NCBI GenBank assembly: GCA_016791365.1
Contig: JAEUMT010000021.1
Coordinates: 62,001-126,000, forward strand
DNA length: 64,000 nt
Origin: Hyphomonadaceae bacterium
Lineage (GTDB): Bacteria; Pseudomonadota; Alphaproteobacteria; Caulobacterales; Aquidulcibacteraceae
Reading direction: 5' to 3'
Made by a program: the position numbers and the translations under genes. Positions 1 to 64,000 of the stretch are shown in pieces (position 1 is the first letter of the stretch; every line of letters starts with the position of its first letter). The notes under the pieces were generated by a model that was not told the DNA's origin, searched no databases, and was given only the letters and a program-made list of their open reading frames with translations.

Positions 1-6
1 GGCCGT

Positions 7-216
7 GTGCGCAATCTCGACATGTTTTCGTTTTCGCTGACAGGCGATGCGCCGCCGCAATTGGAGACGCCGTTCGCGCTGGGCGCGGCCGATGGCGATG
101 GCTTTTTCTCGAAGCCCATGAACTGGGTATGGATCGGCCTTGGCGTCGGCGCCGCGTATTGGCTTTATGAGGAGAGCCAGGACGACGACGATCCGGCGCC
201 ACAGATCGCCCAGTAA
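7..216 (+). CDS. Small membrane protein, possibly the C-terminal end of a longer gene
   Basis: The frame is open to the left edge of the window, so the GTG taken as start may be internal and the gene may begin upstream. The visible 69 residues contain one hydrophobic segment (WVWIGLGVGAAYWLY, about residues 41-55) followed by a strongly acidic tail (EESQDDDD). That fits a single-pass membrane protein or a C-terminal anchor. I recognise no family. The two-component genes start about 60 bases downstream on the same strand. Confidence that this is coding is moderate; its function is unknown. Confidence 0.4.
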   Translation: MRNLDMFSFSLTGDAPPQLETPFALGAADGDGFFSKPMNWVWIGLGVGAAYWLYEESQDDDDPAPQIAQ

Positions 217-277
217 CCCGACTGGCTAAGCGGCGCGTCCTGCCCCAGAGTGGCGCGCCGCACAGGACACCTGAAAA

Positions 278-946
278 TTGAACCAATCCCCCCCTCGCGC
301 ACGAGTCGCAATCGTCGAAGACGATGCGATTCTGCGCGAGGATTTGGCGCGCCTGGTGACGCGCGCTGACGGATTGGAGATCGCGGGTGTCGCTGACACG
401 CTGGCCGCGGGGCGCGCGCTCATTGAAACGGCCTTGGACGTATTGCTGATCGATCTGGCGCTGCCTGACGGCAACGGCGTCGAACTTATCCGCGAAGCGC
501 GCGAGCGGCTTGCGAACATCAAGATCATTGTCGTCAGCATTTTCGGCGATGCGCGCAGCGTGGTGCGCGCGATCGAAGCAGGCGCTGACGGCTATTTGCT
601 GAAAGGCGCCGGCGAGCAGCAGGCCGAGGAAGCAATCCGCAGCGTACTGGGCGGCGGCGCGCCGATTTCACCGGCGGTAGCGAGCCATATCCTCACACGC
701 ATGCGCGAGCGCACATCGTCCCCGCGCGGCGCTGATCTCGAGGTGCCGCTGACCGAGAAAGAGACGGCGGTGTTGACCGATCTCGCCAAGGGCTTTCGCT
801 ACAAGGAAGTCGCGCGTCTCCACGGGATTTCGCCGCACACGGTCGCGGATCACGTGAAGTCGATCTATCGCAAGCTCGCGGTGAACTCGCGCAGCGAAGC
901 GGTGTTTGAGGCGGTGCAGGCCGGTTTGATCAACTTGAAGGATTGA
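278..946 (+). CDS. NarL/LuxR-family response regulator
   Basis: This 222-residue protein should be a DNA-binding transcription regulator activated by phosphotransfer from the kinase encoded next to it. The N-terminal receiver domain (about 8-125) has the acidic pair E14-D15-D16 and a phospho-acceptor Asp59 in VLLIDLALPDG. A conserved lysine lies near residue 108 (YLLKGA). The C-terminal LuxR-type helix-turn-helix (about 155-215) contains LTEKETAVL, the typical GerE-like opening. The start is TTG. The stop overlaps a TTG of the kinase as TTGA, so the two are probably translationally coupled. The target genes and stimulus cannot be read from the sequence. Confidence 0.9.
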   Translation: MNQSPPRARVAIVEDDAILREDLARLVTRADGLEIAGVADTLAAGRALIETALDVLLIDLALPDGNGVELIREARERLANIKIIVVSIFGDARSVVRAIEAGADGYLLKGAGEQQAEEAIRSVLGGGAPISPAVASHILTRMRERTSSPRGADLEVPLTEKETAVLTDLAKGFRYKEVARLHGISPHTVADHVKSIYRKLAVNSRSEAVFEAVQAGLINLKD

Positions 947-978
947 CGCGGAGTGGCTGCCTCCGCCAATCCAAGCGG

Positions 979-2862
979 ATGACGCTGCGGCTAAGCCCCA
1001 ACTCAAAGCCTCGCTGGCCGACGGTTCTCACGATTCTGCTGCTGCTCGCCGCGTTCTGCGCGGGCCTGCTCGTCATCAATGCAACGGCGGAGAACGTGCC
1101 GGGGCGGCCGGTGACGACGGTGCTTGTGGCGTCCACGCCCGGCGCGCCGTTCCGGCCCGCGACATTGCCGCACTGGGAGTGCTGTTCGACAAAGCCGCTG
1201 ATCTTCCGCACCACCTTGGACGACGCCACAGCGCGTGCGGACGCGCCGGCGATTCTGATCGTCAGCGCGCATGACAATGCACGGCTCTACGTTGATGGCG
1301 TGCTTGTTGGCGGCGAAGGGCCGACACGCGGCGATCCGACCAATTGGAGCCGCCGCCCGCGCTTGATCCGCATTCCACCGCAGGTCGCGCATCCCGGAGC
1401 GGTGCTTGATATCGAAGTGCAACGCGGCGTCGGCTTCGGCCATTTGCGACCGATCTATCTCGGCGAATACGATGAGCTTTATGCCTCGTACGGCGCGCTG
1501 CGCTTCTTGCGCGCGGATATGCACGTGGCGACGGGCATCATCGCGGCGTTTGTCGCGGCTTTTTGCTTCGCTGCCGGCCCGCTTCTTGGCATGCGTGGGC
1601 TCATGTATGCGCTGGGCGGGCTTGCTGCGTCTTGGGCGCTGCAGGTGATTGGGCTGTCGCCGAGCGATCCGCCGTGGAACGGGACGGTTGCGAACGGCAT
1701 CTATTTCGCCGGATATTTCGGCACGAGCGTCTTCCTGCTTTGGTTTTTCATCGAGTGGACGTCGGTGTTTGCCGCGCCAAGCGCGCGACGCCACAAACTT
1801 GGGTGGCTGACCGCGCCATGGCCGCGCGCGTTGCGGCGCAAATTGGGTTTGGCTGCGATCGGGGCGATGGCGATCAGCCCGGCGATCATCGCGCTGGTGC
1901 TTTGGAATGATCCGGCGATTGGCTCGCAGAACGTTGATCGCATCTGCGGCTTTCTTGGCCTTGCCGTGATTGCGTTTTGCCTGACCCGCGTCGTCAGCTA
2001 CTACCGGCGCAACGGCTTTCGTGATCCGTTCGAGGCGTCGGCGTTCATCTTCGTACTCATCGCGGCCGTCGCCGACATCATTATGGTGCGGTTCTTCTTC
2101 ATCTACGGCGTGTCGCTGGGCGCCGCCGTGATGTTCTTTCCTCTGGCGTTGCTGCTCTCGCTCGCGGCGCGGGCGCGCGGCGTATTCGAAGCGGCGACCG
2201 CAACCGCCGGGAAGCTCAACCTGCTGGTGGCGGAGCGTGAGCGCGAGATCGTCGCCAACATGGAAGAAATCCGGCGCAACGAACGCGCGGCGATGCTGCT
2301 GGAAGAGCGCAGCCGGATCATGCGCGATATGCATGATGGCATTGGCGGGCAATTGCTTGGCCTCATCTTACAGGCGCGCTCGCGCAAGCTCTCCGACGAT
2401 GCGCTGGTGAATGGTTTGGAACAGAGCTTGGACGACCTGCGGCTCGTGGTGGATTCGCTGGAGCAAGGCGAAGGCTCCCTCACCGGCGCGCTGGGTGCAT
2501 TCCGGGCGCGCATCGAGCCGCGCTGCGAGGCGGCCGGCGTAGCGCTGGATTGGGAGATTGAAGATGTCGGCGCGACGCCGAACATTGGTCCGGACAAGAC
2601 ACTCCAAATCTATCGCATCTTGCTGGAGGCGTGCACGAATGCGCTGAAGCACAGCGCGCCGGCGCGCATCGGGGTGGTGCTGAGGCGCGAAGGTGATCAG
2701 ATCGAGATTGCGCTCGCCGACGATGGCGCGGGTTTCACGCAAGGCGCGCCGGCGGGGCGCGGGCTCACCAACATTCGCACACGTGCGCAGCAGATCGGCG
2801 CGGACCTGGCGATCGACTCCAACACCGCGGGCACGCGCATTGCAATGAAACTCGCGGCCTGA
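979..2862 (+). CDS. Membrane sensor histidine kinase, 7TMR-DISM/HisKA_3 type
   Basis: The architecture is a first membrane helix (about residues 15-35), an extracytoplasmic beta-rich region, and a block of six to seven helices resembling 7TMR-DISM_7TM. A coiled linker leads to a HisKA_3 dimerisation domain with phospho-acceptor His452 in MRDMHDGIGGQ. A HATPase domain with ADDGAGF and GRGLTNI motifs follows. It is the cognate kinase of the upstream NarL-type regulator. I chose the ATG at 979 because hydrophobic sequence begins soon after. A TTG at 943 overlaps the regulator's stop and would add 12 residues, so it is a real alternative. The ligand is unknown. Confidence 0.85.
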   Translation: MTLRLSPNSKPRWPTVLTILLLLAAFCAGLLVINATAENVPGRPVTTVLVASTPGAPFRPATLPHWECCSTKPLIFRTTLDDATARADAPAILIVSAHDNARLYVDGVLVGGEGPTRGDPTNWSRRPRLIRIPPQVAHPGAVLDIEVQRGVGFGHLRPIYLGEYDELYASYGALRFLRADMHVATGIIAAFVAAFCFAAGPLLGMRGLMYALGGLAASWALQVIGLSPSDPPWNGTVANGIYFAGYFGTSVFLLWFFIEWTSVFAAPSARRHKLGWLTAPWPRALRRKLGLAAIGAMAISPAIIALVLWNDPAIGSQNVDRICGFLGLAVIAFCLTRVVSYYRRNGFRDPFEASAFIFVLIAAVADIIMVRFFFIYGVSLGAAVMFFPLALLLSLAARARGVFEAATATAGKLNLLVAEREREIVANMEEIRRNERAAMLLEERSRIMRDMHDGIGGQLLGLILQARSRKLSDDALVNGLEQSLDDLRLVVDSLEQGEGSLTGALGAFRARIEPRCEAAGVALDWEIEDVGATPNIGPDKTLQIYRILLEACTNALKHSAPARIGVVLRREGDQIEIALADDGAGFTQGAPAGRGLTNIRTRAQQIGADLAIDSNTAGTRIAMKLAA

Positions 2863-2913
2863 TCCCGCGAACATGGGAGTGCGCAACGGCGTGCGTCGCG
2901 CCAGAGCGGCGTC

Positions 2914-3336
2914 ATGGATGCGCCGCTTGTGATCCGCCCAAAGCTCTGGCTGCTCCTTGGCGCCATCGCCGCCATTGTGCTTGCGCCGGCGGCGCTGAGC
3001 TTTGTGCCCAACCCGTTTGAAGGCTTGGGGCCGGAGCAGCGTCCGTCACGCTTCTTCGCGACTCTGTGGTTGCTGCTCCCGATCCTGATGCTGCTCGCTG
3101 TATGGCGCGTTCTCGCGTGGACGAGCTATCGCGCGACGCGTGAATGGATCGAAGCGCGCAATATGCTGGGCGTGAAACGATCGACGTGGAGCGAACTCAC
3201 CTCGTCAGAGCTCGATACGCCGACCGGCATGCCGCCAGCGTACGAGCTGCGCTTCGGCAAACGCAAAGTGCGCCTCATCGCGGCGCATCATGACCGGACG
3301 AAGATCCAGGCGCTCAAGGCGCTGATCACGCGCTAG
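2914..3336 (+). CDS. Hypothetical two-helix membrane protein
   Basis: This 140-residue protein has two hydrophobic helices (about residues 10-29 and 46-68) and then a soluble tail of about 70 residues. The tail is rich in beta-type residues (YELRFGKRKVRLIAAHHD), somewhat like bacterial PH-like domains, but I cannot assign a family. It starts 51 bases after the sensor kinase and may be co-transcribed with it. Its TAG stop overlaps the stop of hpt on the opposite strand by four bases (CTAG, 3333-3336). Confidence 0.65.
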   Translation: MDAPLVIRPKLWLLLGAIAAIVLAPAALSFVPNPFEGLGPEQRPSRFFATLWLLLPILMLLAVWRVLAWTSYRATREWIEARNMLGVKRSTWSELTSSELDTPTGMPPAYELRFGKRKVRLIAAHHDRTKIQALKALITR

Positions 3337-3839
3337 TCGATCGCGGCGATGTACGGGAGCCCGCGATAGCGGCCTTTGTCATCCATGCCGTAGCCGATGA
3401 GGAAGTCGGCGGGCGCGTCCCAACCGATAGCATCGATGTCCTGCCCCAGCGCTTCGGGTTTGCGCACGAAAGCGCAAGCGAGCGTTTGCGTCGCGCCCTT
3501 GGCCATCAGATGCGCGCGGGCGAACGCGATGGTGCGCCCACTATCGAATACGTCGTCAACGATGAGCACGCCGCGGCCTTCGACAGAACGCGAAACATCC
3601 GCACGCACAACGACCTTTCCGCTGCTTTCGCGTTCATCGCGATAGCTCTCGAGCCAAAGCGAGTCATAGATCGGATGCGAACCGCGCACTTCGAGCGCGC
3701 GCATCAGATCAGCGGCGAATGGAATGGCGCCCTGCAGCAGCGCAACGACAGTCCAGCTGTCGTTTACTTGCGCCGAAAAGCGATCAGCCAGCGCATTGAC
3801 GCGCTGGCTGATGTCTTCCGCAGAAAGAAGGATACGCAA
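3333..3839 (-). CDS. hpt: Hypoxanthine(-guanine) phosphoribosyltransferase
   Basis: This 168-residue type I phosphoribosyltransferase should salvage purine bases by transferring the ribose-5-phosphate of PRPP to hypoxanthine or guanine in the cytosol. The PRPP-binding loop VLIVDDVFDSGRT (about residues 90-102) carries the two adjacent acidic residues typical of the family. LLQGAIPF near residue 34 fits the pyrophosphate-binding loop. Length matches bacterial HPRTs. It begins one base after the stop of the zinc-ribbon gene upstream on the same strand, so the two form an operon. Xanthine or xanthine-guanine specificity cannot be excluded. Confidence 0.88.
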   Translation of the reverse strand: MRILLSAEDISQRVNALADRFSAQVNDSWTVVALLQGAIPFAADLMRALEVRGSHPIYDSLWLESYRDERESSGKVVVRADVSRSVEGRGVLIVDDVFDSGRTIAFARAHLMAKGATQTLACAFVRKPEALGQDIDAIGWDAPADFLIGYGMDDKGRYRGLPYIAAID

Positions 3840-3840
3840 C

Positions 3841-4740
3841 TCAGCCGGCGGTGAAGCGCAGACCGTCGATCGGTCCGATCTCGCTCGTCGTCGTCGGATG
3901 CGACGGATCGATCAGCTCATGACCAGGCTCAATCGGTTCATCGAGAAGCAACTCGCCTTGCGGCGCGGTGGCCGGCGAGACGTGCGCCGGCCCGCCAGCC
4001 ATCGACAGTTCACCGAAGCTCGCAAACGTCGCTTCGAGGTCAACGGCATCCGTCGGCGGATTCTCAACGCGAATTTGGAACGGCACCGCGGCGCCGGCGG
4101 CGACCGGTTGATCGGTGATCGCGTTCACCAGCTCGAAGATTTCGTGCGAGTTGCCATCGCGCAGCGAAATGCGAACCGGCGGCACGGCTTTGTCATCGCG
4201 GCCGATGTTGCGGACTTCACCGCTGACCACGAGCACCGGCGTCGCGCCGTTGAAATCGCGCTCGACAGCCAGGTCATAGAATTCAAGGCCATAGACGTTC
4301 ACGTCCAAGCCGAGCGCGGCGAAGGCGCTGGCCGAACGCGGCCACAGCTCGGCGACGTCCTGGCGGAACATGACCATGCCGCTGGCGCTTGCCGCGAGGG
4401 CAGCGCCGGTCGCGCCCCACACGATGACGGCGGCGCGCGTACGATCGCGACGCATGCGGTCAGCCTGCTGTTGACGGAATTTCGCAGCGGCGGATGGCGC
4501 CGGCCCCGGTTGCTCGGCGGCGCGGCGCAATCTTTCGACACGTTCACGTGTCAGGGGTTCCTGAGCGGGCGCTTCGGCAACCCGCGCCAACGGCGCTTCG
4601 GCCGGCGCACGAAGCTCCAATTGCGGCTCGGCAAACCAGGAGAAACCGCATGCAGCGCAACGCACCGTCCGACCGGCCGGACCGATCGCTGCGTCATCCG
4701 CGTAGTAGCGGGTCGAGCAAGACGTGCAGGTAAGGATCAT
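3841..4740 (-). CDS. Zinc-ribbon membrane protein, MJ0042/DUF3426 type
   Basis: The first 40 residues form an MJ0042-type zinc ribbon with CTSC and CAAC knuckles. A proline/alanine-rich cytoplasmic linker follows, then one membrane helix (about 108-126). The C-terminal half (about 140-270) is an extracytoplasmic beta domain resembling DUF3426, with VLVVSGEVRNIGRD typical of its first strands. Proteins of this layout are common in alphaproteobacteria beside ftsE-ftsX, but their role is not defined. The gene is divergent from ftsE across a 65-base AT-richer gap (4741-4805) that must hold both promoters. hpt follows after one base. Confidence 0.8.
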   Translation of the reverse strand: MILTCTSCSTRYYADDAAIGPAGRTVRCAACGFSWFAEPQLELRAPAEAPLARVAEAPAQEPLTRERVERLRRAAEQPGPAPSAAAKFRQQQADRMRRDRTRAAVIVWGATGAALAASASGMVMFRQDVAELWPRSASAFAALGLDVNVYGLEFYDLAVERDFNGATPVLVVSGEVRNIGRDDKAVPPVRISLRDGNSHEIFELVNAITDQPVAAGAAVPFQIRVENPPTDAVDLEATFASFGELSMAGGPAHVSPATAPQGELLLDEPIEPGHELIDPSHPTTTSEIGPIDGLRFTAG

Positions 4741-4805
4741 GTTAATACGTTCAGCTGCCCCAATAACTGTTCTCGATGCATTGATTCTATTTAGCTTGTC
4801 CAGTC

Positions 4806-5546
4806 ATGGCCCGACCCCGCGCTAGTATTGAAACCGATCTATTCGAGCGCGGCGTATTGGTTCGCCTCTCGAATGTTGACGCCGGCTATGGCGCATCCAC
4901 CGTTCTGATGGGGTTAGACTTTGAAGCACGCGCTGGAGAAGTTAATCTCATCACCGGCCCCGCAGCTGCAGGGAAGACTACATTTACGCATCTCTTGCGA
5001 CTAGCCCTGCAGCCCAGGTGTGGCCGAAGCGTAATACTTGGCGTGGACGTTATACGCGCCCGGCCGCGCGACATTGCCGACGCCAAGCGGCGCATCGGTT
5101 ATGTTGCTGAAAATCCTGTGTTCATTGAGCAATGGTCGACATTCGACAACGTCGCCATGCCGTTACGTATGCTTGGTCAGCGGCCGCGCGAATACGAGCA
5201 TGACGTGCGAGAACTTGTGGATTTTGTAGGTCTAGGCGGCGCCGCGGAGTTGGCGGTGGAGAAACTTTCTGGAGCGGAACGACGTCGCGCCGCCATAGCG
5301 CGCGCGCTGGCGGCGAAGCCCTCTTTGATCCTGGCGGACGATCCTACCGCAGGCATGTCGCCAGCGGACGGACGGCGAATTGTGAAGCTATTGTCCGAAA
5401 TGCGCCGCGTCGGCGCGGGCGTTGTGATCGCGAGCCAGGACGACACCCTCGCCGATTGCGCCCCGATGTGGGTCTGGCGGATCGACCGCGGCCGGCTATC
5501 TCAGCCCGAACAAACCGAAGCGGCGGATGCGGAGGCCTACGAATGA
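4806..5546 (+). CDS. ftsE: Cell-division ABC ATPase FtsE with atypical catalytic motifs
   Basis: FtsE is the ATPase of the FtsEX complex, which couples ATP turnover at the division site to periplasmic cell-wall hydrolases. The Walker A motif GPAAAGKTT is at about 51-59. Two motifs depart from the family: the signature reads LSGAE rather than LSGGE/LSGGQ (about 154), and Walker B ends ILADDPT, placing Asp179 where the catalytic glutamate of DEPT normally sits (codon 5340-5342). Length (246 residues) and the ATGA overlap with ftsX support the assignment. ATP hydrolysis may be slow, which is an inference. Generic ABC ATPase is the only alternative. Confidence 0.88.
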   Translation: MARPRASIETDLFERGVLVRLSNVDAGYGASTVLMGLDFEARAGEVNLITGPAAAGKTTFTHLLRLALQPRCGRSVILGVDVIRARPRDIADAKRRIGYVAENPVFIEQWSTFDNVAMPLRMLGQRPREYEHDVRELVDFVGLGGAAELAVEKLSGAERRRAAIARALAAKPSLILADDPTAGMSPADGRRIVKLLSEMRRVGAGVVIASQDDTLADCAPMWVWRIDRGRLSQPEQTEAADAEAYE

Positions 5547-6403
5547 GAAGCGGCCTTCTCGGCGTCGAGCGCGCCCTTTTCTGGACACTGGCGTTCGCGG
5601 CATTCGCCGCCGCGTCGGCAGGACTGGCGGCGCGCGCCGTCGACCGCGTGGCTGTCGGCTACGAGCAATCGCGCAACGCCTACGCCATCGTGAGAGTGTT
5701 GGCGCCGGACGGCCCCGCCGGCATGGCGGCGGCGGAGACCGCCCTTGCGAGCGCCCCACATGTCACAAGCGCCGCGCCAATGACCGCAGGCAGGGCGGCG
5801 GCGTTGCTCAGCGAAGCGAGTGGCGAGCCCATCGATCCCGAGCACATGCCTGACCTTCGGCTGATCGAAATCGAACTCGCGCCTGCCTCACCGCAAGCCG
5901 ACGTCGCGGGCGACATCGTGGCGGCGCTCGCGGCCGGCGGCGTGACGGCGGAGGTGATTGCGGCGCCTGACGGAGCAAGCGGCGGAGGCCTTGCGCCCCG
6001 CGTGCGCAACGCGGCGTTTTGGGGCGCGATCGTATTCGCTGGCATGATGGCTGTGATCGCTTGGCTCGCGGCGCGAGGACTCGCGGCGCGGCGGCGCGAG
6101 ATGGTGACCGTCATGTGCGACCTCGGCGCGACACGGAGCCAGACCGCGGGACGGATTGCCGATGAAGCCGCCGTCACCGGACTCTATGCCGGGCTCGCAG
6201 GAGGCGTGTTGGCGGTTATCGCAGGCGTAATCGTTCTGCTGCTGGCTATTCCCGGCACAACGCTGAACACTCTCACCGCCATGATTCTGCCGATCGACCT
6301 TGTTCCCGTTGTCGCCGCGCCGCTCGGCACGGCGATCGCCGCGGGCGCCGGCGCGCGTGCGGCGGCCGGACACTTTCACGGCCAGGCGGCGAGGCTTGGC
6401 TGA
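5543..6403 (+). CDS. ftsX: Cell-division ABC permease FtsX
   Basis: This 286-residue membrane subunit pairs with FtsE. There is one N-terminal helix (about residues 8-30), an extracytoplasmic loop of about 110 residues, and three more helices (about 155-175, 205-235 and 245-272). This is the FtsX topology. The start at 5543 overlaps the ftsE stop (ATGA) and removes a longer, unlikely N-terminus beginning at 5456. FtsX sequences diverge quickly, so the call rests mainly on topology and on pairing with FtsE. The next gene starts on the last base of the stop codon. Confidence 0.85.
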   Translation: MRSGLLGVERALFWTLAFAAFAAASAGLAARAVDRVAVGYEQSRNAYAIVRVLAPDGPAGMAAAETALASAPHVTSAAPMTAGRAAALLSEASGEPIDPEHMPDLRLIEIELAPASPQADVAGDIVAALAAGGVTAEVIAAPDGASGGGLAPRVRNAAFWGAIVFAGMMAVIAWLAARGLAARRREMVTVMCDLGATRSQTAGRIADEAAVTGLYAGLAGGVLAVIAGVIVLLLAIPGTTLNTLTAMILPIDLVPVVAAPLGTAIAAGAGARAAAGHFHGQAARLG

Positions 6404-7017
6404 TGCGCGTCGTGCTTTTCTGGGCGGCGATCATTGCGCTGGTCGCGTTCGTCGCCGGGTTTTGGAGCTTTGCGGAAAATGTCCGCCGCGAACCGCAAGA
6501 GCCAGCACATGCGCAAGCGATCGTCGCGCTCACGGGCGGCTCGCTTGACCGGCTGACAACCGGCGTACGCTTGCTTGAAGAACAAAAGGGCCAGCGGCTC
6601 CTGATCTCCGGCGTCAATCGCGTCGTCACGGACGCCGAATTGTATGACGCGCTCAATGTCGATCCGGCGATTGGCGAGTGCTGCATCGATGTCGGGCGCT
6701 CGGCGGAAGACACGTTGGGCAATGCGTCGGAGACGGCGGCGTGGGCGCGCGAGCATCGCTACACCGACATCATCCTGGTCACCGACGATTATCACATGCC
6801 GCGCAGCCAAGCCGAACTTGAGGTCGCGCTGCCGGAAGCCAACATTCATCCCTATCCCGTCCGCACGCGCTGGACGGACCCGGCGCTGTGGCGGAGCGAC
6901 CTGGGCGCCGCGAGTCGTTTGGGCGCCGAGTACGTGAAATATCTTGTCATTCGCGGACGGGAAGCGTTGATCGGCCTTGGTGAAAGCCAGACCGAGGCTC
7001 CTCAAGGCGACGCATGA
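6403..7017 (+). CDS. DUF218/YdcF-family protein (ElyC/SanA-like)
   Basis: The protein has one N-terminal membrane anchor (about residues 3-22) followed by a DUF218 domain of about 160 residues. Typical signatures are present: AIVALTGGSLDRL, RLLISGVN, and VTDDYHMPRSQAEL. Family members such as ElyC and SanA act at the envelope and are linked to lipid-carrier or peptidoglycan metabolism, but the chemistry is not established. Here it is coupled to ftsX (TGATG overlap) and to plsC (ATGA overlap), placing it in a cell-envelope operon. Confidence 0.85.
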   Translation: MRVVLFWAAIIALVAFVAGFWSFAENVRREPQEPAHAQAIVALTGGSLDRLTTGVRLLEEQKGQRLLISGVNRVVTDAELYDALNVDPAIGECCIDVGRSAEDTLGNASETAAWAREHRYTDIILVTDDYHMPRSQAELEVALPEANIHPYPVRTRWTDPALWRSDLGAASRLGAEYVKYLVIRGREALIGLGESQTEAPQGDA

Positions 7018-7742
7018 ATCTGATCCGTTCGGTTATTTTCGTCGTCTGGCTTTATGCCTCGATGGCGGTCGTCGGATTGGTGTTATGGCCATTCGTCGTG
7101 TTCGATGAGCGTCACGTCTGGACGGCGCTGCGCTCCTGGGGACGCGCGACCGTTTGGGGTTTGCGCTGGATCATCGGGGCGCGCGTTTCGTTCGAAGGCC
7201 TTGAGAACGTCCCAGCCGGCGGCGCGCTGATCGCGATGAAGCATCAATCGACGTTGGACACGGTGGCGCCGTCACTGTTTTTGCCGCGACCTGTGTACGT
7301 CTATAAAAAAGAACTCGGCGGCGTGCCGGTGATGGGCGCGTACTTGAAGCGCAACCAGATCGGGGTCGATCGCAGCGGACACGCGAAAGCGCTGAAGAGC
7401 CTGATGCGCGGCGCCCGTGAGGCGGTCGCGAAGGGCGGACAGGTTCTGATTTTTCCGGAAGGCACGCGCCAGGAATTGGACGCTCCGCCGGACTACAAGC
7501 CTGGCATCGCGGCAATGTACAAGGACCTCGGCGTGCCGGTGACGCCGGTTGCGCTCAACACCGGTCTCATCTGGAAACCCAAAGGCATCATGCGCTCGAA
7601 AGGGCACGTGACGTTCAAGGTGCTGCCCGCCATTCCCCCGGGGTTGCCGCGCGACGAATTCATGCGGGAACTTGAGCGGGTCCTTGAAACCGAGAGCCAG
7701 GCCTTGCTGCCACCCGATAAGCGTCGCACGCTGACGTCATGA
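7014..7742 (+). CDS. plsC: 1-acyl-sn-glycerol-3-phosphate acyltransferase
   Basis: This 242-residue protein should acylate lysophosphatidic acid to phosphatidic acid at the inner membrane. The catalytic H-x4-D motif is His77-Asp82 in KHQSTLD. The substrate-binding FPEGTR motif is at about 147-152. One hydrophobic helix lies at about residues 7-29. The gene overlaps the DUF218 gene upstream and the DUF2125 gene downstream by four bases each. I see no departure from the family pattern. Another glycerolipid acyltransferase specificity is possible. Confidence 0.92.
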   Translation: MNLIRSVIFVVWLYASMAVVGLVLWPFVVFDERHVWTALRSWGRATVWGLRWIIGARVSFEGLENVPAGGALIAMKHQSTLDTVAPSLFLPRPVYVYKKELGGVPVMGAYLKRNQIGVDRSGHAKALKSLMRGAREAVAKGGQVLIFPEGTRQELDAPPDYKPGIAAMYKDLGVPVTPVALNTGLIWKPKGIMRSKGHVTFKVLPAIPPGLPRDEFMRELERVLETESQALLPPDKRRTLTS

Positions 7743-8743
7743 AGGTTCGCGGATTTTGGTTGGCTGCGCCTTGGGCGCTATTCGTGTTGGCGGCGCTCGG
7801 TTGGGTTTTCTACTGGCACTATCTGGCTAACGAAGCCGAGCGACAAATTCGAGGCTGGGCGTTTGAACAAAACGCCGGCGGCGCAACGGTGGAGATCGAC
7901 AAGATCGTCCGCCACGGATTTCCGGTGCTCATGCGCCTGGAACTGCAAGGCATGAGTTACATGGCCGCGCGCGGCGGCTGGAGCGTGAGCACTGACCGCG
8001 CCGATCTTCACGTCCAGGTGCTGAACCCCCACCACGTTATCCTCGAAGCGGAAGCGCCAATCGCGATCACGCGCGCCGGCGGCGCGACAACCAACATTTC
8101 AGCGGACGCGCTGATTGCGAGCCTGCGCACCGAAAACGGCGCGCTCGCCGTCGCCGGCATCGAGGCCGACAATCTGGTGCTGGATGATCCGGCGGAGGAA
8201 GGCGTGCTGCACGCCGCGAAAGTGGTCGCCAATGTGCGGCCCGATCCGCGCGCGGCGGGCGAATATCAATTCGCATTCGACGCGCAGACGCTGACCCTGC
8301 CGCGGCCGGTTCGGAGCTTTGAGTCTTTTGGATTGGACGTCGCCCGTATGCGCGCTGCGATCGTGATCGGGGATGGGGCGCTGTTGATGCAATCGTCTCC
8401 GGGCGACCCGCTCGGGCCATGGCGCGAAGGTGGTGGGCGCTTGCGGTTTGACGCGCTTGAGCTTGTGTGGGGACCGCTTGAAACCACAGGGACGGGCGAA
8501 GGCGGTTTGGACGCCCAGCGCCGCCTGGATGGCCGCCTCGTGCTGCCGGTGGAGCGGCCCGCTCCGGTGCTCACCGCCATCGCCAATGGACCGCGTATCG
8601 ATGACGATGCGCGCCGCGCGCTGGGCTTGCTTGCCGCGGGCTATGTCGTCACCGGCAACGACGTCACGCTCGATATCGGCGCGCACGACGGCATTTTGCG
8701 CATTGAAGGCCTGCCTGTCCGGCCGCTGCCGCCCGTCTATTAG
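7739..8743 (+). CDS. DUF2125 domain protein
   Basis: This 334-residue protein has an N-terminal membrane segment (about 9-28) followed by a long extracytoplasmic domain matching the DUF2125 pattern, with LHVQVLNPHHVILEAEAP near residue 90. The family is widespread in alphaproteobacteria and has no established function. It ends the ftsE-ftsX-DUF218-plsC operon, so an envelope role is plausible by context only. Its stop overlaps the stop of the prephenate dehydrogenase gene on the other strand by four bases (TTAG, 8740-8743). Confidence 0.8.
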   Translation: MKVRGFWLAAPWALFVLAALGWVFYWHYLANEAERQIRGWAFEQNAGGATVEIDKIVRHGFPVLMRLELQGMSYMAARGGWSVSTDRADLHVQVLNPHHVILEAEAPIAITRAGGATTNISADALIASLRTENGALAVAGIEADNLVLDDPAEEGVLHAAKVVANVRPDPRAAGEYQFAFDAQTLTLPRPVRSFESFGLDVARMRAAIVIGDGALLMQSSPGDPLGPWREGGGRLRFDALELVWGPLETTGTGEGGLDAQRRLDGRLVLPVERPAPVLTAIANGPRIDDDARRALGLLAAGYVVTGNDVTLDIGAHDGILRIEGLPVRPLPPVY

Positions 8744-9663
8744 GACTGCGGCTCGTCGCGGCCCCAATTGGGCGCGGGCGTATCCTGGCCCGCATCGATG
8801 ACTTCACGACGCATGCGGCGTGCGCGATCGAAAAGATCGTAGAGCGTTTCACCCTCGCCCCAGCGGATCGCGCGCTGCAACGCAGCCAAATCCTCCGAGA
8901 AGCGCCCAAGCACTTCCAGCACCGCTTCGCGATTGTTCAGGAACACGTCACGCCACATTGTCGGATCGCTGGCGGCGATGCGGGTGAAATCGCGAAAACC
9001 GGAAGCGGAATACTTCACAACTTCGCTCTCAGTCACGCTCTCCAGATCTTCGGCCATCGCAACGATGTTGAAGGCGATCAGGTGCGGCAAGTGACTGGTG
9101 ACAGCGAGCACGACGTCATGACGCTCTGGATCCATCACATCAACGTGCGCGCCCAGCTTCTCCCAGAATTCGCCGAGGTCAATGACCGCCTGCTTGCCTT
9201 CGGCTGTGTCATCCAGCGGCGTGAGAATCTGCCAGCGCCCCTTGAACAACGTCGCAAAACCCGCCTCGGGGCCCGAATGTTCAGTACCGGCGAGCGGATG
9301 GCCTGGCACGAACACAACGTGTTCCGGCAAATACGGCGACACCGCCGCAATCACCGCGTTTTTCACAGAGCCGGTATCCGTCACGACGGCCCCGTGCTTT
9401 AGGGCCGGCGCAATCGCCGCCGCCGCAGCGCTCATGGCGCCGACCGGAACAGCAAGCACGACCAAGTCGGCGCCGGCGACAGCGTTCGCCGCATCATCGA
9501 AAGTCTCGCCCAGCCCAAGCGCCCGTACGCGCTTCCGAACCGACTCGTCAGCATCAAAAAAAGCAACGCTGTTTGAGGCGCCAAACTCAATCGCGCCACG
9601 CGCGATCGACACGCCGATCAAGCCCGCGCCTATGATCGCAATGCGGTCGAACACAACGGCCAT
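8740..9663 (-). CDS. tyrC: Prephenate/arogenate dehydrogenase
   Basis: This 307-residue protein should catalyse NAD(P)-dependent oxidative decarboxylation of prephenate or arogenate in tyrosine synthesis. The N-terminal Rossmann fold has GAGLIGVSIARG at about 11-22. The TyrA signatures DTGSVKNAV and PGHPLAGTEHSG lie near residues 95-130. The helical dehydrogenase domain follows, with VTSHLPHLIAF near 185. The start shares one base with the stop of the chorismate mutase gene (TGATG), so the two enzymes of the branch are coupled. Cofactor and substrate preference cannot be fixed from sequence. Confidence 0.9.
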   Translation of the reverse strand: MAVVFDRIAIIGAGLIGVSIARGAIEFGASNSVAFFDADESVRKRVRALGLGETFDDAANAVAGADLVVLAVPVGAMSAAAAAIAPALKHGAVVTDTGSVKNAVIAAVSPYLPEHVVFVPGHPLAGTEHSGPEAGFATLFKGRWQILTPLDDTAEGKQAVIDLGEFWEKLGAHVDVMDPERHDVVLAVTSHLPHLIAFNIVAMAEDLESVTESEVVKYSASGFRDFTRIAASDPTMWRDVFLNNREAVLEVLGRFSEDLAALQRAIRWGEGETLYDLFDRARRMRREVIDAGQDTPAPNWGRDEPQS

Positions 9664-10472
9664 CAGACGCGCGCGTAGGAGCCGAGGACACGGACGCTAT
9701 CAAGGCCGGCGCGCGACATCGCGGCCGCGCGCGGATCATCGAGGCCGATGAAACCATCGACACGGACAAGCACGCGTGGCTCGGCGCGAGCCAACTCGCG
9801 GCCAGTGAGCCCAGTTTCATTCAGCGCGCGTTGCAAACGGTGGTGTGGATCGAAAGCGATCAGAATAGTGACGTCATTGCCCGCTTCTTCGGTTTGCGAT
9901 GCGGCGAACACGGCTGCTTCCGGTTCGTCCGTCCCCCCGAGCAGCGGCAGGCCCGCGATGATGTGAAGGTTGTGAAAGCGGCGCTCGGACAGCGCCGGCC
10001 ACCAAGCGCCGACACCAGGCGCGGCGGGCCAACTCGTTACCGCGACGACCGAGTCCGGATTTTCCGCCGCCTTCTGCAGCGCCGCCTGCGGTTCGCCCAG
10101 ATCCTTGATCCGCGTTCGGGCGCCGAAATGACGGCGGGCGATATCGAAGAGCCGCGTCGGGTCGCCGCGGCCGCCACCGACGACCACGTCAAACATGCGC
10201 TGCCGGCGCAGTGATGCGGCGATCATCGCGCGCCAAAGTTCGACAACGAGGTCGCGGTCAAGCGGCGCCGGCGCTTCCGCAACGAGCCGGCGCAGCATAG
10301 CGACCTCGCGGCCAGGGCGGATCGGAAGGCCGCTTTCAGACGGCTTTAGGCCAGCCAATTTATCAATCGCACGCAGACGCTCAGCAAACAGCGCAAGCAA
10401 TTGCTTGTCGATGCCGTCGATCTCGGTGCGGATCGTTTCGAGTGGTGAACCGGGGGGGCTCTGGTCGTTCAT
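9663..10472 (-). CDS. Chorismate mutase with C-terminal extension
   Basis: Residues 10-95 form an AroQ-type helical chorismate mutase, which rearranges chorismate to prephenate (RTEIDGIDKQLLALFAERL and a C-terminal helix VELWRAMIAASL). The remaining 170 residues resemble the periplasmic-binding-like part of bifunctional P-proteins, but I do not see a convincing prephenate dehydratase catalytic motif. I therefore call only the mutase. It lies directly upstream of tyrC on the same strand and diverges from metX across 122 bases. Confidence 0.82.
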   Translation of the reverse strand: MNDQSPPGSPLETIRTEIDGIDKQLLALFAERLRAIDKLAGLKPSESGLPIRPGREVAMLRRLVAEAPAPLDRDLVVELWRAMIAASLRRQRMFDVVVGGGRGDPTRLFDIARRHFGARTRIKDLGEPQAALQKAAENPDSVVAVTSWPAAPGVGAWWPALSERRFHNLHIIAGLPLLGGTDEPEAAVFAASQTEEAGNDVTILIAFDPHHRLQRALNETGLTGRELARAEPRVLVRVDGFIGLDDPRAAAMSRAGLDSVRVLGSYARV

Positions 10473-10545
10473 CCTTGGAACCTTAGCGGTCTTTCATACG
10501 CCACGCCAACGACCAGCGTGCAACGCGAGTCTTCAACAGCAGCAG

Positions 10546-10570
10546 CCCTCCCCAGGGGGATATTTCCCCC
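10546..10570. promoter_or_regulatory. Overlapping short G/C hairpins upstream of metX
   Basis: A run CTCCCC (10548-10553) is followed by GGGGGA (10555-10560), loop TATT, and TCCCCC (10565-10570). The central G-run can pair with either flank, giving two mutually exclusive hairpins about 25 bases before the metX start. This could affect metX translation or transcription, but I recognise no known riboswitch class and the arms are short. Confidence 0.25.
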
Positions 10571-10594
10571 GCGACGCAGTTTATACGACTGCAG

Positions 10595-11764
10595 ATGATT
10601 CATGCAGGCGGCGCAGCAGCGAAACTACAAGCGGCGGGCGGTGTGCGCTCGCTTGTTTTTGATACATCAACGCCATTGCAGCTTTCCAGCGGCGAAGCAT
10701 TGGCGCCGCTGACGGTCGGGTTTGAAACCCAGGGCGCCTTGAACGCGGATCGCAGCAACGCCGTCCTGATCTGCCATTCACTCACCGCCGATCAATTCGT
10801 GGCCAGCCCAAATCCGATCACGGGCCGTCCCGCCTGGTGGCCGCGCATTGTCGGCCCGGGGCGTCCGATCGACACCAACCGCTTCTTTGTGATCTGCTCA
10901 AACGTATTGGGCGGCTCGATGGGCTCGACCGGACCGGGGTCGATTGCAGCCGACGGCCTGCCCCATTCCTTGCGTCTGCCGGCGATCACCATGGCGGACA
11001 TCGTGCGTGCGCAAGCCATGCTCGTGGAAGCGCTCGACATTGAGAACCTCTTTCTCGTGATCGGCCCGGGCATGGGCGGCATGCAGGCGCTGCAATGGGC
11101 CAGCGCTTATCCCAAGCGCGTGTTCTCGTGCGTAACGGTGGCGGCGGCGGCCAAGCAATCGGCGCACAACATCGCGCTCGCCGAACTCGGACGCCAGGCA
11201 ATCATGGCCGATCCCGACTGGCGCAACGGCGCGTACCTGCAGCATGGCGTGCGGCCGACGCGCGGCGGGGCCGTGGCGCGCACGTCGGCGCAACTTGCGG
11301 GCCTCTCGCCGCAAGATGTGCGCTCGCGGTTCGAAGGCGCGCGCACGCAGGAGCGCTTCGTGTTCAATGCCGAAGGGGCAAACGACACGATGCGGCCGCA
11401 ACAGGGCGCCGGGTTCGTCGATCGCTTCGACGCCAATTCCTATCTTTATCTTTCGCGCGCGATGGATGGTTTTGATCTCGGTGCGGATTTCGGCGGCCGA
11501 TTGGCGAATGCCTTCCAAGGCGGTTCAACGCGTCATGGCGTGTTCTCGTTTTCAAGCGACTGGCGCTATCCGCCGGAGGACGGCCGCGAACTCGCACGCG
11601 CGCTCGCGGCCGCTGGCGCGGAAGCTTCGTTCCTGGAAATCACCAGCGCGCATGGTCACGATGCGTATCTGGGTCATGAACCGGCCTTCGAAGCAGCACT
11701 CACCGGCTTTATCGACTCCGCCGCAGCTGCGCGTGGTCTGGCCCTCAATGGCGGAGGCGTTTGA
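10595..11764 (+). CDS. metX: Homoserine O-acetyltransferase family protein (MetX) lacking the nucleophilic serine
   Basis: MetX normally transfers an acyl group from acyl-CoA to homoserine in methionine synthesis, using a Ser-Asp-His triad of the alpha/beta-hydrolase fold. This 389-residue protein is recognisably MetX throughout: NPITGRP, CSNVLGGSMGSTGP, MADPDWRNGAY, RFDANSYLYLSRAMD, and the Asp and His regions SSDWRYP and SAHGHDAYL. At the nucleophile elbow the usual GGSMGG reads G157-P-G-M-G-G. Codon 11069-11071 (GGC) thus encodes Gly159 where the catalytic serine belongs. Serine codons differ by at least two bases (TCG to GGC), so a single read error is unlikely. The ATG at 10595 was preferred because the family domain begins soon after. 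metW overlaps its stop. Confidence 0.88.
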   Translation: MIHAGGAAAKLQAAGGVRSLVFDTSTPLQLSSGEALAPLTVGFETQGALNADRSNAVLICHSLTADQFVASPNPITGRPAWWPRIVGPGRPIDTNRFFVICSNVLGGSMGSTGPGSIAADGLPHSLRLPAITMADIVRAQAMLVEALDIENLFLVIGPGMGGMQALQWASAYPKRVFSCVTVAAAAKQSAHNIALAELGRQAIMADPDWRNGAYLQHGVRPTRGGAVARTSAQLAGLSPQDVRSRFEGARTQERFVFNAEGANDTMRPQQGAGFVDRFDANSYLYLSRAMDGFDLGADFGGRLANAFQGGSTRHGVFSFSSDWRYPPEDGRELARALAAAGAEASFLEITSAHGHDAYLGHEPAFEAALTGFIDSAAAARGLALNGGGV

Positions 11765-12384
11765 TGGCGCAGCTCGAACTCGTCCAACCCGCGCCGCTCG
11801 AACTCACGAGCGCCGAGCCGCGCGGCGACCACCTCGTCATCTCCCGCATGGTCGAAACCGGCGGCAAGGTTCTTGACGTCGGCTGCGGCGACGGCGCGCT
11901 GATGCAGTTGCTGGCGCGCGAATGCGACGCCAAAGCGCGCGGGCTGGAGATCGACCCGAACAAGGCGCACCGTTGCGTCGTGCGCGGCATGTCGGTGGTG
12001 CAAGGCGACGCCGAGCGCGATCTTGGCGAATTTCCAAGCGGCGCGTTCGACTACGTCATCTTCTCGCGGACGCTGCAGGATCTTCGTCGGCCACAGGCGG
12101 CGTTGAAGCAGGCGGCGCGCATTGGCGAACGCGTCATCGTCTCGATCACCAATGCCGGCCGCTGGAACAAGCGTGCGCAATTGCTGTTGCAGGGCCGCCT
12201 CGGGCCAAACGAACGCCTCCACCGCTACTCGGTGCGCGATTTCGCGGACATCGCGCGGGAGATGCGGCTTGGCATCGAACGCGCGGTGCCGCTTTCGCAA
12301 GGCCACGCGGGCGCGCCCTTCGCAAAGACCATCTGGCGCGCAAACTGGTTCTGCGAAGAAGCCGTCTTTCTGCTGACAACGTGA
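11764..12384 (+). CDS. metW: Methionine biosynthesis protein MetW
   Basis: This protein of about 206 residues has a methyltransferase-like fold with the SAM-type motif VLDVGCGDGALMQLL (about residues 35-49) and the MetW pattern VVQGDAERDL and DYVIFSRTLQ. MetW is regularly encoded with MetX and is reported in several bacteria to associate with or activate it. The ATG at 11764 overlaps the metX stop as TGATG; the TTG just before it is less likely. Co-inheritance with the serine-less MetX makes the pair worth testing together. Confidence 0.9.
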   Translation: MAQLELVQPAPLELTSAEPRGDHLVISRMVETGGKVLDVGCGDGALMQLLARECDAKARGLEIDPNKAHRCVVRGMSVVQGDAERDLGEFPSGAFDYVIFSRTLQDLRRPQAALKQAARIGERVIVSITNAGRWNKRAQLLLQGRLGPNERLHRYSVRDFADIAREMRLGIERAVPLSQGHAGAPFAKTIWRANWFCEEAVFLLTT

Positions 12385-12394
12385 TCCGCCACGC

Positions 12395-13486
12395 ATGAAG
12401 CGCCTCGTGATCTGCTGCGACGGGACTTGGCAACGCCTCTACGGCAATAGCCTGACCAATGTGGCGCTGACCGCGCGCGCGGTCGCCTCGCGCGACGCAA
12501 AGGGCAATCTGCAGATCGTCTATTATTCGGCGGGCGTCGGCGCGTCTGTCGATGGCGTCAGCCTTTGGCAAGGCATGACCGGCGCCGATCTTGACGACAA
12601 CCTGCTGGAAGCCTGGCTGTTCATCAATCTGAACTACGAGCCCGGCGATCAGATCTATCTGTTTGGCTTTTCACGCGGCGCCTACACCGTGCGTTCGCTG
12701 GCGGGATTGCTGCGCAAATGCGGCATCCTTCGTCGCGAGCATGTCGATAAATCGCGCGCCGCGCTCGACCTCTATCGCCGCCGCGAACTCACGGCGGACA
12801 GCGAAGAAGCCGAGCGCTTTCGTGTCGCCCACGCCATTGCATGGCCGCGCCTCGCACGTCCCTTCACCTCGCCGCCCGTCGATCTTTCGATCCGCTATCT
12901 CGGTGTTTGGGATACGGTTGGCTCGCTTGGCATCCCGCGCGTTCTGCCGGTTTCGATCAGCATGAACACGCGCTACGAGTTTCACGACACCGCGCTGTCA
13001 CGGTCGGTCGAACATGCGCGGCACGCGGTCGCGATCGATGAACGACGTGCGCCGTTTAGGCCGACGCTGTGGAGCAACATCGACGCGTTCAACGCGCCAG
13101 GCGCACGGCCACGCGTGGCGCAACAATGGTTTCCGGGCGACCATGGCGGCGTCGGCGGCGGGGGCACGCGTGGGCTTTCCAATTGCGCGCTCATGTGGGT
13201 GCTCGAAGGCGCGGAACTCGCCGGCTTAGCGATCTCACGCGAACCAGGGTCGGTGATCTCAGGGTGCCTCGCCGATATCGATCCGATCAACCCTCCTGTC
13301 GACGGCAAGGGATTCCCGATCATTCGCGCGCTGACGTCGCGCTGGCGCACCGGCCTCAATCGGTATGAAGACATCCACGAGACGGCGCGGCTTCGCTTCG
13401 CGGCGAATGCGACTTACCGGCCGCCGCTGCTCGCGCCTTTCGCCGATCGCATTTTACAATCGATGCGCCAGCGCGAAGCCGCCTAA
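12395..13486 (+). CDS. DUF2235 alpha/beta-hydrolase-like protein
   Basis: This 363-residue protein opens with RLVICCDGTWQ, the typical start of DUF2235. The nucleophile elbow GFSRGAYTVRSLAG (about residues 89-102) carries the G-x-S-x-G serine. A second conserved stretch, WFPGDHGGVGGG, lies near residue 245. DUF2235 domains occur in Tle1-type phospholipase effectors of type VI secretion, but this is a free-standing protein with no T6SS genes nearby. A housekeeping hydrolase is as likely as an effector. The start is 10 bases after metW. The stop overlaps the convergent DUF1624 remnant by four bases (CTAA). Confidence 0.82.
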   Translation: MKRLVICCDGTWQRLYGNSLTNVALTARAVASRDAKGNLQIVYYSAGVGASVDGVSLWQGMTGADLDDNLLEAWLFINLNYEPGDQIYLFGFSRGAYTVRSLAGLLRKCGILRREHVDKSRAALDLYRRRELTADSEEAERFRVAHAIAWPRLARPFTSPPVDLSIRYLGVWDTVGSLGIPRVLPVSISMNTRYEFHDTALSRSVEHARHAVAIDERRAPFRPTLWSNIDAFNAPGARPRVAQQWFPGDHGGVGGGGTRGLSNCALMWVLEGAELAGLAISREPGSVISGCLADIDPINPPVDGKGFPIIRALTSRWRTGLNRYEDIHETARLRFAANATYRPPLLAPFADRILQSMRQREAA

Positions 13487-14379
13487 AGATACGACAACCA
13501 CCAATCGCGCCGGCGGGCCTTGAGCAGCTGCCAATACCGGCAGACCGGATAGAGCAGCGCGAGCACGACAACCCAGGCGAGATAAACCCAACCCAATGAA
13601 AAGCCGAGCCCTTCGAGTTTTTCGGGCGCGATGAAAACGTTGATCATGTAGTCGAACAGGCCGTCGACATTTCGGCCCACTGCAGCGTTCGCCGCGATCG
13701 CGAGAACGTGGATCAGATAGATGTGCACCAGGTAGAAGAAGAACGGCACTGCGCCGAACGTGGTCAACACTGACGCCACGGGTCCACGCAGGCGGGAGAA
13801 CACCGGCCACATCGCGAACATGATGCCCAACGTCACGAGCGTGTATTGCAGCGACGGCGGATATTTCTGGACATCCAGGAATACCATGACAGCAGCGCCG
13901 GGCGTGGACTGATCGCGCCAATCGCGCCAAGCGCCCTCCGGGCCGGTGGCGAAAGCCGGATCGCCATAGATCATGGTGACGCGCAACACGACGAACAGCG
14001 CAAGCATGCCGAGGCCGAGCAAAAAGATAGTGCGATTGCGCTTTTCCGGCGCTTCCGTGAACACGCCGCCCAAACCGTAACCCAGCGCGATGACGCCAAT
14101 CCAAGGCAGCACGGGATAAGCGAAGAGACCAATCGGCGTACCGCCGACGATCACGGGGCCGCCGTCATGCAGGAACGTCCGGACCATGCCAAGTTGATCG
14201 GCGCTGAGCGGGTCCAGCAGATTGTGGCCGGCAATTATCACGACGCCGATGACGAGGACCGTCAGACGCGGCAGCCACACCAAAGCCGCCAGCGCTAGCA
14301 TGCAAACGCCAATGGCCCAGATCACTTGCAGAAAGAAGGCGTACGGAAAACCGAACGACCAGCCGAAGATATGCCTCAA
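13483..14379 (-). pseudogene. N-terminally truncated DUF1624 membrane acyltransferase-like gene
   Basis: The 298 open codons match the C-terminal two-thirds of DUF1624 (heparan-alpha-glucosaminide N-acetyltransferase-like) proteins: FFLQVIWAIG, VIIAGHNLLD, PWIGVIALGYGLGG, YGDPAF, and KYPPSLQYTLVTLG, with about eight membrane helices. The family's N-terminal third, with its DALRG motif and first helices, is absent. The only start available is TTG at 14379, and there is no visible ribosome site. Reading upstream in frame gives 11 more codons and then the stop codon of chrR (14413-14415), in the same frame. I infer a deletion or rearrangement that removed the 5' end, although no internal stop has accumulated. 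A shortened functional protein is possible. Confidence 0.6.
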
Positions 14380-14412
14380 ATCAAACCTGAAAGCGAGTTG
14401 CGCCGGCGCCGA

Positions 14413-15030
14413 TCAAACGTCGGCGTAAGCAAAAGCCAAGCGGCCGAGAAGGCCTTGCGCTTTCAGCCGGCCCTCGGTTGCAAACAGGCACAGGCAAGGC
14501 TCATCACCCTCGACCACCGGCAAATGGCAGAGATTGTCGTCAGCCGCCGCAAAGTCGCCGGCCTGAAAAAGCCCGACTTCGTCGCGGAACGCGCCTTTCA
14601 GCACTGTGCAAAACTCCGCACCAGAATGCTCGTGACGCGCGGCCGGCATCCCCGGCGCGACAGAGAGCAGATAGACGCGGTTGTCCTTCGCGTGCGGCGT
14701 ATTCACCGCCGCAACCCAAACACCTGGCGCAATCCACTTCTTCGGCTTCAGTGACAAACGTTCGAGCAGCGGCCGCGTATCTTGCCTATCCGAAGCGCCA
14801 GCCTGCGTTTCCAGACGCGCCAAGACGTTCGACAGCGCATCGGCGCCGATTTCAGCGTCCGGTAGAGATTTAAGCGCCGCACCTGAAACCGCTTCAAACG
14901 TTCCCACGCGCGCGCGGCACGTTGCGCAAACTTCCAAGTGCGCGCCGACGACAAGGCCAAAGCCGGCCTCCAACGCGCCGGACGCGTAGGCCGTCAGAAT
15001 ATCGTCCGAAGGGTGATGCCGAAGGCTCAC
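14413..15030 (-). CDS. chrR: ChrR-like anti-sigma factor with cupin domain
   Basis: This zinc-binding anti-sigma factor should hold the co-encoded ECF sigma factor inactive until singlet oxygen or organic hydroperoxide stress. The N-terminal domain has His residues in RHHPSDD and the zinc motif HLEVCATC. The C-terminal cupin (about 95-190) has HEHSGAEFCTVLKG and a later His in DNLCHLP. The GTG at 15030 overlaps the sigma stop as GTGA, with GGGAGAAG seven bases upstream, so I prefer it over the TTG at 15045. The protein ends normally, just before the truncated DUF1624 gene in the same frame. Confidence 0.85.
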   Translation of the reverse strand: MSLRHHPSDDILTAYASGALEAGFGLVVGAHLEVCATCRARVGTFEAVSGAALKSLPDAEIGADALSNVLARLETQAGASDRQDTRPLLERLSLKPKKWIAPGVWVAAVNTPHAKDNRVYLLSVAPGMPAARHEHSGAEFCTVLKGAFRDEVGLFQAGDFAAADDNLCHLPVVEGDEPCLCLFATEGRLKAQGLLGRLAFAYADV

Positions 15031-15584
15031 TGATACTTCTCCCAATGCGTGCGGAGCTTCATCAAGGCAAGCCGCAGACGTGACTTCACAGTCCCGAGCG
15101 GGAGCGAAAGACGCTCCGCTATTTCCGAATGCGGCCGGTCTTCAAAAAAGGACAGCCGCACCACTTGCCGTTGTTCTTCCGACAGCATCGCCATCGCCGC
15201 GGAAACTTGCTCTTCCGTTTGCCCACGCATCGCAGCGTCATCGGGCGCTTCGTCAGCACTCTCATCGCTTACAATAAGCACGGAACGATACGCCAGCTCG
15301 GTCCTCTCACGACGAAGCTTGTCGATCCAGGCATTGCGCGCGATGACGAATATCCAAGTCGACGCCTTCGCCTTTGTGGAATCAAACGAAGCGGCGCGCC
15401 GCCAGATCGCGACCATGGCGTCCTGCGCCAAATCCTCAGCCGCGGCGGCGGGCGCGCCCAGACGGAGCAGATACCCTTTCACCTTGCCGGCGTACGCCGC
15501 GAAGATGCGCTCGAACGCCTGACGATCGCCGCTGGCCACCCTGGCGAGCAGCGCTTCGTCCGTCTCGTCGAGGCGATCATGCAC
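15027..15584 (-). CDS. rpoE: ECF sigma-70 factor of the RpoE-ChrR (ECF11) type
   Basis: The sigma-70 region 2 (about residues 25-90) contains AEDLAQDAMVAIWRRA and TWIFVIARNAWID. Region 4 (about 125-180) has LSEEQRQVVRLSFFEDRPHSEIAERL. I chose the GTG at 15584 because AAGGAGG lies nine bases upstream. A start at the first ATG (15653) would be almost on top of the predicted autoregulated promoter. The predicted protein is 185 residues, normal for ECF factors. It is coupled to chrR. The divergent flavin oxidoreductase-DUF1365 operon is a likely target, by analogy with Rhodobacter RpoE regulons. Confidence 0.85.
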   Translation of the reverse strand: MHDRLDETDEALLARVASGDRQAFERIFAAYAGKVKGYLLRLGAPAAAAEDLAQDAMVAIWRRAASFDSTKAKASTWIFVIARNAWIDKLRRERTELAYRSVLIVSDESADEAPDDAAMRGQTEEQVSAAMAMLSEEQRQVVRLSFFEDRPHSEIAERLSLPLGTVKSRLRLALMKLRTHWEKYQ

Positions 15585-15658
15585 CGCGCGCAGCCTCCTT
15601 GGCGATGAAGAGGCCGGTTTTGCACCAGCAAAGGCGAAGTCCAGCACACGCATCGGCG

Positions 15659-15688
15659 ATGATACGGCGCAGCTCCCTGCCTGGATCA
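15659..15688 (-). promoter_or_regulatory. Candidate ECF11-type promoter for the sigma/chrR operon
   Basis: On the minus strand TGATCC (15688-15683) is followed after 18 bases by TATCAT (15664-15659). TGATCC with an 18-base spacer matches the -35 element reported for RpoE-ChrR systems; the -10 is less diagnostic. Transcription would begin near 15652, giving a leader of about 70 bases to the GTG start. This suggests autoregulation. Confidence 0.45.
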
Positions 15689-15766
15689 GTGTGAACCGCA
15701 GCCGATCTCAAACCGTATCCCTCGACAAACCAGCCTGCGTTCGGCGCGCTGGGATGGGAACGCTCA

Positions 15767-17122
15767 ATGGCCTTTACCTCCAGCGACGGCGCGCGCAGAC
15801 AAAGTATCGCCGTCATCGGCTCGGGCATAGCGGGAATGTCGGCCGCGTGGTTACTCAGCCAAAAACACGACGTGACCGTTTACGAGAAAAATGATCGCCT
15901 TGGCGGTCATTCGAACACCGTGATGGTGAAGACCAGCTTGGGCGAAACGCCGGTCGATACCGGCTTCATTGTCTTCAATGACGCCACCTACCCCAATCTC
16001 ATTGCCCTGTTCGAGCATCTCGGCGTCGCGACCAACGTGTCGGATATGTCGTTCGGCGTCTCGTTGCGCGGCGGCGAAACTGAATATTCCTCGGTCGATA
16101 CGTCAGCGTTCCTATGTGGCGGCCGCAATCTCATCAGCCCGCGCTTTTGGTCGATGACCTGGGACTTGCTGCGCTTTTATCGCAGCGCGCCACTGCAATT
16201 GCTGCGCGCACGCGATGAGATGATTTCGCTCGGCGACTATCTGAGCCGCCACGGATATGGCGACGCATTTCAGCGCGACCACCTATTGCCGCAAGCGGCG
16301 GCGATCTGGTCGGCGTCGATGGGTGATATTCATCACTATCCCGCGTGCGCGTTCGTTCGCTTCTTTGAAAACCACGGCCTGCTGAAACTAAAAGGTCGGC
16401 CCAAATGGCGCACGGTCGAGGGCGGCAGCCGCTCTTATGTCGGGAAATTGACGGCGCCCTACGCTGATCAGGCGCGATTGAACGCCGGCGCGGTGTCCGT
16501 CCGGCGCGAGGCGGGCGGCGTATGGGTGCGCGACGCGTTGGGACACAGCGCACGATACGATGACGTTGTCATCGCAACGCATGGCGATGAAGCGCTGGCG
16601 ATGCTTGAGGACGCCAGCGCCGAGGAACGCAATTTGTTGGGCGCCTTCCGCTATGCGAAAAATCGCGCCGTGCTGCACACGGACACCGCCTTCATGCCAC
16701 GCCGCGAGCCGCTTTGGGCGAGCTGGAACTATGTCGGCGACAATCCGGACGGCGGCTGCGTCGTCACGTATTGGATGAACAAGCTGCAGAACATCAAAAG
16801 CCGTGAACAGATCTTCCTCACGCTCAACCCGCGCACTTCTCCAGACCCCGCGAAAATCCTCTACGAGACCGAATACGACCACCCCCTCTTCGACGCGGCC
16901 GCCATCCGTGCGCAAGAGCATCTCTGGTCGCTGCAAGGCGTGCGCAACACCTGGTTCTGCGGCGCGCATTTCGGTTCAGGTTTCCACGAGGACGGACTGC
17001 AATCCGGGCTCGCCGTTGCCGAACAACTTGGCGGCGTGCGCAGGCCGTGGACGGTGGAGGGCGAGTCGAGCCGCATCTATGTCGGCGCGCCGTCACAACG
17101 ACCGGACGCGATCGCGGCATGA
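15767..17122 (+). CDS. FAD/NAD(P)-dependent amine-oxidase-like oxidoreductase
   Basis: This 451-residue flavoprotein has an N-terminal dinucleotide-binding motif (AVIGSGIAGMSAAWLL) and the following acidic residue in VYEKNDRLGGHSNTV. The C-terminal FAD contact GSGFHEDGLQSGLAVAEQL fits the family. Close relatives are encoded with DUF1365 and cyclopropane-fatty-acid-synthase-like genes in photooxidative-stress regulons and may modify membrane lipids. The exact reaction is unproven. It is divergent from the ECF sigma/chrR operon and overlaps the DUF1365 start by four bases. GGGA lies about 13 bases before the ATG. Confidence 0.85.
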   Translation: MAFTSSDGARRQSIAVIGSGIAGMSAAWLLSQKHDVTVYEKNDRLGGHSNTVMVKTSLGETPVDTGFIVFNDATYPNLIALFEHLGVATNVSDMSFGVSLRGGETEYSSVDTSAFLCGGRNLISPRFWSMTWDLLRFYRSAPLQLLRARDEMISLGDYLSRHGYGDAFQRDHLLPQAAAIWSASMGDIHHYPACAFVRFFENHGLLKLKGRPKWRTVEGGSRSYVGKLTAPYADQARLNAGAVSVRREAGGVWVRDALGHSARYDDVVIATHGDEALAMLEDASAEERNLLGAFRYAKNRAVLHTDTAFMPRREPLWASWNYVGDNPDGGCVVTYWMNKLQNIKSREQIFLTLNPRTSPDPAKILYETEYDHPLFDAAAIRAQEHLWSLQGVRNTWFCGAHFGSGFHEDGLQSGLAVAEQLGGVRRPWTVEGESSRIYVGAPSQRPDAIAA

Positions 17123-17880
17123 ACGCGCTCTACACCGGACACGTCGCCCACATGCGGCCAGGCAAGCACCGCCTGCGATATCCGGTGTTCATGCTCACGC
17201 TCGATCTCGATGACGTCCCAAGCAAACTAAAGCATTTCAAACACAACCAGCGCGCCTTTTTTGCCTTGTATGACCGCGATCATGGCGCGCAGCGCGATGC
17301 GGCTTTGAAACCCCAGATCGAAGCGAAACTGCGCGAAGCGGGCATCGCTTGGGATAGCGGCCGCGTCGTCCTGCTGACGATGCCGCGTCTCTTCAATTAT
17401 GTGTTCAACCCGCTCAGCGTCTATTTCTGCTATCGGCGGGACGGGACCGTCGCGGCGCTGGTCCACGAGGTCTCAAATACATTTGGCGAGAGCCACTTCT
17501 ATGTGCTGCCGCCACGCATGGAAGCGGGCGGCGCCATCACGCAAAGCTGCGCCAAGGACTTTTTTGTTTCGCCATTCCTCGAAGGCGGCCTTCGCTATGA
17601 GTTCAGCGTCACGCCGCCGGGCGAGCGCGTCGCTGTCGCGATGATCGTGAAGCGCGGCGATGATGTTGCGCTGACGGCGTCATTCGCGGGCGAACGGCGC
17701 GAGCTTAACGATGCGCAACTCGTCCGCGCCTGGCTCAACAATCCCTTGATGACCTTTAAAGTGATTGCCGGAATTCACTGGGAGGCCGCACTGATGATGG
17801 TCAAAGGCGTCCGCTATCTTGGACGGCGCGGGCAAACGCCGGCGCAACCACAAGCGCCAAAAACAAAAGCGGCGGCGTGA
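17119..17880 (+). CDS. DUF1365 family protein
   Basis: This 253-residue protein starts MNALYTGHVAHMRPGKHRL and has the conserved stretches FNPLSVYFCY and HEVSNTFGESHFYVL, which define DUF1365. The family is almost always coupled to the flavin oxidoreductase type encoded upstream, and its own function is unknown. The ATG at 17119 overlaps the preceding stop (ATGA), which excludes the longer frame from 17047. The last codons lie inside the stem of a terminator that appears to serve the convergent gene. Confidence 0.85.
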   Translation: MNALYTGHVAHMRPGKHRLRYPVFMLTLDLDDVPSKLKHFKHNQRAFFALYDRDHGAQRDAALKPQIEAKLREAGIAWDSGRVVLLTMPRLFNYVFNPLSVYFCYRRDGTVAALVHEVSNTFGESHFYVLPPRMEAGGAITQSCAKDFFVSPFLEGGLRYEFSVTPPGERVAVAMIVKRGDDVALTASFAGERRELNDAQLVRAWLNNPLMTFKVIAGIHWEAALMMVKGVRYLGRRGQTPAQPQAPKTKAAA

Positions 17881-17896
17881 TCGCTCACGCCGCCGC
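17869..17896 (-). terminator. Intrinsic terminator for the DUF885 gene, overlapping the DUF1365 stop
   Basis: GCGGCGGCGTGA (17869-17880) and TCACGCCGCCGC (17885-17896) form a perfect 12-bp stem with loop TCGC. On the minus strand the stem is followed by TTTTGTTTTTGG, a good T-tract. On the plus strand no T-tract follows. The TGA stop codon of DUF1365 is part of the stem. Confidence 0.75.
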
Positions 17897-17918
17897 CCGC
17901 ACTGCGCTTAAGCACAGA

Positions 17919-19757
17919 TTAGTTTTGCGCCGGACCGGAAACGGTCGCGACCCATTGGTTCACCAGCGACTCGGTGACTGAGAGCGGCGTTGAGCCGTTC
18001 GTCAGGACGACGTCGTGGAAGCCTTTCAGATCGAAGTTCTGACCGAGCGCCGTGCGCGCGCCGTCGCGCATGCGGTTGATCGCCTGGCGCCCGACCATGT
18101 AGCTGCAGGCTTGGCCCGGCCACACGCAATAGCGCTCGATTTCGGTCGTGACGCTTGAGCGCTGATCGCCAGTAGCGGCGACCATCGAGTCGATGGCCTG
18201 CTCGCGCGTCCAACGCTTCGAGTGGAGGCCCGTGTCGCACACAAGGCGCGATGCGCGGAACGTCGCCGATTGCAGATAGCCGACCTTGCCGAACGGATCG
18301 TTGGCGTACATGCCCATCTCGTCGGCGAGTTGCTCTGAATAGAGACCCCAGCCTTCGGAATAAGCGCTGAAACCAAGCAGCGCGCTACGGATGAACGGGA
18401 TCGAGCCGGATTCCTGTTGGATCGCGATCTGCCAATGGTGGCCTGGAACGCCCTCGTGATAGGTGAGCGTCGGCAGCGTGAACTTCGGCCATTCGGTCGC
18501 CGGGTCGCGCAGGTTGATGTAGTAAGCGCCAGGACGCGAGCCATCGAGCGCCGCGCCTTGGTAATAGCCGCCAGGCGCGCCTGCTTCGGTGTATTCCGGC
18601 ACGCGCTTGATCTCGAGCGGCGCACGCGCCTGCACACCGCACACTTCCGGCATACGCGCACGGATCGCGGCGACTTGCGCGTTGAGATCGGCCAGCAGGC
18701 GATCGCGGCCAGCCGGCGTGCTCGGATAGATTTGATCCGGGCGGCGGCCGAGCGCGGTGATGCGCTCGGCGACTGAGCCGCGGGTCAGGCCCTGCGCACG
18801 AAGGATCGTGTCCATCTCGGCAGTGAACTGCGCGATGAGGTCGAGACCCATTTGGTGGATCTCATCCGGCGACATCGACGTCGTCGTGTAAGCGCGCAGC
18901 GCGGTCGTGTAGAGACCCTCGCCTTCCGGCAATTTCCACACGCCTGCATCATGCGTGGCGCGCGGACGGATCGCCGTGATCGCATCGATCTGGCGCTGAT
19001 AGGCGGGCAGCACCGTATCGCGCACGATGGTTTCGGCCTGGCTGGTCAGCGTCGCTTTGTCGGCGTCACTGATGTCCGCCACGCCGGCAAGGCGTTGTTG
19101 GAACGACGTGACGAGAACCGTTTGCGCCGGCGCCGTGCCGCGGAACTGACCGAGCTGGCGCAGCGCGCCGTCGAGCGAGAAGTCGGGCGGAATCACGCCT
19201 TCGCCGGCATCGATGCCGATGCGCTCGGATTCCTGGTCAAGCACGCGGCCGTAGGCCGTGAGACGCGCGAGATACGCGTCAGCTTGCTCGCGATTGGTGA
19301 CCGGGTGCTGGCTTGCCAGGAAATCCGGGATGTTTGTGTAAGCGCCGGTCAGCTGGGTGACCGTGTACGGGGCCTGGGCGCCGCCGCCGCTCTTATACTG
19401 CGAGGACGCGACGCCATCCTGGAGCGCGGTCAGCACGACGTCATGCGTGACAGCATCCTGCGCCGAGAGCGTATCGCGGCTGATGGCCTGGAGTTGGGTG
19501 ATGGCGTTTTGCGAAATTGCCGTCAGACGCTCGGCGCCGGCGCGCGACGCGTCGCTCAGGCGATCGATGTAACGGCCGCCGGCCTGCTCTTCAGAAACCG
19601 AGAGCGACGTTGCGTACTCCGGCAACTCGCGGAGAAGGTCCGTCGAAAGCTGATTGAGGATTCCATTGAGATCGCCGGCCGCGGCCGGACGCGTGCACGC
19701 CGCGAGCAGAACGCCGGCAGCCGATGCGCTCAACAGCGAGCGCCGTGACATTTGCAT
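17919..19757 (-). CDS. DUF885 family exported protein (putative metallopeptidase)
   Basis: This 612-residue protein begins with a twin-arginine-like n-region (SRRSLLSASAAG) and a lipobox LAAC, so it is probably an exported lipoprotein. The mature part is mostly helical. It carries the DUF885 motif YHEGVPGHHWQ at about 428-438, whose His/Glu residues resemble a zinc peptidase site. Many DUF885 proteins occur in Caulobacterales and related groups without a defined substrate. It stands alone, ending at an intrinsic terminator shared with the end of the convergent DUF1365 gene. Two ATGs six bases apart are possible starts. Confidence 0.82.
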   Translation of the reverse strand: MQMSRRSLLSASAAGVLLAACTRPAAAGDLNGILNQLSTDLLRELPEYATSLSVSEEQAGGRYIDRLSDASRAGAERLTAISQNAITQLQAISRDTLSAQDAVTHDVVLTALQDGVASSQYKSGGGAQAPYTVTQLTGAYTNIPDFLASQHPVTNREQADAYLARLTAYGRVLDQESERIGIDAGEGVIPPDFSLDGALRQLGQFRGTAPAQTVLVTSFQQRLAGVADISDADKATLTSQAETIVRDTVLPAYQRQIDAITAIRPRATHDAGVWKLPEGEGLYTTALRAYTTTSMSPDEIHQMGLDLIAQFTAEMDTILRAQGLTRGSVAERITALGRRPDQIYPSTPAGRDRLLADLNAQVAAIRARMPEVCGVQARAPLEIKRVPEYTEAGAPGGYYQGAALDGSRPGAYYINLRDPATEWPKFTLPTLTYHEGVPGHHWQIAIQQESGSIPFIRSALLGFSAYSEGWGLYSEQLADEMGMYANDPFGKVGYLQSATFRASRLVCDTGLHSKRWTREQAIDSMVAATGDQRSSVTTEIERYCVWPGQACSYMVGRQAINRMRDGARTALGQNFDLKGFHDVVLTNGSTPLSVTESLVNQWVATVSGPAQN

Positions 19758-19909
19758 GTGTAATTCCCCTTAAGCGACCAGGGTTTCCTGTCGTCCGCGC
19801 GATCCTAGCCCAACAGAAAGGGTCTGCACCGGGGGTGCGACGAACCGCCTTGCGCGTACGATTGGGAACCGGCCCACCCGGAGCCCAGCGCAACCAGGAG
19901 TAGCGGCCC

Positions 19910-20254
19910 CTAGCCCTCGACGGCGGCCTGACCGGTCTCGCCGGTGCGAATGCGCTGGATGCTGTCGAGATCGGCCACCCAGATCTTGCCGTCGCCAATC
20001 TTGCCTGTGTTCGCGGACGTCGCGATGGCGTCGACGATGCGCTCGGCCGCATCGGGGCTAGCGACAATTTCGATCTTCACCTTCGGGAGCAACTTCACTT
20101 CATATTCGGCGCCCCGATAGACTTCCGTCTTGCCCTTCTGACGGCCAAAGCCACGCACCTCGGAAACAGTGATGCCCCCGCATCCGGCTTCCTTTAGCGC
20201 ATCGAGCACAGGATCGAGGCGGCTCGGTTTGATGATCGCGGTGATGAGTTTCAT
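19910..20254 (-). CDS. glnB: P-II family nitrogen regulatory protein
   Basis: This 114-residue P-II protein should sense 2-oxoglutarate and ATP/ADP and relay nitrogen status to its partners. MKLITAIIKP is the canonical N-terminus, which sets the start at 20254. Tyr51 in YRGAEY is the uridylylation site. LPKVKIEIV and TGKIGDGKIWV complete the family signatures. Neither amtB, glnA nor another nitrogen gene is adjacent, so GlnB and GlnK cannot be separated. It lies 46 bases downstream of the methyltransferase gene on the same strand. The 152 bases after it before DUF885 contain nothing I recognise. Confidence 0.92.
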   Translation of the reverse strand: MKLITAIIKPSRLDPVLDALKEAGCGGITVSEVRGFGRQKGKTEVYRGAEYEVKLLPKVKIEIVASPDAAERIVDAIATSANTGKIGDGKIWVADLDSIQRIRTGETGQAAVEG

Positions 20255-20299
20255 GTGCGCGCACCCCAAACGCTGCCGTCACGAGACGTCGCGTTCTTT

Positions 20300-21049
20300 C
20301 TAGGAGTCGCGGTTGTTCTCGGGCAATGCGCCTTTCGCCTCAGGACGCGTTCTTGGCGGCGCTTTGGCCAAAAGGACACGCCCCTGCGAGCGGGCCGTAG
20401 TCGCGTAGAGGCGCTTGACGGCTTCCATGAGCACAAGTCCACCCTGCGCGGGCCAAACCAACTCGCCGACACTTTCAAACGCGTCCGCCGCGCCGGCGGC
20501 CCAGCGCCAGGGCGGCGCGTAAAGCGCGCGCGCCGACACGACCGGCTCAAACATTGAATCACCCAGCAGCGACGCAAGCTGCGTCCGGGAGTACGGACGC
20601 CCGTGGCCGAATGGCGAAATATCGGATTGCGCCCACAAACTCCAACGATTGGACGCGATGACAACGAGGCGTCCTTCAGGCGCCATCACACGCCAAACCT
20701 CGCGCAGCATGGCGGGAACGGCGTCGCACTCCTCCAAAGCGTGAATGAGCAGCACGCGGTCAAACACTGAATCCATGAACGGCAGGCGCGTGTCTTCGGC
20801 GAGCGCGGTCGCGACCGGCGCGTTGGCCGGCCAGGGCTCGGCGCCTTGCGCGGCAGGCATCATGGTGACAACGCGCCGGGCGCGTTCGCGGAAGCGATCC
20901 AGATAAGGCGATGGATACCCGACGCCAAGAACGTCCAGCCCATCCGCGTGCGGCCACAAAGCCGCCAATCGCCGCGCAGCGGCGCGGCGCGCGGCTTCGC
21001 CCAACGAGGAGGCATAGAAGCGTTGGAGTGCGAGGACGTCGACGCGCAT
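20300..21049 (-). CDS. Class I SAM-dependent methyltransferase
   Basis: This 249-residue protein fits the Methyltransf_11 pattern: DVLGVGYPSPYLDRF (SAM motif I region, about residues 39-53), an acidic motif near LAEDTRLPFMDSVFD, and VMAPEGRLVVIASNR. Proteins of this type are frequently found next to gloB in alphaproteobacteria, as here, but their substrate is unknown. It diverges from gloB across 129 bases that contain an unusual G-rich inverted repeat. Confidence 0.8.
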   Translation of the reverse strand: MRVDVLALQRFYASSLGEAARRAAARRLAALWPHADGLDVLGVGYPSPYLDRFRERARRVVTMMPAAQGAEPWPANAPVATALAEDTRLPFMDSVFDRVLLIHALEECDAVPAMLREVWRVMAPEGRLVVIASNRWSLWAQSDISPFGHGRPYSRTQLASLLGDSMFEPVVSARALYAPPWRWAAGAADAFESVGELVWPAQGGLVLMEAVKRLYATTARSQGRVLLAKAPPRTRPEAKGALPENNRDS

Positions 21050-21068
21050 TTGCGAGGGACTAGCTTCC

Positions 21069-21173
21069 AGGGACTTGGGATTAGGGTTGGCGTGGGCTCA
21101 AGCTTATGCGGATACTAGATTAGTGGTTGGTGCACGCCGCATCCTAGTCCCTAATCCCTAACCCCCAGTCCCT
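21069..21173. repeat. G-rich inverted repeat between the methyltransferase gene and gloB
   Basis: The plus strand at 21069-21096 reads AGGGACTTGGGATTAGGGTT and continues G-rich. At 21142-21173 the minus strand reads GGGACTGGGGGTTAGGGATT followed by AGGGACTAGG. The two blocks are imperfect copies in inverted orientation, about 45 bases apart. Each has at least four short G-runs compatible with a G-quadruplex. The second block ends six bases before the gloB ATG, where a ribosome site would normally be. Confidence 0.6.
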
Positions 21174-21178
21174 GTTCA

Positions 21179-21928
21179 ATGCTTCAAATCCATCAATTCC
21201 CCTGCCTCTCCGACAATTACGGGTTCCTCATTCACGATCCCGCCACCGGCGCGACCGCAACGATCGACACGCCGGACGCCGAAGAGATCATGCGCCAAGC
21301 AGACGCCAAAGGCTGGCGGATCACCGATATCTGGAACACGCATTGGCATCCGGACCACGCGGGCGGCAACGCCGCAATCAAAGGCAAGACGGGCGCGATC
21401 GTGACCGGCCCCGCCGAAGTTGAGCGCATCGGGACAGCACCGGATCGCGTCGTCGATGAAGGCGATCGCGTGCGGCTTGGCGAGATCGAAGCCCGCGTCC
21501 TGAATGTCGGCGGGCACACGCTCGGGCATATCGCTTTTGTGTTCGACGCGGACAATGTCGCCTTTGTCGGCGATGCGCTGTTTGCGTTGGGATGCGGGCG
21601 TTTGTTCGAGGGAACGCCGCAGCAAATGTGGACGAGTCTGCAAAAGCTCACCGCCCTGCCGGACGACGCAACGCTCTATTGCGCGCACGAATACACACAA
21701 TCCAACGCGCGCTTTGCGTTGTCGGTGGACCCCGAAAACATCGCGCTCAAAACACGCGCCGCCGACATCGATCGCCTTCGCGCCGCCGGCAAACCAACGG
21801 TGCCGATGACGCTGCGCATGGAAAAGGAAACCAACCCGTTCTTGCGTGCGCCGGCGTTGCTGCCAGGCATGGCCGACTGGGAAGCGTTCGCGGATATCCG
21901 CAAACAGAAAGACAATTTCAAAGGCTAA
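21179..21928 (+). CDS. gloB: Hydroxyacylglutathione hydrolase (glyoxalase II)
   Basis: This 249-residue metallo-beta-lactamase-fold enzyme hydrolyses S-lactoylglutathione in methylglyoxal detoxification. The zinc motif is H55-x-H57-x-D59-H60 in THWHPDHAGG. Later ligands are in VGGHTLGHI, FVGDALFALGCGRLFEG, and CAHEYTQSNARFA. The C-terminal glyoxalase II domain contains RMEKETNPFLR. No Shine-Dalgarno sequence is visible; a pyrimidine-rich repeat arm ends just before the ATG. Confidence 0.93.
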   Translation: MLQIHQFPCLSDNYGFLIHDPATGATATIDTPDAEEIMRQADAKGWRITDIWNTHWHPDHAGGNAAIKGKTGAIVTGPAEVERIGTAPDRVVDEGDRVRLGEIEARVLNVGGHTLGHIAFVFDADNVAFVGDALFALGCGRLFEGTPQQMWTSLQKLTALPDDATLYCAHEYTQSNARFALSVDPENIALKTRAADIDRLRAAGKPTVPMTLRMEKETNPFLRAPALLPGMADWEAFADIRKQKDNFKG

Positions 21929-21929
21929 G

Positions 21930-21951
21930 AAAAAGCCGCCCCTCGGGCGGC
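21930..21951 (-). terminator. Intrinsic terminator of the DUF4908-like gene
   Basis: GCCGCCC (21935-21941), loop CTC, and GGGCGGC (21945-21951) form a perfect 7-bp stem. On the minus strand it is followed by TTTTTCTT. It lies between the converging gloB and the DUF4908-like gene. On the plus strand only a weak T-run follows. Confidence 0.7.
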
Positions 21952-21961
21952 GTTCGCGCTG

Positions 21962-22738
21962 TTATTGTTCGGGACCCTGGACCTGCCCCATCACCACGTT
22001 GCGGATGGTGCTGGAGGATGGCCGGCCCGCGTACCCAAGCTGCGGCGCAACTTGCACCATGAGCACGCTGCCGCGAAGCGCGACAGCCGGCGTGCGGCCA
22101 ACGACGATAATCACCTGACGCACATTCGTCAGCGGCGCCTCGGCCAAGCCTTCCGCCGCGCGCTCGGCGGCATCAGTTACGACGCCCGCAACCAGCGGCG
22201 ACATCTGCGCCGGCACCGTGAACAACACGGGCTGCCCCACGGTACGGCGTGCGCGGCTTTGAATGGCGCGGAAGCGCGCCTGCATTTCCGCGAACGCCAA
22301 CGCCTCAGGCGTCAGCGGCGCCACGCGCCCCTCTTCGGAGGCGGCCGCGCCGGTGCGGATCGCGCGCGTATAAACAATGATGCCGCCGTGCGAGGTCACG
22401 CGCAGGCGCACGTCACCGCTTTCGGTCTGGTAAATTTCATCGCCGCCAGCGCCCATTGTCGGGCGCAGCACGTGGACTTCGGGATCACCTTCGAACTGCA
22501 CCAACGCCGCGCGGCCGCCGGAGCGATCGAGGACAAAGCGCACGGCGCCGTCGGGCGTGGCGTAGCGGCTCGCGCCGCCGGTCACCGGGACCAGGCGTTG
22601 AGGGGCGGCGCTTTGCGGCTGACGAGGCTGTTGTTGCTGAGCGTCGGCGACGGCGGGAGCCGCGAGCGTCAACGCCGCAGCGATCACCGCAGCGCCCCGC
22701 CCGTACAGACTCGGCCCAATGCCCTCTCTCATGCACAT
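21962..22738 (-). CDS. Exported protein, DUF4908-like
   Basis: An N-terminal signal peptide (RGAAVIAAALTLAAPAVADAQ) precedes a Gln/Pro-rich linker and a mature domain of about 210 residues. The segments GAVRFVLDRSGGRAALVQF and GDVRLRVTSHGGIIVYTR resemble DUF4908, a family I associate with Caulobacterales. The function is unknown. I start it at the ATG at 22738; another ATG lies six bases downstream, and the 5' end of the open frame (to 22807) lacks a signal sequence. The start region has a short palindrome around CTCATGTGCATGAG. Confidence 0.65.
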   Translation of the reverse strand: MCMREGIGPSLYGRGAAVIAAALTLAAPAVADAQQQQPRQPQSAAPQRLVPVTGGASRYATPDGAVRFVLDRSGGRAALVQFEGDPEVHVLRPTMGAGGDEIYQTESGDVRLRVTSHGGIIVYTRAIRTGAAASEEGRVAPLTPEALAFAEMQARFRAIQSRARRTVGQPVLFTVPAQMSPLVAGVVTDAAERAAEGLAEAPLTNVRQVIIVVGRTPAVALRGSVLMVQVAPQLGYAGRPSSSTIRNVVMGQVQGPEQ

Positions 22739-22819
22739 GAGGAGAGCGCTCCGAACGGGGCAGTTTTTTGACACTGTTGCAGACGCCAGGCGCCAGTGTT
22801 GCGGCAAAGCCGCACTAAA

Positions 22820-23236
22820 TCAGGCGACTTTCGTCTCATTCGCCTGCGCGGCGGCAAACGGCGCGGGTTTTACCGGGCCTTCGGTTTGCGGCTTCAACTG
22901 CTGGAGCGCCGACGCTTCAAGCAAAACCGGCGTCCATTGGAAGCCGTCCTCGTGTGCGGCCTGAACCGACTCGACGAGAAAACGGACTTCGACCGGCGCC
23001 CCGGCGCCCGTCTGGCGGGCGCGGCGAACCGGCCGCGCCGCCGCTGAAGCTGTGGATAACAATGGCGCGGCGCGCGGCGCATCGGCTGGAATTTCAGGCG
23101 GAATACGAAGAACCACACGCTGACCGGAGCGCGGTTGCTCCATGATCGAGAGATCGCCCGCCACGCCCGCGGCAAAAGAGAGCGTACTCAAGCCAATCGC
23201 CATCGCGGCAATACGTATGAAATTCGGATGAGCCAC
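22820..23236 (-). CDS. Hypothetical exported protein
   Basis: This 138-residue protein has a hydrophobic N-terminal segment (about 10-27: AAMAIGLSTLSFAAGVAG) that could be a signal peptide or membrane anchor. An Arg/Ala/Pro-rich linker and a short C-terminal part follow. I recognise no domain. It lies 81 bases upstream of the DUF4908-like gene on the same strand, and both products look exported, so they may be functionally linked. Its composition (GC-rich, Ala/Pro/Arg) makes the coding call less secure. Confidence 0.5.
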   Translation of the reverse strand: MAHPNFIRIAAMAIGLSTLSFAAGVAGDLSIMEQPRSGQRVVLRIPPEIPADAPRAAPLLSTASAAARPVRRARQTGAGAPVEVRFLVESVQAAHEDGFQWTPVLLEASALQQLKPQTEGPVKPAPFAAAQANETKVA

Positions 23237-23301
23237 GCCCGCGCATGGTTAACCGAGTCGCGGTCGGCGTCACGCGATCGCGCGCGACGCCGCTTCCGCG
23301 A

Positions 23302-26121
23302 CTAGTGCAGAGATTCGGTATCGAGATTTAGTTCCGATGCCGGAATGCGTTCTGCGTTGGGCCGGACTCGGCGCAGGCCGTCGTAGAAGTGCTGAGCATC
23401 GCCCACCACCACCACGTCCGCTTGCGCCGCGTTGAAGTAACGTTGGGCGGCCGCTTGCGCTTGTTGCGGCGTTACAGCGGTGATGTCAGCGACATACGTG
23501 CCGAGCCGTTCCGGCGGCAGGCCATAGAGCGCGAGCGTCGATATCTGACCAGCAAGGCCGGCCGTCGTTTCGATCTGACGTCCGAAGCTGCCGATAATCA
23601 CGGCCTTGCGCGCCGTGAGTTCCGACACGGCGACAGGCTCGGCGCCGATGCGTTGAATTTCGGCGCGCATCAGTTCGTAAACCTGCACCGCCGCATCATT
23701 GCGCGTTTGCGCGGAAGCGATGATCGGGCCCGGCGCCCTACGCGCCTGCAGGCTGGAGCCCGCGCCGTACGAAAGGCCGCGACGAATGCGTATCTCGTTG
23801 TTCAGACGCGCGGAGTAACCGCCGCCCAAGACGTTGTTCGCGACGAGAAGCGGGAAATAATCCGCATCAGTGCGCGACACGCCGCGAAGACCCATCAATA
23901 CCGCGGCCTGGCCGGTGCCTGGGAGGTCGACCACGATCGTGCGCGAAGGCGCTGCATACTCAGTCGCATCCGGCGGCGGCGGGAGCGGCGATGCCGGTTG
24001 CGGCCAGTTGCCGAAGTAGCTTTCAGCAAGCGCAAAACCCTCTTCCGCCGAGACATCGCCAGTGATGACGAGCACGGCGTCATCGGGACGCCAATGAATC
24101 TCATGATACGCCGCGAGATCTTCGCGTGTGATCGCGCCGATGCTTGTCGGCGACGCGATCGCGCCATACGGCGCTGTGCCGTAGATGGCGCGCGTAATCG
24201 CAAAGCCCGCGATACTGCCAGGTTGGCTCAGCGCAACTTGCAAGCCGTCGAGCGCTTGCGACTTCGCGCGATCCAACTCCTCGGCGGCGAACGCCGGGTT
24301 ACGGACAACGTCGGCGAAAACCGTGAACGCCTCTTGCACGCGGTCGCTGCGCGTTTGCAGCGAGACTGCAGATGAGTCCACGCCAGCCCCTGAACTGATC
24401 GAAGCGCCGAGCGATTCAATCTGGCTTGCGATCTCGGTCGCGCTGCGCGTGGTCGTGCCGCGCGTCAACAGATCGCCGGTGAGGCTGGCAAGGCCAGCGC
24501 GATTGTCGGGATCTGACGAAGCGCCCGAGGCCACGCGGAAGTCAGCGCTGACCAATGGCACCGCCGGGTTCGGCGCAACGATGACGCGAACGCCGTTCGC
24601 GAGCCTGCGTTGCGATGTGGCCGGAATACGCGCATCGACCGGCGTCGACGCGGCGGGCGGCTGTTCACGCTGGCCTTCGGCGGCGAGCGTATAGGTCGTG
24701 ATTTCGGACGCTGGGATGTTCAGCGTGCGCGCCTGGATGCGTGACGATGTCCGGATCGTATCCCCTGTCTGCCCCTGCGCTTCCGGAAGGTAGCGTACGA
24801 CAGCGCGGCGGTTCTCGTCGAAAATCCGGCGCGCGACGCGCTGCACGTCCGCTGCGGTCGTCGCTTGCACGGCGGCAAGCAGCCGATCGGCATAGGCGGC
24901 GTCCCCGTACCGGATGACAGCGTCGGCGAGCTCATCGGCGCGCCCTTCCGCGGTCTCGCGCTGTTGCAGCGTCGCGGTGACGAGCTCGTTCTTGGCTTCA
25001 TCCAGCTCCGCTTGCGTCACCAGCGTATCGCGCATGCGCGCGATTTGCGCGGCGAGCGCTGCTTGGCCTGCTTCCGCCGTTTGCCCGTCAGAAAGGATCG
25101 CGAAAACGCCGTAGGCGCCGGGATCCTGCGTTGCCTCTAGGTTCGTGAAAACTTGCGCCGCGACCTGCTGTTCATAAACCAGCGAATTGTAGAGGCGTGA
25201 ATTCTCACCGGCGGAGAGGATGCCGTCGATGACCATCAGCGTCGGGATATCCGGATCGGTCGAAGCAGGCTGCGGATACGAGATCATCACCGCAGGCAGC
25301 GGCACGTTCGGCGCATACACAGTGTACTCGCGCGGCTGCGTGCGCACCGGCTCAGTCGGGTAATCACGCGGGATAGCGCGCGTCGGGCGTGCGATGTCGC
25401 CGAAATACTGGTCGATCCACGCATCAAGCTGCGCTTGATCGAAATTGCCGGAAACGACGAGGATGGCGTTGTCGGGCCGATAATATTGCGCGTGGAAGGC
25501 GCGCACGTCTTCAACTGTCGCCGCATCGAGATCCTCGATCGAACCGATGCCCGGGCGGCCGTACGGGTGAACGTCGTAATTCACTTGCGGCAGGAACAGA
25601 TAGAATAAGCGGCCATATGGCGAAGCGAGCACGCGCTGGCGCAGCTCTTCTTTCACGACGTCACGCTCGGAATCAAAACTCTCTTCGTTGACAACCAGCG
25701 AGCCCATGCGATCGGCTTCCGCCCACAGCACGCGCTGCAGGTGGTTGGCCGGCACCACTTCATAATAGTTGGTGAAATCGTCGTAGGTTGACGCGTTGTT
25801 GTAGCCGCCCACGTCTTCGGTCAGCCGGTCAAAAAACTGCTCCGGCATGTTGCGCGTCGACTTGAACATGATGTGTTCGAAGAGGTGCGCGAAGCCCGAA
25901 CGGCCGGCCGGGTCATCCACCGAACCGACGTCGTACCAAACTTGAACGGAAACGTTCGCCGTGTCGCGGTCCGGCATTGCATAGACGCGCAGGCCATTCG
26001 GCAGCGTGCGCGTGGTGTAAGCGAGCGGCGCGACGCGCAGTTCGCCGTTCTGCGGCGTGGACGACGACGCGCAAGCGACAAGCGCCAGCGCCGCGGCGAC
26101 GAGCGTAATCAGACGTTTCAT
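23302..26121 (-). CDS. M16 family (insulinase/PqqL-like) zinc metallopeptidase, lipoprotein
   Basis: The ATG at 26121 gives a 939-residue protein starting with a lipoprotein signal (LITLVAAALALVACASSS). This excludes the longer frame to 26475. The first M16 unit has the inverted zinc motif HLFEHIMF (HxxEH, about residue 80) and the distal Glu in RDVVKEELRQRV. The second unit (about 500-900) resembles the inactive M16 C-terminal domain, with LLTRGTTTRSATEIA. Such proteins degrade peptides in the periplasm or at the outer membrane. The gene is monocistronic and divergent from a small lipoprotein gene across about 150 bases. Confidence 0.9.
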   Translation of the reverse strand: MKRLITLVAAALALVACASSSTPQNGELRVAPLAYTTRTLPNGLRVYAMPDRDTANVSVQVWYDVGSVDDPAGRSGFAHLFEHIMFKSTRNMPEQFFDRLTEDVGGYNNASTYDDFTNYYEVVPANHLQRVLWAEADRMGSLVVNEESFDSERDVVKEELRQRVLASPYGRLFYLFLPQVNYDVHPYGRPGIGSIEDLDAATVEDVRAFHAQYYRPDNAILVVSGNFDQAQLDAWIDQYFGDIARPTRAIPRDYPTEPVRTQPREYTVYAPNVPLPAVMISYPQPASTDPDIPTLMVIDGILSAGENSRLYNSLVYEQQVAAQVFTNLEATQDPGAYGVFAILSDGQTAEAGQAALAAQIARMRDTLVTQAELDEAKNELVTATLQQRETAEGRADELADAVIRYGDAAYADRLLAAVQATTAADVQRVARRIFDENRRAVVRYLPEAQGQTGDTIRTSSRIQARTLNIPASEITTYTLAAEGQREQPPAASTPVDARIPATSQRRLANGVRVIVAPNPAVPLVSADFRVASGASSDPDNRAGLASLTGDLLTRGTTTRSATEIASQIESLGASISSGAGVDSSAVSLQTRSDRVQEAFTVFADVVRNPAFAAEELDRAKSQALDGLQVALSQPGSIAGFAITRAIYGTAPYGAIASPTSIGAITREDLAAYHEIHWRPDDAVLVITGDVSAEEGFALAESYFGNWPQPASPLPPPPDATEYAAPSRTIVVDLPGTGQAAVLMGLRGVSRTDADYFPLLVANNVLGGGYSARLNNEIRIRRGLSYGAGSSLQARRAPGPIIASAQTRNDAAVQVYELMRAEIQRIGAEPVAVSELTARKAVIIGSFGRQIETTAGLAGQISTLALYGLPPERLGTYVADITAVTPQQAQAAAQRYFNAAQADVVVVGDAQHFYDGLRRVRPNAERIPASELNLDTESLH

Positions 26122-26272
26122 GAATGGTCCCCGAGAGATTCGGGGCGTTCTAGCAGCCGCCCGCCGCCCGGAGCCACCCCGGATGCGACGATTGCAGGCC
26201 CACGGCAGACGAACGAACTGAGAAAGTTCCCAGAGCCTTGCCTCTATGAGCGGCCCGACTACCGTGTGGCGT

Positions 26273-26674
26273 ATGCGGGCACTCGTCCTATTCCTTTCGG
26301 TAGTTGCCCTCACCGCGTGTGAGCCCGCATTTGATCGCGAGCGCTGGGCCTCAGCTCGCGGCGCCGACATCACCGACAGCCCACGCGGATCAATGGTGTG
26401 TCCGACGATCGCGGCGGGCGTTGTGCCTGGCGCGACGCGCGAGGAAATCCGCGCGCTGCTCGGTCCGCCGGACAATGGCGACAGCGGCGCGAGCGATGTC
26501 TATAGCGTCGGCCTTGAGTTCACCGCGCCGGATGAAATTCTTCTGAGCATCTATTACGGCGACACCAACGTCGTCCAAGATGTGTTGCTTCATCACGACT
26601 GGGGCGTCGAGTACTTGCGGCCACGCACGCCGGGGACGTGCGGAGGCAATTGGAGCTTCGTTCGCTCGTCGTGA
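26273..26674 (+). CDS. Small lipoprotein, unknown function
   Basis: Starting at the second ATG, the 133-residue product begins MRALVLFLSVVALTAC, a typical lipoprotein signal with lipobox LTAC. An upstream ATG at 26246 would add nine residues before the signal. The mature domain contains GATREEIRALLGPPD, reminiscent of BamE/SmpA-like lipoproteins, and three cysteines (MVCPT, GTCGG and the lipidated one). I cannot name a family with confidence. The stop directly abuts the end of metH part 2 on the other strand (26674/26675). Confidence 0.7.
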   Translation: MRALVLFLSVVALTACEPAFDRERWASARGADITDSPRGSMVCPTIAAGVVPGATREEIRALLGPPDNGDSGASDVYSVGLEFTAPDEILLSIYYGDTNVVQDVLLHHDWGVEYLRPRTPGTCGGNWSFVRSS

Positions 26675-29440
26675 TCAGCCCGCCTTGGCGATGAGCGGGT
26701 CATACGCCAGAATTGGCGACAGCCACTTCTCAGCCATCGCCACATCCCAGCCCTTCCGCCGCGCATAATCCTCGACTTGATCGCGATCGATTTTGCCGGT
26801 GCCGAAATACTCCGCCTGCGGATGCGCGAAATAGAGCCCGCTGACGGAGGATGGCGGCGTCATCGCCATGCTCTCGGTGAGATCGATGCCGGTGCGCGAG
26901 GTTGCTCCGAGCAGATCGAAGATCGTGCGCTTCTCAGTGTGGTCGGGCTGCGCCGGATAGCCGGGCGCCGGGCGAATGCCGCGATATTTCTCCGCGATCA
27001 AATCCTCCGGCGTCAGCGTCTCATCCTTCGCATAGCCCCACAACTCGCGTCGCACTTTTGCGTGCAACGCCTCGGCAAACGCCTCAGCCAAACGATCGCA
27101 CAGCGCTTGCGCCATGATCGCCGAATAATCGTCATTCGCGCGCTTGAAGCGGATCGAGACATCTTCTTCGCCAATCCCCGCCGTCACCGCGAAGGCGCCG
27201 ACATAATCCACGATCGACTCCCCGCCCCCTCGTGGGGCGGGGGGTGGGGGGCGATCGTCCACGCGCGGTGCGTCGGTACGCCCCCCCTCACCCTGCCCTC
27301 TCCCCCGCAAGGGGGGAGAGGGTTCCAACGGAACAACATAATCCGCCAACGCGAAGTTGAACTTGCCCTCGCCCTTATCGATCTGCTGACGCAACGTGTG
27401 CAGTCGCGCGATCTCCCTGCTGCGCTCCTCATCCGCGAACAGCACGACATCATCGCCATCACGGTTCGCCGGCCAGAAGCCCACAACGCCAGACGCCTTC
27501 ACCCATTTTTCAGCGACAAGCTGCTCCAGCATCGCGCGCGCATCGCGATACAAATTCCGCGCCGCTTCACCGACAATGTCGTCTTCCAGAATTGCCGGAT
27601 GGCGCCCGATCAAATCCCAGGACGCGAAGAACGGCGTCCAGTCAATGTACGGCACGAGATCTTCGAGCGGATATTCCTCAAACGAACGCACGCCCAGGAA
27701 GCTCGGCCTCACCGGCGCGAACTCCAGCTTCGGCGCACGCTCCCGCGCCTTCGCCAGCGGCAGGCGCGGGCGCTTGTCCTGTCCGGAGAAATACGCCTCG
27801 CGCGCCGCGTCGTACTCCGCGCGCGTTTCCTTCACGAGCACGTCGCGGTCATCGCCCAGCAGCTTCTGCACCACCGGCACCGCCTTCGACGCATCCGGCA
27901 CATAGAGGATCGGCCCCGAATACACCGGCGCGATCTTCACCGCCGTGTGCGTGCGCGAGGTCGTGGCGCCGCCGATCAGCAGCGGCAGCTTCAACCCCAG
28001 CCGCTCCATTTCGCTTGCGACAAACACCATTTCGTCGAGCGACGGCGTGATCAGACCCGAGAGGCCAATGGCGTCGGCGCCGATCTCTTTCGCCCGCTCC
28101 AGGATGCGCGCGCACGGCACCATGACGCCGAGATCGTCGATCTCATAGCCGTTACATTGCAGCACAACGCCGACGATATTCTTGCCGATATCGTGCACGT
28201 CGCCTTTGACGGTCGCCATCACGATCTTGCCGTTGGATTTTCCAACGAGCCCAAGCCGCTCCTTCTCTTCGTCCATGAACGGCAAGAGATGCGCGACGGC
28301 CTGCTTCATCACCCGCGCCGACTTCACGACCTGCGGCAGGAACATCTTTCCCGCGCCGAAGAGATCGCCAACGATGGACATGCCATCCATCAGCGGCCCT
28401 TCAATCACGTGCAGCGGCCGCTTGGCCTGCAGACGCGCTTCTTCTGTGTCCTCGACGATGAACTCGTTGATCCCGTGCACGAGCGCATGAGCGAGGCGTT
28501 CCTTCACAGGCGCCTGGCGCCAGGAAAGATCGCGCTCCGTCGCCTGCTTCTTGCCGCCGGCCTTCGCCTGCTCGGCAATTTCCAGAAGCCGCTCCGTCGC
28601 GTCCTCGCGCCGGTTGAGCAGCACATCTTCGACGCGTTCGCGCAATTCCGGCTCGACGTCGTCGTAGAGCGTCAGCGAACCGGCATTGACGATGCCCATA
28701 TTCATGCCGGCGCGGATGGCGTGATAGAGGAACACCGCATGCATCGCCTCGCGCACCGGCTCGTTGCCGCGGAACGAGAACGATACGTTCGACACCCCGC
28801 CTGACACATGCGCATGCGGCAGCTCAGAGCGAATGTACGCCGTCGCCTCGAAGAACGCCTTTGCGTAGTCCGCGTGGTCTTCGATCCCGGTCGCCACCGC
28901 AAAAATGTTGGGATCGAAGATGATGTCTTCCGGCGGGAAGCCGATCTTGTCCGTCAAGAAACGATACGCGCGCGTGCAAATCTCGATCTTGCGCTTGGCG
29001 GTATCGGCCTGCCCCTGTTCGTCAAACGCCATCACCACGGCGGCGGCGCCATAGCGGCGCACACGGCGCGCTTCGTAGGCAAACTTCTCCTCGCCTTCCT
29101 TGAGCGAGATCGAGTTCACGATTCCCTTGCCCTGCGCGCACTTCAGGCCCGCCTCGATCACCTCCCATTTGGAGCTGTCGATCATCAGCGGAATGCGCGC
29201 GATATCCGGCTCCGACGCGATCAGGTTCAGGAACCTCCGCATCGCCGCCGGCCCGTCGATCAGCGCGGCATCCATGTTCACGTCGAGCACATTGGCGCCC
29301 GACTCGACCTGCTGGCGCGCCACGACCAGCGCGCCCGCATAGTCATCAGCCTCGATAAGCTTCCGAAACTTCGCCGAGCCCGTGACGTTGGTGCGCTCGC
29401 CGACAACGATGAAATTGGCGAATGGATTGGCGCCGCTCAT
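26675..29440 (-). CDS. metH: Methionine synthase, pterin-, cobalamin- and activation-domain part (split MetH)
   Basis: This is the second half of a split cobalamin-dependent methionine synthase. Its order is pterin-binding domain (about 5-260: [21 protein letters not shown]), cobalamin cap and binding domains with lower-ligand motif DVHDIGKN (His near residue 415), and the AdoMet activation domain (about 590-920: [24 protein letters not shown]). The homocysteine-binding domain is encoded by the separate gene at 30024-31085. The ATG at 29440 overlaps the preceding ORF's stop (ATGA). Between DYVVPL and [11 protein letters not shown] the activation domain carries about 35 extra low-complexity residues encoded by a GC-rich double-hairpin repeat (27220-27322) that keeps the frame. 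Confidence 0.93.
27220..27322. repeat. Palindromic repeat element inserted in frame in metH
   Basis: Two strong hairpins flank a spacer of about 50 bases. The first pairs CCCCGCCCC (27220-27228) with GGGGCGGGG (27234-27242). The second pairs CCCTCTCCCCC (27296-27306) with GGGGGAGAGGG (27312-27322). Read with metH it encodes Pro/Arg/Gly-rich text including [13 protein letters not shown] and [10 protein letters not shown], a pattern I know as the hallmark of dispersed GC-rich palindromic repeats in many proteobacterial genomes. It lies exactly where normal MetH proteins have a short loop. Confidence 0.75.
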
Positions 29441-30027
29441 GCCCATCCACCTGTCGACCGCCGGGCAAAGCCGCGGCGCATCGGACGGGCCTGCCGAAAC
29501 GCGCGATCGACGAACTGCGCCAACTTGCGCCGCGCGACCGCATCCTCCGCGCCCGCGAGCGCCAGCGCATTATCTACAAAGACGCTGAAGTCCTCGTAAG
29601 TCTCGAAGTGCCTGCGCACCTTTTGCCAGCCCTCAAGAAAAGTGATCCCACAGGTGAGCGATCCCAAACGCACAATCACCAAGCGTTGGTAAAACCAATC
29701 CGCGTACATCTCATGCGGGATCAGGCCGAGCTTGAAGTAGTTCCACTGATCCCACTGGAAGTGCCAATACTCAAAGAAGTAGCGCTCACATGCCTCCTCT
29801 TGGGAAAGCTCACCGCGACGCAGCTTCGCCTCAATCTCATCACGAACGGAATCAATGGCGTGGAAACGGTCTGAACAGGCGATCAGCACATCGGCGATTT
29901 TTTCGACACGGCTGTTCTGCGTCTGCGAACGGATTGAATGCGCGGTCAACCAAAGACCAAGCACGGCGATGAGCGCCGGCACGATCAGGTCAGGGCGGGC
30001 TGTGGCCGAACTCCAGAAATCCATCAT
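29437..30027 (-). CDS. Unknown single-helix membrane protein inside the methionine operon
   Basis: This 196-residue protein has one N-terminal membrane helix (about 13-32) and a helical, tryptophan-rich cytoplasmic domain ([19 protein letters not shown], about 80-100). I recognise no family; a DUF4760-like resemblance is only a guess. It sits between the two halves of metH. Its start overlaps the stop of part 1 (ATGATG, 30024-30027) and its stop overlaps the start of part 2 (29437-29440). It must therefore be translated with the methionine synthase. Its codons look slightly less GC-rich than its neighbours', which would fit late insertion. Confidence 0.75.
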
Positions 30028-31085
30028 GCTGCCGCCGTAAACGGTTCGAGGCCCGCAAGCTTGAGCCGCGCATCACGCGCCGCCGCCACGCGTGGCTTCA
30101 CGCCTTCGACGGCATGTTTGAGATGACCGATGTGATCCGGCGTCGTGCCGCAACAGCCGCCGGCGATGTTCAGCAGCCCCGCCTTCGCCCATTCGGCATA
30201 GTGCGCTTCCATTGAATGCGGCGTTTCATCGTAAGCCCCCATCGCATTCGGCAGGCCCGCGTTCGGATAGGCACTCACCGCACACTCCGCCACGCGCGCA
30301 AGATCGGCCAGGAACGCACGCATGTCGGCAGGACCAAGCGCGCAATTCAAACCGATCGCCCACGGCTTCGCATGACGCAGCGAATTGTAGAACGCTTCCA
30401 CCGTTTGCCCCGAAAGCGTCCGCCCCGAGCGATCGGTGATGGTGCCGCTGATCCACAGCGGCACCTCCACGCCGGTTTTGTCAAACGCCTCCCACGCGCC
30501 CCACAACGCCGCCTTGCAATTCAACGTATCGGTGATCGTCTCGATTAGCAGCAGGTCGGCGCCGCCTTCGATCAGGCCAAGCGTTTGCTCTTCGTAATTC
30601 GCGGCCATCGTATCAAAATCGCTATCGCGACGGCCCGGATCATTCACTTCCGGCGACATGGAGAGCAATTTCGTTGTCGGCCCCAGCGCGCCAGCGACAG
30701 CGCGCGGCTTTGCATCGGCTTTCTCGAACTTATCACACGCCGCCCGCGCCAGACGCGCGCCTTCGACGTTGAGTTCATACGTCACTGCTTCGAGCCCATA
30801 CTCGGCCTGGCTGATCCGCGTCGCGCTGAACGTATTGGTTTCGATAATGTCCGCGCCCGCGCTCAGATAAGCATCATGCACCTGCGTGATAATTTCCGGC
30901 CGCGTCAGCGAGAGCAGATCGTTGTTGCCCTTGAGCGAGCTGGCGTGTTCGGCAAAGCGCTCGCCGTGGAAATCCTCGGCTTTGAGCCCAAAGCCCTGAA
31001 GGTAAGCGCCCATGGATCCGTCGAGGATCAAAATGCGCTTGGCGAGGTCGGCGTTGAGCGCGGCTAGACGTTCGGTGCGATTCAT
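30024..31085 (-). CDS. metH: Methionine synthase, homocysteine-binding part (split MetH)
   Basis: This 353-residue homocysteine S-methyltransferase domain supplies the zinc site that activates homocysteine for the B12-dependent methyl transfer in the downstream MetH part. The zinc cysteines are in GLNCALG and [20 protein letters not shown] is the typical N-terminus. The start at 31085 overlaps the metF stop (ATGA), which excludes the longer frame to 31202. Splitting MetH into two proteins is common in alphaproteobacteria. An intervening ORF separates the two parts here. Confidence 0.92.
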
Positions 31086-31993
31086 TGCGCGGCCTCCTTC
31101 GCACGCACACCCAGGATGCGACAGATCGAATACGCCAGGTCCGCTTTGTTCAGCGTGTAGAAGTGGAAGTCCTCCACGCCCTCCGCCGCCAAGCGCGCGC
31201 ACAATTGCGCCGTCGTCACCGCCGTCACCAGGCGGCGCGTTTCGGGATCATCGTCCAGGCCTTCAAACAGGCGCACCATCCAACGCGGCAGCGTCGCGCC
31301 GCACGCTTCGACCATTTTGCGCAAGCTCGTCACGTTGGTCACCGGCATGATCCCCGGTAGGATCGGCGCATAGACGCCAGCCCTCGCCAAGCGATCGCGG
31401 AAACGCAAGAAAATGTCGGCCTCAAAAAAGAATTGCGAGATGCCGCGCGAGGCGCCGGCGCCGAGCTTCTTTTTGAAGTTCTCGATGTCGTGCTCGAAGT
31501 TCGGGCTCGATGGGTGCTTTTCGGGGTGCACCGCAACGGAAATATCGAACGCGCCAATCCGCGACGCCGCTTCCACCAACTCGATAGCGCTCGCATACCC
31601 GTTCGGGTGCTGCAGATATGGCATGCCGACGCCGCCAGGCGGATCGCCGCGGAGCGCCACGATACGGCGAACGCCGGCGCGCCAGTAATCGCGGATCACG
31701 GCGTCGACTTCGGTCTTGTTCGCCGCGACGGTCGTGAGGTGGGCGGCCGGCTTTAGCGTCGTTTCGCTCACCATGCGCGCCACGGTGCGGTGCGTGCGAT
31801 CGCGCGTTGAGCCGCCTGCCCCGTACGTCACCGAGACGAAGCTCGGCGCCAGCGGCTCAAGCTTGCGGATCGACGTCCACAGCTCCGCCTCGAGCTTTTC
31901 CGACTTCGGCGGGAAGAACTCGAACGACACGCGCGTCTGGCGCCCGCGCGGTGCGGCGTCGGCGATCAAATCCTGCAGATGCTCAACGCTCAT
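31082..31993 (-). CDS. metF: Methylenetetrahydrofolate reductase
   Basis: This 303-residue flavoprotein reduces 5,10-methylene-THF to 5-methyl-THF, the methyl donor for MetH. Motifs include SFEFFPPKS near the N-terminus, VSVTYGAGGSTRDRT (about 51-65), HLTTVAANKTEVD, and a later stretch ILPGIMPVTN. The ATG at 31993 overlaps the stop of the ArsR-type regulator gene (ATGA), so the longer frame to 32092 is discarded. Gene order regulator-metF-metH fits a dedicated one-carbon/methionine-cycle operon. Confidence 0.93.
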   Translation of the reverse strand: MSVEHLQDLIADAAPRGRQTRVSFEFFPPKSEKLEAELWTSIRKLEPLAPSFVSVTYGAGGSTRDRTHRTVARMVSETTLKPAAHLTTVAANKTEVDAVIRDYWRAGVRRIVALRGDPPGGVGMPYLQHPNGYASAIELVEAASRIGAFDISVAVHPEKHPSSPNFEHDIENFKKKLGAGASRGISQFFFEADIFLRFRDRLARAGVYAPILPGIMPVTNVTSLRKMVEACGATLPRWMVRLFEGLDDDPETRRLVTAVTTAQLCARLAAEGVEDFHFYTLNKADLAYSICRILGVRAKEAAQ

Positions 31994-32967
31994 GGCTTTG
32001 CCCCGGCCCAAATCTTCACAGTCAATGCCTCGCGTTTCTTCGGCGCCAGGGTCGTTGTCTTCGGTCGCGGGAGTCCCGCCGCTTCGCACCATTCGGCGAT
32101 CTCGGCGTCCGTGAAACCAAGCCGGCGATGCGCATGCTCTTCGCGCAAAAACTCAAGCGTATGTGGCGCGAAATCAACGATCAGCAAGCGCCCGCCGCGT
32201 TTCAGCAGACGCGCCGCTTCGGCGATTGCGCGTCCCGGATCGGAAAGGAAGTGCAGCACCTGGTGGATCGTCACCAGGTCCGCCGCACCCGCACTCATGG
32301 GCGGCGCATAGGCGTCGCCGAATTGAACCGCGGCTTTCGCTTTTAAGTCGTCCAGCGAGGCGCGCGCGATCGCCAGCATCTGGCGCGAAGTATCGAAGCC
32401 TTCGGCGCGGCGCACGCGGTCGGCGAAAAGCTGGATCATGCGGCCCTGACCGACGCCGACATCGACCATGAGATCGAACGGCCCAGCGCCTGCAGCCTCC
32501 AGGATCGCGCTATCGATATCGGCTTCCGGCAAATGCAGCGCGCGCACGCGATCCCAGTCAGCTGCGTTGCGCTCGAAATATTCAGCCGCGGCTTCATCAC
32601 GTGCGGCGCGGATTTCATGCAGGCGCTCCACATCGCGCGCCAACACAGGATCGCTCGGATCGAGCATAGCCAGCGCCGCTTCCGCGAACTGACGCTCCGT
32701 CGTGTGCGCGCGCGGCAAGCGATAGAAAACCCACGCGCCCTCTGGCGCGCGCTCCACCAACCCCGCTTCAGTCAACAACTTCAAATGCCGGCTCACGCGC
32801 GGTTGGCTTTGCCCCAGCGCTTGAGCGAGTTCGCCCACCGCCAACTCGCCTTCGGTCAACAGCGCCAGAGCGCGAAGCCGCGTTTGCTCCCCTGCCGCGC
32901 GCAACGCCGCCACCACGCGGTCGGCGTCGCGCAGCTCAGGCGCTGGCTGAATTGGAGATATAAACAT
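31990..32967 (-). CDS. ArsR-family regulator fused to a methyltransferase domain (SahR-like)
   Basis: Residues about 10-85 form an ArsR-type winged helix (GEQTRLRALALL, LGQSQPRVSRHLKLL). Residues about 130-300 form a class I methyltransferase fold (DLMVDVGVGQGRMIQLF, LLKRGGRLLIVDFAPH). A C-terminal part ends AKKREALTVKIWAGAKP-like. Proteobacterial SahR regulators of the methionine cycle are ArsR proteins, some with such a domain thought to bind S-adenosylhomocysteine. The position at the head of metF-metH strongly supports that role. The ATG lies inside an AT-rich palindrome that is a likely operator, and no Shine-Dalgarno is visible, so the mRNA could be nearly leaderless. It could instead be an active methyltransferase. 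Confidence 0.85.
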   Translation of the reverse strand: MFISPIQPAPELRDADRVVAALRAAGEQTRLRALALLTEGELAVGELAQALGQSQPRVSRHLKLLTEAGLVERAPEGAWVFYRLPRAHTTERQFAEAALAMLDPSDPVLARDVERLHEIRAARDEAAAEYFERNAADWDRVRALHLPEADIDSAILEAAGAGPFDLMVDVGVGQGRMIQLFADRVRRAEGFDTSRQMLAIARASLDDLKAKAAVQFGDAYAPPMSAGAADLVTIHQVLHFLSDPGRAIAEAARLLKRGGRLLIVDFAPHTLEFLREEHAHRRLGFTDAEIAEWCEAAGLPRPKTTTLAPKKREALTVKIWAGAKP

Positions 32968-32978
32968 ATCTTTATATG
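32957..32978. promoter_or_regulatory. Candidate SahR-like operator overlapping the operon start codon
   Basis: ATATAAA (32958-32964) and TTTATAT (32971-32977) form a 7-bp inverted repeat with a 6-base spacer (CATATC). It is conspicuously AT-rich in this GC-rich context. It resembles the ATATAAAG-type palindromes I associate with methionine-cycle genes of alphaproteobacteria. The start codon of the regulator (32967-32965) is inside it, so a bound repressor would sit over the translation start. Confidence 0.6.
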
Positions 32979-33200
32979 ACAGTCCGAAGTCCGCTTGGCT
33001 AGCGCCGCTCCCAGCCGCTCGGTGAATAAAAATGAGCGCGAGTGTGACTTCAGCGTCGCGCAGCGGTTTAGATCAAATATTTCATAGAGTTATAAGGCAT
33101 CGGCGGCGATCGGACTTGAACGGACGGTTCAGGTGCGGAACAGGCAAGTTGATTAACCCTACCCCGGCATTATCTGCGCTGGGCCTGAAGGGGGGCCAAT

Positions 33201-34091
33201 ATGCGGGGACTCGTTTCGATACTAGCGCTGACCGTCTGCTTGGCGGCCCCGTCGATCGCGTTCGCCCAAGAGGCGGCAACGTCCGACGTTGCGCCGGTTC
33301 AAACACAGGCGAGCAACGATCCCTGGGAGGGATTTAACCGCAACCTCTTCGGCATCCATCAGACCGTGGACCATGCGGTGCTTGGCCCTGTCGCACGCGG
33401 CTATCGCGCGGTGACGCCGCGCCCGCTGCGCAGTGGCGTCGTGAATTTCCTGCGCAATTTGAAAGCGCCGGTCGTGCTCGCGAACGATCTTCTGCAAGGC
33501 GAAGTCAACCGCGCCGGCAGCACGGCGGGGCGCTTCGCAATCAACACAACAATCGGCATTGGCGGCGTTTTCGATCCGGCCACGAGCATGGGCCTTGAAC
33601 ATCACGACGAAGATTTCGGTCAAACGCTCGCGGTTTGGGGCGTGCCGTCAGGGCCATATATTTTCGTCCCGCTGATGGGGCCAACGACTGTTCGCGATGG
33701 CGCCGGTCAAATCATCGACGTCGCGTTCGATCCCCTCACCTGGGCGGAATTCGATGACGTCAACACCGCGCGCGCCGCGCGCACCGTCATTTCCGGCGTC
33801 GCCCAGCGCGAACTTCTGATTGAGCAGATTGACTCGATCGACGCGCAAGGCGGCGACACCTACGTCGCGTATCGCAGCGCCTATGAAGTATCGCGCGAAG
33901 CGGCGATCCAAAACGGTCGCGCCGATGTCCAAGATTTGCCGGACTTCAACGACATTGATGAAACGCCGGTAACAGACACGCCAAACGGCAGCGCTGAAGC
34001 AATTCAGCCACAGGCGGATCAAATCCAGGGAGCGGAGAATTCCGTAGCCTACACAGAAGCGTCCACGCTTCCCACTTCGCTACCGGACTGA
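33201..34091 (+). CDS. mlaA: MlaA/VacJ family outer-membrane lipid transport protein
   Basis: This 296-residue protein has a signal sequence ending near AFAQ and a MlaA domain: NDPWEGFNRNLFGIHQTVD, TAGRFAINTTIGIGG, and SGPYIFVPLMGPTTVRDG. In the Mla pathway MlaA removes phospholipids from the outer leaflet and passes them to MlaC. A canonical lipobox is not clear (LTVC), so it may be processed by signal peptidase I. AAGGGGGGCC before the ATG serves as ribosome site. mlaC follows after 14 bases. The Mla ABC transporter genes are not in this window. Confidence 0.9.
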   Translation: MRGLVSILALTVCLAAPSIAFAQEAATSDVAPVQTQASNDPWEGFNRNLFGIHQTVDHAVLGPVARGYRAVTPRPLRSGVVNFLRNLKAPVVLANDLLQGEVNRAGSTAGRFAINTTIGIGGVFDPATSMGLEHHDEDFGQTLAVWGVPSGPYIFVPLMGPTTVRDGAGQIIDVAFDPLTWAEFDDVNTARAARTVISGVAQRELLIEQIDSIDAQGGDTYVAYRSAYEVSREAAIQNGRADVQDLPDFNDIDETPVTDTPNGSAEAIQPQADQIQGAENSVAYTEASTLPTSLPD

Positions 34092-34105
34092 AGGAGAGCA
34101 TTGTC

Positions 34106-34756
34106 GTGAACCGTCCCGTTACCCGCGCCACGTTCTTGTCAGGCCTGTTTGGCCTGGGCGCATTGGCCGTTGCGCCTGAAGCGCATGCGGCGCGTAACGC
34201 GGACGCCGAGACTTACGTCCAGCAAAACGCAACAGCCGCGCTCGCGGCGCTTGGCGACGCGAACGCAACCCAGCGCCGCGCGCAATTCCAGCGTTTAATG
34301 GCGCAATTCGCGGACATGGATCGCATCGCGACATACATGGTCGGACGTTACTCGCCGCAATTGCGTGCTGACGCAGCGCTGCGCCGTGATTGGCTTGCGG
34401 CGTTCCAGGAATTCGCGATGGCGACATACGAGGACCAGTTCCAAAACATGAGCGGCGGCGCAGTGCGCGTGACCGGCTCCGAAGAGCGGATCGCCGGCCG
34501 TGACGTGATCGTCGACAGCCAGGTGCGCCCGACGGCTGGCGCGCCCACGCGCGTGCAATGGCGCGTTTTGCGCGCCGGCAGCGGCTGGAAAGTCGTCGAT
34601 ATCGCGGCGGGCCGCGACGGCGTGTGGCTGGGTCAGATCCAGCAGCGCCAATTCCTGGCGCAGCTCGACCAGAACAACGGCGACGTTCGCGCGCTGATCA
34701 ATGACGTTCGCGGCCGCACCGCCACGATGCGTCAGCGCATTCTGGCGCGCAGCTAA
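34106..34756 (+). CDS. mlaC: MlaC family periplasmic phospholipid-binding protein
   Basis: This 216-residue protein has an N-terminal signal (FLSGLFGLGALAVAPEAHAA) and a Tol_Tol_Ttg2-type domain with DMDRIATYMVGRYSP and GWKVVDIAAGRDGVWL. MlaC shuttles phospholipid between MlaA and the inner-membrane MlaFEDB complex. Its immediate position after mlaA supports this. The stop overlaps the pyrD stop on the other strand by four bases (CTAA). Confidence 0.88.
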   Translation: MNRPVTRATFLSGLFGLGALAVAPEAHAARNADAETYVQQNATAALAALGDANATQRRAQFQRLMAQFADMDRIATYMVGRYSPQLRADAALRRDWLAAFQEFAMATYEDQFQNMSGGAVRVTGSEERIAGRDVIVDSQVRPTAGAPTRVQWRVLRAGSGWKVVDIAAGRDGVWLGQIQQRQFLAQLDQNNGDVRALINDVRGRTATMRQRILARS

Positions 34757-35817
34757 GCGCGCTCGACGCCGACTGCTTCAGCAACAGTGTCAAAGCCTTC
34801 GGCCATCAACAGGCCGTCGAGTTCGTCGAGTATGCGCGCCACGAGGCTGGGGCCTTGAAAGACCATCGCTGAATAAAGCTGCACCGCGCTTGCGCCCGCT
34901 TTGATTTTCGCCAGCGCCGTCATGCCGTTTTCGACCCCGCCGGCGCCGACGAGCGGCAAGCGTCCGTTCAGCGCCTGCGCGAAGAGGCGCAGTGTTTGCG
35001 TTGAAATCTGAAACAAGGGCTGACCGGACAAGCCCCCCGCCTCTTCGCGGTTATCCGACGTCAGATGCGGCGGCCGCTGCAGCGTGGTGTTTGAAACGAT
35101 GAGCGCGTCGAGCTCATATGCCAGCACGATTTCGGCGATATCGCTGATGGCGGCCTCGTCGAGATCGGGCGCGACCTTCAAGAACAACGGCCGGCGTCCA
35201 TGCGCGGCGGTAAGTTGCGTGCGCGCTTCGCGCAGGCGCCCCAGCAGATCCTCCAGTGCGCCGCGCTCCTGCAACCCACGCAAGCCCGGCGTGTTGGGCG
35301 ACGAAATGTTCGCGGTCACATACGAGGCGTACTTCCAAACCCGGCCCATGCCCAGCACGTAGTCGGCAGCGCGATCCGCGCTCTCTTTGTTGGCGCCGAC
35401 GTTCGCGCCGAGAATGCCGGCCTTGCCTTCGCGCGCCGCCAGACGATCAGCGAATGCGTCGAGACCTTTGTTGTTGAAGCCGAGCCGGTTGATCACCGCG
35501 CGATCTTCGCTGAGCCGGAAGATGCGCGGCCGCGGATTGCCCTCCTGCGGCAGCGGCGTAACGGTGCCGCATTCCACAAAGCCGAAGCCCGAACGCAACA
35601 GCGCATCAGGCGCTTCACAATTCTTGTCGAAGCCCGCCGCCATGCCGACAGGGTTGGGAAGCTCAAGCCCGGCCAATGTCGTTTTGAGGCGCGGCCAGCG
35701 ATCGGCGCGCGCACGCGGTCCAAGTTGCGCGCGCAGCCCCAACAGCGCGACATGATGTGCGGTCTCGGGATCGATTACGCGCAAGCCGCGCGTCACAAGA
35801 TCATGCGGAGAAATCAC
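34753..35817 (-). CDS. pyrD: Dihydroorotate dehydrogenase (quinone), class 2
   Basis: This 354-residue flavoprotein oxidises dihydroorotate to orotate in pyrimidine synthesis and passes electrons to quinone at the membrane. The N-terminal helix pair (VTRGLRVIDPETAHHVALLGL) marks class 2. PVGMAAGFDKN, GFGFVECGTVTP, and NISSPNTPGLRGLQ are conserved; Ser in the last is the class 2 catalytic base region. LIVSNTT and VGAGGVENG complete the FMN site. The predicted start is GTG at 35817. It is divergent from the S24 repressor gene. Confidence 0.93.
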   Translation of the reverse strand: MISPHDLVTRGLRVIDPETAHHVALLGLRAQLGPRARADRWPRLKTTLAGLELPNPVGMAAGFDKNCEAPDALLRSGFGFVECGTVTPLPQEGNPRPRIFRLSEDRAVINRLGFNNKGLDAFADRLAAREGKAGILGANVGANKESADRAADYVLGMGRVWKYASYVTANISSPNTPGLRGLQERGALEDLLGRLREARTQLTAAHGRRPLFLKVAPDLDEAAISDIAEIVLAYELDALIVSNTTLQRPPHLTSDNREEAGGLSGQPLFQISTQTLRLFAQALNGRLPLVGAGGVENGMTALAKIKAGASAVQLYSAMVFQGPSLVARILDELDGLLMAEGFDTVAEAVGVERA

Positions 35818-35880
35818 GATCGCTGCGCTTTACCGATTCTGCGCAGGATGTCGCCTGCTACCTCGCCCCCGCGCCGCGTC

Positions 35881-35916
35881 GAGGACTTTTATCCTATATA
35901 TGGGTTGAAAGTCCTC
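35881..35916. promoter_or_regulatory. Inverted-repeat operator candidate before the S24 repressor gene
   Basis: GAGGACTTT (35881-35889) and AAAGTCCTC (35908-35916) are perfect 9-bp inverted arms separated by 18 AT-rich bases containing TATATATGGG. The repeat ends 22 bases before the repressor ATG and lies between it and pyrD. The arrangement suits autoregulation by the adjacent HTH protein. Confidence 0.6.
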
Positions 35917-35938
35917 CGCGGACCGCTATAACCAGGAT

Positions 35939-36562
35939 ATGAACCACGCCCATATCTGGCGCGCGATCGATGCCCTGGCTGCCCGCAAAGGCATGACCAC
36001 GTCCGGCCTCGCGCGCGCCGCGGGGCTCGACCCGACGACGTTCAACAAATCCAAACGTCAGGCGCCGGACGGCAAACCACGCTGGCCCTCCACTGAAAGC
36101 ATCTCGCGCGCGCTGGCCGCCGCTGAAACCAATTGGGATGAGTTCGCCGCGCTGCTCGCGGGCCGCAGCGGCGCGGCCGGCCGCGCCATTCCTATCGTGG
36201 GCATGGCGCGCGCGGGCGCCGACGGCTTCTTTGACGAAAGCGGCTTTCCTGTCGGCGCGGACGAAACCGTGCGCTTTCCGGACCTTGGCGAGGATCGCGT
36301 CTATGCGCTTGAGATCGCCGGCGACTCCATGGAGCCGAGCTATCGCGCGGGCGACGTCGTCATTGTTCAACCCGGCGCGGCCGTGCGCCGCGGAGATCGT
36401 GTTGTCGTGCGCACGCGCGCCGGCGAGGTGATGGCCAAGGTGCTCGGCCGTAAGAACGATCAGACGATTGAGCTGGTTTCGCTGAACGCGGCGCACAAGC
36501 CGCGCGAGCTTGCAGCGGCGGATATCGAGTGGATCGCGCGCATCGTCTGGGCGAGCCAGTAG
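35939..36562 (+). CDS. HTH transcriptional regulator with S24 (LexA/CI-like) peptidase domain
   Basis: The N-terminal helix-turn-helix (about residues 5-65) contains GLARAAGLDPTTFNKSKR and precedes a LexA-type domain (about 85-205). The catalytic serine is Ser130 in GDSMEPSYRAGD, and the general-base lysine is Lys167 in GEVMAKVL. A likely self-cleavage site (AG or similar) near residue 90 is not certain. Phage CI-like repressors share this layout, but no phage genes are nearby, so this looks like a chromosomal stress regulator. The upstream inverted repeat is its probable operator. Confidence 0.88.
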   Translation: MNHAHIWRAIDALAARKGMTTSGLARAAGLDPTTFNKSKRQAPDGKPRWPSTESISRALAAAETNWDEFAALLAGRSGAAGRAIPIVGMARAGADGFFDESGFPVGADETVRFPDLGEDRVYALEIAGDSMEPSYRAGDVVIVQPGAAVRRGDRVVVRTRAGEVMAKVLGRKNDQTIELVSLNAAHKPRELAAADIEWIARIVWASQ

Positions 36563-36629
36563 GCTTGCGGACAGGAGTCCGCATGACTCCCCTCCGTCTT
36601 CGTGCAAAGCTCGCCGCGGGGAGTTTCAC

Positions 36630-37178
36630 ATGCGCCTAGTTCACGCCATTTCCGCTACGCTCTTTTTCGCCCTCGCCGCCTGCGGCGAAGCGACAGCGCC
36701 CACCGAGGCCGATGCACAGCCCGCCGGCGCTGCCACAGCACAAGGCGGCGACGTCACCAGCGCCGAGCGCAGCGCCATCCTCACGGCGCTGCAACTACGG
36801 TCAAACGGCCAAGGCCAAGTGCAAAACGACTGCGGCGAGATGGTCACGCCGCAATTCACCGTCGCCGACCTCGGCAGCGGCCCCGGCCGCGTCATCGCAT
36901 TCTCCATTGGCGGCGGGCCCAACATGCTCACCTGCTACGGGGACGGCGCGCTCACCACCTTCATGCGCCAGAACAACGGCGCCTGGGGCGAAATCTGGCG
37001 GGGCAGCCCTGGCGGCGCGATCGTTCTCTCGACGCAACACAATAACGGCAACGACATCGCCACGGGCGGTCCAGGCTTCTCGTTCCCGGTTTCGGAATGG
37101 AACGGCACAACCTACGTCAGCGCCAACCGCACCGTGGCGGACTCGGCGCTCGGCGACGCTCGTTTCATTCCGAACTGA
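36630..37178 (+). CDS. Hypothetical lipoprotein
   Basis: The ATG at 36630 gives 182 residues beginning with a lipoprotein signal ending LAAC, preceded by GGGGAG about 9 bases upstream. This excludes the longer frame from 36510 that overlaps the S24 gene. The mature protein starts with an Ala/Thr-rich linker (GEATAPTEADAQPAGAATA). A domain with paired cysteines follows (NDCGEM, LTCYGDG). I recognise no family. It begins 67 bases after the repressor gene on the same strand. Confidence 0.72.
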   Translation: MRLVHAISATLFFALAACGEATAPTEADAQPAGAATAQGGDVTSAERSAILTALQLRSNGQGQVQNDCGEMVTPQFTVADLGSGPGRVIAFSIGGGPNMLTCYGDGALTTFMRQNNGAWGEIWRGSPGGAIVLSTQHNNGNDIATGGPGFSFPVSEWNGTTYVSANRTVADSALGDARFIPN

Positions 37179-37254
37179 CGTGGCCGCCGCCGCCCTCGAC
37201 AAGCTCAGGTGACGCTACTGAAACACGAACGTCAGAATTGGCGCCAGCCGCGGT

Positions 37255-37758
37255 CTAATCGTCACCGCGATCCGGCTTCCACGCCGCGATCAATCGCGAA
37301 CCGGCCGCGCGCATCAACTCGCCTTTGATCTCGAACGCAGCAAACGCCGCTGTCGGGAAGTGCCCGCTCAGATCGCGGGCGAGTTTCGAGCCATCATGCG
37401 CTTGATGCACCAACATCGAAACCAGATCGCCGATCCCAGGATTGTGCCCAACGATCACGACACTCTCCGCATCGCTTGCGCTGAACGCATCCCAAATACT
37501 CTCCGGCGCGGCGTGATAGAGCGCATCCTCAAAAACCGTCTCCGCCGCGAACCCCGCCAGACCATGCTCCGCCGTTTGCCGCGTGCGCTCGGCGGTCGAA
37601 ACCAAGGCCGCCGTGGGTTTCAGTCCCGCCGCCGCCATCGCCGCGCCAGCCGCTGCTGCGTCGCGCCGCCCGCGTCCGGTCAGCCCCCGCTCTTCATCGC
37701 TATCGGCCTCGTGAGCGCGGACGGCTTTGGCGTGGCGGAGCAGGATTAGGGTGCGCAT
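37255..37758 (-). CDS. sixA: SixA-like histidine phosphatase family protein
   Basis: This 167-residue protein of the histidine phosphatase (phosphoglycerate mutase-like) superfamily starts MRTLILLRHAKAVR, with the catalytic RHA motif at residues 8-10. The second His lies in VVIVGHNPGIGDL (about residue 100). SixA dephosphorylates phosphohistidines on signalling proteins in E. coli; the target here is unknown. It is encoded alone. Related short phosphatases with other substrates cannot be excluded. Confidence 0.85.
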   Translation of the reverse strand: MRTLILLRHAKAVRAHEADSDEERGLTGRGRRDAAAAGAAMAAAGLKPTAALVSTAERTRQTAEHGLAGFAAETVFEDALYHAAPESIWDAFSASDAESVVIVGHNPGIGDLVSMLVHQAHDGSKLARDLSGHFPTAAFAAFEIKGELMRAAGSRLIAAWKPDRGDD

Positions 37759-37855
37759 GACTCAGCTGAGTCTGCCCCGCTCTGAGAAAAGTGCAACGGG
37801 GCGCATCCGATGCGCGTCGCGGCGGCTGCTATCTCGCAAAACCAAGGAGCAGTAC

Positions 37856-38116
37856 ATGAAAGCGCGCTGGATCATTCTTTCGCTCGCCGGCCTCGTTTTG
37901 GTCGGCGCATGGGCATCGGTGGCGATCACCTATTTCTTCTTTGACCCCACGATTGTGGTCTGGACTGGCGTCGTCACGGTCGCCGCCTTTGCGACCGAAG
38001 GGTTCCTCTGGGTGGCCGCGGGCGTGTTTGGCTGGGGCTTCCTCGCCAAACGCCGCGCCGCGCTCGGGCGCCTGCGCGACCGCTTCTTTGGGAAGCGCCA
38101 GCAAATCCGCGAGTAA
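37856..38116 (+). CDS. Small two-helix membrane protein
   Basis: The ATG at 37856 is preceded by AAGGAGC at a good distance and yields 86 residues. Two hydrophobic helices (about 5-28 and 35-62) are followed by a short basic tail (KRRAALGRLRDRFFGKRQ), giving both termini on the cytoplasmic side. I recognise no family. It lies 60 bases before the lysyl-tRNA synthetase gene on the same strand. Confidence 0.7.
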   Translation: MKARWIILSLAGLVLVGAWASVAITYFFFDPTIVVWTGVVTVAAFATEGFLWVAAGVFGWGFLAKRRAALGRLRDRFFGKRQQIRE

Positions 38117-38176
38117 TACGCGCGCTTTGCTTCACGCGGCGGCGTCGCTACATCGGTGCTCCACCTGGATTCGCTG

Positions 38177-39766
38177 ATGTCAGATCTCACCACCCTCGCC
38201 GCCGCCGCCAAGGCCTGGCCCTTCGAGCAAGCGCGCCTTGTCCTCGAACGTCACCAGAAAAACCCGAAAGACGTGGTGACGTTCGAGACCGGCTACGGCC
38301 CCTCGGGCCTGCCGCACATCGGCACGTTCGGTGAAGTCGTGCGCACCTCGATGGTGCGCCACGCCTTCCGCGCGCTCACCGGCGACAAGATCAAGACCCG
38401 CATCATCTGCGTCTCGGACGACATGGACGGGATGCGCAAGATTCCGGACAACATCCCGAACCCGCAAGCGCTCGAGCCATACTTGCAGATGCCGCTCACC
38501 GTCGTGCCCGATCCATTCGGCACGCACGAAAGCTTCGCGCATCACAACAATGCGCGGCTGCGCGCGTTCCTGGATGGCTTCGGCTTCGAGTACGAATTCA
38601 AATCCGCCACCGATCTCTACAACTCGGGCGCATTTGATGCGGCGCTGCTCAACGCGCTGAAGGCCTATGACGAGATCATGGCCATCATGCTGCCGACGCT
38701 CGGCGAAGATCGCCGCAAGACCTACAGCCCCTTCCTGCCGATCTCACCAAAGAGCGGACGCGTGCTCTACGTGCCGATGAAGAAGATCGACGCCGCAAAC
38801 GGCACGATCACCTTCGACGACGAGGACGGCGAGGAGATCACGCAATCGGTCACCGGCGGCCGCGCCAAGATGCAATGGAAGCCGGATTTCGGCATGCGTT
38901 GGGCCGCCCTCGGCGTCGATTTCGAAATGTTCGGCAAGGACCACCAGCCAAACCAGGGTGTCTATGCGCGCATCTGCAAGGCTCTGGGCGCGGAACCTCC
39001 GGTCAACTACGTTTACGAGCTCTTCCTCGACCAGCACGGCGAGAAGATCTCCAAGACCAAGGGCAACGGCATCAGCGTCGAGCAATGGCTAAGCTACGCC
39101 GCGCCGGAATCACTCTCGCTCTACAATTTCCAAAAGCCGCGCACGGCCAAGAAGCTCTATTTCGACGTCATCCCCAAAGCGGTCGATGAATATCTGACGT
39201 ACGTCGAGAGCTACCACAACCAGAACCCCGCCGAGCAGCTGGAGAATCCGGCCTGGCACATCCATGCCGGCAATCCGCCTAAGGACTTGACGCCGATCTC
39301 GTTCGCGCTGCTCACCAACCTCGTTTCCGCGTCGAACGCCGAGACGAAGGAATTGTTGTGGGCGTTCATTGGCAAGTACGCACCAGGCACGACGCCGCAA
39401 ACCCACCCCTTCCTCGACAAGCTGACCGACTACGCGATCGCCTATTTCAACGATTTCGTGAAGCCGACGAAGACATTCCGCGCCGCCACCGATAAAGAGC
39501 GCGCGGCGTTCGAGGATTTGATCAAGCGCCTCGATGCACTGCCGGCCGATATCACTGACGGCGAAGCAATCCAGAACGAAGTTTACGCTGTCGGCAAGGA
39601 TCACAGCTTCGAGCCGCTGCGCGATTGGTTCAAGGCGCTCTACGAAGTGCTGTTCGGCGTCGAGAGCGGCCCGCGCTTCGGTCAGTTCGCGGCGATCTTC
39701 GGCGTGCGCGAAACCAGTGCGTTGTTGCGCAAGGGACTCGCCGGCGATTTGCTGAAAGCTGCGTAG
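38177..39766 (+). CDS. lysK: Class I lysine--tRNA ligase
   Basis: This 529-residue enzyme charges tRNA-Lys. It belongs to the class I (archaeal-type) synthetases, normal for alphaproteobacteria and unrelated to the class II LysRS of E. coli. The HIGH-type motif is PHIGTF (His47) and the KMSKS-type motif is KISKTKG (about residue 290). The ATG at 38177 was chosen over 38156 because [19 protein letters not shown] is the usual N-terminus. No second lysyl-tRNA synthetase is in the window. Confidence 0.93.
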
Positions 39767-39811
39767 AAATCCTGCCACGCGATGTCAGGTAACCGCTGAT
39801 AAAGCGCCGGC

Positions 39812-40474
39812 ATGCCCAACGATACGATTTACGAGTTTCGCGACTACACGCTTCACCCCGGCAAGCGCGATGTCCTCATCGAACTTTTCGAACGTGAGTT
39901 CATTGAACCGCAGGAGGCCCTCGGTTCACACGTTCGCGCGACCTTCCGCGACCTCGACGATCCCGATCGTTTCGTTTGGATCAGAAGCTTCGCGGACGCG
40001 GACGCCCGCTACTCGGCGCTCGATGGGTTCTATACCGGCGCTGTTTGGCGTCAGCATAGAAATGCAGCCAACGCCACAATCGTGGACTCGGACAATGTCA
40101 TGCAGTTGCGGCTCCTATCCGGATCGCTCGGCGCCCAGGCTCACGGCGATATCTCCAATCGCGCTCCAATCGTCGCCACCGCATATTTCATCGCGCCGCA
40201 CGCGGAGCGCGACTTCGCAGCGCACTTTACGCGCGACGTCATTCCCGCGCTTGGATCGGCCGTGCCATTTGCGTCCCTTATCACCGAGCACGCCCCTAAC
40301 TCCTATCCGCGCCTGCCTGTTCGCGAAAATGAGTGCGTGCTTTTAACTCTCGCGCGCTTCCCATCCATCGAAGCTCACGCCGATACCGCCGGCGCGAGCG
40401 TGGACACATCAATGCTAACCGCGCCGACAATGGTGCGCCGCCTCCAACCCACGGCGCGCTCGGCGCTTCGTTAG
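39812..40474 (+). CDS. NIPSNAP family protein
   Basis: This 220-residue protein has an N-terminal NIPSNAP (dimeric alpha-beta barrel) domain: TIYEFRDYTLHPGKRDVLIELFE, and RFVWIRSFADADAR around residue 50. A weaker second copy seems to span the C-terminal half (TAYFIAPHAERDFAAHF). No enzymatic activity can be assigned. The stop overlaps the stop of the convergent decarboxylase gene by four bases (TTAG, 40471-40474). Confidence 0.8.
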   Translation: MPNDTIYEFRDYTLHPGKRDVLIELFEREFIEPQEALGSHVRATFRDLDDPDRFVWIRSFADADARYSALDGFYTGAVWRQHRNAANATIVDSDNVMQLRLLSGSLGAQAHGDISNRAPIVATAYFIAPHAERDFAAHFTRDVIPALGSAVPFASLITEHAPNSYPRLPVRENECVLLTLARFPSIEAHADTAGASVDTSMLTAPTMVRRLQPTARSALR

Positions 40475-41886
40475 ACAGCGTTGGCGTGCCGCTCAGCGCG
40501 CCAAGCGCTGATGATTGCCTCTGCGCTTTTGACAATGTCCGCGTCGGTCGTATTGGCGCTTATCACGGAAACGCGAATGATCTGCCGGCCACGCCAATTA
40601 GCGCCGCCAACGAAGCAGACTCCGTCCTGCTGAATGCGGGCGATTGTTCGATCGGTCAGCGCATCCGCTTGCGCACCATCAAGATCGACGCCCAACCTTA
40701 CCGCGACCTGGTTGAGGACAACATCGTTCAGAATTTCGATATCGCGTTCAGCGCCAAGCAGTTCGCTCATCTGACGCGCTTGCGCGCAATGACGGCTGAC
40801 CATCGCGGCGATGCCGGATCGGCCAAGTGATTTGATCATTGCCCACGTTGCAAAACCACGTCCGCGCCGCGAAAGCTCAGGCACGTAGTCAGCGGGATGA
40901 CGCTCGCTGCCTTCCGGCAAATAGCTCGCGGCAATCAGCATCGCGCGCCTGTGCGCCTCGGCGTCGCGCACAATGGCGTAGGCGCTGTCGTGCGGCGTCT
41001 GCAGCCATTTGTGCCCGTCGACGCCCCAGGAATCCGCCAGCTCCAACCCACGGCCGAGATGCGCGCGATCAGGACACGCGCGCGCCCACAGGCCAAACGC
41101 GCCATCGACATGCAGCCACGCTCCTTTTGCCCGCGCCGCGTTGGCAATTTCCGCGAACGGATCGAAGCCGCCGGAATTGATGTGGCCCGCTTGCGCGATG
41201 GCGATGATCGGCCCTTCCAGAGTCGCGATCGCCTTTGCGAACGCGCCAGGCTGCATGAGGCCCTGCGGCGTTACCGGAACACGCACAACACGCTTTGAAC
41301 CCAGGCCCAGATAGCGCAGCCCGGAAAACACCGTCGAATGCGCCTCTTCGCCCAGCACGACATGCACAGGCGGCGCGCCGAACAAGCCATCAGCCTCCAC
41401 GTCCCAGCCCACACGGCGCAGCACCTCGCCGCGCGCGGCGGCCAGGCAGGTAAAATTCGCGATCGTCGCGCCCGTCACAAAGCCGACCGACGACGAACGC
41501 GGCAGATCGAGCAATTCGAGCAGCCAACGGCCGGTGATTTCCTCGCAAGCGGACGCGGCAGGCGTCGCATGCGCGTTGCCGACATTCTGAGCCCAGGCGC
41601 TGGTCAACCAGTCGGCGGCGAGTCCCGCGGGATGGGTAGCGCCAATCACCCAACCAAAAAATCGCGGCCCAACCATGTTGGCGAGCCCGGGCGTCGTCAG
41701 CGCCGCTAGCTCATCAATGAGATCGCCGATCGGCGCGCCGTGCTCGGGCGCAGGCGCATCGAACGCCGCCTTCATCTCGGCATACGTCGCCAGTGGCCGG
41801 TGCGGCGCATCGGCGCGGCTCTCACGGAACGCGACAGCGCGATCGGCAATTTTGTGCAGCACGACGCGCAGTTCTTCAGCACTCAT
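40471..41886 (-). CDS. PLP-dependent decarboxylase (aromatic-L-amino-acid/group II type)
   Basis: This 471-residue pyridoxal-phosphate enzyme of the group II decarboxylases contains SVGFVTGATIANFTCL (cofactor phosphate region) and WLHVDGAFGLWA. The PLP-binding lysine is in WGVDGHKWLQTPHDS. The ATG at 41886 has GGAGG just upstream and removes a 15-residue extension. The substrate (aromatic amino acid, glutamate or other) cannot be set from the sequence. Unlike many decarboxylases, the Lys motif is followed by QTPHD, typical of the aminotransferase class V-like branch. Confidence 0.85.
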   Translation of the reverse strand: MSAEELRVVLHKIADRAVAFRESRADAPHRPLATYAEMKAAFDAPAPEHGAPIGDLIDELAALTTPGLANMVGPRFFGWVIGATHPAGLAADWLTSAWAQNVGNAHATPAASACEEITGRWLLELLDLPRSSSVGFVTGATIANFTCLAAARGEVLRRVGWDVEADGLFGAPPVHVVLGEEAHSTVFSGLRYLGLGSKRVVRVPVTPQGLMQPGAFAKAIATLEGPIIAIAQAGHINSGGFDPFAEIANAARAKGAWLHVDGAFGLWARACPDRAHLGRGLELADSWGVDGHKWLQTPHDSAYAIVRDAEAHRRAMLIAASYLPEGSERHPADYVPELSRRGRGFATWAMIKSLGRSGIAAMVSRHCAQARQMSELLGAERDIEILNDVVLNQVAVRLGVDLDGAQADALTDRTIARIQQDGVCFVGGANWRGRQIIRVSVISANTTDADIVKSAEAIISAWRAERHANAV

Positions 41887-41978
41887 TCTTCCCTCCGCAC
41901 GTTCTTTAGCGCGGCGCATTGGCGCGATCACGGTGAAATCGTCTCACAGCGTTGACATGAGCGCCCCGATCCGTTCGA

Positions 41979-43271
41979 TTGACCCCATCACATCAATTCG
42001 CCGATCGGCGACCGCCGCGCCAGCGACGGCCGGCGCCACTGTTTTGCGAGGTCCCACTGGAAAGCCACGCCCTTATTCTCAATCTCGTAGCGGCGATCGC
42101 GCTCGCGTTCTTCTTTGGAACAATTGCCCAGCGTCTGCGCATTTCGCCGCTGGTCGGATACTTGCTCGCGGGCGTCGCTGTCGGCCCATTCACGCCGGGA
42201 TTTGTGGGCGACACCGGGCTCGCCATGCAGTTCGCCGAGATTGGCGTGATCCTTCTGATGTTCGGCGTCGGCCTCAAGTTTTCGCTCGCTGACCTTTGGG
42301 CCGTACGCGGCGTCGCCATCCCCGGCGCTCTCGTTCAGATGACCGCCGCCACGTTGTTGGGATATGGCGTCGGCGCATTGATGGGCATGGGCGCGGCGGA
42401 ATCGCTGATGCTCGGCTTCTCGCTTTCGGTCGCCAGCACGGTGGTGCTGCTTCGTGCGCTCGAAGAGCGCGGCATGGTCAAAACCCACAATGGCCGGATT
42501 TGCGTCGGTTGGCTGGTTATCGAAGACATCGCGATCGTGCTCGGCATTGTGTTGCTCCCCGCACTGGCAAGCGCAGCAAGCGGCGGGGACGGCGCGACTC
42601 CGATGGCGACGATCACCGCGCTTGTGCTAACGATTGGAAAGATCGGCATCTTCGTCGCCCTGATGCTGTTTGTCGGCGCACGCGTGTTCCCGTGGCTTAT
42701 TGTTCAGATCGCGCATCTGAAATCGCGGGAGCTACTTTCGCTCGGCACCCTGACGCTCGCGCTTGGCATCGCCTGGGTGGCGTACGAGCTGTTCGACGCC
42801 TCTTTCGCATTAGGCGCCTTCCTTGCGGGCGTTGTGCTCAATGGCACGAAGTTCACTCACCGCATTGCCGAAGACTCGCTCCCGCTTCGCGATACGTTCG
42901 CGGTGTTGTTCTTCGTTTCCGTCGGCATGCTGTTCGACCCGATGACGCTCGTGCGTGCTCCGCTAGGCGTCCTCGCTGTCGTTGCGATCATCATGATCGG
43001 CAAAACAGGCGCCGCGCTGGCGATCACATCACTCTACAAGCTGCCGATGCGCACCGGCATGATGATCGCGGCGTCATTGGCGCAGATTGGCGAGTTCTCG
43101 TTTGTCCTTGCCGGCATGGGCGTTGGCCTCGGACTTCTATCGACCGGGACATACAACCTCATCCTCGCCAGCGCGCTGATCTCGATCGCGCTCAATCCGC
43201 TCCTCTTCAAACTCGCGGAGCGTCTCAGCGACGGCGGCGACAAACCCACGGCCGCCGCCGCCCCGTCCTGA
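41979..43271 (+). CDS. CPA2-family cation:proton antiporter
   Basis: This protein of about 430 residues has 12 predicted helices of the Na+/H+ exchanger fold (CPA2, KefB/YbaL-like): YLLAGVAVGPFTPGFVGD, EIGVILLMFGVGLKFS, and FALGAFLAGVVLNGT. It ends soon after the last helix and lacks the RCK/TrkA-N domain of full-length KefB or YbaL. The only in-frame start before the first helix is TTG at 41979, with no clear ribosome site, so the start is uncertain. The transported ion is unknown. Confidence 0.85.
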   Translation: MTPSHQFADRRPPRQRRPAPLFCEVPLESHALILNLVAAIALAFFFGTIAQRLRISPLVGYLLAGVAVGPFTPGFVGDTGLAMQFAEIGVILLMFGVGLKFSLADLWAVRGVAIPGALVQMTAATLLGYGVGALMGMGAAESLMLGFSLSVASTVVLLRALEERGMVKTHNGRICVGWLVIEDIAIVLGIVLLPALASAASGGDGATPMATITALVLTIGKIGIFVALMLFVGARVFPWLIVQIAHLKSRELLSLGTLTLALGIAWVAYELFDASFALGAFLAGVVLNGTKFTHRIAEDSLPLRDTFAVLFFVSVGMLFDPMTLVRAPLGVLAVVAIIMIGKTGAALAITSLYKLPMRTGMMIAASLAQIGEFSFVLAGMGVGLGLLSTGTYNLILASALISIALNPLLFKLAERLSDGGDKPTAAAAPS

Positions 43272-43303
43272 GTGCAAATTTTCACATCGCGTTTTAGGCG
43301 GCC

Positions 43304-44794
43304 ATGATCCATCACAACCAGAAGGTGGTTGTGAGTAATCTGCGCATATCGCTGATGCCCGCCATGGGGATGGATGGGGGCGTGAGGCCAACTGGCCTCA
43401 ACGAAACGGCTTCAACGGTCAGCGCCGCGGCGCTTGAAGATGCGTGCGACGGGCTCGCGCGAACCAAGCCGCATCTGTCGGCGAAGCGACGCTTATATTG
43501 GACCCAGCTGCTCGCCATCGCCGTCCTCATCGCGGGTCTGGTTTGGGCCGCGCGGCAAGCGCCAGGCGTCACGTTCGGCGCCGCCTATTTCGTTCTCTTC
43601 GTACTCTTTGGCGCCGCGATCCTGATCCGGCTTGTCGCCGCCGCTTCGCTCTCGCCGACCCTGTCCCGTCTCGCCGCCCCGGAGCGCTTTCCAACCTACA
43701 CGATCCTCTGCCCGCTCTATCGCGAGGCGAACGTCGCCCATGATCTGGTCACCGCACTGTCGCGCCTCGACTACCCCACCGCCGCTCTGGACATAAGATT
43801 GCTGGTCGAAGCCGACGACATCGACACAATTGCCGCCGCGCAGAGCGCCGCCGCCGAAAAGCCGCATATTGAGGTTGTGATTATCCCGCCCTGCGCGCCG
43901 CGCACGAAACCCAAGGCGCTTAATGTGGGCCTTGCCGAGGCGCGCGGCAGCTTCGTCTGCGTCTATGACGCCGAAGACCGGCCACACCCGCAACAGCTTC
44001 GCGCCGCTCTCGCCGCATTCGAACAAGGCGGCGAGCGCTTGGCATGTGTTCAAGCGCCGCTCAGCATCGACAATGCCGGCGCCTCTTGGATATCCAGGCA
44101 ATTCGCTGCCGAATACGCCATCCAATTCCGCGAGATGCTGCCCCTGCTCGCGCGCCTCGAGCTGCCGCTGCCGCTTGGCGGCACCAGCAACCACTTCCAA
44201 ACCGACGTGCTGCGGCAAGTCGGCGGATGGGATCCATACAATGTCACCGAAGACGCCGATCTCGGCTATCGCCTCGCGCGCGCAGGTTACCGGTCCGATG
44301 TCATCGGACCACCGACGATGGAAGAAGCGCCGGTAACGCTCAACGCGTGGCTGAAGCAGCGCACGCGCTGGATCAAGGGCCACTTACAGACTTGGCTGGT
44401 GCTGATGCGCGATCCGGTTGGCTGCGCACGCCAAATGGGGCTGGCCGCTTTCATCTCAATGCAACTTGTTTTCGCGACGGGGCTTGTCGCGGCTTTCGCC
44501 CACGGCCCGCTTGCTCTCATTTTGCTGACAGCGCTGCTTAGCCCCTACGACCTCCTCACCGCCTCGGACTTTGTCTTGGCGATCTCCGGCTATTGCGTCG
44601 CCATCTTCGCCGCTCTCACGGCGTGTGCGCTTTCGGGGTCGCTCAGCCACGCATGGGCTGCGCCGACGATGCCGCTCTACTGGCCGCTGGCTTCGATCGC
44701 GGCATATTGCGCGCTGTTTGAACTGTTCTTTCGGCCGCACTATTGGTCGAAAACGGCGCACGGCATATCGGCGCGGCCCTCGCTCGTTAGCTGA
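43304..44794 (+). CDS. Family 2 membrane glycosyltransferase
   Basis: This protein of about 496 residues has two N-terminal helices (about 65-110), a GT-A domain and three to four C-terminal helices. The processive GT2 signatures are present: TILCPLYREANVA, the nucleotide-sugar Asp in VYDAEDRPHPQQL, the acceptor/catalytic TEDADLGYRL, and QRTRWIKGHLQTW. It is cellulose-synthase-like, but substrate and product are unknown and no export partner is adjacent. Translation may start downstream of 43304, since the first 40 residues look unstructured. The end overlaps ltaE by eight bases. Confidence 0.87.
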   Translation: MIHHNQKVVVSNLRISLMPAMGMDGGVRPTGLNETASTVSAAALEDACDGLARTKPHLSAKRRLYWTQLLAIAVLIAGLVWAARQAPGVTFGAAYFVLFVLFGAAILIRLVAAASLSPTLSRLAAPERFPTYTILCPLYREANVAHDLVTALSRLDYPTAALDIRLLVEADDIDTIAAAQSAAAEKPHIEVVIIPPCAPRTKPKALNVGLAEARGSFVCVYDAEDRPHPQQLRAALAAFEQGGERLACVQAPLSIDNAGASWISRQFAAEYAIQFREMLPLLARLELPLPLGGTSNHFQTDVLRQVGGWDPYNVTEDADLGYRLARAGYRSDVIGPPTMEEAPVTLNAWLKQRTRWIKGHLQTWLVLMRDPVGCARQMGLAAFISMQLVFATGLVAAFAHGPLALILLTALLSPYDLLTASDFVLAISGYCVAIFAALTACALSGSLSHAWAAPTMPLYWPLASIAAYCALFELFFRPHYWSKTAHGISARPSLVS

Positions 44795-45803
44795 GCGACC
44801 TCAGCAGCAAACACATCTTCTCGATGTCAGCCTCGCTTTGATTCCACGACACGACCAGCCGCGCCTCGCCACTCCCGTCCACGCCCCAATCGTAGAACTC
44901 GGCGCCATTTGCACGAAGCTTCCGCAACCCGTCAGCGCCTGGCTTGATAAAGATCTGATTGGACTCAGCCGGGTGCGACAGGAACGGCGCCGCGGCCTCT
45001 CCCAATTGCCGCGCCAGCGCATTTGATCGCCGCGCCGACGTCAGCCAGAAATCGTCCTTGATGTAAGCCAGCAATTGCGCAGCCACAAAGCGGCCCTTGG
45101 AGAGGAGGTGACCGCTGCGCTTGCGCCGCCGCGCGATCTCTTCGGCGCGCGCCGTATCGAAACAAATGATCGCCTCGGCCGCGATCGCGCCGTTCTTGGT
45201 CGCGCCAAACGACAAAAGATCGACACCGGCCCGCCATGTTATGTCGGCGGGCTTGCATCCTAACGCGGCCACGGCGTTGCCAAAGCGCGCGCCATCCATG
45301 TGAAAGCCCAGTCCGGCGTGTTTCGCAACTTCACCCAGCGCCGCGACCTCCGCGGGCCGGTACACCGCGCCACGCTCGGTAGTTTGGGAGATCGACACCG
45401 CCGATGGCACAACCGAGTGTATCCCGCGCGCATTGCGGGCGACGCCTTCGCGCAGACCGTCAGGCGTGAGTTTCGCCGCATCACCATCGAGCAGCACAAG
45501 CTTTGCGCCGCCCGAATAGAATTCGCTGGCCCCACATTCATCACACTCAATGTGCGCTTCGCGATGGCAGAGGATCGCTCCCCACGACGGCGCCAGCGTC
45601 GCAACGGAGATCGCATTCGCCGCCGTTCCGCTCGCTAGCGTGAAAACGCGAACCTCACGCTCGAACAGTGCACTGAACGCTTCATCCAAACGCTTCGACC
45701 ATTGATCTTCGCCGTAAGCCGAAGCAGCGCCCTCATTTACGGACGTTAGCGCCGCAATAATTTCCGGCGCGGCGGGCGCTGTGTTGTCGGAGCGGAAGTT
45801 CAT
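44787..45803 (-). CDS. ltaE: Low-specificity L-threonine aldolase
   Basis: This 338-residue PLP enzyme of the beta-eliminating lyase family cleaves L-threonine or L-allo-threonine to glycine and acetaldehyde. MNFRSDNTAPAAPEII is the typical N-terminus. GLGFHMDGARFGNAVAALG contains the cofactor aspartate. The PLP lysine is in LLSFGATKNGA. It stands alone. The 159 bases between it and the divergent hybrid kinase contain no feature I recognise beyond unresolved promoters. Confidence 0.9.
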   Translation of the reverse strand: MNFRSDNTAPAAPEIIAALTSVNEGAASAYGEDQWSKRLDEAFSALFEREVRVFTLASGTAANAISVATLAPSWGAILCHREAHIECDECGASEFYSGGAKLVLLDGDAAKLTPDGLREGVARNARGIHSVVPSAVSISQTTERGAVYRPAEVAALGEVAKHAGLGFHMDGARFGNAVAALGCKPADITWRAGVDLLSFGATKNGAIAAEAIICFDTARAEEIARRRKRSGHLLSKGRFVAAQLLAYIKDDFWLTSARRSNALARQLGEAAAPFLSHPAESNQIFIKPGADGLRKLRANGAEFYDWGVDGSGEARLVVSWNQSEADIEKMCLLLRSLS

Positions 45804-45962
45804 AAGCTCTTATCCTCTGAGCGGCGACGCACGCTTCTATTCATCTCTCATACACGCATTGCGCAATCTTCGTTTCAAAACGACACGAATTCGCAGCGTC
45901 ACGAACGCTTGCTTTACAGTGCTGCGCTAGCGTTATCAGGAAATTAGTCATCAGGACGCGCT

Positions 45963-48265
<2,303 letters not shown>

Positions 48266-48269
<4 letters not shown>

Positions 48270-49693
48270 ACCTGCGCGTGCGCCGCCAGAACGCGCGCAA
48301 CTGTTTCCGTGACGCGTTTGCCCGTCGGAATGTGCAGGAACTCATTCGGTCCGTGCGCATTTGAATGCGGACCGAGCACGCCAGTCACAACAAACTGAGC
48401 CTCGGGAAATTTCTCGCCCAACATTCCCATGAACGGGATCGAGCCGCCTTCGCCCATCATCGCCATCGGCTTGCCCCACGCGGCATGCGAAGCATCCTCG
48501 AGCGCGGCTTCCAGCCAAGGCGCGGTCGCGGGCGCATTCCAACCCGAGCCCTCCTTCTCGCCTTCGTAGCTGACGCGCGCGCCGTAGGGCGGATCGCGTT
48601 CGAGAATCTCTTTCAGTTTGGCGCTGGCTTTTTTCGCATCCGCCGTCGGCGGCACGCGCAGCGAAAGCTTGAGTTCCGTGAACGGCCTCAACACGTTGCC
48701 AGCGTCGCGAGGCGTCGGCGCGCCGGCGAAACCCGTGACCGACAATGCCGGCCGCCACGTACGATTGAGCACCAGCTGATCGCCCTCGGTCCCGGCGGGC
48801 TTCATGCCTTCGACAAAGGGAAACTTCGCATAGACTTCCTTGCCAAGCGCACTGGCCGCGACCTTTGCCTGGTTCTGCCGGTCCGCCGGAACCTCGACGT
48901 TGAACTCGGCGCCCTTGATCTCTCCGTTTTCGATATTCTCGATACGCGCCAACAATTGCCGCGCGACGCGGAAGCTGGACGGCACGACGCCGGACGCATC
49001 GCCGGAGTGAACGCCCTCTTCCAGCACATCGACGCGCAAGGCGCCGCCGACCAGGCCGCGCAATGACGTCGTCAGCCACAGGCGTTCGTAGTCGCCGCAG
49101 CCGCTATCGAGACAAACAACCAGCGAGACTTTCCCGATGCGCTCGGCCAGCGCGTCCATGTAGAATGGCAGGTCCGGCGATCCGCTCTCTTCGCTTGCTT
49201 CGATCACGATCACCGCGCGCTTGTGCGGCACATCCTGCGCCTTCAATGCGAGGAGCGCCGAAAGCGCGCCAAACATCGCATAGCCATCGTCGGCGCCGCC
49301 GCGCCCGTACAATTTGTCGCCTTCAAGCACCGGGATCCAGGGGCCCTTACCTTCGGCCCAACCCGTCATCTCGGGTTGCTTATCCAAATGACCATAGAGC
49401 AAAACGGTGTCGCCCGATTTCGCGGCGCCGGGAACATCGATAAAGATCAGCGGCGTGCGCCCCGGCAAGCGCTCAACGCTCAGCGCCGCGCCTGGCAGCA
49501 TCGGCAGTTTCGACTTCGCCCAGCCGACAAAAAGATCGACCGCCTTTTCCATATGGCCGGTCGCTTCCCAATCAGGTTCAAACGACGGCGACTTGTTGGG
49601 AATAGCGATGTAAGTCGTCAGCGCTGGCACAACCTCGTCGCGCCAGATTTCATCAACGAACTTACGTAGCGCGCTTTGTGCGATCTCGGCCAT
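48266..49693 (-). CDS. M20 family metallopeptidase
   Basis: This 475-residue dizinc peptidase fits the M20/M25/M40 dipeptidase group. Zinc-site motifs are LLYGHLDKQPEM, GRGGADDGYAMF, and IEASEESGSPDL. A lid/dimerisation domain occupies about 210-380. A C-terminal His motif region lies in GPHSNAHGPNEF. It should hydrolyse dipeptides or related amides in the cytosol, since no signal peptide is visible. No operon partner is evident; the VOC gene upstream on the same strand is separate by 85 bases. Confidence 0.9.
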
Positions 49694-49778
49694 GGACGGA
49701 GCTCCTCTGGCTCACATTTAGGCCCATCGCGCGCCCACTTCCACTCCGTCGATCGCCTAGTTCACCTCGGCGCCAGGC

Positions 49779-50309
49779 TCAACGTGTCTCACGAATGGGG
49801 TCCGAGCCGTCCCATGTGGCGGCGACCCGGCGGATATGTTCGAAAAATTTGCCCTTCGGCCCGCTAATGTCAGAAATCTCGATCATCGCGCCCGTATGCG
49901 GCGCCGGCGCGTCGAAATAGGCGAAGCGTCCCTGGGCGCCGCCGATCGCGCCCTCGTGTCCGACGACATGCCCCTTTTCACACAGAGCGTCGTAGAGTCC
50001 CTGAAAGTCGGTCGTCCAATAGGCGAGGTGCTGGAGGCCCTCGTTTCCCGCGTTCAGAAAATCCCGATAGAGCGACGGCGCGTCATTGCGCTGCTGAATA
50101 AGTTCGATCTGCAAATCACCCGAGTTCGCAAGCGCGATGCTCATCTGCATGTCCGACTCCTCGCCACGATAGCGGAAATAGTCGGTCTTCACCCGATCGA
50201 CATAGAACCAAGGTCCGACGCCAAGCACGTTGAGCCAATAATCCATCGACGCACGAATATCGCGCACGACGTAACCATTTTGCCGAATAGCACCCAAAGA
50301 ACGGCTCAC
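49779..50309 (-). CDS. VOC (glyoxalase/bleomycin-resistance fold) family protein
   Basis: The GTG at 50309, with GGAGGAAGG just upstream, gives about 176 residues. Two beta-alpha-beta-beta-beta modules are recognisable: QNGYVVRDIRASMDYWLNVLG at the front and LQHLAYWTTDFQGLYDAL in the middle. Potential metal ligands include His in LQHLAYW and Glu in AMIEISD. Substrate is unknown. Its promoter region faces that of hemN, and the FNR box between them (50424-50437) is about 115 bases from this start, so co-regulation is possible but not shown. Confidence 0.82.
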   Translation of the reverse strand: MSRSLGAIRQNGYVVRDIRASMDYWLNVLGVGPWFYVDRVKTDYFRYRGEESDMQMSIALANSGDLQIELIQQRNDAPSLYRDFLNAGNEGLQHLAYWTTDFQGLYDALCEKGHVVGHEGAIGGAQGRFAYFDAPAPHTGAMIEISDISGPKGKFFEHIRRVAATWDGSDPIRETR

Positions 50310-50423
50310 CACCTTCCTCCTCCGCCTGGCGCCACGCCGCGCCCCCAATAGCCCGGGAATGCCCGGATTTTGTCCGGTTCCGGCCAGCCGCGCGACCTTG
50401 GCGCGACCCACTGTGCATCAAGC

Positions 50424-50437
50424 TTGATGTAGATCAA
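50424..50437. promoter_or_regulatory. FNR/Dnr-type box upstream of hemN
   Basis: TTGATGTAGATCAA is a perfect TTGAT-N4-ATCAA palindrome. Its centre is about 42 bases before the hemN ATG. For an activator centred at -41.5 this would put transcription start essentially at the ATG. Confidence 0.88.
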
Positions 50438-50472
50438 ATCACGCCCCGCGTTTCGCGCTCACAATCGCCCAT

Positions 50473-51804
50473 ATGCAACCCGAGCACTTGCACTACGCGG
50501 AACGACAGGCGCCTCGCTATACGAGCTATCCGACCGCGCCGCACTTTAACACCGGCGTCGATGCCGACACCGTGGCCCGTTGGCTTGCCGAATTGCCCGC
50601 CACGTCCCGGCTTTCGCTCTATTTGCACGTTCCGTACTGCCAATCGTTGTGCTGGTACTGCGGATGCAACACTTACGCTGCCCGCCGCGATGAGCCGGTT
50701 CTCGACTATGTCGATACCGTCCTTAAGGAGATCGAACTCGCCGCATCCAAGCTGACCGCACGTCAGGTCGTGGAGATACATTGGGGCGGCGGCACGCCCA
50801 ACATCCTGTCGGAGCAACAGTTCGAGACAATCACGCAACGCCTGGCGCGACGATTCGACATCGCCGCCAACGCACAACACGCGATCGAACTCGATCCCCG
50901 CTTCATCACCAGGGACAAAGCGGACGCGTACGTCCGCGCCGGCGTCAATCGCGCATCGCTCGGCGTTCAGGATCTCAATGCCCGCGTTCAGCAAGCGATC
51001 GGACGCGTGCAACCGCTCGAGATTGTCGAAGCGGCAGTCGCAACGCTTCGCGCGGCCGGGCTGAACCAGATCAGCATGGACCTCATGTACGGCCTGCCCC
51101 ATCAGACGACGGACGATTTATCCAATACGATCCGGCTCGCGGCGGCGATGGCTCCCAACCGCATCGCGCTTTTTGGCTACGCACACGTTCCGTGGTTCAA
51201 GAAGCGCCAAAGGCTGATCCCGGAAGCGGCGCTGCCAGGCGCGTCGGAGCGCTTTGATCAAGCGGAAGCCGCGCGAATTGAACTGCAGCGGCTCGGCTAT
51301 GTAGCAATCGGTCTCGACCACTTCGCGCTTCCGGAGGACGAATTCGCTCTCGCCCGCGATCAAGGCCGTTTGCGGCGTTCGTTTCAGGGGTATGTCGTTC
51401 AAGATGCAGACGCACTTGTCGGCTTCGGCCCGTCGGCGATTTCAACGCTGCCTCAAGGTTACGCGCAAAACGCGCCGGAACCTGGCGCTTGGGGACAAAT
51501 GATCGCGCAAGGTCAATTGGCCATCGTGCGCGGACACAAGCTTGACGACGCGGATCGCATTCGCAGGCGGCTCATCGAACAGATCATGTGCGATTTTAGC
51601 GCTGATCTCGCGCCACTCGGCGGCGCGGAGGCGTGTGCAAGTGAACTTGAAACGCTTGCGCCGATGTTCGCTGACGGGATGGTTCAGCTTGAAGGCGATC
51701 GAATCTTGCTCAGCGAGAAAGCACGCCCGTTCTGCCGGCTGACGGCGATGGCGTTTGACGCCTACGCCGCTTCAGGCGCGGCGCGCCATTCCAGGGCGGT
51801 ATGA
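50473..51804 (+). CDS. hemN: Oxygen-independent coproporphyrinogen III oxidase
   Basis: This 443-residue radical-SAM enzyme makes protoporphyrinogen IX without oxygen for haem synthesis under low oxygen. The [4Fe-4S] cysteines are Cys56, Cys60 and Cys63 in PYCQSLCWYCGC, with an adjacent Cys65 typical of true HemN. HWGGGTPNIL follows near residue 97. The C-terminal HemN domain (about 350-430) is present, unlike in HemW. There is no Shine-Dalgarno, and the FNR box spacing suggests a leaderless mRNA. nnrS starts four bases after the stop. Confidence 0.94.
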   Translation: MQPEHLHYAERQAPRYTSYPTAPHFNTGVDADTVARWLAELPATSRLSLYLHVPYCQSLCWYCGCNTYAARRDEPVLDYVDTVLKEIELAASKLTARQVVEIHWGGGTPNILSEQQFETITQRLARRFDIAANAQHAIELDPRFITRDKADAYVRAGVNRASLGVQDLNARVQQAIGRVQPLEIVEAAVATLRAAGLNQISMDLMYGLPHQTTDDLSNTIRLAAAMAPNRIALFGYAHVPWFKKRQRLIPEAALPGASERFDQAEAARIELQRLGYVAIGLDHFALPEDEFALARDQGRLRRSFQGYVVQDADALVGFGPSAISTLPQGYAQNAPEPGAWGQMIAQGQLAIVRGHKLDDADRIRRRLIEQIMCDFSADLAPLGGAEACASELETLAPMFADGMVQLEGDRILLSEKARPFCRLTAMAFDAYAASGAARHSRAV

Positions 51805-51808
51805 AGCA

Positions 51809-52978
51809 ATGACAACAGCGGAACGCTATCGCAGCTATCGCGGCGCACCGGTATTCGCGATGGGCTTTCGGCCGTTCTTTTTATTCGGCGCCGCTTTCGC
51901 GGCCTGCGCCCTGCCGCTTTGGATCATCGGCTTTCATGGTTGGATTCCGGGCGTCAATCGCGACTGGCACGTACATGAAATGCTCTTCGGCTATCTCGCC
52001 GCTGTCATCGCGGGGTTTCTGCTGACGGCCGTCCCGAATTGGACCGGCCGCCTGCCCGTCGCCGGCGCGCCATTGGCAGCGCTGTTTTCGCTATGGTGCG
52101 CGGGACGCCTTGTCATGCTGCTCGGCGCCGGGACCTTGTTGGCGGCCGTGATCGATACCGCGTTCTTGTTCGCCCTCGCCGGCATCATCGCGCGTGAGGT
52201 CATCGCCGCGGGCAACAAGAGAAATCTCGCGGTATGCGCGCTTGTGCTCATTCTAGCGGGCGCCAATGTGCTCACGCATTTGCGCTCTCTCGATCCCGCC
52301 CTTGGTCTCCTCGGTGAACGCCTCGCTTTGGGTGTGATCGCCATGCTTGTCGCGCTGATTGGCGGGCGCATCACGCCCAGCTTCACGCGGAACTGGATGG
52401 CTAAACAAAAACTCGCGCCTGAACCCGCATCCCCGGGCCTCTTCGATATTGTCGCTCTCATCGCTACAGCCGCCGCGCTTGGCGCCTGGGTCATTGCCCC
52501 CAATTCGCCGGCCGCCGGCGCTGCGCTTGTCGTTGCAGGCGTACTCACGCTTGCTCGACTGTCGCGCTGGAAAGGATGGCGCACCGCGGCCGAGCCGTTG
52601 GTTATCATTTTGCACACGGGCTACTTGTGGCTCGGCGTCGCATTTCTGCTGCTCGGCGGATCGGCTCTGGCGCCGCAATGGATCGCCGGCGTCGCCGGGA
52701 TACACGCTCTGACAGCCGGCGCGTTCGGCGTCATGACGCTTGCGGTTATGACACGTGCGAGCCGCGGTCACACCGGGCAGTCGCTCTCGGCAGGCGCGGG
52801 CACACAGGCAATCTATGTGCTGGTCAATCTCGGAGCGCTGCTGCGGGTCGCGTCACCCTTCTTTGCGGACGCCTATCTCGTCTTGATTATAGCATCAGCC
52901 ATAGCCTGGAGCGCCGCATTCGCGGGCTTCGTCATCGCCTACGCACCGCTCCTGCTGCACGCCCGCCGCGGCGCTTGA
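51809..52978 (+). CDS. nnrS: NnrS family haem-copper membrane protein
   Basis: This 389-residue protein has about 12 membrane helices. The N-terminal AMGFRPFFLFGAAFA is characteristic of NnrS, followed by conserved histidines (NRDWHVHEMLFGY, AGIHALTAGAFGVMTLAVMTRASRG-like). NnrS is associated with nitric oxide metabolism and protects cells under nitrosative stress, though its mechanism is unresolved. The ATG at 51809 lies four bases after hemN, excluding the longer frame that overlaps it. The shared FNR box makes it part of the anaerobic/NO regulon. Confidence 0.9.
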   Translation: MTTAERYRSYRGAPVFAMGFRPFFLFGAAFAACALPLWIIGFHGWIPGVNRDWHVHEMLFGYLAAVIAGFLLTAVPNWTGRLPVAGAPLAALFSLWCAGRLVMLLGAGTLLAAVIDTAFLFALAGIIAREVIAAGNKRNLAVCALVLILAGANVLTHLRSLDPALGLLGERLALGVIAMLVALIGGRITPSFTRNWMAKQKLAPEPASPGLFDIVALIATAAALGAWVIAPNSPAAGAALVVAGVLTLARLSRWKGWRTAAEPLVIILHTGYLWLGVAFLLLGGSALAPQWIAGVAGIHALTAGAFGVMTLAVMTRASRGHTGQSLSAGAGTQAIYVLVNLGALLRVASPFFADAYLVLIIASAIAWSAAFAGFVIAYAPLLLHARRGA

Positions 52979-53061
52979 TTTTCATTCAATGACAGTCCGC
53001 AAAGCGCGACGTCGTGTCAGCGTTCTTCCTCTGCATTGATGCGACGCTTTGTGTCGCCCGC

Positions 53062-53075
53062 TTGATCTACATCAA
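53062..53075. promoter_or_regulatory. FNR/Dnr-type box upstream of the NO reductase gene
   Basis: TTGATCTACATCAA is a perfect TTGAT-N4-ATCAA site, with its centre about 82 bases before the ATG of norB. The predicted leader is about 40 bases. The rest of the 172-base gap (52979-53150) shows nothing else I can name. Confidence 0.88.
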
Positions 53076-53150
53076 ACACGACATCAGCGAGACGCGAGAT
53101 TGTCGGCAAAACTCCACGGGACGTCTCGTGGAGGATTGGGGAAGCGAGTC

Positions 53151-55421
53151 ATGAGCATCAAAAGACTCTGGATCGCTCTCGCCGTCTTCATGGCAGCATC
53201 GTTCACTGCCTTGGGGTTCTTGGGCCGAGAGATCCATCGTCAGGCTCCGCCGATGCCGGCGGAGATTGTCGATACATCAGGCGCGGTAATTTACACGCGC
53301 GACGACATTCAGAATGGTCAACTTGCATGGCAGTCGATGGGCGGCATGCAGGTCGGATCGATCTGGGGGCACGGCGCTTACATCGCGCCCGATTGGTCAG
53401 CTGACCAGCTGCACCGGGAATCGCTGGCGCTGATGGATATCTGGGCCCAGCGCGAGCACAGCACGCCTTACGCCAGCCTGAGCGCAGAGGATCAAGCGGG
53501 CTTGCGCGAGCGGCTTACGAGCGAAATGCGCACCAACACGTACAATGCCGCCACCGACCGCATTGTCGTGTCGGAAGATCGCGCAGCGGCCATGCGCGAG
53601 GTGAAGGCTCACTATGTCGCGCTGCTTGGCAACGATCCGGCACTGGAATCGCTTCGCGAGGACTACGCCATCGCCAACAATGCGGTGCCGGATCTGACGC
53701 GCCGCGAACAGATCGCCGCGTATTATTTCTGGACCAGCTGGGCCGCCGGCACCAATCGTCCTAACGACACCATCACCTATACTTCAAACTGGCCGCACGA
53801 GCCGTTGATCAACAACGTGCCGTCGCCGGCCAATTTCATCTGGTCGATCGCGAGCGTTATCCTGCTTATCGCCGGCGTCGCGTTCCTGACCTGGATGCAC
53901 GCGCGGATGAAGCATGATGAACATGTCAAGCCGCCGGCCGCCGATCCGTTCTTTAACTTCAAGCCAACGGCGTCGATGCGCGCCACCTACAAATACTTCC
54001 TCACCGTGATCGGGCTCTTCTTGTTGCAAGTCGGCCTGGGCGCGGTGACAGCGCACTACGGCGTCGAAGGCCATGACTTCTACGGCATCCCGATTTCAGA
54101 CTGGATCCCGTATGCGGTGACACGAACCTGGCACACACAGCTTGCCGTTTTCTGGATCGCAACAGCCTGGCTCGCCACGGGCCTCTACATCGCGCCGCTG
54201 GTCTCCGGCAAGGAGCCGAAATTCCAGGCCATCGGCGTCAACATATTGTGGGGCGCGCTTGTCTTCGTCGTTCTCGGCTCGATGGCCGGCGAATGGCTGG
54301 GCGTACAACAAGTGTTCGACCTCGACACCAATTGGTGGTTTGGCCACCAAGGTTGGGAATACATCGACCTTGGCCGCTTCTGGCAGACATTGCTCTTCGT
54401 TGGCCTGGTGCTCTGGCTGGTATTGGTCACGCGCGCGCTTTGGCCCGCCTTGACCAAACCGTCCGAGAGCAAGCCCGTGCTTGCCATCCTCTTCCTTTCG
54501 ACGGTGGCGATTGCGCTGTTCTACGCGGCCGGATTCATGTGGGGCAAACACACCCACATCAGCATGGTTGAGTACTGGCGCTGGTGGGTCGTCCACCTCT
54601 GGGTGGAAGGCTTCTTCGAAGTGTTCGCCACAGCGGTAATCAGCCTGTTGTTCGTGAAGCTCGGCCTCGTGCGCGCGCAAACCGCAAACGTCGCGGTCTT
54701 GTTCGGCACGATCGTCTTCATGTTCGGCGGCGTCTTGGGCACCGCGCACCACTGGTTCTTCTCGGGCACTCCGGTGTCGGTGATCGCCGTGGGCGCGATG
54801 TTCTCCGCCCTCGAAGTCGTTCCTCTGGCGCTCATCGGCGCGGAAGCGCTCGAAACCTATCGCCACACCAAGGCAGCGCCCTGGGTGCAGACCTACAAAT
54901 GGCCGATCCTGTTCTTTGTGGCGGTATCGTTCTGGAATCTGATTGGCGCCGGTCTGTTCGGCTTCCTCATCAATCCACCGATCAGCCTCTATTATATCCA
55001 AGGGCTAAACACGACGGCGAACCACGGCCACACCGCCCTCTTCGGCGTCTATGGCATGCTTGGCATCGGGCTGATGCTGTTCTGCCTGCGCGGCATGTCC
55101 TCGCGGCTGGCTTGGGATGACGGTCTTCTGAAGACCGCGTTCTGGAGCATGAACATCGGGCTCGGCCTGATGTCGGTGCTCTGCCTGCTGCCGCAAGGCA
55201 TTCTGCAGGCCTATCACAGCATCAACACCGGCCTTTGGTTCGCACGCTCACCGGAAGTCATCCATTCGCCGCTGATGGAGCTGCTGGTGTGGATGCGAGT
55301 GCCAGGCGACACGATCTTCTCGATCGGCGCCGTCTGCATCGCCATCTTCGCGGGCAAGCTTGTATTGGCGCCCCGCAAGCCCGCGGAAACGCCGGACGCA
55401 GTCTCGATCCCGGCGGAATAA
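53151..55421 (+). CDS. norB: Quinol-dependent nitric oxide reductase (qNOR)
   Basis: This 756-residue single-subunit reductase converts NO to N2O with quinol as donor. The N-terminal part (about 1-230) is a fused, cytochrome-c-like but haem-free domain typical of qNOR (DDIQNGQLAWQSMGGMQVGSIWGHGAY). The catalytic core has about 13 helices with haem-ligand histidines in TRTWHTQLAVFWIATAWLA, HISMVEYWRWWVVHLWVEG, and GTAHHWFFSG. The ATG at 53151 follows GGAGGATTGGGG; the longer frame from 53049 is upstream of a natural start. No norC or nitrite reductase is adjacent, which points to NO detoxification. Confidence 0.95.
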   Translation: MSIKRLWIALAVFMAASFTALGFLGREIHRQAPPMPAEIVDTSGAVIYTRDDIQNGQLAWQSMGGMQVGSIWGHGAYIAPDWSADQLHRESLALMDIWAQREHSTPYASLSAEDQAGLRERLTSEMRTNTYNAATDRIVVSEDRAAAMREVKAHYVALLGNDPALESLREDYAIANNAVPDLTRREQIAAYYFWTSWAAGTNRPNDTITYTSNWPHEPLINNVPSPANFIWSIASVILLIAGVAFLTWMHARMKHDEHVKPPAADPFFNFKPTASMRATYKYFLTVIGLFLLQVGLGAVTAHYGVEGHDFYGIPISDWIPYAVTRTWHTQLAVFWIATAWLATGLYIAPLVSGKEPKFQAIGVNILWGALVFVVLGSMAGEWLGVQQVFDLDTNWWFGHQGWEYIDLGRFWQTLLFVGLVLWLVLVTRALWPALTKPSESKPVLAILFLSTVAIALFYAAGFMWGKHTHISMVEYWRWWVVHLWVEGFFEVFATAVISLLFVKLGLVRAQTANVAVLFGTIVFMFGGVLGTAHHWFFSGTPVSVIAVGAMFSALEVVPLALIGAEALETYRHTKAAPWVQTYKWPILFFVAVSFWNLIGAGLFGFLINPPISLYYIQGLNTTANHGHTALFGVYGMLGIGLMLFCLRGMSSRLAWDDGLLKTAFWSMNIGLGLMSVLCLLPQGILQAYHSINTGLWFARSPEVIHSPLMELLVWMRVPGDTIFSIGAVCIAIFAGKLVLAPRKPAETPDAVSIPAE

Positions 55422-55443
55422 CCACCCGGCCAGGAAGACCATG

Positions 55444-55474
55444 AAGGGAGGGTCGTTTCGACCCTCCCTTTTTT
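55444..55474 (+). terminator. Intrinsic terminator after the NO reductase gene
   Basis: AAGGGAGGGTCG (55444-55455), loop TTT, and CGACCCTCCCTT (55459-55470) form a 12-bp stem followed by T residues to 55474. This is the strongest terminator in the window. It separates norB from the feoA promoter. Confidence 0.9.
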
Positions 55475-55509
55475 GCACACTCGCTGCGGGTGCGACGCGT
55501 TCGCACAAC

Positions 55510-55523
55510 TTGATCATGATCAA
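55510..55523. promoter_or_regulatory. FNR/Dnr-type box upstream of feoA
   Basis: TTGATCATGATCAA is a perfect palindromic FNR site centred about 42 bases before the feoA ATG, the same spacing as at hemN. It implies a start of transcription at or very near the ATG. Confidence 0.88.
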
Positions 55524-55558
55524 AGCAAAACGGCGGCCATATCCGCCAGGATCATTCC

Positions 55559-55792
55559 ATGACAGTCGCCGATCTCTTTGATGGCCAGCACGGCCGCGTT
55601 GTATTGATGAACGCCGAGGCAGGTCTCGAATCGAAGCTGCGCGAAATCGGCTTTTGCGAAGGCGATCTGATCGAAGTCATCACCCGCGGTCCATTGGGCG
55701 GTCAGCCCCTCGCCGTGCGGCTGAACCGGCGCATCATCGCCATGCGGCTGGACGAGGCTGCCGCCCTGGTGGTCGACGTGCATCATGGCTGA
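55559..55792 (+). CDS. feoA: Ferrous iron transport protein A
   Basis: This 77-residue SH3-like protein should support FeoB in ferrous iron uptake. GLESKLREIGFCEGDLIEVITRGPLGG is the family's central pattern, taken in two pieces (GLESKLREIGF, EGDLIEVITRGPLGG). AGGA lies seven bases before the ATG. Its end overlaps feoB by eight bases. Placement behind an FNR box fits ferrous iron being the available form when oxygen is low. Confidence 0.92.
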   Translation: MTVADLFDGQHGRVVLMNAEAGLESKLREIGFCEGDLIEVITRGPLGGQPLAVRLNRRIIAMRLDEAAALVVDVHHG

Positions 55793-57605
55793 GCTCCGGC
55801 TCGCTCTTGTCGGCGCACCCAATTGCGGCAAGTCCACGCTCTTCAACGGCCTGACCGGAGGACGGGCCAAGACCGCGAACTATGCTGGCGTCACCGTCGA
55901 ACGCCGTGTCGGCCGCTTCGGCACGCCGGCCGGACTGTCGATCGAGTTGATTGACCTGCCCGGCATCTACGGTCTCACGTCGCGATCCTTGGATGAGCGC
56001 ATTTCTGTCGACACAATTCTCGGCCGCACGCCTGGCGAACAGGCGCCCGACGCACTCCTGGTGCTGATCGACGCCAGCGATATCCGCACCCAGCTGCATT
56101 TCATCCTGCAGATTCGGGCGCTCGGACTTCCGATGCTCCTCGCCCTCAACATGTTCGATCTTGCCGAACGTGATGGCGTCAAAATCGATGTCGCCGCGCT
56201 GGAGCGGCGCCTCGGAATCCCGGTGGTTCCAACGCGGGCCACGCGCGAAAGCGGGCGCACCGCGCTGATCGATCGGCTGGATGCTTGCTTTGCCGCGACG
56301 CAGCCGCTTGCGAGCAGCCCCGCTGAACAAAAATCCTTGCCTGTATTACAGCGCGAGGCGCGCGAAATCGCCCGCGAAGTCATTCTGGCCGAGCCTCCGA
56401 TCAATCGACTCACGCGCGCGATCGACCGCGTCGTGCTCAACAAGATAGCCGGCCCATTCATACTCGCGACCATCTTGTTTCTGATGTTCCAGGCCGTGTT
56501 CGCTTGGGCGCAGGCGCCGATGACGGCGATCGATGCTGGCTTCACGTTCTTAGGCCAGACTCTGACAGCCATCCTGCCCGACACGTTGTTGCGCGGTCTC
56601 CTGGTCGACGGCGTCATTGCCGGCGTCGGCAGCGTCATCATCTTCCTGCCCCAGATCGTCATTCTGTTCGCGCTCATCCTGCTGCTTGAGGGTTCAGGAT
56701 ATATGGCGCGCGCCGCCTTTTTGATGGACGAGCTAATGCTGCGCGTCGGTCTCAATGGCCGCGCTTTCATTCCGCTGCTGTCCAGTTTCGCCTGCGCAAT
56801 TCCAGGCATGATGGCCGCAAGAACGATTGAGAATGAACGCGACCGGCTGACAACGATCATGATCGCGCCGCTTATGACATGCTCCGCGCGACTGCCCGTT
56901 TATACCTTGATCATCTCCGCCTTCATTCCCCCCGACACCATCGGTCCGTTTGGGCTACAGGGTCTGGTGATGTTTGGGCTTTATGCGATGGGAATAGTGA
57001 GCGCGCTCGCGGTCGCGTTCGTCCTGAAGCGCACCGTCGCGAAAGGACCGCCGCAATCGCTGCTGATCGAACTGCCGACCTACAAGCTCCCTGACCTCCG
57101 CGATTTCGCGATCAATCTTTACGCGCGCGCGGGAGCTTTCCTGCGCCGCGCCGGCACCGTGATTTTCACGGTCTCGATCGCACTCTGGTTTCTCGCCAGC
57201 TTTCCCTCGCAAGCCGAAGGAATTCGCGGCTCATTCGCCGGCATGATCGGGTCCTGGCTCGAACCGCTGCTGGCGCCGATCGGCTTCAACCTTGAAATCG
57301 CGATCGCGCTCGTCCCCGGCATCGCCGCGCGAGAGGTTGCGGTGGGCGTTCTAGGCACCGTCTATGCGGTGCAGGGTGGGGACGCCAGCCTGGCCGCGAG
57401 CTTGCAGCACGCCTGGTCGCTTCCCACGGCTTTGGCCTTCCTCGCCTGGTACGTCTATGCGCCGCAGTGCTTTGCCAGCATCGCGGTGGCGCGCCGCGAA
57501 ACCAATTCACTGCGCTGGACTATCTTTACCGTCGCCTATCTTTTCGCGCTCGCCTACGTCGCCGCCGGGGCGACCTACTGGCTTGCGAAGGCGGCCGGAC
57601 TCTAG
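55785..57605 (+). CDS. feoB: Ferrous iron transporter FeoB
   Basis: This 606-residue inner-membrane ferrous iron transporter has an N-terminal GTPase domain with G1 motif GAPNCGKST (residues 10-18), G3 DLPGIYGL, and G4-type LNMFDLAERDG. About ten helices follow, with the gate motifs SGYMARAAFLMDELM and SSFACAIPGMMAART. No feoC is present. Length is short for FeoB but within the range of alphaproteobacterial forms lacking the C-terminal extension. The 111 bases to aox contain a small hairpin and an FNR box. Confidence 0.95.
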   Translation: MAELRLALVGAPNCGKSTLFNGLTGGRAKTANYAGVTVERRVGRFGTPAGLSIELIDLPGIYGLTSRSLDERISVDTILGRTPGEQAPDALLVLIDASDIRTQLHFILQIRALGLPMLLALNMFDLAERDGVKIDVAALERRLGIPVVPTRATRESGRTALIDRLDACFAATQPLASSPAEQKSLPVLQREAREIAREVILAEPPINRLTRAIDRVVLNKIAGPFILATILFLMFQAVFAWAQAPMTAIDAGFTFLGQTLTAILPDTLLRGLLVDGVIAGVGSVIIFLPQIVILFALILLLEGSGYMARAAFLMDELMLRVGLNGRAFIPLLSSFACAIPGMMAARTIENERDRLTTIMIAPLMTCSARLPVYTLIISAFIPPDTIGPFGLQGLVMFGLYAMGIVSALAVAFVLKRTVAKGPPQSLLIELPTYKLPDLRDFAINLYARAGAFLRRAGTVIFTVSIALWFLASFPSQAEGIRGSFAGMIGSWLEPLLAPIGFNLEIAIALVPGIAAREVAVGVLGTVYAVQGGDASLAASLQHAWSLPTALAFLAWYVYAPQCFASIAVARRETNSLRWTIFTVAYLFALAYVAAGATYWLAKAAGL

Positions 57606-57615
57606 GTTCCGCTGT

Positions 57616-57630
57616 GCAGTCACGGACTGC
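57616..57630 (+). terminator. Weak hairpin after feoB
   Basis: GCAGTC (57616-57621), loop ACG, and GACTGC (57625-57630) form a perfect 6-bp stem followed by TTAAACCTCTTTC. It may act as a weak terminator between feoB and the aox promoter. Evidence is limited to the structure. Confidence 0.35.
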
Positions 57631-57645
57631 TTAAACCTCTTTCGC

Positions 57646-57659
57646 TTGATCTAGATCAA
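57646..57659. promoter_or_regulatory. FNR/Dnr-type box upstream of the alternative oxidase gene
   Basis: TTGATCTAGATCAA is a perfect palindrome centred about 64 bases before the aox ATG, giving a predicted leader of about 23 bases. Confidence 0.88.
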
Positions 57660-57716
57660 GGCCGCCATGGTGCGGGCGCGAGACACTGAGCGTGTTGATT
57701 TTCAAGGAACAGACCG

Positions 57717-58403
57717 ATGCCCGCAGCGCCATTCGTTGATCTTAAAGTTCACCATGAACCGCACGGGGTTTCTGACCGTTTCGCACTCGGCTTCACAAAG
57801 CTGCTGCGTTTCTGCGCCGATACCTTCTTCGCCAGGAAGTACGGCCATCGCGCCGTGGTGCTGGAGACGGTGGCCGCCGTGCCAGGCATGGTAGGCGCCA
57901 CAATCACGCACCTGAAATGCCTGCGGCGTATGTGCGATGACAACGGTTGGATCCGCACCCTGATGGAGGAAGCCGAGAACGAGCGCATGCACCTGATGAC
58001 CTTCATCGAGGTCGCTAAACCCACCCTGTTTGAGCGCTTCGTCGTGCTGGCGGCGCAATGGGTGTTCTATATTGGCTTCTTCGTCCTATACCTCGTCAGC
58101 TCCAAGACGGCGCACCGCGTGGTCGGATACTTCGAGGAAGAAGCCGTCATCAGCTACACGCAATATCTGGCCGAAATCGACGAAGGGCGCACCGCAAACG
58201 TGCCGGCGCCCGAGATCGCCAAGCGCTATTGGAAACTGCCGCATGATGCGACCTTGCGCGATGTCGTTCTGGTCGTGCGCGCCGATGAAGCCCACCACCG
58301 CGATGTCAATCACGCCTTTGCCAGCGAATTGAACGGCGCGGACGTTACCTCGTCAATTGCGCCTTACCCGGAACACGCCGCGCAAATTCACACTGCGGCG
58401 TGA
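57717..58403 (+). CDS. aox: Alternative oxidase (AOX), di-iron ubiquinol oxidase
   Basis: This 228-residue membrane-associated quinol oxidase reduces oxygen to water without pumping protons. Unlike haem-copper oxidases, enzymes of this class are insensitive to NO and cyanide. All di-iron ligands are present: Glu50 in LET, Glu89 and His92 in NERMH, a Glu in FEEEAV (140-142), and Glu191 and His194 in RADEAHH. The hydrophobic helices around residues 50-65 and 108-128 fit interfacial membrane binding. AAGGA precedes the ATG. The N-terminus is short compared with mitochondrial AOX because no targeting peptide is needed. Its FNR-type promoter links it to norB and feoAB. Confidence 0.93.
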
Positions 58404-58456
58404 TACGTGGGGGCGCTGGTCATCAGGCCGGCGCCCGTCCGTTGCAAGAGGCGAAA

Positions 58457-58867
58457 ATGGACACCTTCTATCTTGAGATACGTAACGTCCACATCGCGGC
58501 AGTAAGTTTGAGCGGGCTTCTCTTCCTGGTGCGCGCGCTCGCCAGCAACGTATTCAACGCCCGCTGGCCGATGGCCGCTCCGATCCGCTATCTCAGCTAC
58601 ACAATCGACACCATTCTGCTCACCGCGGCGCTCATGCTGATGACGATCGTGAAGCAATTTCCTTTCGTCGACGCCTGGCTCACCGCGAAAGTTCTATTGC
58701 TGGCGGCTTACATCGTGCTTGGAAGTTATGCGTTGAAGCGCGCCAGGACCCGCGCCGCGAAACTCGCTTTCACCAGCGCGGCGATTGTCGTGTTTCTCTT
58801 CATCGTCAGCATCGCGCGCACGCACAACGCGCTTGGGTTCATCTCGCTGCTGCAAGCTGGCGCCTGA
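58457..58867 (+). CDS. SirB2-like membrane protein
   Basis: The ATG at 58457 gives about 136 residues with four hydrophobic helices and the SirB-family pattern: IRNVHIAAVSLSGLLFLVRA at the start and SIARTHNALG near the end. The function of SirB2 is not established. It follows aox by 53 bases on the same strand, so it is probably in the same FNR-controlled transcript. The 254 bases after it (58868-59121) contain a GC-rich hairpin (CACGCCG/CGGCGTG, 58929-58955), an FNR-like box and a Fur-like palindrome, but no gene. Confidence 0.8.
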   Translation: MDTFYLEIRNVHIAAVSLSGLLFLVRALASNVFNARWPMAAPIRYLSYTIDTILLTAALMLMTIVKQFPFVDAWLTAKVLLLAAYIVLGSYALKRARTRAAKLAFTSAAIVVFLFIVSIARTHNALGFISLLQAGA

Positions 58868-58964
58868 ACGAAGCAACATCTCAAATCCCGCGCTCGAGCC
58901 CGCACGCGCGGCGCATACTCCCTCTTTGCACGCCGGACGCCCCGGGTGCGGCGTGTTGGCTCGA

Positions 58965-58978
58965 TTGACCTTGATCAA
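58965..58978. promoter_or_regulatory. FNR-like box upstream of the TonB receptor operon
   Basis: TTGACCTTGATCAA matches TTGAT-N4-ATCAA with one mismatch (C for T at position 5). It lies about 150 bases before the receptor ATG. Confidence 0.55.
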
Positions 58979-59074
58979 GCACAATCGAGCCCGGCTCAGG
59001 TAAGTCCGCCCAAGGTTTGGCAATCGCAGGTGGAGCATTTCGCGGCCACTGACGTTGCCAAAGAGGATACTAAA

Positions 59075-59089
59075 TGCGACTAAGTCGCA
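59075..59089. promoter_or_regulatory. Fur-like palindrome upstream of the TonB receptor
   Basis: TGCGAC-TAA-GTCGCA is a perfect inverted repeat 33 bases before the receptor ATG. Its shape resembles alphaproteobacterial Fur sites of the TGCGAATGATTCGCA kind. Iron repression would suit a siderophore receptor, but the assignment is by resemblance only. Confidence 0.4.
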
Positions 59090-59121
59090 CTAGCGTTCGC
59101 AACAAGGGGAAGGACTGATTT

Positions 59122-61287
59122 ATGCGCCCATCGCTTACGTGGGTCAGCGCCATCGCGCTGACTGCTGGACTTTGCACGCCCGCTTTCGGCCAAGAAGCCA
59201 ATAGTGGCGATGAGGCCGCCGAAGAGATCGTCGTGGTCGGCCATGGTTCGCAGGTTGGATTGACCGACCCCTATGCCGGCGGCCAAGTCGCCCGCGGTGG
59301 CCGCGTCGGTCTGTTCGGCAATCTCGACATGATGGACGCGCCATTCGCCGGCACGGCTTACACCGAAGATCTCATTCACGATCAGCAAGCCCGCAGCGTC
59401 GGCGATATCCTGCAGAACGATCCGGTGGTGCGCGTCGCCAAGGGCTTCGGCAACTTCCAGGAACTCTATGTCATTCGCGGCTTTCCGGTCTTCTCGGACG
59501 ACATGACCTACAACGGCGTCTATGGCATCCTGCCGCGCCAATACGTTGCAGCAGAGTTGCTCGAACGCGTCGAAGTCTTCCGTGGCGCCAACTCGTTCTT
59601 GAACGGCGCCGCGCCCGGCGGGAGCGGCGTGGGCGGCGCCTTCAATTTGGTGCCGAAGCGCGCGCCGGATGATCCGCTCAGCCGCTTGACGCTTGGAATA
59701 GAAAGCGGCGGTCAGCTCTACGGCGCATTAGATATCGGCCGCCGCTTCGCGGACGATGATTTCGGCGTGCGCTTCAATCTTGTGCGCCGGGACGGCGAGA
59801 CTGCCATTGAAGATCAGTCGCGCGAACTCTCCGTGCTTTCGCTGGGCGCTGATTATCGCGGCGATCGGCTTCGCTTCGCGGCTGACGCCGGTTACCAGGA
59901 TCACACCATTGATGCGCCGAGGCCGCAGGTGACGCCGCTGGGCGCCATCCCCGATGCGCCTGAAGCCGATGGCAACTTCGCCCAGCCCTGGACCTTTACC
60001 GACGAGCGCCAATTGTTTGGCGCCGCGCGCGGCGAATGGGACATCAACGACCAACTGACGGCATGGCTGGCCGCCGGCGCGCGTCACGGTGAGGAAGCCA
60101 ACGTGCTCGCCAACCCCAGCGCCGCCGCCAATGGCGTTACGTCGGCATATCGGTTTGACAACACGCGCGAGGACGACGTCGTTTCCGCCGATGCGGGACT
60201 GCGCGCGGAATTCGACACCGGCCCCGTTGGCCATCGCCTCATCCTATCTGGAAGCGCGATCAAGTCGGAATCCCGGAACGCCTACGCGTTCTCGAGCTTC
60301 GCCGGCTTCACGGGCGATCTCTACGACCCGTTCGCCGTCGCGCCACCCGCCGCCAATTTCTTCGTCGGCGGCGATCTTTCCAACCCGTTGAAGACCGAAC
60401 AGGTCGACAATTCCAGTCTCGCTATCGCTGACATGCTGAGCATGTTCAATCACCAGCTCATCGTGACGATCGGCGCGCGTCAACAATGGATCGAAACGCA
60501 GTCTTTCGATTACAATAGCGGCGCTCTCGTCTCCCGCTATGAGGGCGACGCCGTGACGCCGTCCTTCGCGATCGTCTATCAGCCGTCAAATCAACTGTCC
60601 CTCTACGCAAACTATGCGGAGAGCCTGCAGCCTGGCGCCACCGCGCCCGCGACCAGCGGCGGTTCGCCCGTCCTCAACGCGGGTGAAGTACTGGCGCCGT
60701 TCACCGGCGAGCAATACGAAGCCGGGGTGAAGTATGACGCAGGCACATTTGGCGCGACGTTCAGCGCCTTCTCTCTCGCGCGGCCGAACGCGATTGTCGT
60801 CTCGCAAGTATTTCAGGCGTCAGGTGAGCAGCAGGTCGAAGGCCTGGAATTCACCGTATTCGGCGAGCCGCAAGAGGGCGTGCGTTTGCTTGGCGGTCTA
60901 ACCTGGCTCAACGCTGAACTCTCCAGCACCCAGGGCGGCATCAACGAAGGCAATCGCCCGATCGGCATTCCGGAGCTGCAAGCAAACATGAACGTCGAAT
61001 GGGATGTCCCCTTTGCGCCGGGGCTCACATTGGACGCACGCGTGCAATACACCGGCGACCAACAGGTGAACGAGGGCAACACCGTCGAACTCGACGCCTG
61101 GACGAGGTTGGATCTCGGCGCACGCTACACGGTCGATCTTGACGGACGTCCGATAGCGTTGCGCGCCCGCGTGGAGAACGTCACCGATGAGAACTACTGG
61201 GCCTCAACCGGCGGCTATCCTGGCGCGAACTATCTCGTGCTTGGCGCACCGCGCACGATCGTGGTCTCGGCCTCGATAGATTTCTAG
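59122..61287 (+). CDS. TonB-dependent siderophore receptor
   Basis: This 721-residue outer-membrane receptor has a signal peptide (about 1-24), a TonB-box-like EEIVVVG (about 35), a plug domain (about 60-165: DILQNDPVVRVAKGFGNFQELYVIRGF) and a 22-strand barrel. It ends in a typical aromatic residue (SIDF). It most resembles ferric siderophore receptors; the ligand is unknown. GGGGAAGGA lies upstream of the ATG. The PepSY protein and a small membrane protein follow, a common iron-uptake operon. Confidence 0.93.
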   Translation: MRPSLTWVSAIALTAGLCTPAFGQEANSGDEAAEEIVVVGHGSQVGLTDPYAGGQVARGGRVGLFGNLDMMDAPFAGTAYTEDLIHDQQARSVGDILQNDPVVRVAKGFGNFQELYVIRGFPVFSDDMTYNGVYGILPRQYVAAELLERVEVFRGANSFLNGAAPGGSGVGGAFNLVPKRAPDDPLSRLTLGIESGGQLYGALDIGRRFADDDFGVRFNLVRRDGETAIEDQSRELSVLSLGADYRGDRLRFAADAGYQDHTIDAPRPQVTPLGAIPDAPEADGNFAQPWTFTDERQLFGAARGEWDINDQLTAWLAAGARHGEEANVLANPSAAANGVTSAYRFDNTREDDVVSADAGLRAEFDTGPVGHRLILSGSAIKSESRNAYAFSSFAGFTGDLYDPFAVAPPAANFFVGGDLSNPLKTEQVDNSSLAIADMLSMFNHQLIVTIGARQQWIETQSFDYNSGALVSRYEGDAVTPSFAIVYQPSNQLSLYANYAESLQPGATAPATSGGSPVLNAGEVLAPFTGEQYEAGVKYDAGTFGATFSAFSLARPNAIVVSQVFQASGEQQVEGLEFTVFGEPQEGVRLLGGLTWLNAELSSTQGGINEGNRPIGIPELQANMNVEWDVPFAPGLTLDARVQYTGDQQVNEGNTVELDAWTRLDLGARYTVDLDGRPIALRARVENVTDENYWASTGGYPGANYLVLGAPRTIVVSASIDF

Positions 61288-61299
61288 GATCGCGCCACG

Positions 61300-62442
61300 G
61301 TGAGGAGGAGCACGCTCAGCGCTTGGGCCTTCGTCCACAAGTGGACGAGCCTTATCTGCACGCTGTTCCTCCTCATGCTGTGCGTCACGGGCCTGCCCCT
61401 GATTTTTCACGACGAGATCGACGAGGCGCTCAACACACAGACCTGGCGCCCCGCCCATCCCGAGGGGCCGCTGCTCGACTATGACGCGATCCTTGCGCGC
61501 GCGCTCCACAATCGGCCAGGCGAAGTTCCGCTGTTCATGAGCTTCGACATCGATCGTCCGGTCGTGAATGTGACGACCGGCCCACGCCCCGACGCCGCCG
61601 CCGGCGAAATGCATTTCGCTTCATTCGACCACACGAGTGGCGAACTGGTGGCGCCGTCCAACGGCGACGGCGGGTTGATGGACTTTCTGCTGCAGCTTCA
61701 CACCGACATGTTTTTAGGCTTGCCGGGCATGCTGCTGCTCGGCGCAATGGGCGTATTGTTCATCCTTGCCGTCATCTCCGGCATCGTGCTGTACGCGCCG
61801 TTTATGCGAAAACTCGACTTTGGCACGCTGCGCACGACGCGCTCCGCGCGTCTCGCATGGCTCGACCACCATAATCTGCTTGGCGTCGTCACGGTTGCCT
61901 GGGTGCTTGTGGTCGGCTTCACCGGCGTCATCAACACGCTAGCGACCCCAATCCTGGACTACTGGAAAGCGGATCAGCTCGCCGATCTCACCGCTCAGCA
62001 TCAGGGTGGGACAATTGCTCCCGGGCAATTCACTTCCGTGCACGCAGCCATCGCCGCTGCGGAAGCCGCGGCCCCCGGCATGACGCTGCAATTCGTCGCC
62101 TTTCCGGGCGGCGCCTTTTCCACTGACGCGCACATCGCCGTCTTCCTGCACGGCCGCACACCGCTGACGGAGCATTTGATCACGCCAGTGCTCGTTGACG
62201 CACAAAGCGGGCGCGTTGTTGGCCTGCGTGAAATGCCCTGGTACGCAAAGGCGCTGTCGCTGTCTCAGCCGCTTCACTTTGGCGATTATGGCGGCTTACC
62301 GCTCAAAATCCTTTGGACGCTGCTCGATCTGCTGACCATCTTTGTGCTGGTTAGCGGCCTCTACCTCTGGCTGGCGCGATCACGCGGTGACGCAAGATCA
62401 GACGTCCTCGATGCGCTCGCAAACGGCGATGGCGCCAAATGA
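61300..62442 (+). CDS. PepSY-associated membrane protein (probable siderophore/iron reductase)
   Basis: This 380-residue protein has four main helices. It begins with WAFVHKWTSLICTLFLLMLCVTGLPLI, as in PepSY_TM proteins that flank TonB receptors. Conserved histidines occur in FVHKW, LLQLHTDMFLGLPG, LDHHNLLG, and LSQPLHFGDYGG, spaced for haem binding as in inner-membrane siderophore-iron reductases. The start is GTG 12 bases after the receptor stop. The next gene overlaps the stop by four bases. Confidence 0.88.
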   Translation: MRRSTLSAWAFVHKWTSLICTLFLLMLCVTGLPLIFHDEIDEALNTQTWRPAHPEGPLLDYDAILARALHNRPGEVPLFMSFDIDRPVVNVTTGPRPDAAAGEMHFASFDHTSGELVAPSNGDGGLMDFLLQLHTDMFLGLPGMLLLGAMGVLFILAVISGIVLYAPFMRKLDFGTLRTTRSARLAWLDHHNLLGVVTVAWVLVVGFTGVINTLATPILDYWKADQLADLTAQHQGGTIAPGQFTSVHAAIAAAEAAAPGMTLQFVAFPGGAFSTDAHIAVFLHGRTPLTEHLITPVLVDAQSGRVVGLREMPWYAKALSLSQPLHFGDYGGLPLKILWTLLDLLTIFVLVSGLYLWLARSRGDARSDVLDALANGDGAK

Positions 62443-62630
62443 AACCAAAACCCGGATCCGGCCGATCGATAGCGGCGATCTTCGCGATGCCGACCCTCTT
62501 GGCGTGCCTTAGCCTCGCTGGCCTGATCGCCGCCCTTGTCGGAAATGACATATGGGACGTGCTGTCATGGTTCGCGCTAGCTGGGCCGGTCGCTATCGTG
62601 ATCTGGGCGATACTGGCGCGGCGGCGTTAG
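62439..62630 (+). CDS. Small two-helix membrane protein of the iron-uptake operon
   Basis: This 63-residue protein has two hydrophobic helices (about residues 13-33 and 41-59) and a basic end (LARRR). Small proteins of this type commonly close TonB receptor-PepSY operons, and their role is unknown. It overlaps the PepSY stop (ATGA). Its own stop overlaps the stop of the convergent gene by four bases (TTAG). Confidence 0.7.
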   Translation: MKPKPGSGRSIAAIFAMPTLLACLSLAGLIAALVGNDIWDVLSWFALAGPVAIVIWAILARRR

Positions 62631-63064
62631 CGATCAAGCGCCAACGCAAACTTGAGATGCTCGCGCACCCAGCCAACGAAACTCAGCCAAAGCCCCAGAA
62701 GCAATTGCAGGCAAACAATGATCTGCAGCGCGATTGGCGCCGCGACCACAGCATCCGTCATCTCCGAGCCCAGGCCTGGAGCGATCATCAACGCGGCCCC
62801 TTTGAACGAGCCGCCGATCCCGATGAGTGAAATCGACGCCGCGCTGAATCCCGACCAATGATGATGCGCGGCAACGATGCCTAGCCCGACGATTAACGTG
62901 AAGGCGCCGGCGACGAAGGTAAGCGCGTCATCTTGCATGAAGCTTGCAAAGAATTCTGGGATGGTGTCGCGGCGGACGCATAAGGCGACCGCCATGGCGA
63001 TGAGATAAGGGCCGACGATACGGGCCAACGTGCGGGTTCTGAGCGCGGGGTCATAGTCATGCAT
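62627..63064 (-). CDS. Four-helix membrane protein with His cluster, downstream of hemerythrin
   Basis: This 145-residue protein has four predicted helices (about 15-32, 45-68, 75-95 and 105-130). A striking AAHHHWSG sits between the second and third helices. Similar proteins occur in other alphaproteobacteria, but I know no function. It follows the hemerythrin gene by 81 bases on the same strand and probably shares its transcript. The histidines could bind metal or haem, which is inference only. Confidence 0.75.
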   Translation of the reverse strand: MHDYDPALRTRTLARIVGPYLIAMAVALCVRRDTIPEFFASFMQDDALTFVAGAFTLIVGLGIVAAHHHWSGFSAASISLIGIGGSFKGAALMIAPGLGSEMTDAVVAAPIALQIIVCLQLLLGLWLSFVGWVREHLKFALALDR

Positions 63065-63145
63065 CTTCGATCCTTCGCCAACCAGACTGCGCCACTGGCC
63101 AAACCTGCGCGTTGAGCGCGCGCAATTTCTGGCTGTTTCCGCGCC

Positions 63146-63691
63146 CTACTCGAACATGGGAAACAGCACATTGTTCTCGGTATCTATGTGCGCCCGCAGA
63201 TCATCGTGGAGCTTGCGACAACCGGCATAAAGGTCGCGCCAGCTCTTGCATGCATCCTCGGGCGGCTTGAAGGCGCGTGCGCCCGCCTGAAGCTCCACAA
63301 GACGAGCGTCATGCTCGGCATGCTCAAAGCGCATTCGCCGTATCGCAAACGGCGCACACCCCGCACCACCCGCGAGCAGCGCGGGAAAGAGCATCTGCTC
63401 TTCCTTCATCATATGCGCTTCCAGTTCCGCGAACGTGACTTTCAAAAACCCCGCGAGACCCGTCGGACACTCGGGATGTGCGGCGTGAACCGTCTCCACG
63501 CGTTCCGCCAATCGAATGAGCTCCGGAAGTTCGCGCCGGTGGGTCTCGTGAAACCGATCAAGAATGAAGGCGATCAACGCGTCCGGCGGATCGGAGCCCT
63601 TGTCGCGTCGCTCCAACGAGATATCCAATCCGGGCTCGGAAACGAACGACCCTTCCATCGCGGTATCGGCTTCGGTCATCATCATCATCAT
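63146..63691 (-). CDS. Hemerythrin-domain protein, RIC/YtfE-like but without the ScdA N-terminal domain
   Basis: This protein of about 181 residues has a four-helix hemerythrin fold. The pattern ILDRFHETHRRELPELIRL, HMMKEEQMLFP, RFEHAEHDARL, and DLRAHIDTENNVLFPMF matches the di-iron domain of RIC/YtfE proteins, which repair Fe-S clusters damaged by NO. The cysteine-containing ScdA_N/DUF542 domain of full-length RIC proteins is missing. The start is ambiguous because five ATG codons stand in tandem (63691-63677). A GGAG lies about eight bases before the first. A one-mismatch FNR box is 48 bases upstream. Confidence 0.87.
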   Translation of the reverse strand: MMMMMTEADTAMEGSFVSEPGLDISLERRDKGSDPPDALIAFILDRFHETHRRELPELIRLAERVETVHAAHPECPTGLAGFLKVTFAELEAHMMKEEQMLFPALLAGGAGCAPFAIRRMRFEHAEHDARLVELQAGARAFKPPEDACKSWRDLYAGCRKLHDDLRAHIDTENNVLFPMFE

Positions 63692-63738
63692 GGATTGCGC
63701 TCCGGGAGCGAAGGTGCCGCATCCCACGCGGCGGCGGT

Positions 63739-63752
63739 TTGACGCCCATCAA
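63739..63752. promoter_or_regulatory. FNR-like box upstream of the hemerythrin gene
   Basis: On the plus strand the site reads TTGACGCCCATCAA, one mismatch from TTGAT-N4-ATCAA. It lies 48-61 bases before the first ATG of the hemerythrin gene on the minus strand, a normal activator distance. Confidence 0.5.
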
Positions 63753-63842
63753 GTCGCGCAAATTTGCCACGGTCGCCGCGAACGAAGCCGCATCACGCTT
63801 GGGCCTATGCGTCATTGGCGAAAGCGGCTAAACGCAAGCGGC

Positions 63843-63916
63843 GCGGGCGTGATGTAGTGGTAGCCTGGAAGCTTCCCAAGCTTCTCGTGCGGGTTCGATT
63901 CCCGCCGCCCGCTCCA
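63843..63916 (+). tRNA. tRNA-Gly(CCC)
   Basis: The acceptor stem pairs GCGGGCG with CGCCCGC, followed by T and an encoded CCA (63914-63916). The anticodon arm GAAGC-TTCCCAA-GCTTC gives anticodon CCC, reading GGG. The T-arm is GCGGG-TTCGATT-CCCGC. The D-stem is slightly weak (GAT against GCC). A GCTAAAC about ten bases upstream (63827-63833) resembles a Caulobacter-type housekeeping -10 element. Confidence 0.95.
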
Positions 63917-63925
63917 GGTTTCAGG

Positions 63926-64000
63926 TCACGAGGACGGCCCGAGCATGGCGCGAACCGTGGTCGCCAACGCATCGCCGATAAGTGGTTTTTCAACGATGCC
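63926..64000 (-). CDS. C-terminal end of a probable response-regulator receiver domain (partial)
   Basis: From the right edge, the minus strand encodes 24 residues and then TGA at 63928-63926. The peptide includes VEKPLIGDALATTVRAMLG, which has the K-P pair and following helix that close receiver domains. It is therefore the tail of a response regulator or hybrid kinase whose body lies beyond the window. The fragment is short, so confidence is moderate. Confidence 0.55.
   Translation of the reverse strand, partial: GIVEKPLIGDALATTVRAMLGPSS

Follow-up and report, generated by a model that had tools for sequence, protein, structure and literature searches.

A 13 kb segment (coordinates 50424 to 63752) of the window, the whole 64,000-nucleotide stretch of DNA that was analysed, appears to be the left part of a FixLJ-FixK microoxic and nitrate-respiration island that includes NO-defence genes and an NO-tolerant oxidase, with control by FixK predicted; judging from sequence, we put the probability of this reading at about 0.8. 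Past the window end the genes continue as fixJ-fixL-fixK and cco, which is why the main input of the island is probably oxygen.

Gene content and promoter boxes

The features of the segment are as follows, with the strand in brackets and a dot for features without one.

50424..50437 (.) perfect FixK/FNR-type box in the hemN promoter, its centre 42.5 bp from the hemN start codon
50473..51804 (+) hemN, oxygen-independent coproporphyrinogen III oxidase (TIGR00538, 419.6 bits, cut-off 325)
51809..52978 (+) nnrS (PF05940, E=2.8e-108), with ATG at 51809 and the listed ORF from 51755
53062..53075 (.) perfect box in the norB promoter; one-mismatch version in relative G048
53151..55421 (+) norB, quinol-type NO reductase
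55422..58453 (+) feoAB-aox segment between norB and sirB2, probably an insertion
55510..55523 (.) perfect box in the feoA promoter, its centre 42.5 bp from the feoA start codon
55559..55792 (+) feoA (PF04023)
55785..57605 (+) feoB (TIGR00437, 480 bits, cut-off 316)
57646..57659 (.) perfect box in the aox promoter (pattern scan)
57717..58403 (+) aox, alternative oxidase (PF01786, E=1.5e-84)
58457..58867 (+) sirB2-like membrane protein, SirB identity confirmed
58965..58978 (.) one-mismatch box in the TonB receptor promoter (pattern scan)
59122..61287 (+) TonB-dependent siderophore receptor (TIGR01783, 359 bits, cut-off 223.5)
61300..62442 (+) PepSY_TM membrane protein (PF03929)
62627..63064 (-) unnamed protein, probably membrane-bound, with no Pfam match; a homologue (56% identity) lies near aox in G058
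63146..63727 (-) hemerythrin-domain protein, RIC/YtfE-like, below family cut-offs (profile search)
63739..63752 (.) one-mismatch box in the hemerythrin gene promoter (pattern scan)

The identities of HemN, NnrS, FeoA, FeoB, AOX, SirB, the TonB siderophore receptor, PepSY_TM and qNOR were confirmed; the hemerythrin protein is only RIC-like, scoring 171 bits against the RIC/YtfE full-length family (cut-off 254) and matching profile positions 63-214 only. NorB is of the quinol-dependent NO reductase type, with a fused N-terminal domain, a COX1 domain and no haem c motif (CxxCH). AOX has the full Pfam AOX domain, and its NERMH, EEE and DEAxH motifs, whose conserved Glu and His residues we take to be ligands, are intact in 10/10 alignment rows.

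Perfect TTGATN4ATCAA sites occur in the window only at 50424, 53062, 55510 and 57646 by pattern scan, four where 0.07 are expected, and 0/100 shuffles gave four. One-mismatch boxes are present at 58965, 63739 and 26777; these are individually weak and near chance taken singly, since sites with at most one mismatch number 7 in the window against 1.17 expected. The six boxed promoters proposed earlier, four with perfect sites (hemN-nnrS, norB, feoAB, aox) and two with one mismatch (TonB receptor, hemerythrin), are borne out in position. The whole genome (3.46 Mb, 99.47% complete) contains 11 perfect boxes, one of them inside an ORF, and 0 sites for a non-complemented control pattern; six of the 11 fall inside 31 kb of one contig, and the binomial chance of at least five of the other 10 lying in a 31-kb span is 1e-8. 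Stretch L005 has 9 sites with at most one mismatch where 0.40 are expected. Outside the reported segment the same box type precedes a hemJ-like gene, nrdJ and narK.

The island beyond the window

The segment had been described as a stand-alone NO island, a description that did not hold: past the window end lie fixJ-fixL-fixK and then the cbb3 set ccoNOP-GHI, so that it belongs to a FixLJ-FixK microoxic island reaching ~18 kb beyond the window. Nor are haem-copper oxidases simply bypassed, as had been suggested, the cbb3 set being part of the same island. FixL has a haem-PAS domain in which the His ligand and the pocket Arg align with PDB FixL PAS (E=2e-48), and these are presumably the haem-pocket residues. 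PDB entries 1y28 and 1dp6 differ at the position of this Arg. FixJ has a receiver and a LuxR-type HTH. FixK has Cys only at positions 92, 101 and 191 and thus lacks the FNR cysteine cluster; its recognition helix is ETVSR, and the FixK model NF050806 matches it best, yet at 231 bits against a cut-off of 300.

A FixJ-type element of 35 bp before fixK is conserved in 12 genus genomes, and the fixK regions of S. fredii and P. zucineum hold best sites for it that look like FixJ sites from the literature, though with low scores. The fixLJK-cco core is also conserved in the genus; ccoG is preceded by a one-mismatch box that is perfect in G048, and in the source genome ccoN itself has no box with at most one mismatch directly upstream. 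One genome, G034, has cco without fixLJK within the 35 kb examined on one side.

The statement that nitrate, nitrite and N2O reductases are lacking stands for the reported segment, and genome-wide for NirK (0 matches), NirS (20.8 bits, below the cut-off of 25.5) and NosZ of the TIGR04244 type (none), but not for nitrate reductase, as narGHJI is present elsewhere in the genome (narG 2145 bits against a cut-off of 1084; narH, narJ and narI likewise over their cut-offs) and narK carries a perfect box in its promoter. We rejected a denitrification remnant on the same results, NirK, NirS and NosZ giving nothing over cut-off whereas NarGHJI is encoded. The description of the segment as an NO-defence regulon rather than a denitrification pathway is only partly retained: it is favoured by the boxes and by the gene content, and the nitrate reductase and the box before narK do not fit it.

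History of the cluster

Absence of the clustering from relatives had been named beforehand as a ground for refutation, and it mostly applies: 2 of 60 family genomes link aox to the cluster, and of the 22 family genomes that bear AOX, 20 lack the clustering in the stretch examined, some of those contigs ending 0.5-5 kb from aox. The exact cluster is rare and looks recent, because feoAB-aox separates norB from sirB2, two genes that adjoin each other in six other genomes; from this difference in order the segment was probably inserted between them. We discarded aox-sirB2 as an old operon, since sirB2 accompanies norB in these six relatives.

As placed by the tree, the window AOX is of another lineage than the rest of the family's AOX, from which it is separated with 100/99 support, and the notion that it is the family's own copy was dropped on that account. 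Outside G000 and G058 the family has 21 AOX places, of which the tree includes 17; L023 and L036, with a stop in the extended frame, are left out, as are L029 and L030. Near the 21 other places there are just weak paralogue matches at 27-37% identity (FixL, FixJ, SDR and a single FeoB fragment), plus four perfect boxes several kilobases distant, and five genes of the RW1 aox region sought there gave none, save one receiver-domain match at the G058 locus.

This scarcity bears on whether separately acquired genes have gathered by chance, sharing nothing in function but their low-oxygen control, which we consider unlikely. Linkage of aox in so few family genomes is what it would predict, and six norB stretches (G048, G043, G056, G020, G018 and G053, the partial G037 copy being left out) contain no fixK or cco; however, two genomes collect aox, norB and an AurF-like gene around fixLJK-cco in differing orders, and the units bear their own boxes.

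Regulators that could act on the boxes

A dedicated NO-defence regulon apart from oxygen control, with an NO-responsive Dnr/NnrR-type CRP/FNR protein on the boxes and aox sustaining respiration when NO blocks haem-copper oxidases, seems more doubtful still. It would fit the gene content, the NO induction of aox and norB in Sphingopyxis granuli (in the part of PMC6472365 available) and the genes often found downstream of related aox, namely globin, truncated haemoglobin or DUF1971 among the loci listed. Yet the regulator adjoining the genes is FixK-like and comes with FixLJ, the same boxes precede the hemJ-like gene, nrdJ, narK and feoAB, suiting low-oxygen life, and the NnrR consensus is published as ctTTGcgnnnncgCAAag, not TTGAT (as given in the available part of PMC1274295). 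NsrR was also not found in the genome, where the sole Rrf2 protein over cut-off is nearest IscR (169, cut-off 208) and has an NsrR score of 33 (cut-off 182); NsrR control was rejected for this reason.

Counting against FixK is a second CRP-family protein, FtrB-like and adjoining narK on contig C11, whose similar recognition helix (ENLSR) could bind the same boxes. That this protein regulates them in response to nitrate or nitrite is the least probable alternative: it has a perfect box in its own divergent promoter, scores 323 bits with FtrB model NF006901 (cut-off 211) and has an S. granuli counterpart called NarR-similar in the available text of PMC7713065, but FixK sits within the cluster and is the sole protein that the PF00325 helix model picks up at E 0.001, and box density peaks around fixK.

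FixLJ linkage among AOX relatives

The closest AOX relatives were taken as the best 80 named loci among the matches listed, which are related to each other, and the 71 with at least 2.5 kb before aox were tested. Among these, fixLJ is adjacent to and divergent from aox in 30/71. All four Sphingopyxis loci have the divergent fixLJ. A FixJ-type matrix was learned from fixK promoters only, its scan being controlled by shuffles made as first-order Markov resamples; with L076 dropped because its fixK promoter had trained the matrix, an element just before aox scores highest in the entire locus in 28 of 70 of these best loci, against a mean of 1.3 and a maximum of 7 for permuted motifs. Setting aside the 30 with adjacent fixLJ, 11 of the other 41 among those best loci have a FixJ-type element upstream of an aox without fixLJ beside it. 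The 30 fixLJ-adjacent AOX lie on one side of a single well-supported branch relative to other labelled groups, so the linkage may have a single origin and the counts are not independent. Locus L120 has a fixL with a broken frame, in which the His was unreadable.

In the 250 bp before the window aox there is no FixJ-like element (fixK-promoter matrix score -15.4), nor does the matrix find anything before the G058 aox (-8.2). With divergent fixLJ in 30/71 and a top FixJ-type site in 28/70, FixJ probably acts on aox directly in other organisms, and in the source organism aox is predicted to be FixK-driven. More tentatively, and at somewhat less than even odds, aox in Caulobacterales and Sphingomonadales would be a direct FixLJ target and would join fixK as a second conserved target of FixJ, frequently in a divergent fixLJ/aox module that is followed by globin or DUF1971 genes and occurs on plasmids too; the FixL haem would let NO or a lack of O2 switch aox on, and the window lineage would have moved aox one step down, to FixK. 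A FixL haem responding to NO would account for the way NO induces aox in S. granuli, and we give this broader reading less weight because the nsrR gene of that organism is a rival cause of the induction. No report of FixJ acting directly on aox was found in the literature searched. The module points to FixLJ as a definite candidate for the control of aox in alphaproteobacteria, and makes a response of FixL to NO in cells genetically testable.

A model for the island

From gene content, boxes, elements, linkage and differences in gene order, we infer a scheme of binding, induction, NO production, rearrangement and physiological role. Loss of O2 at FixL would lead to phosphorylation of FixJ, which is predicted to bind the conserved element before fixK, and FixK would in turn act at the TTGAT-N4-ATCAA boxes of hemN-nnrS, norB, feoAB and aox, and elsewhere at narK/ftrB-like, nrdJ, the hemJ-like gene and two AurF-like diiron proteins. 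Nitrate would then be respired via NarGHJI, such that nitrite builds up and some NO arises, to be handled by qNOR and NnrS; FeoAB and HemN would supply iron and haem, and AOX would add a quinol oxidase that NO affects less. The feoAB-aox segment would have entered between norB and sirB2. Many relatives of the window AOX seem to be under more direct control, through divergent fixLJ or a FixJ-type element before aox. In the usual view AOX has a lower affinity for oxygen than cbb3, and control by a low-oxygen sensor is therefore odd unless NO, not O2 shortage alone, is the threat.

Comparison with known systems

With the Caulobacterales FixLJ-FixK regulon (available part of PMC4999443) the source organism has in common FixLJ, a FixK without Fe-S cluster, TTGA..TCAA FixK boxes, hemN and cco members and a FixJ element before fixK. 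FixJ sites are described there as consistently found before fixK only, and its main text never mentions 'norB', 'feoB' or 'aox' (0 occurrences).

S. granuli TFA respires nitrate and not nitrite, and its Fnr-boxed genes overlap strongly with those of the source organism (available parts of PMC6472365 and PMC7713065). Boxes of the form TTGAc/t-N4-g/aTCAA are given there for narU and divergent ftrB, nrdZ, hemN2, ccoN and divergent ompW, and cupin-norB-nnrS2 (PMC7713065), and both anaerobiosis and NO induce aox, norB-nnrS2 and ytfE (PMC6472365). It differs in that the genes, judged from their locus tags, are scattered and that it has two Cys-type Fnr proteins and an nsrR gene; its aox is induced fast, which is ascribed, probably, to NO, with no regulator shown and aox outside the table of Fnr-boxed operons in the available text of PMC7713065. 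The earlier proposal of a single CRP/FNR-family regulon including NO removal and an NO-tolerant oxidase is backed by this analogy, together with the boxes and gene set. In the Vibrio fischeri NsrR regulon aox is likewise co-regulated with NO defence, the regulator there being the repressor NsrR (available part of PMC1274295), unlike the source genome; coupling of AOX to NO defence is already known from these two organisms, as far as those sources go. The window aox shares the domain and the acidic and His motifs of the alternative oxidase family (PF01786) and differs by its neighbourhood and its FixK box, and the island as a whole belongs to an already described class of low-oxygen response islands, to which NO-defence genes and an NO-tolerant oxidase have been added.

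FixK-type boxes in the window and genome

The four perfect TTGAT-N4-ATCAA sites and the one-mismatch sites described in the first-pass annotation are borne out by scanning the window, which contains exactly four perfect boxes (0.07 expected from shuffles) and seven with at most one mismatch (1.17 expected).

50424: perfect box
53062: perfect box
55510: perfect box
57646: perfect box
58965: one-mismatch box
63739: one-mismatch box
26777-26790: one-mismatch box, isolated, far from the cluster and near chance expectation

Genome-wide there are 11 perfect boxes (3,458,208 bases; genome 99.47% complete), with no match to a non-complemented control pattern in the same bases, and 6 of the 11 lie within 31 kb of contig C25 (binomial ~1e-8). 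Other perfect boxes are as follows.

Outside the window: before the B12-dependent ribonucleotide reductase gene (nrdJ)
Outside the window: between narK and an ftrB-like regulator gene
Outside the window: before a second, weaker AurF-like protein gene (under the Pfam cut-off)
Overlapping the opening codons of a listed glutathione-transferase ORF, which has an internal ATG ~120 bp downstream of the box
Inside an ORF (1 of the 11 genome-wide)

Box centres are 42.5 bp from both the hemN and feoA start codons, which would fit leaderless activated transcripts, because the Fnr boxes presented for Sphingopyxis granuli TFA are mostly centred at ~ -41.5 relative to transcription starts (PMC7713065).

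The cluster as part of a probable FixLJ-FixK island

Pfam and NCBIfam searches uphold the window gene identities. NorB has a quinol-type layout and lacks CxxCH. The hemerythrin protein had been called RIC-like, and this likeness stands, although it scores under the curated NCBIfam cut-offs. A small protein without a Pfam match (62627-63064) has a counterpart near aox in genome G058 (56%), and a tRNA-Gly (ccc) gene at 63843-63916, directly past the hemerythrin gene at which the reported cluster ends, is a possible insertion point.

The window corresponds to C25:62001-126000, and the 18 kb past it contain fixJ, fixL, fixK, a gene for an AurF-like diiron protein, ccoI, ccoH, ccoG, ccoP, ccoO, ccoN, ompW and a hemJ-like gene. 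CcoN, CcoO, CcoP and CcoG exceed NCBIfam cut-offs, the ccoI position encodes a copper P-type ATPase, and FixH was also identified. The extracted stretch L005 (19,901 bases, with a 2-kb window overlap) has nine boxes with at most one mismatch, compared to 0.40 expected. The island FixK is the only PF00325 match in the genome at E 0.001, and it has no FNR-type cysteine cluster. FixL is similar to FixL haem-PAS domains of known structure (1dp6, 2e-48), and both the His and the Arg align. The cluster is best read as belonging to a FixLJ-FixK island to which an NO module was added. This replaces the earlier reading of a self-contained NO-defence island, since the cluster continues past the window end into the fixLJ, fixK and cco genes. 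As an island it varies on a type already known.

A box before ccoG is conserved as an internal box of the cco set: it has one mismatch in the source genome (L005:14527-14540, 42.5 bp from centre to start) and is perfect at equal distance in G048 (L158:3518). Two AurF-like ferritin-fold diiron proteins, one exceeding the Pfam cut-off and the other under it, are encoded at L005:7983-9260 (contig C25) and L011:4281-5504 (contig C62), each with a perfect FixK-type box; the former gene also lies close to cco in G048 and to aox-norB in G058.

Origin of the cluster

The fixLJ-fixK and cco genes form a conserved core in the genus. Both fixK and fixL lie within ~7 kb of cco in 11 cco stretches (G056, G035, G032, G055, G050, G045, G047, G031, G043, G046 and G058), and were not seen in those of G048 (9.4-kb contig), G034 (35 kb, one side) and G012. 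NorB occurs in 9 of the 60 family genomes; leaving out a partial copy in G037, norB adjoins sirB2 in G048, G043, G056, G020, G018 and G058, and sirB2 was not seen beside it in G053. G048 (NorB 86% and CcoN 95% identical to the source genome) has nnrS-norB-sirB2 contiguous and collinear with the window, where 3.0 kb (feoAB-aox) separates norB from sirB2, and retains the norB box with one mismatch.

AOX is present in 22 of the 60 genomes. The window-type AOX (82%) recurs only in G058, whose island likewise combines aox, norB-sirB2, the AurF-like gene, fixLJK and cco, but in a differing order. At the remaining 21 AOX places identity is 63-70%, and the stretches examined there gave only weak paralogue matches and distant boxes. 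In a tree of 98 AOX sequences the window copy groups with Sphingomonadales, Caulobacteraceae and Reyranella, apart from the AOX of the rest of the family (support 100/99). Acquisition by transfer would be the simple reading and old duplication with loss the alternative; the 80 named rows were selected by similarity, which limits the test.

FixLJ and aox in AOX relatives

We compared the best 80 named AOX loci listed, 71 of which have at least 2.5 kb upstream of aox. Among the 80, a perfect FixK-type box within ~350 bp before aox is present only in L076, which is probably G058 itself, and a one-mismatch box in L127. In 30 of the 71, fixL-fixJ is adjacent and divergent to aox; genera with this arrangement among the best 80 include Brevundimonas, Phenylobacterium, Caulobacter, Sphingopyxis, Sphingomonas, Tsuneonella and Novosphingobium. 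The FixL haem-pocket His is kept in 30/30 readable rows and the Arg in 31/31 (window FixL included).

For a scan of the 250 bp before aox, a 35-bp matrix was derived solely from the fixK promoters of 12 window-genus genomes.

Candidate FixJ signals before aox in the 71 loci (from the best 80)
Matrix beats at least 99/100 shuffles: fixLJ-adjacent 22/30; others 11/41
CSNAATWT within 200 bp, aox strand (background 0.026 per 200 bp): fixLJ-adjacent 15/30; others 3/41
Top matrix site within the entire locus (up to 20 kb) falls in the 250 bp, L076 omitted: fixLJ-adjacent 18/30; others 10/40

CSNAATWT is the fixK promoter element published in PMC4999443; by it or the matrix, 27 of the 30 fixLJ-adjacent loci have a FixJ-like signal. 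Six of the 11 non-adjacent positives score >8, five of them labelled Caulobacterales in record titles. The best site of the locus falls in the 250 bp before aox in 28 of 71 (28 of 70 without L076), compared to a mean of 1.3 and maximum of 7 for column-permuted matrices (0/100 reach 28) and 2 for the mirrored matrix. The best matrix sites in the fixK promoter regions of S. fredii and P. zucineum contain TAAGTATTTTTACTTA and ACGTAGTTTTCCC, which resemble the FixJ sites TAAGTAATTTCCCTTA and GTAGTTTCCC given in PMC4999443; this likeness is only qualitative because the matrix scores are low (1.3 and -0.7). Sphingomonadales elements mostly score lower than those of Caulobacterales, and several of them match best on the opposite strand. 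The matrix scan found no FixJ-type element in the 250 bp before the window or G058 aox; both have FixK boxes.

A putative link of aox to FixLJ in these relatives, read from gene order and promoter motifs, is the stronger and testable outcome. Our literature search, with most subscription journals outside its reach, found no FixLJ-aox link: as presented in PMC4999443, FixJ sites in Caulobacterales are consistently found before fixK only, 'aox' does not occur in its main text, and the one naming of FixLJ noted in PMC7713065 is in the introduction.

Rhizorhabdus wittichii RW1 has aox and fixLJ in divergent orientation on a plasmid predicted to be conjugative; downstream of aox come a receiver-domain gene (named by record annotation, without a Pfam match), a 'TatC' gene, DUF1971 and a globin. 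The 'TatC' gene (L179:3121-3504) is a group III truncated haemoglobin by sequence (1e-14), and S. granuli 'TatC' SGRAN_3394, of the most NO-induced operon, may share the misnaming. Four more plasmid records (NZ_AP018821, NZ_CP022749, NZ_CP022747 and NZ_CP020926) have an aox gene and a fixL match ~0.4 kb apart, divergent by coordinates. Among the best 80 loci, the 6 kb that follow aox contain relatives of the RW1 genes (DUF1971 in 38, globin in 19, truncated haemoglobin in 19, receiver in 23). These neighbours support a putative role for the window-type AOX in NO tolerance, whichever its regulator.

Nitrogen oxides and comparison with Sphingopyxis granuli

Nitrate, nitrite and N2O reductases had all been noted as absent from the island. 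The genome does encode nitrate reductase (NarG at 2145 bits against a cut-off of 1084, with narH, narJ and narI also exceeding theirs); absence holds in the source genome for NirK (no match; 1 of 60 family genomes exceeds the cut-off), NirS (best 20.8 bits, under the cut-off of 25.5) and NosZ (none by TIGR04244). The adjoining narK (L046:5261-8053) encodes a transporter of double length (930 aa). NsrR was not found, the sole Rrf2 protein exceeding the Pfam cut-off in the genome being closest to IscR.

By analogy with S. granuli TFA, the best physiological model would be respiratory reduction of nitrate to nitrite, with NO formed on the side; for that strain, PMC6472365 reports narG induction of up to 200-fold and NO responses of aox, norB and ytfE. 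The Fnr-boxed set presented for S. granuli (PMC7713065) is close to the boxed narK/ftrB, nrdJ, hemN-nnrS, norB and cco/ompW region here; the differences lie in the boxed feoAB and aox, the AurF-like genes and physical clustering.
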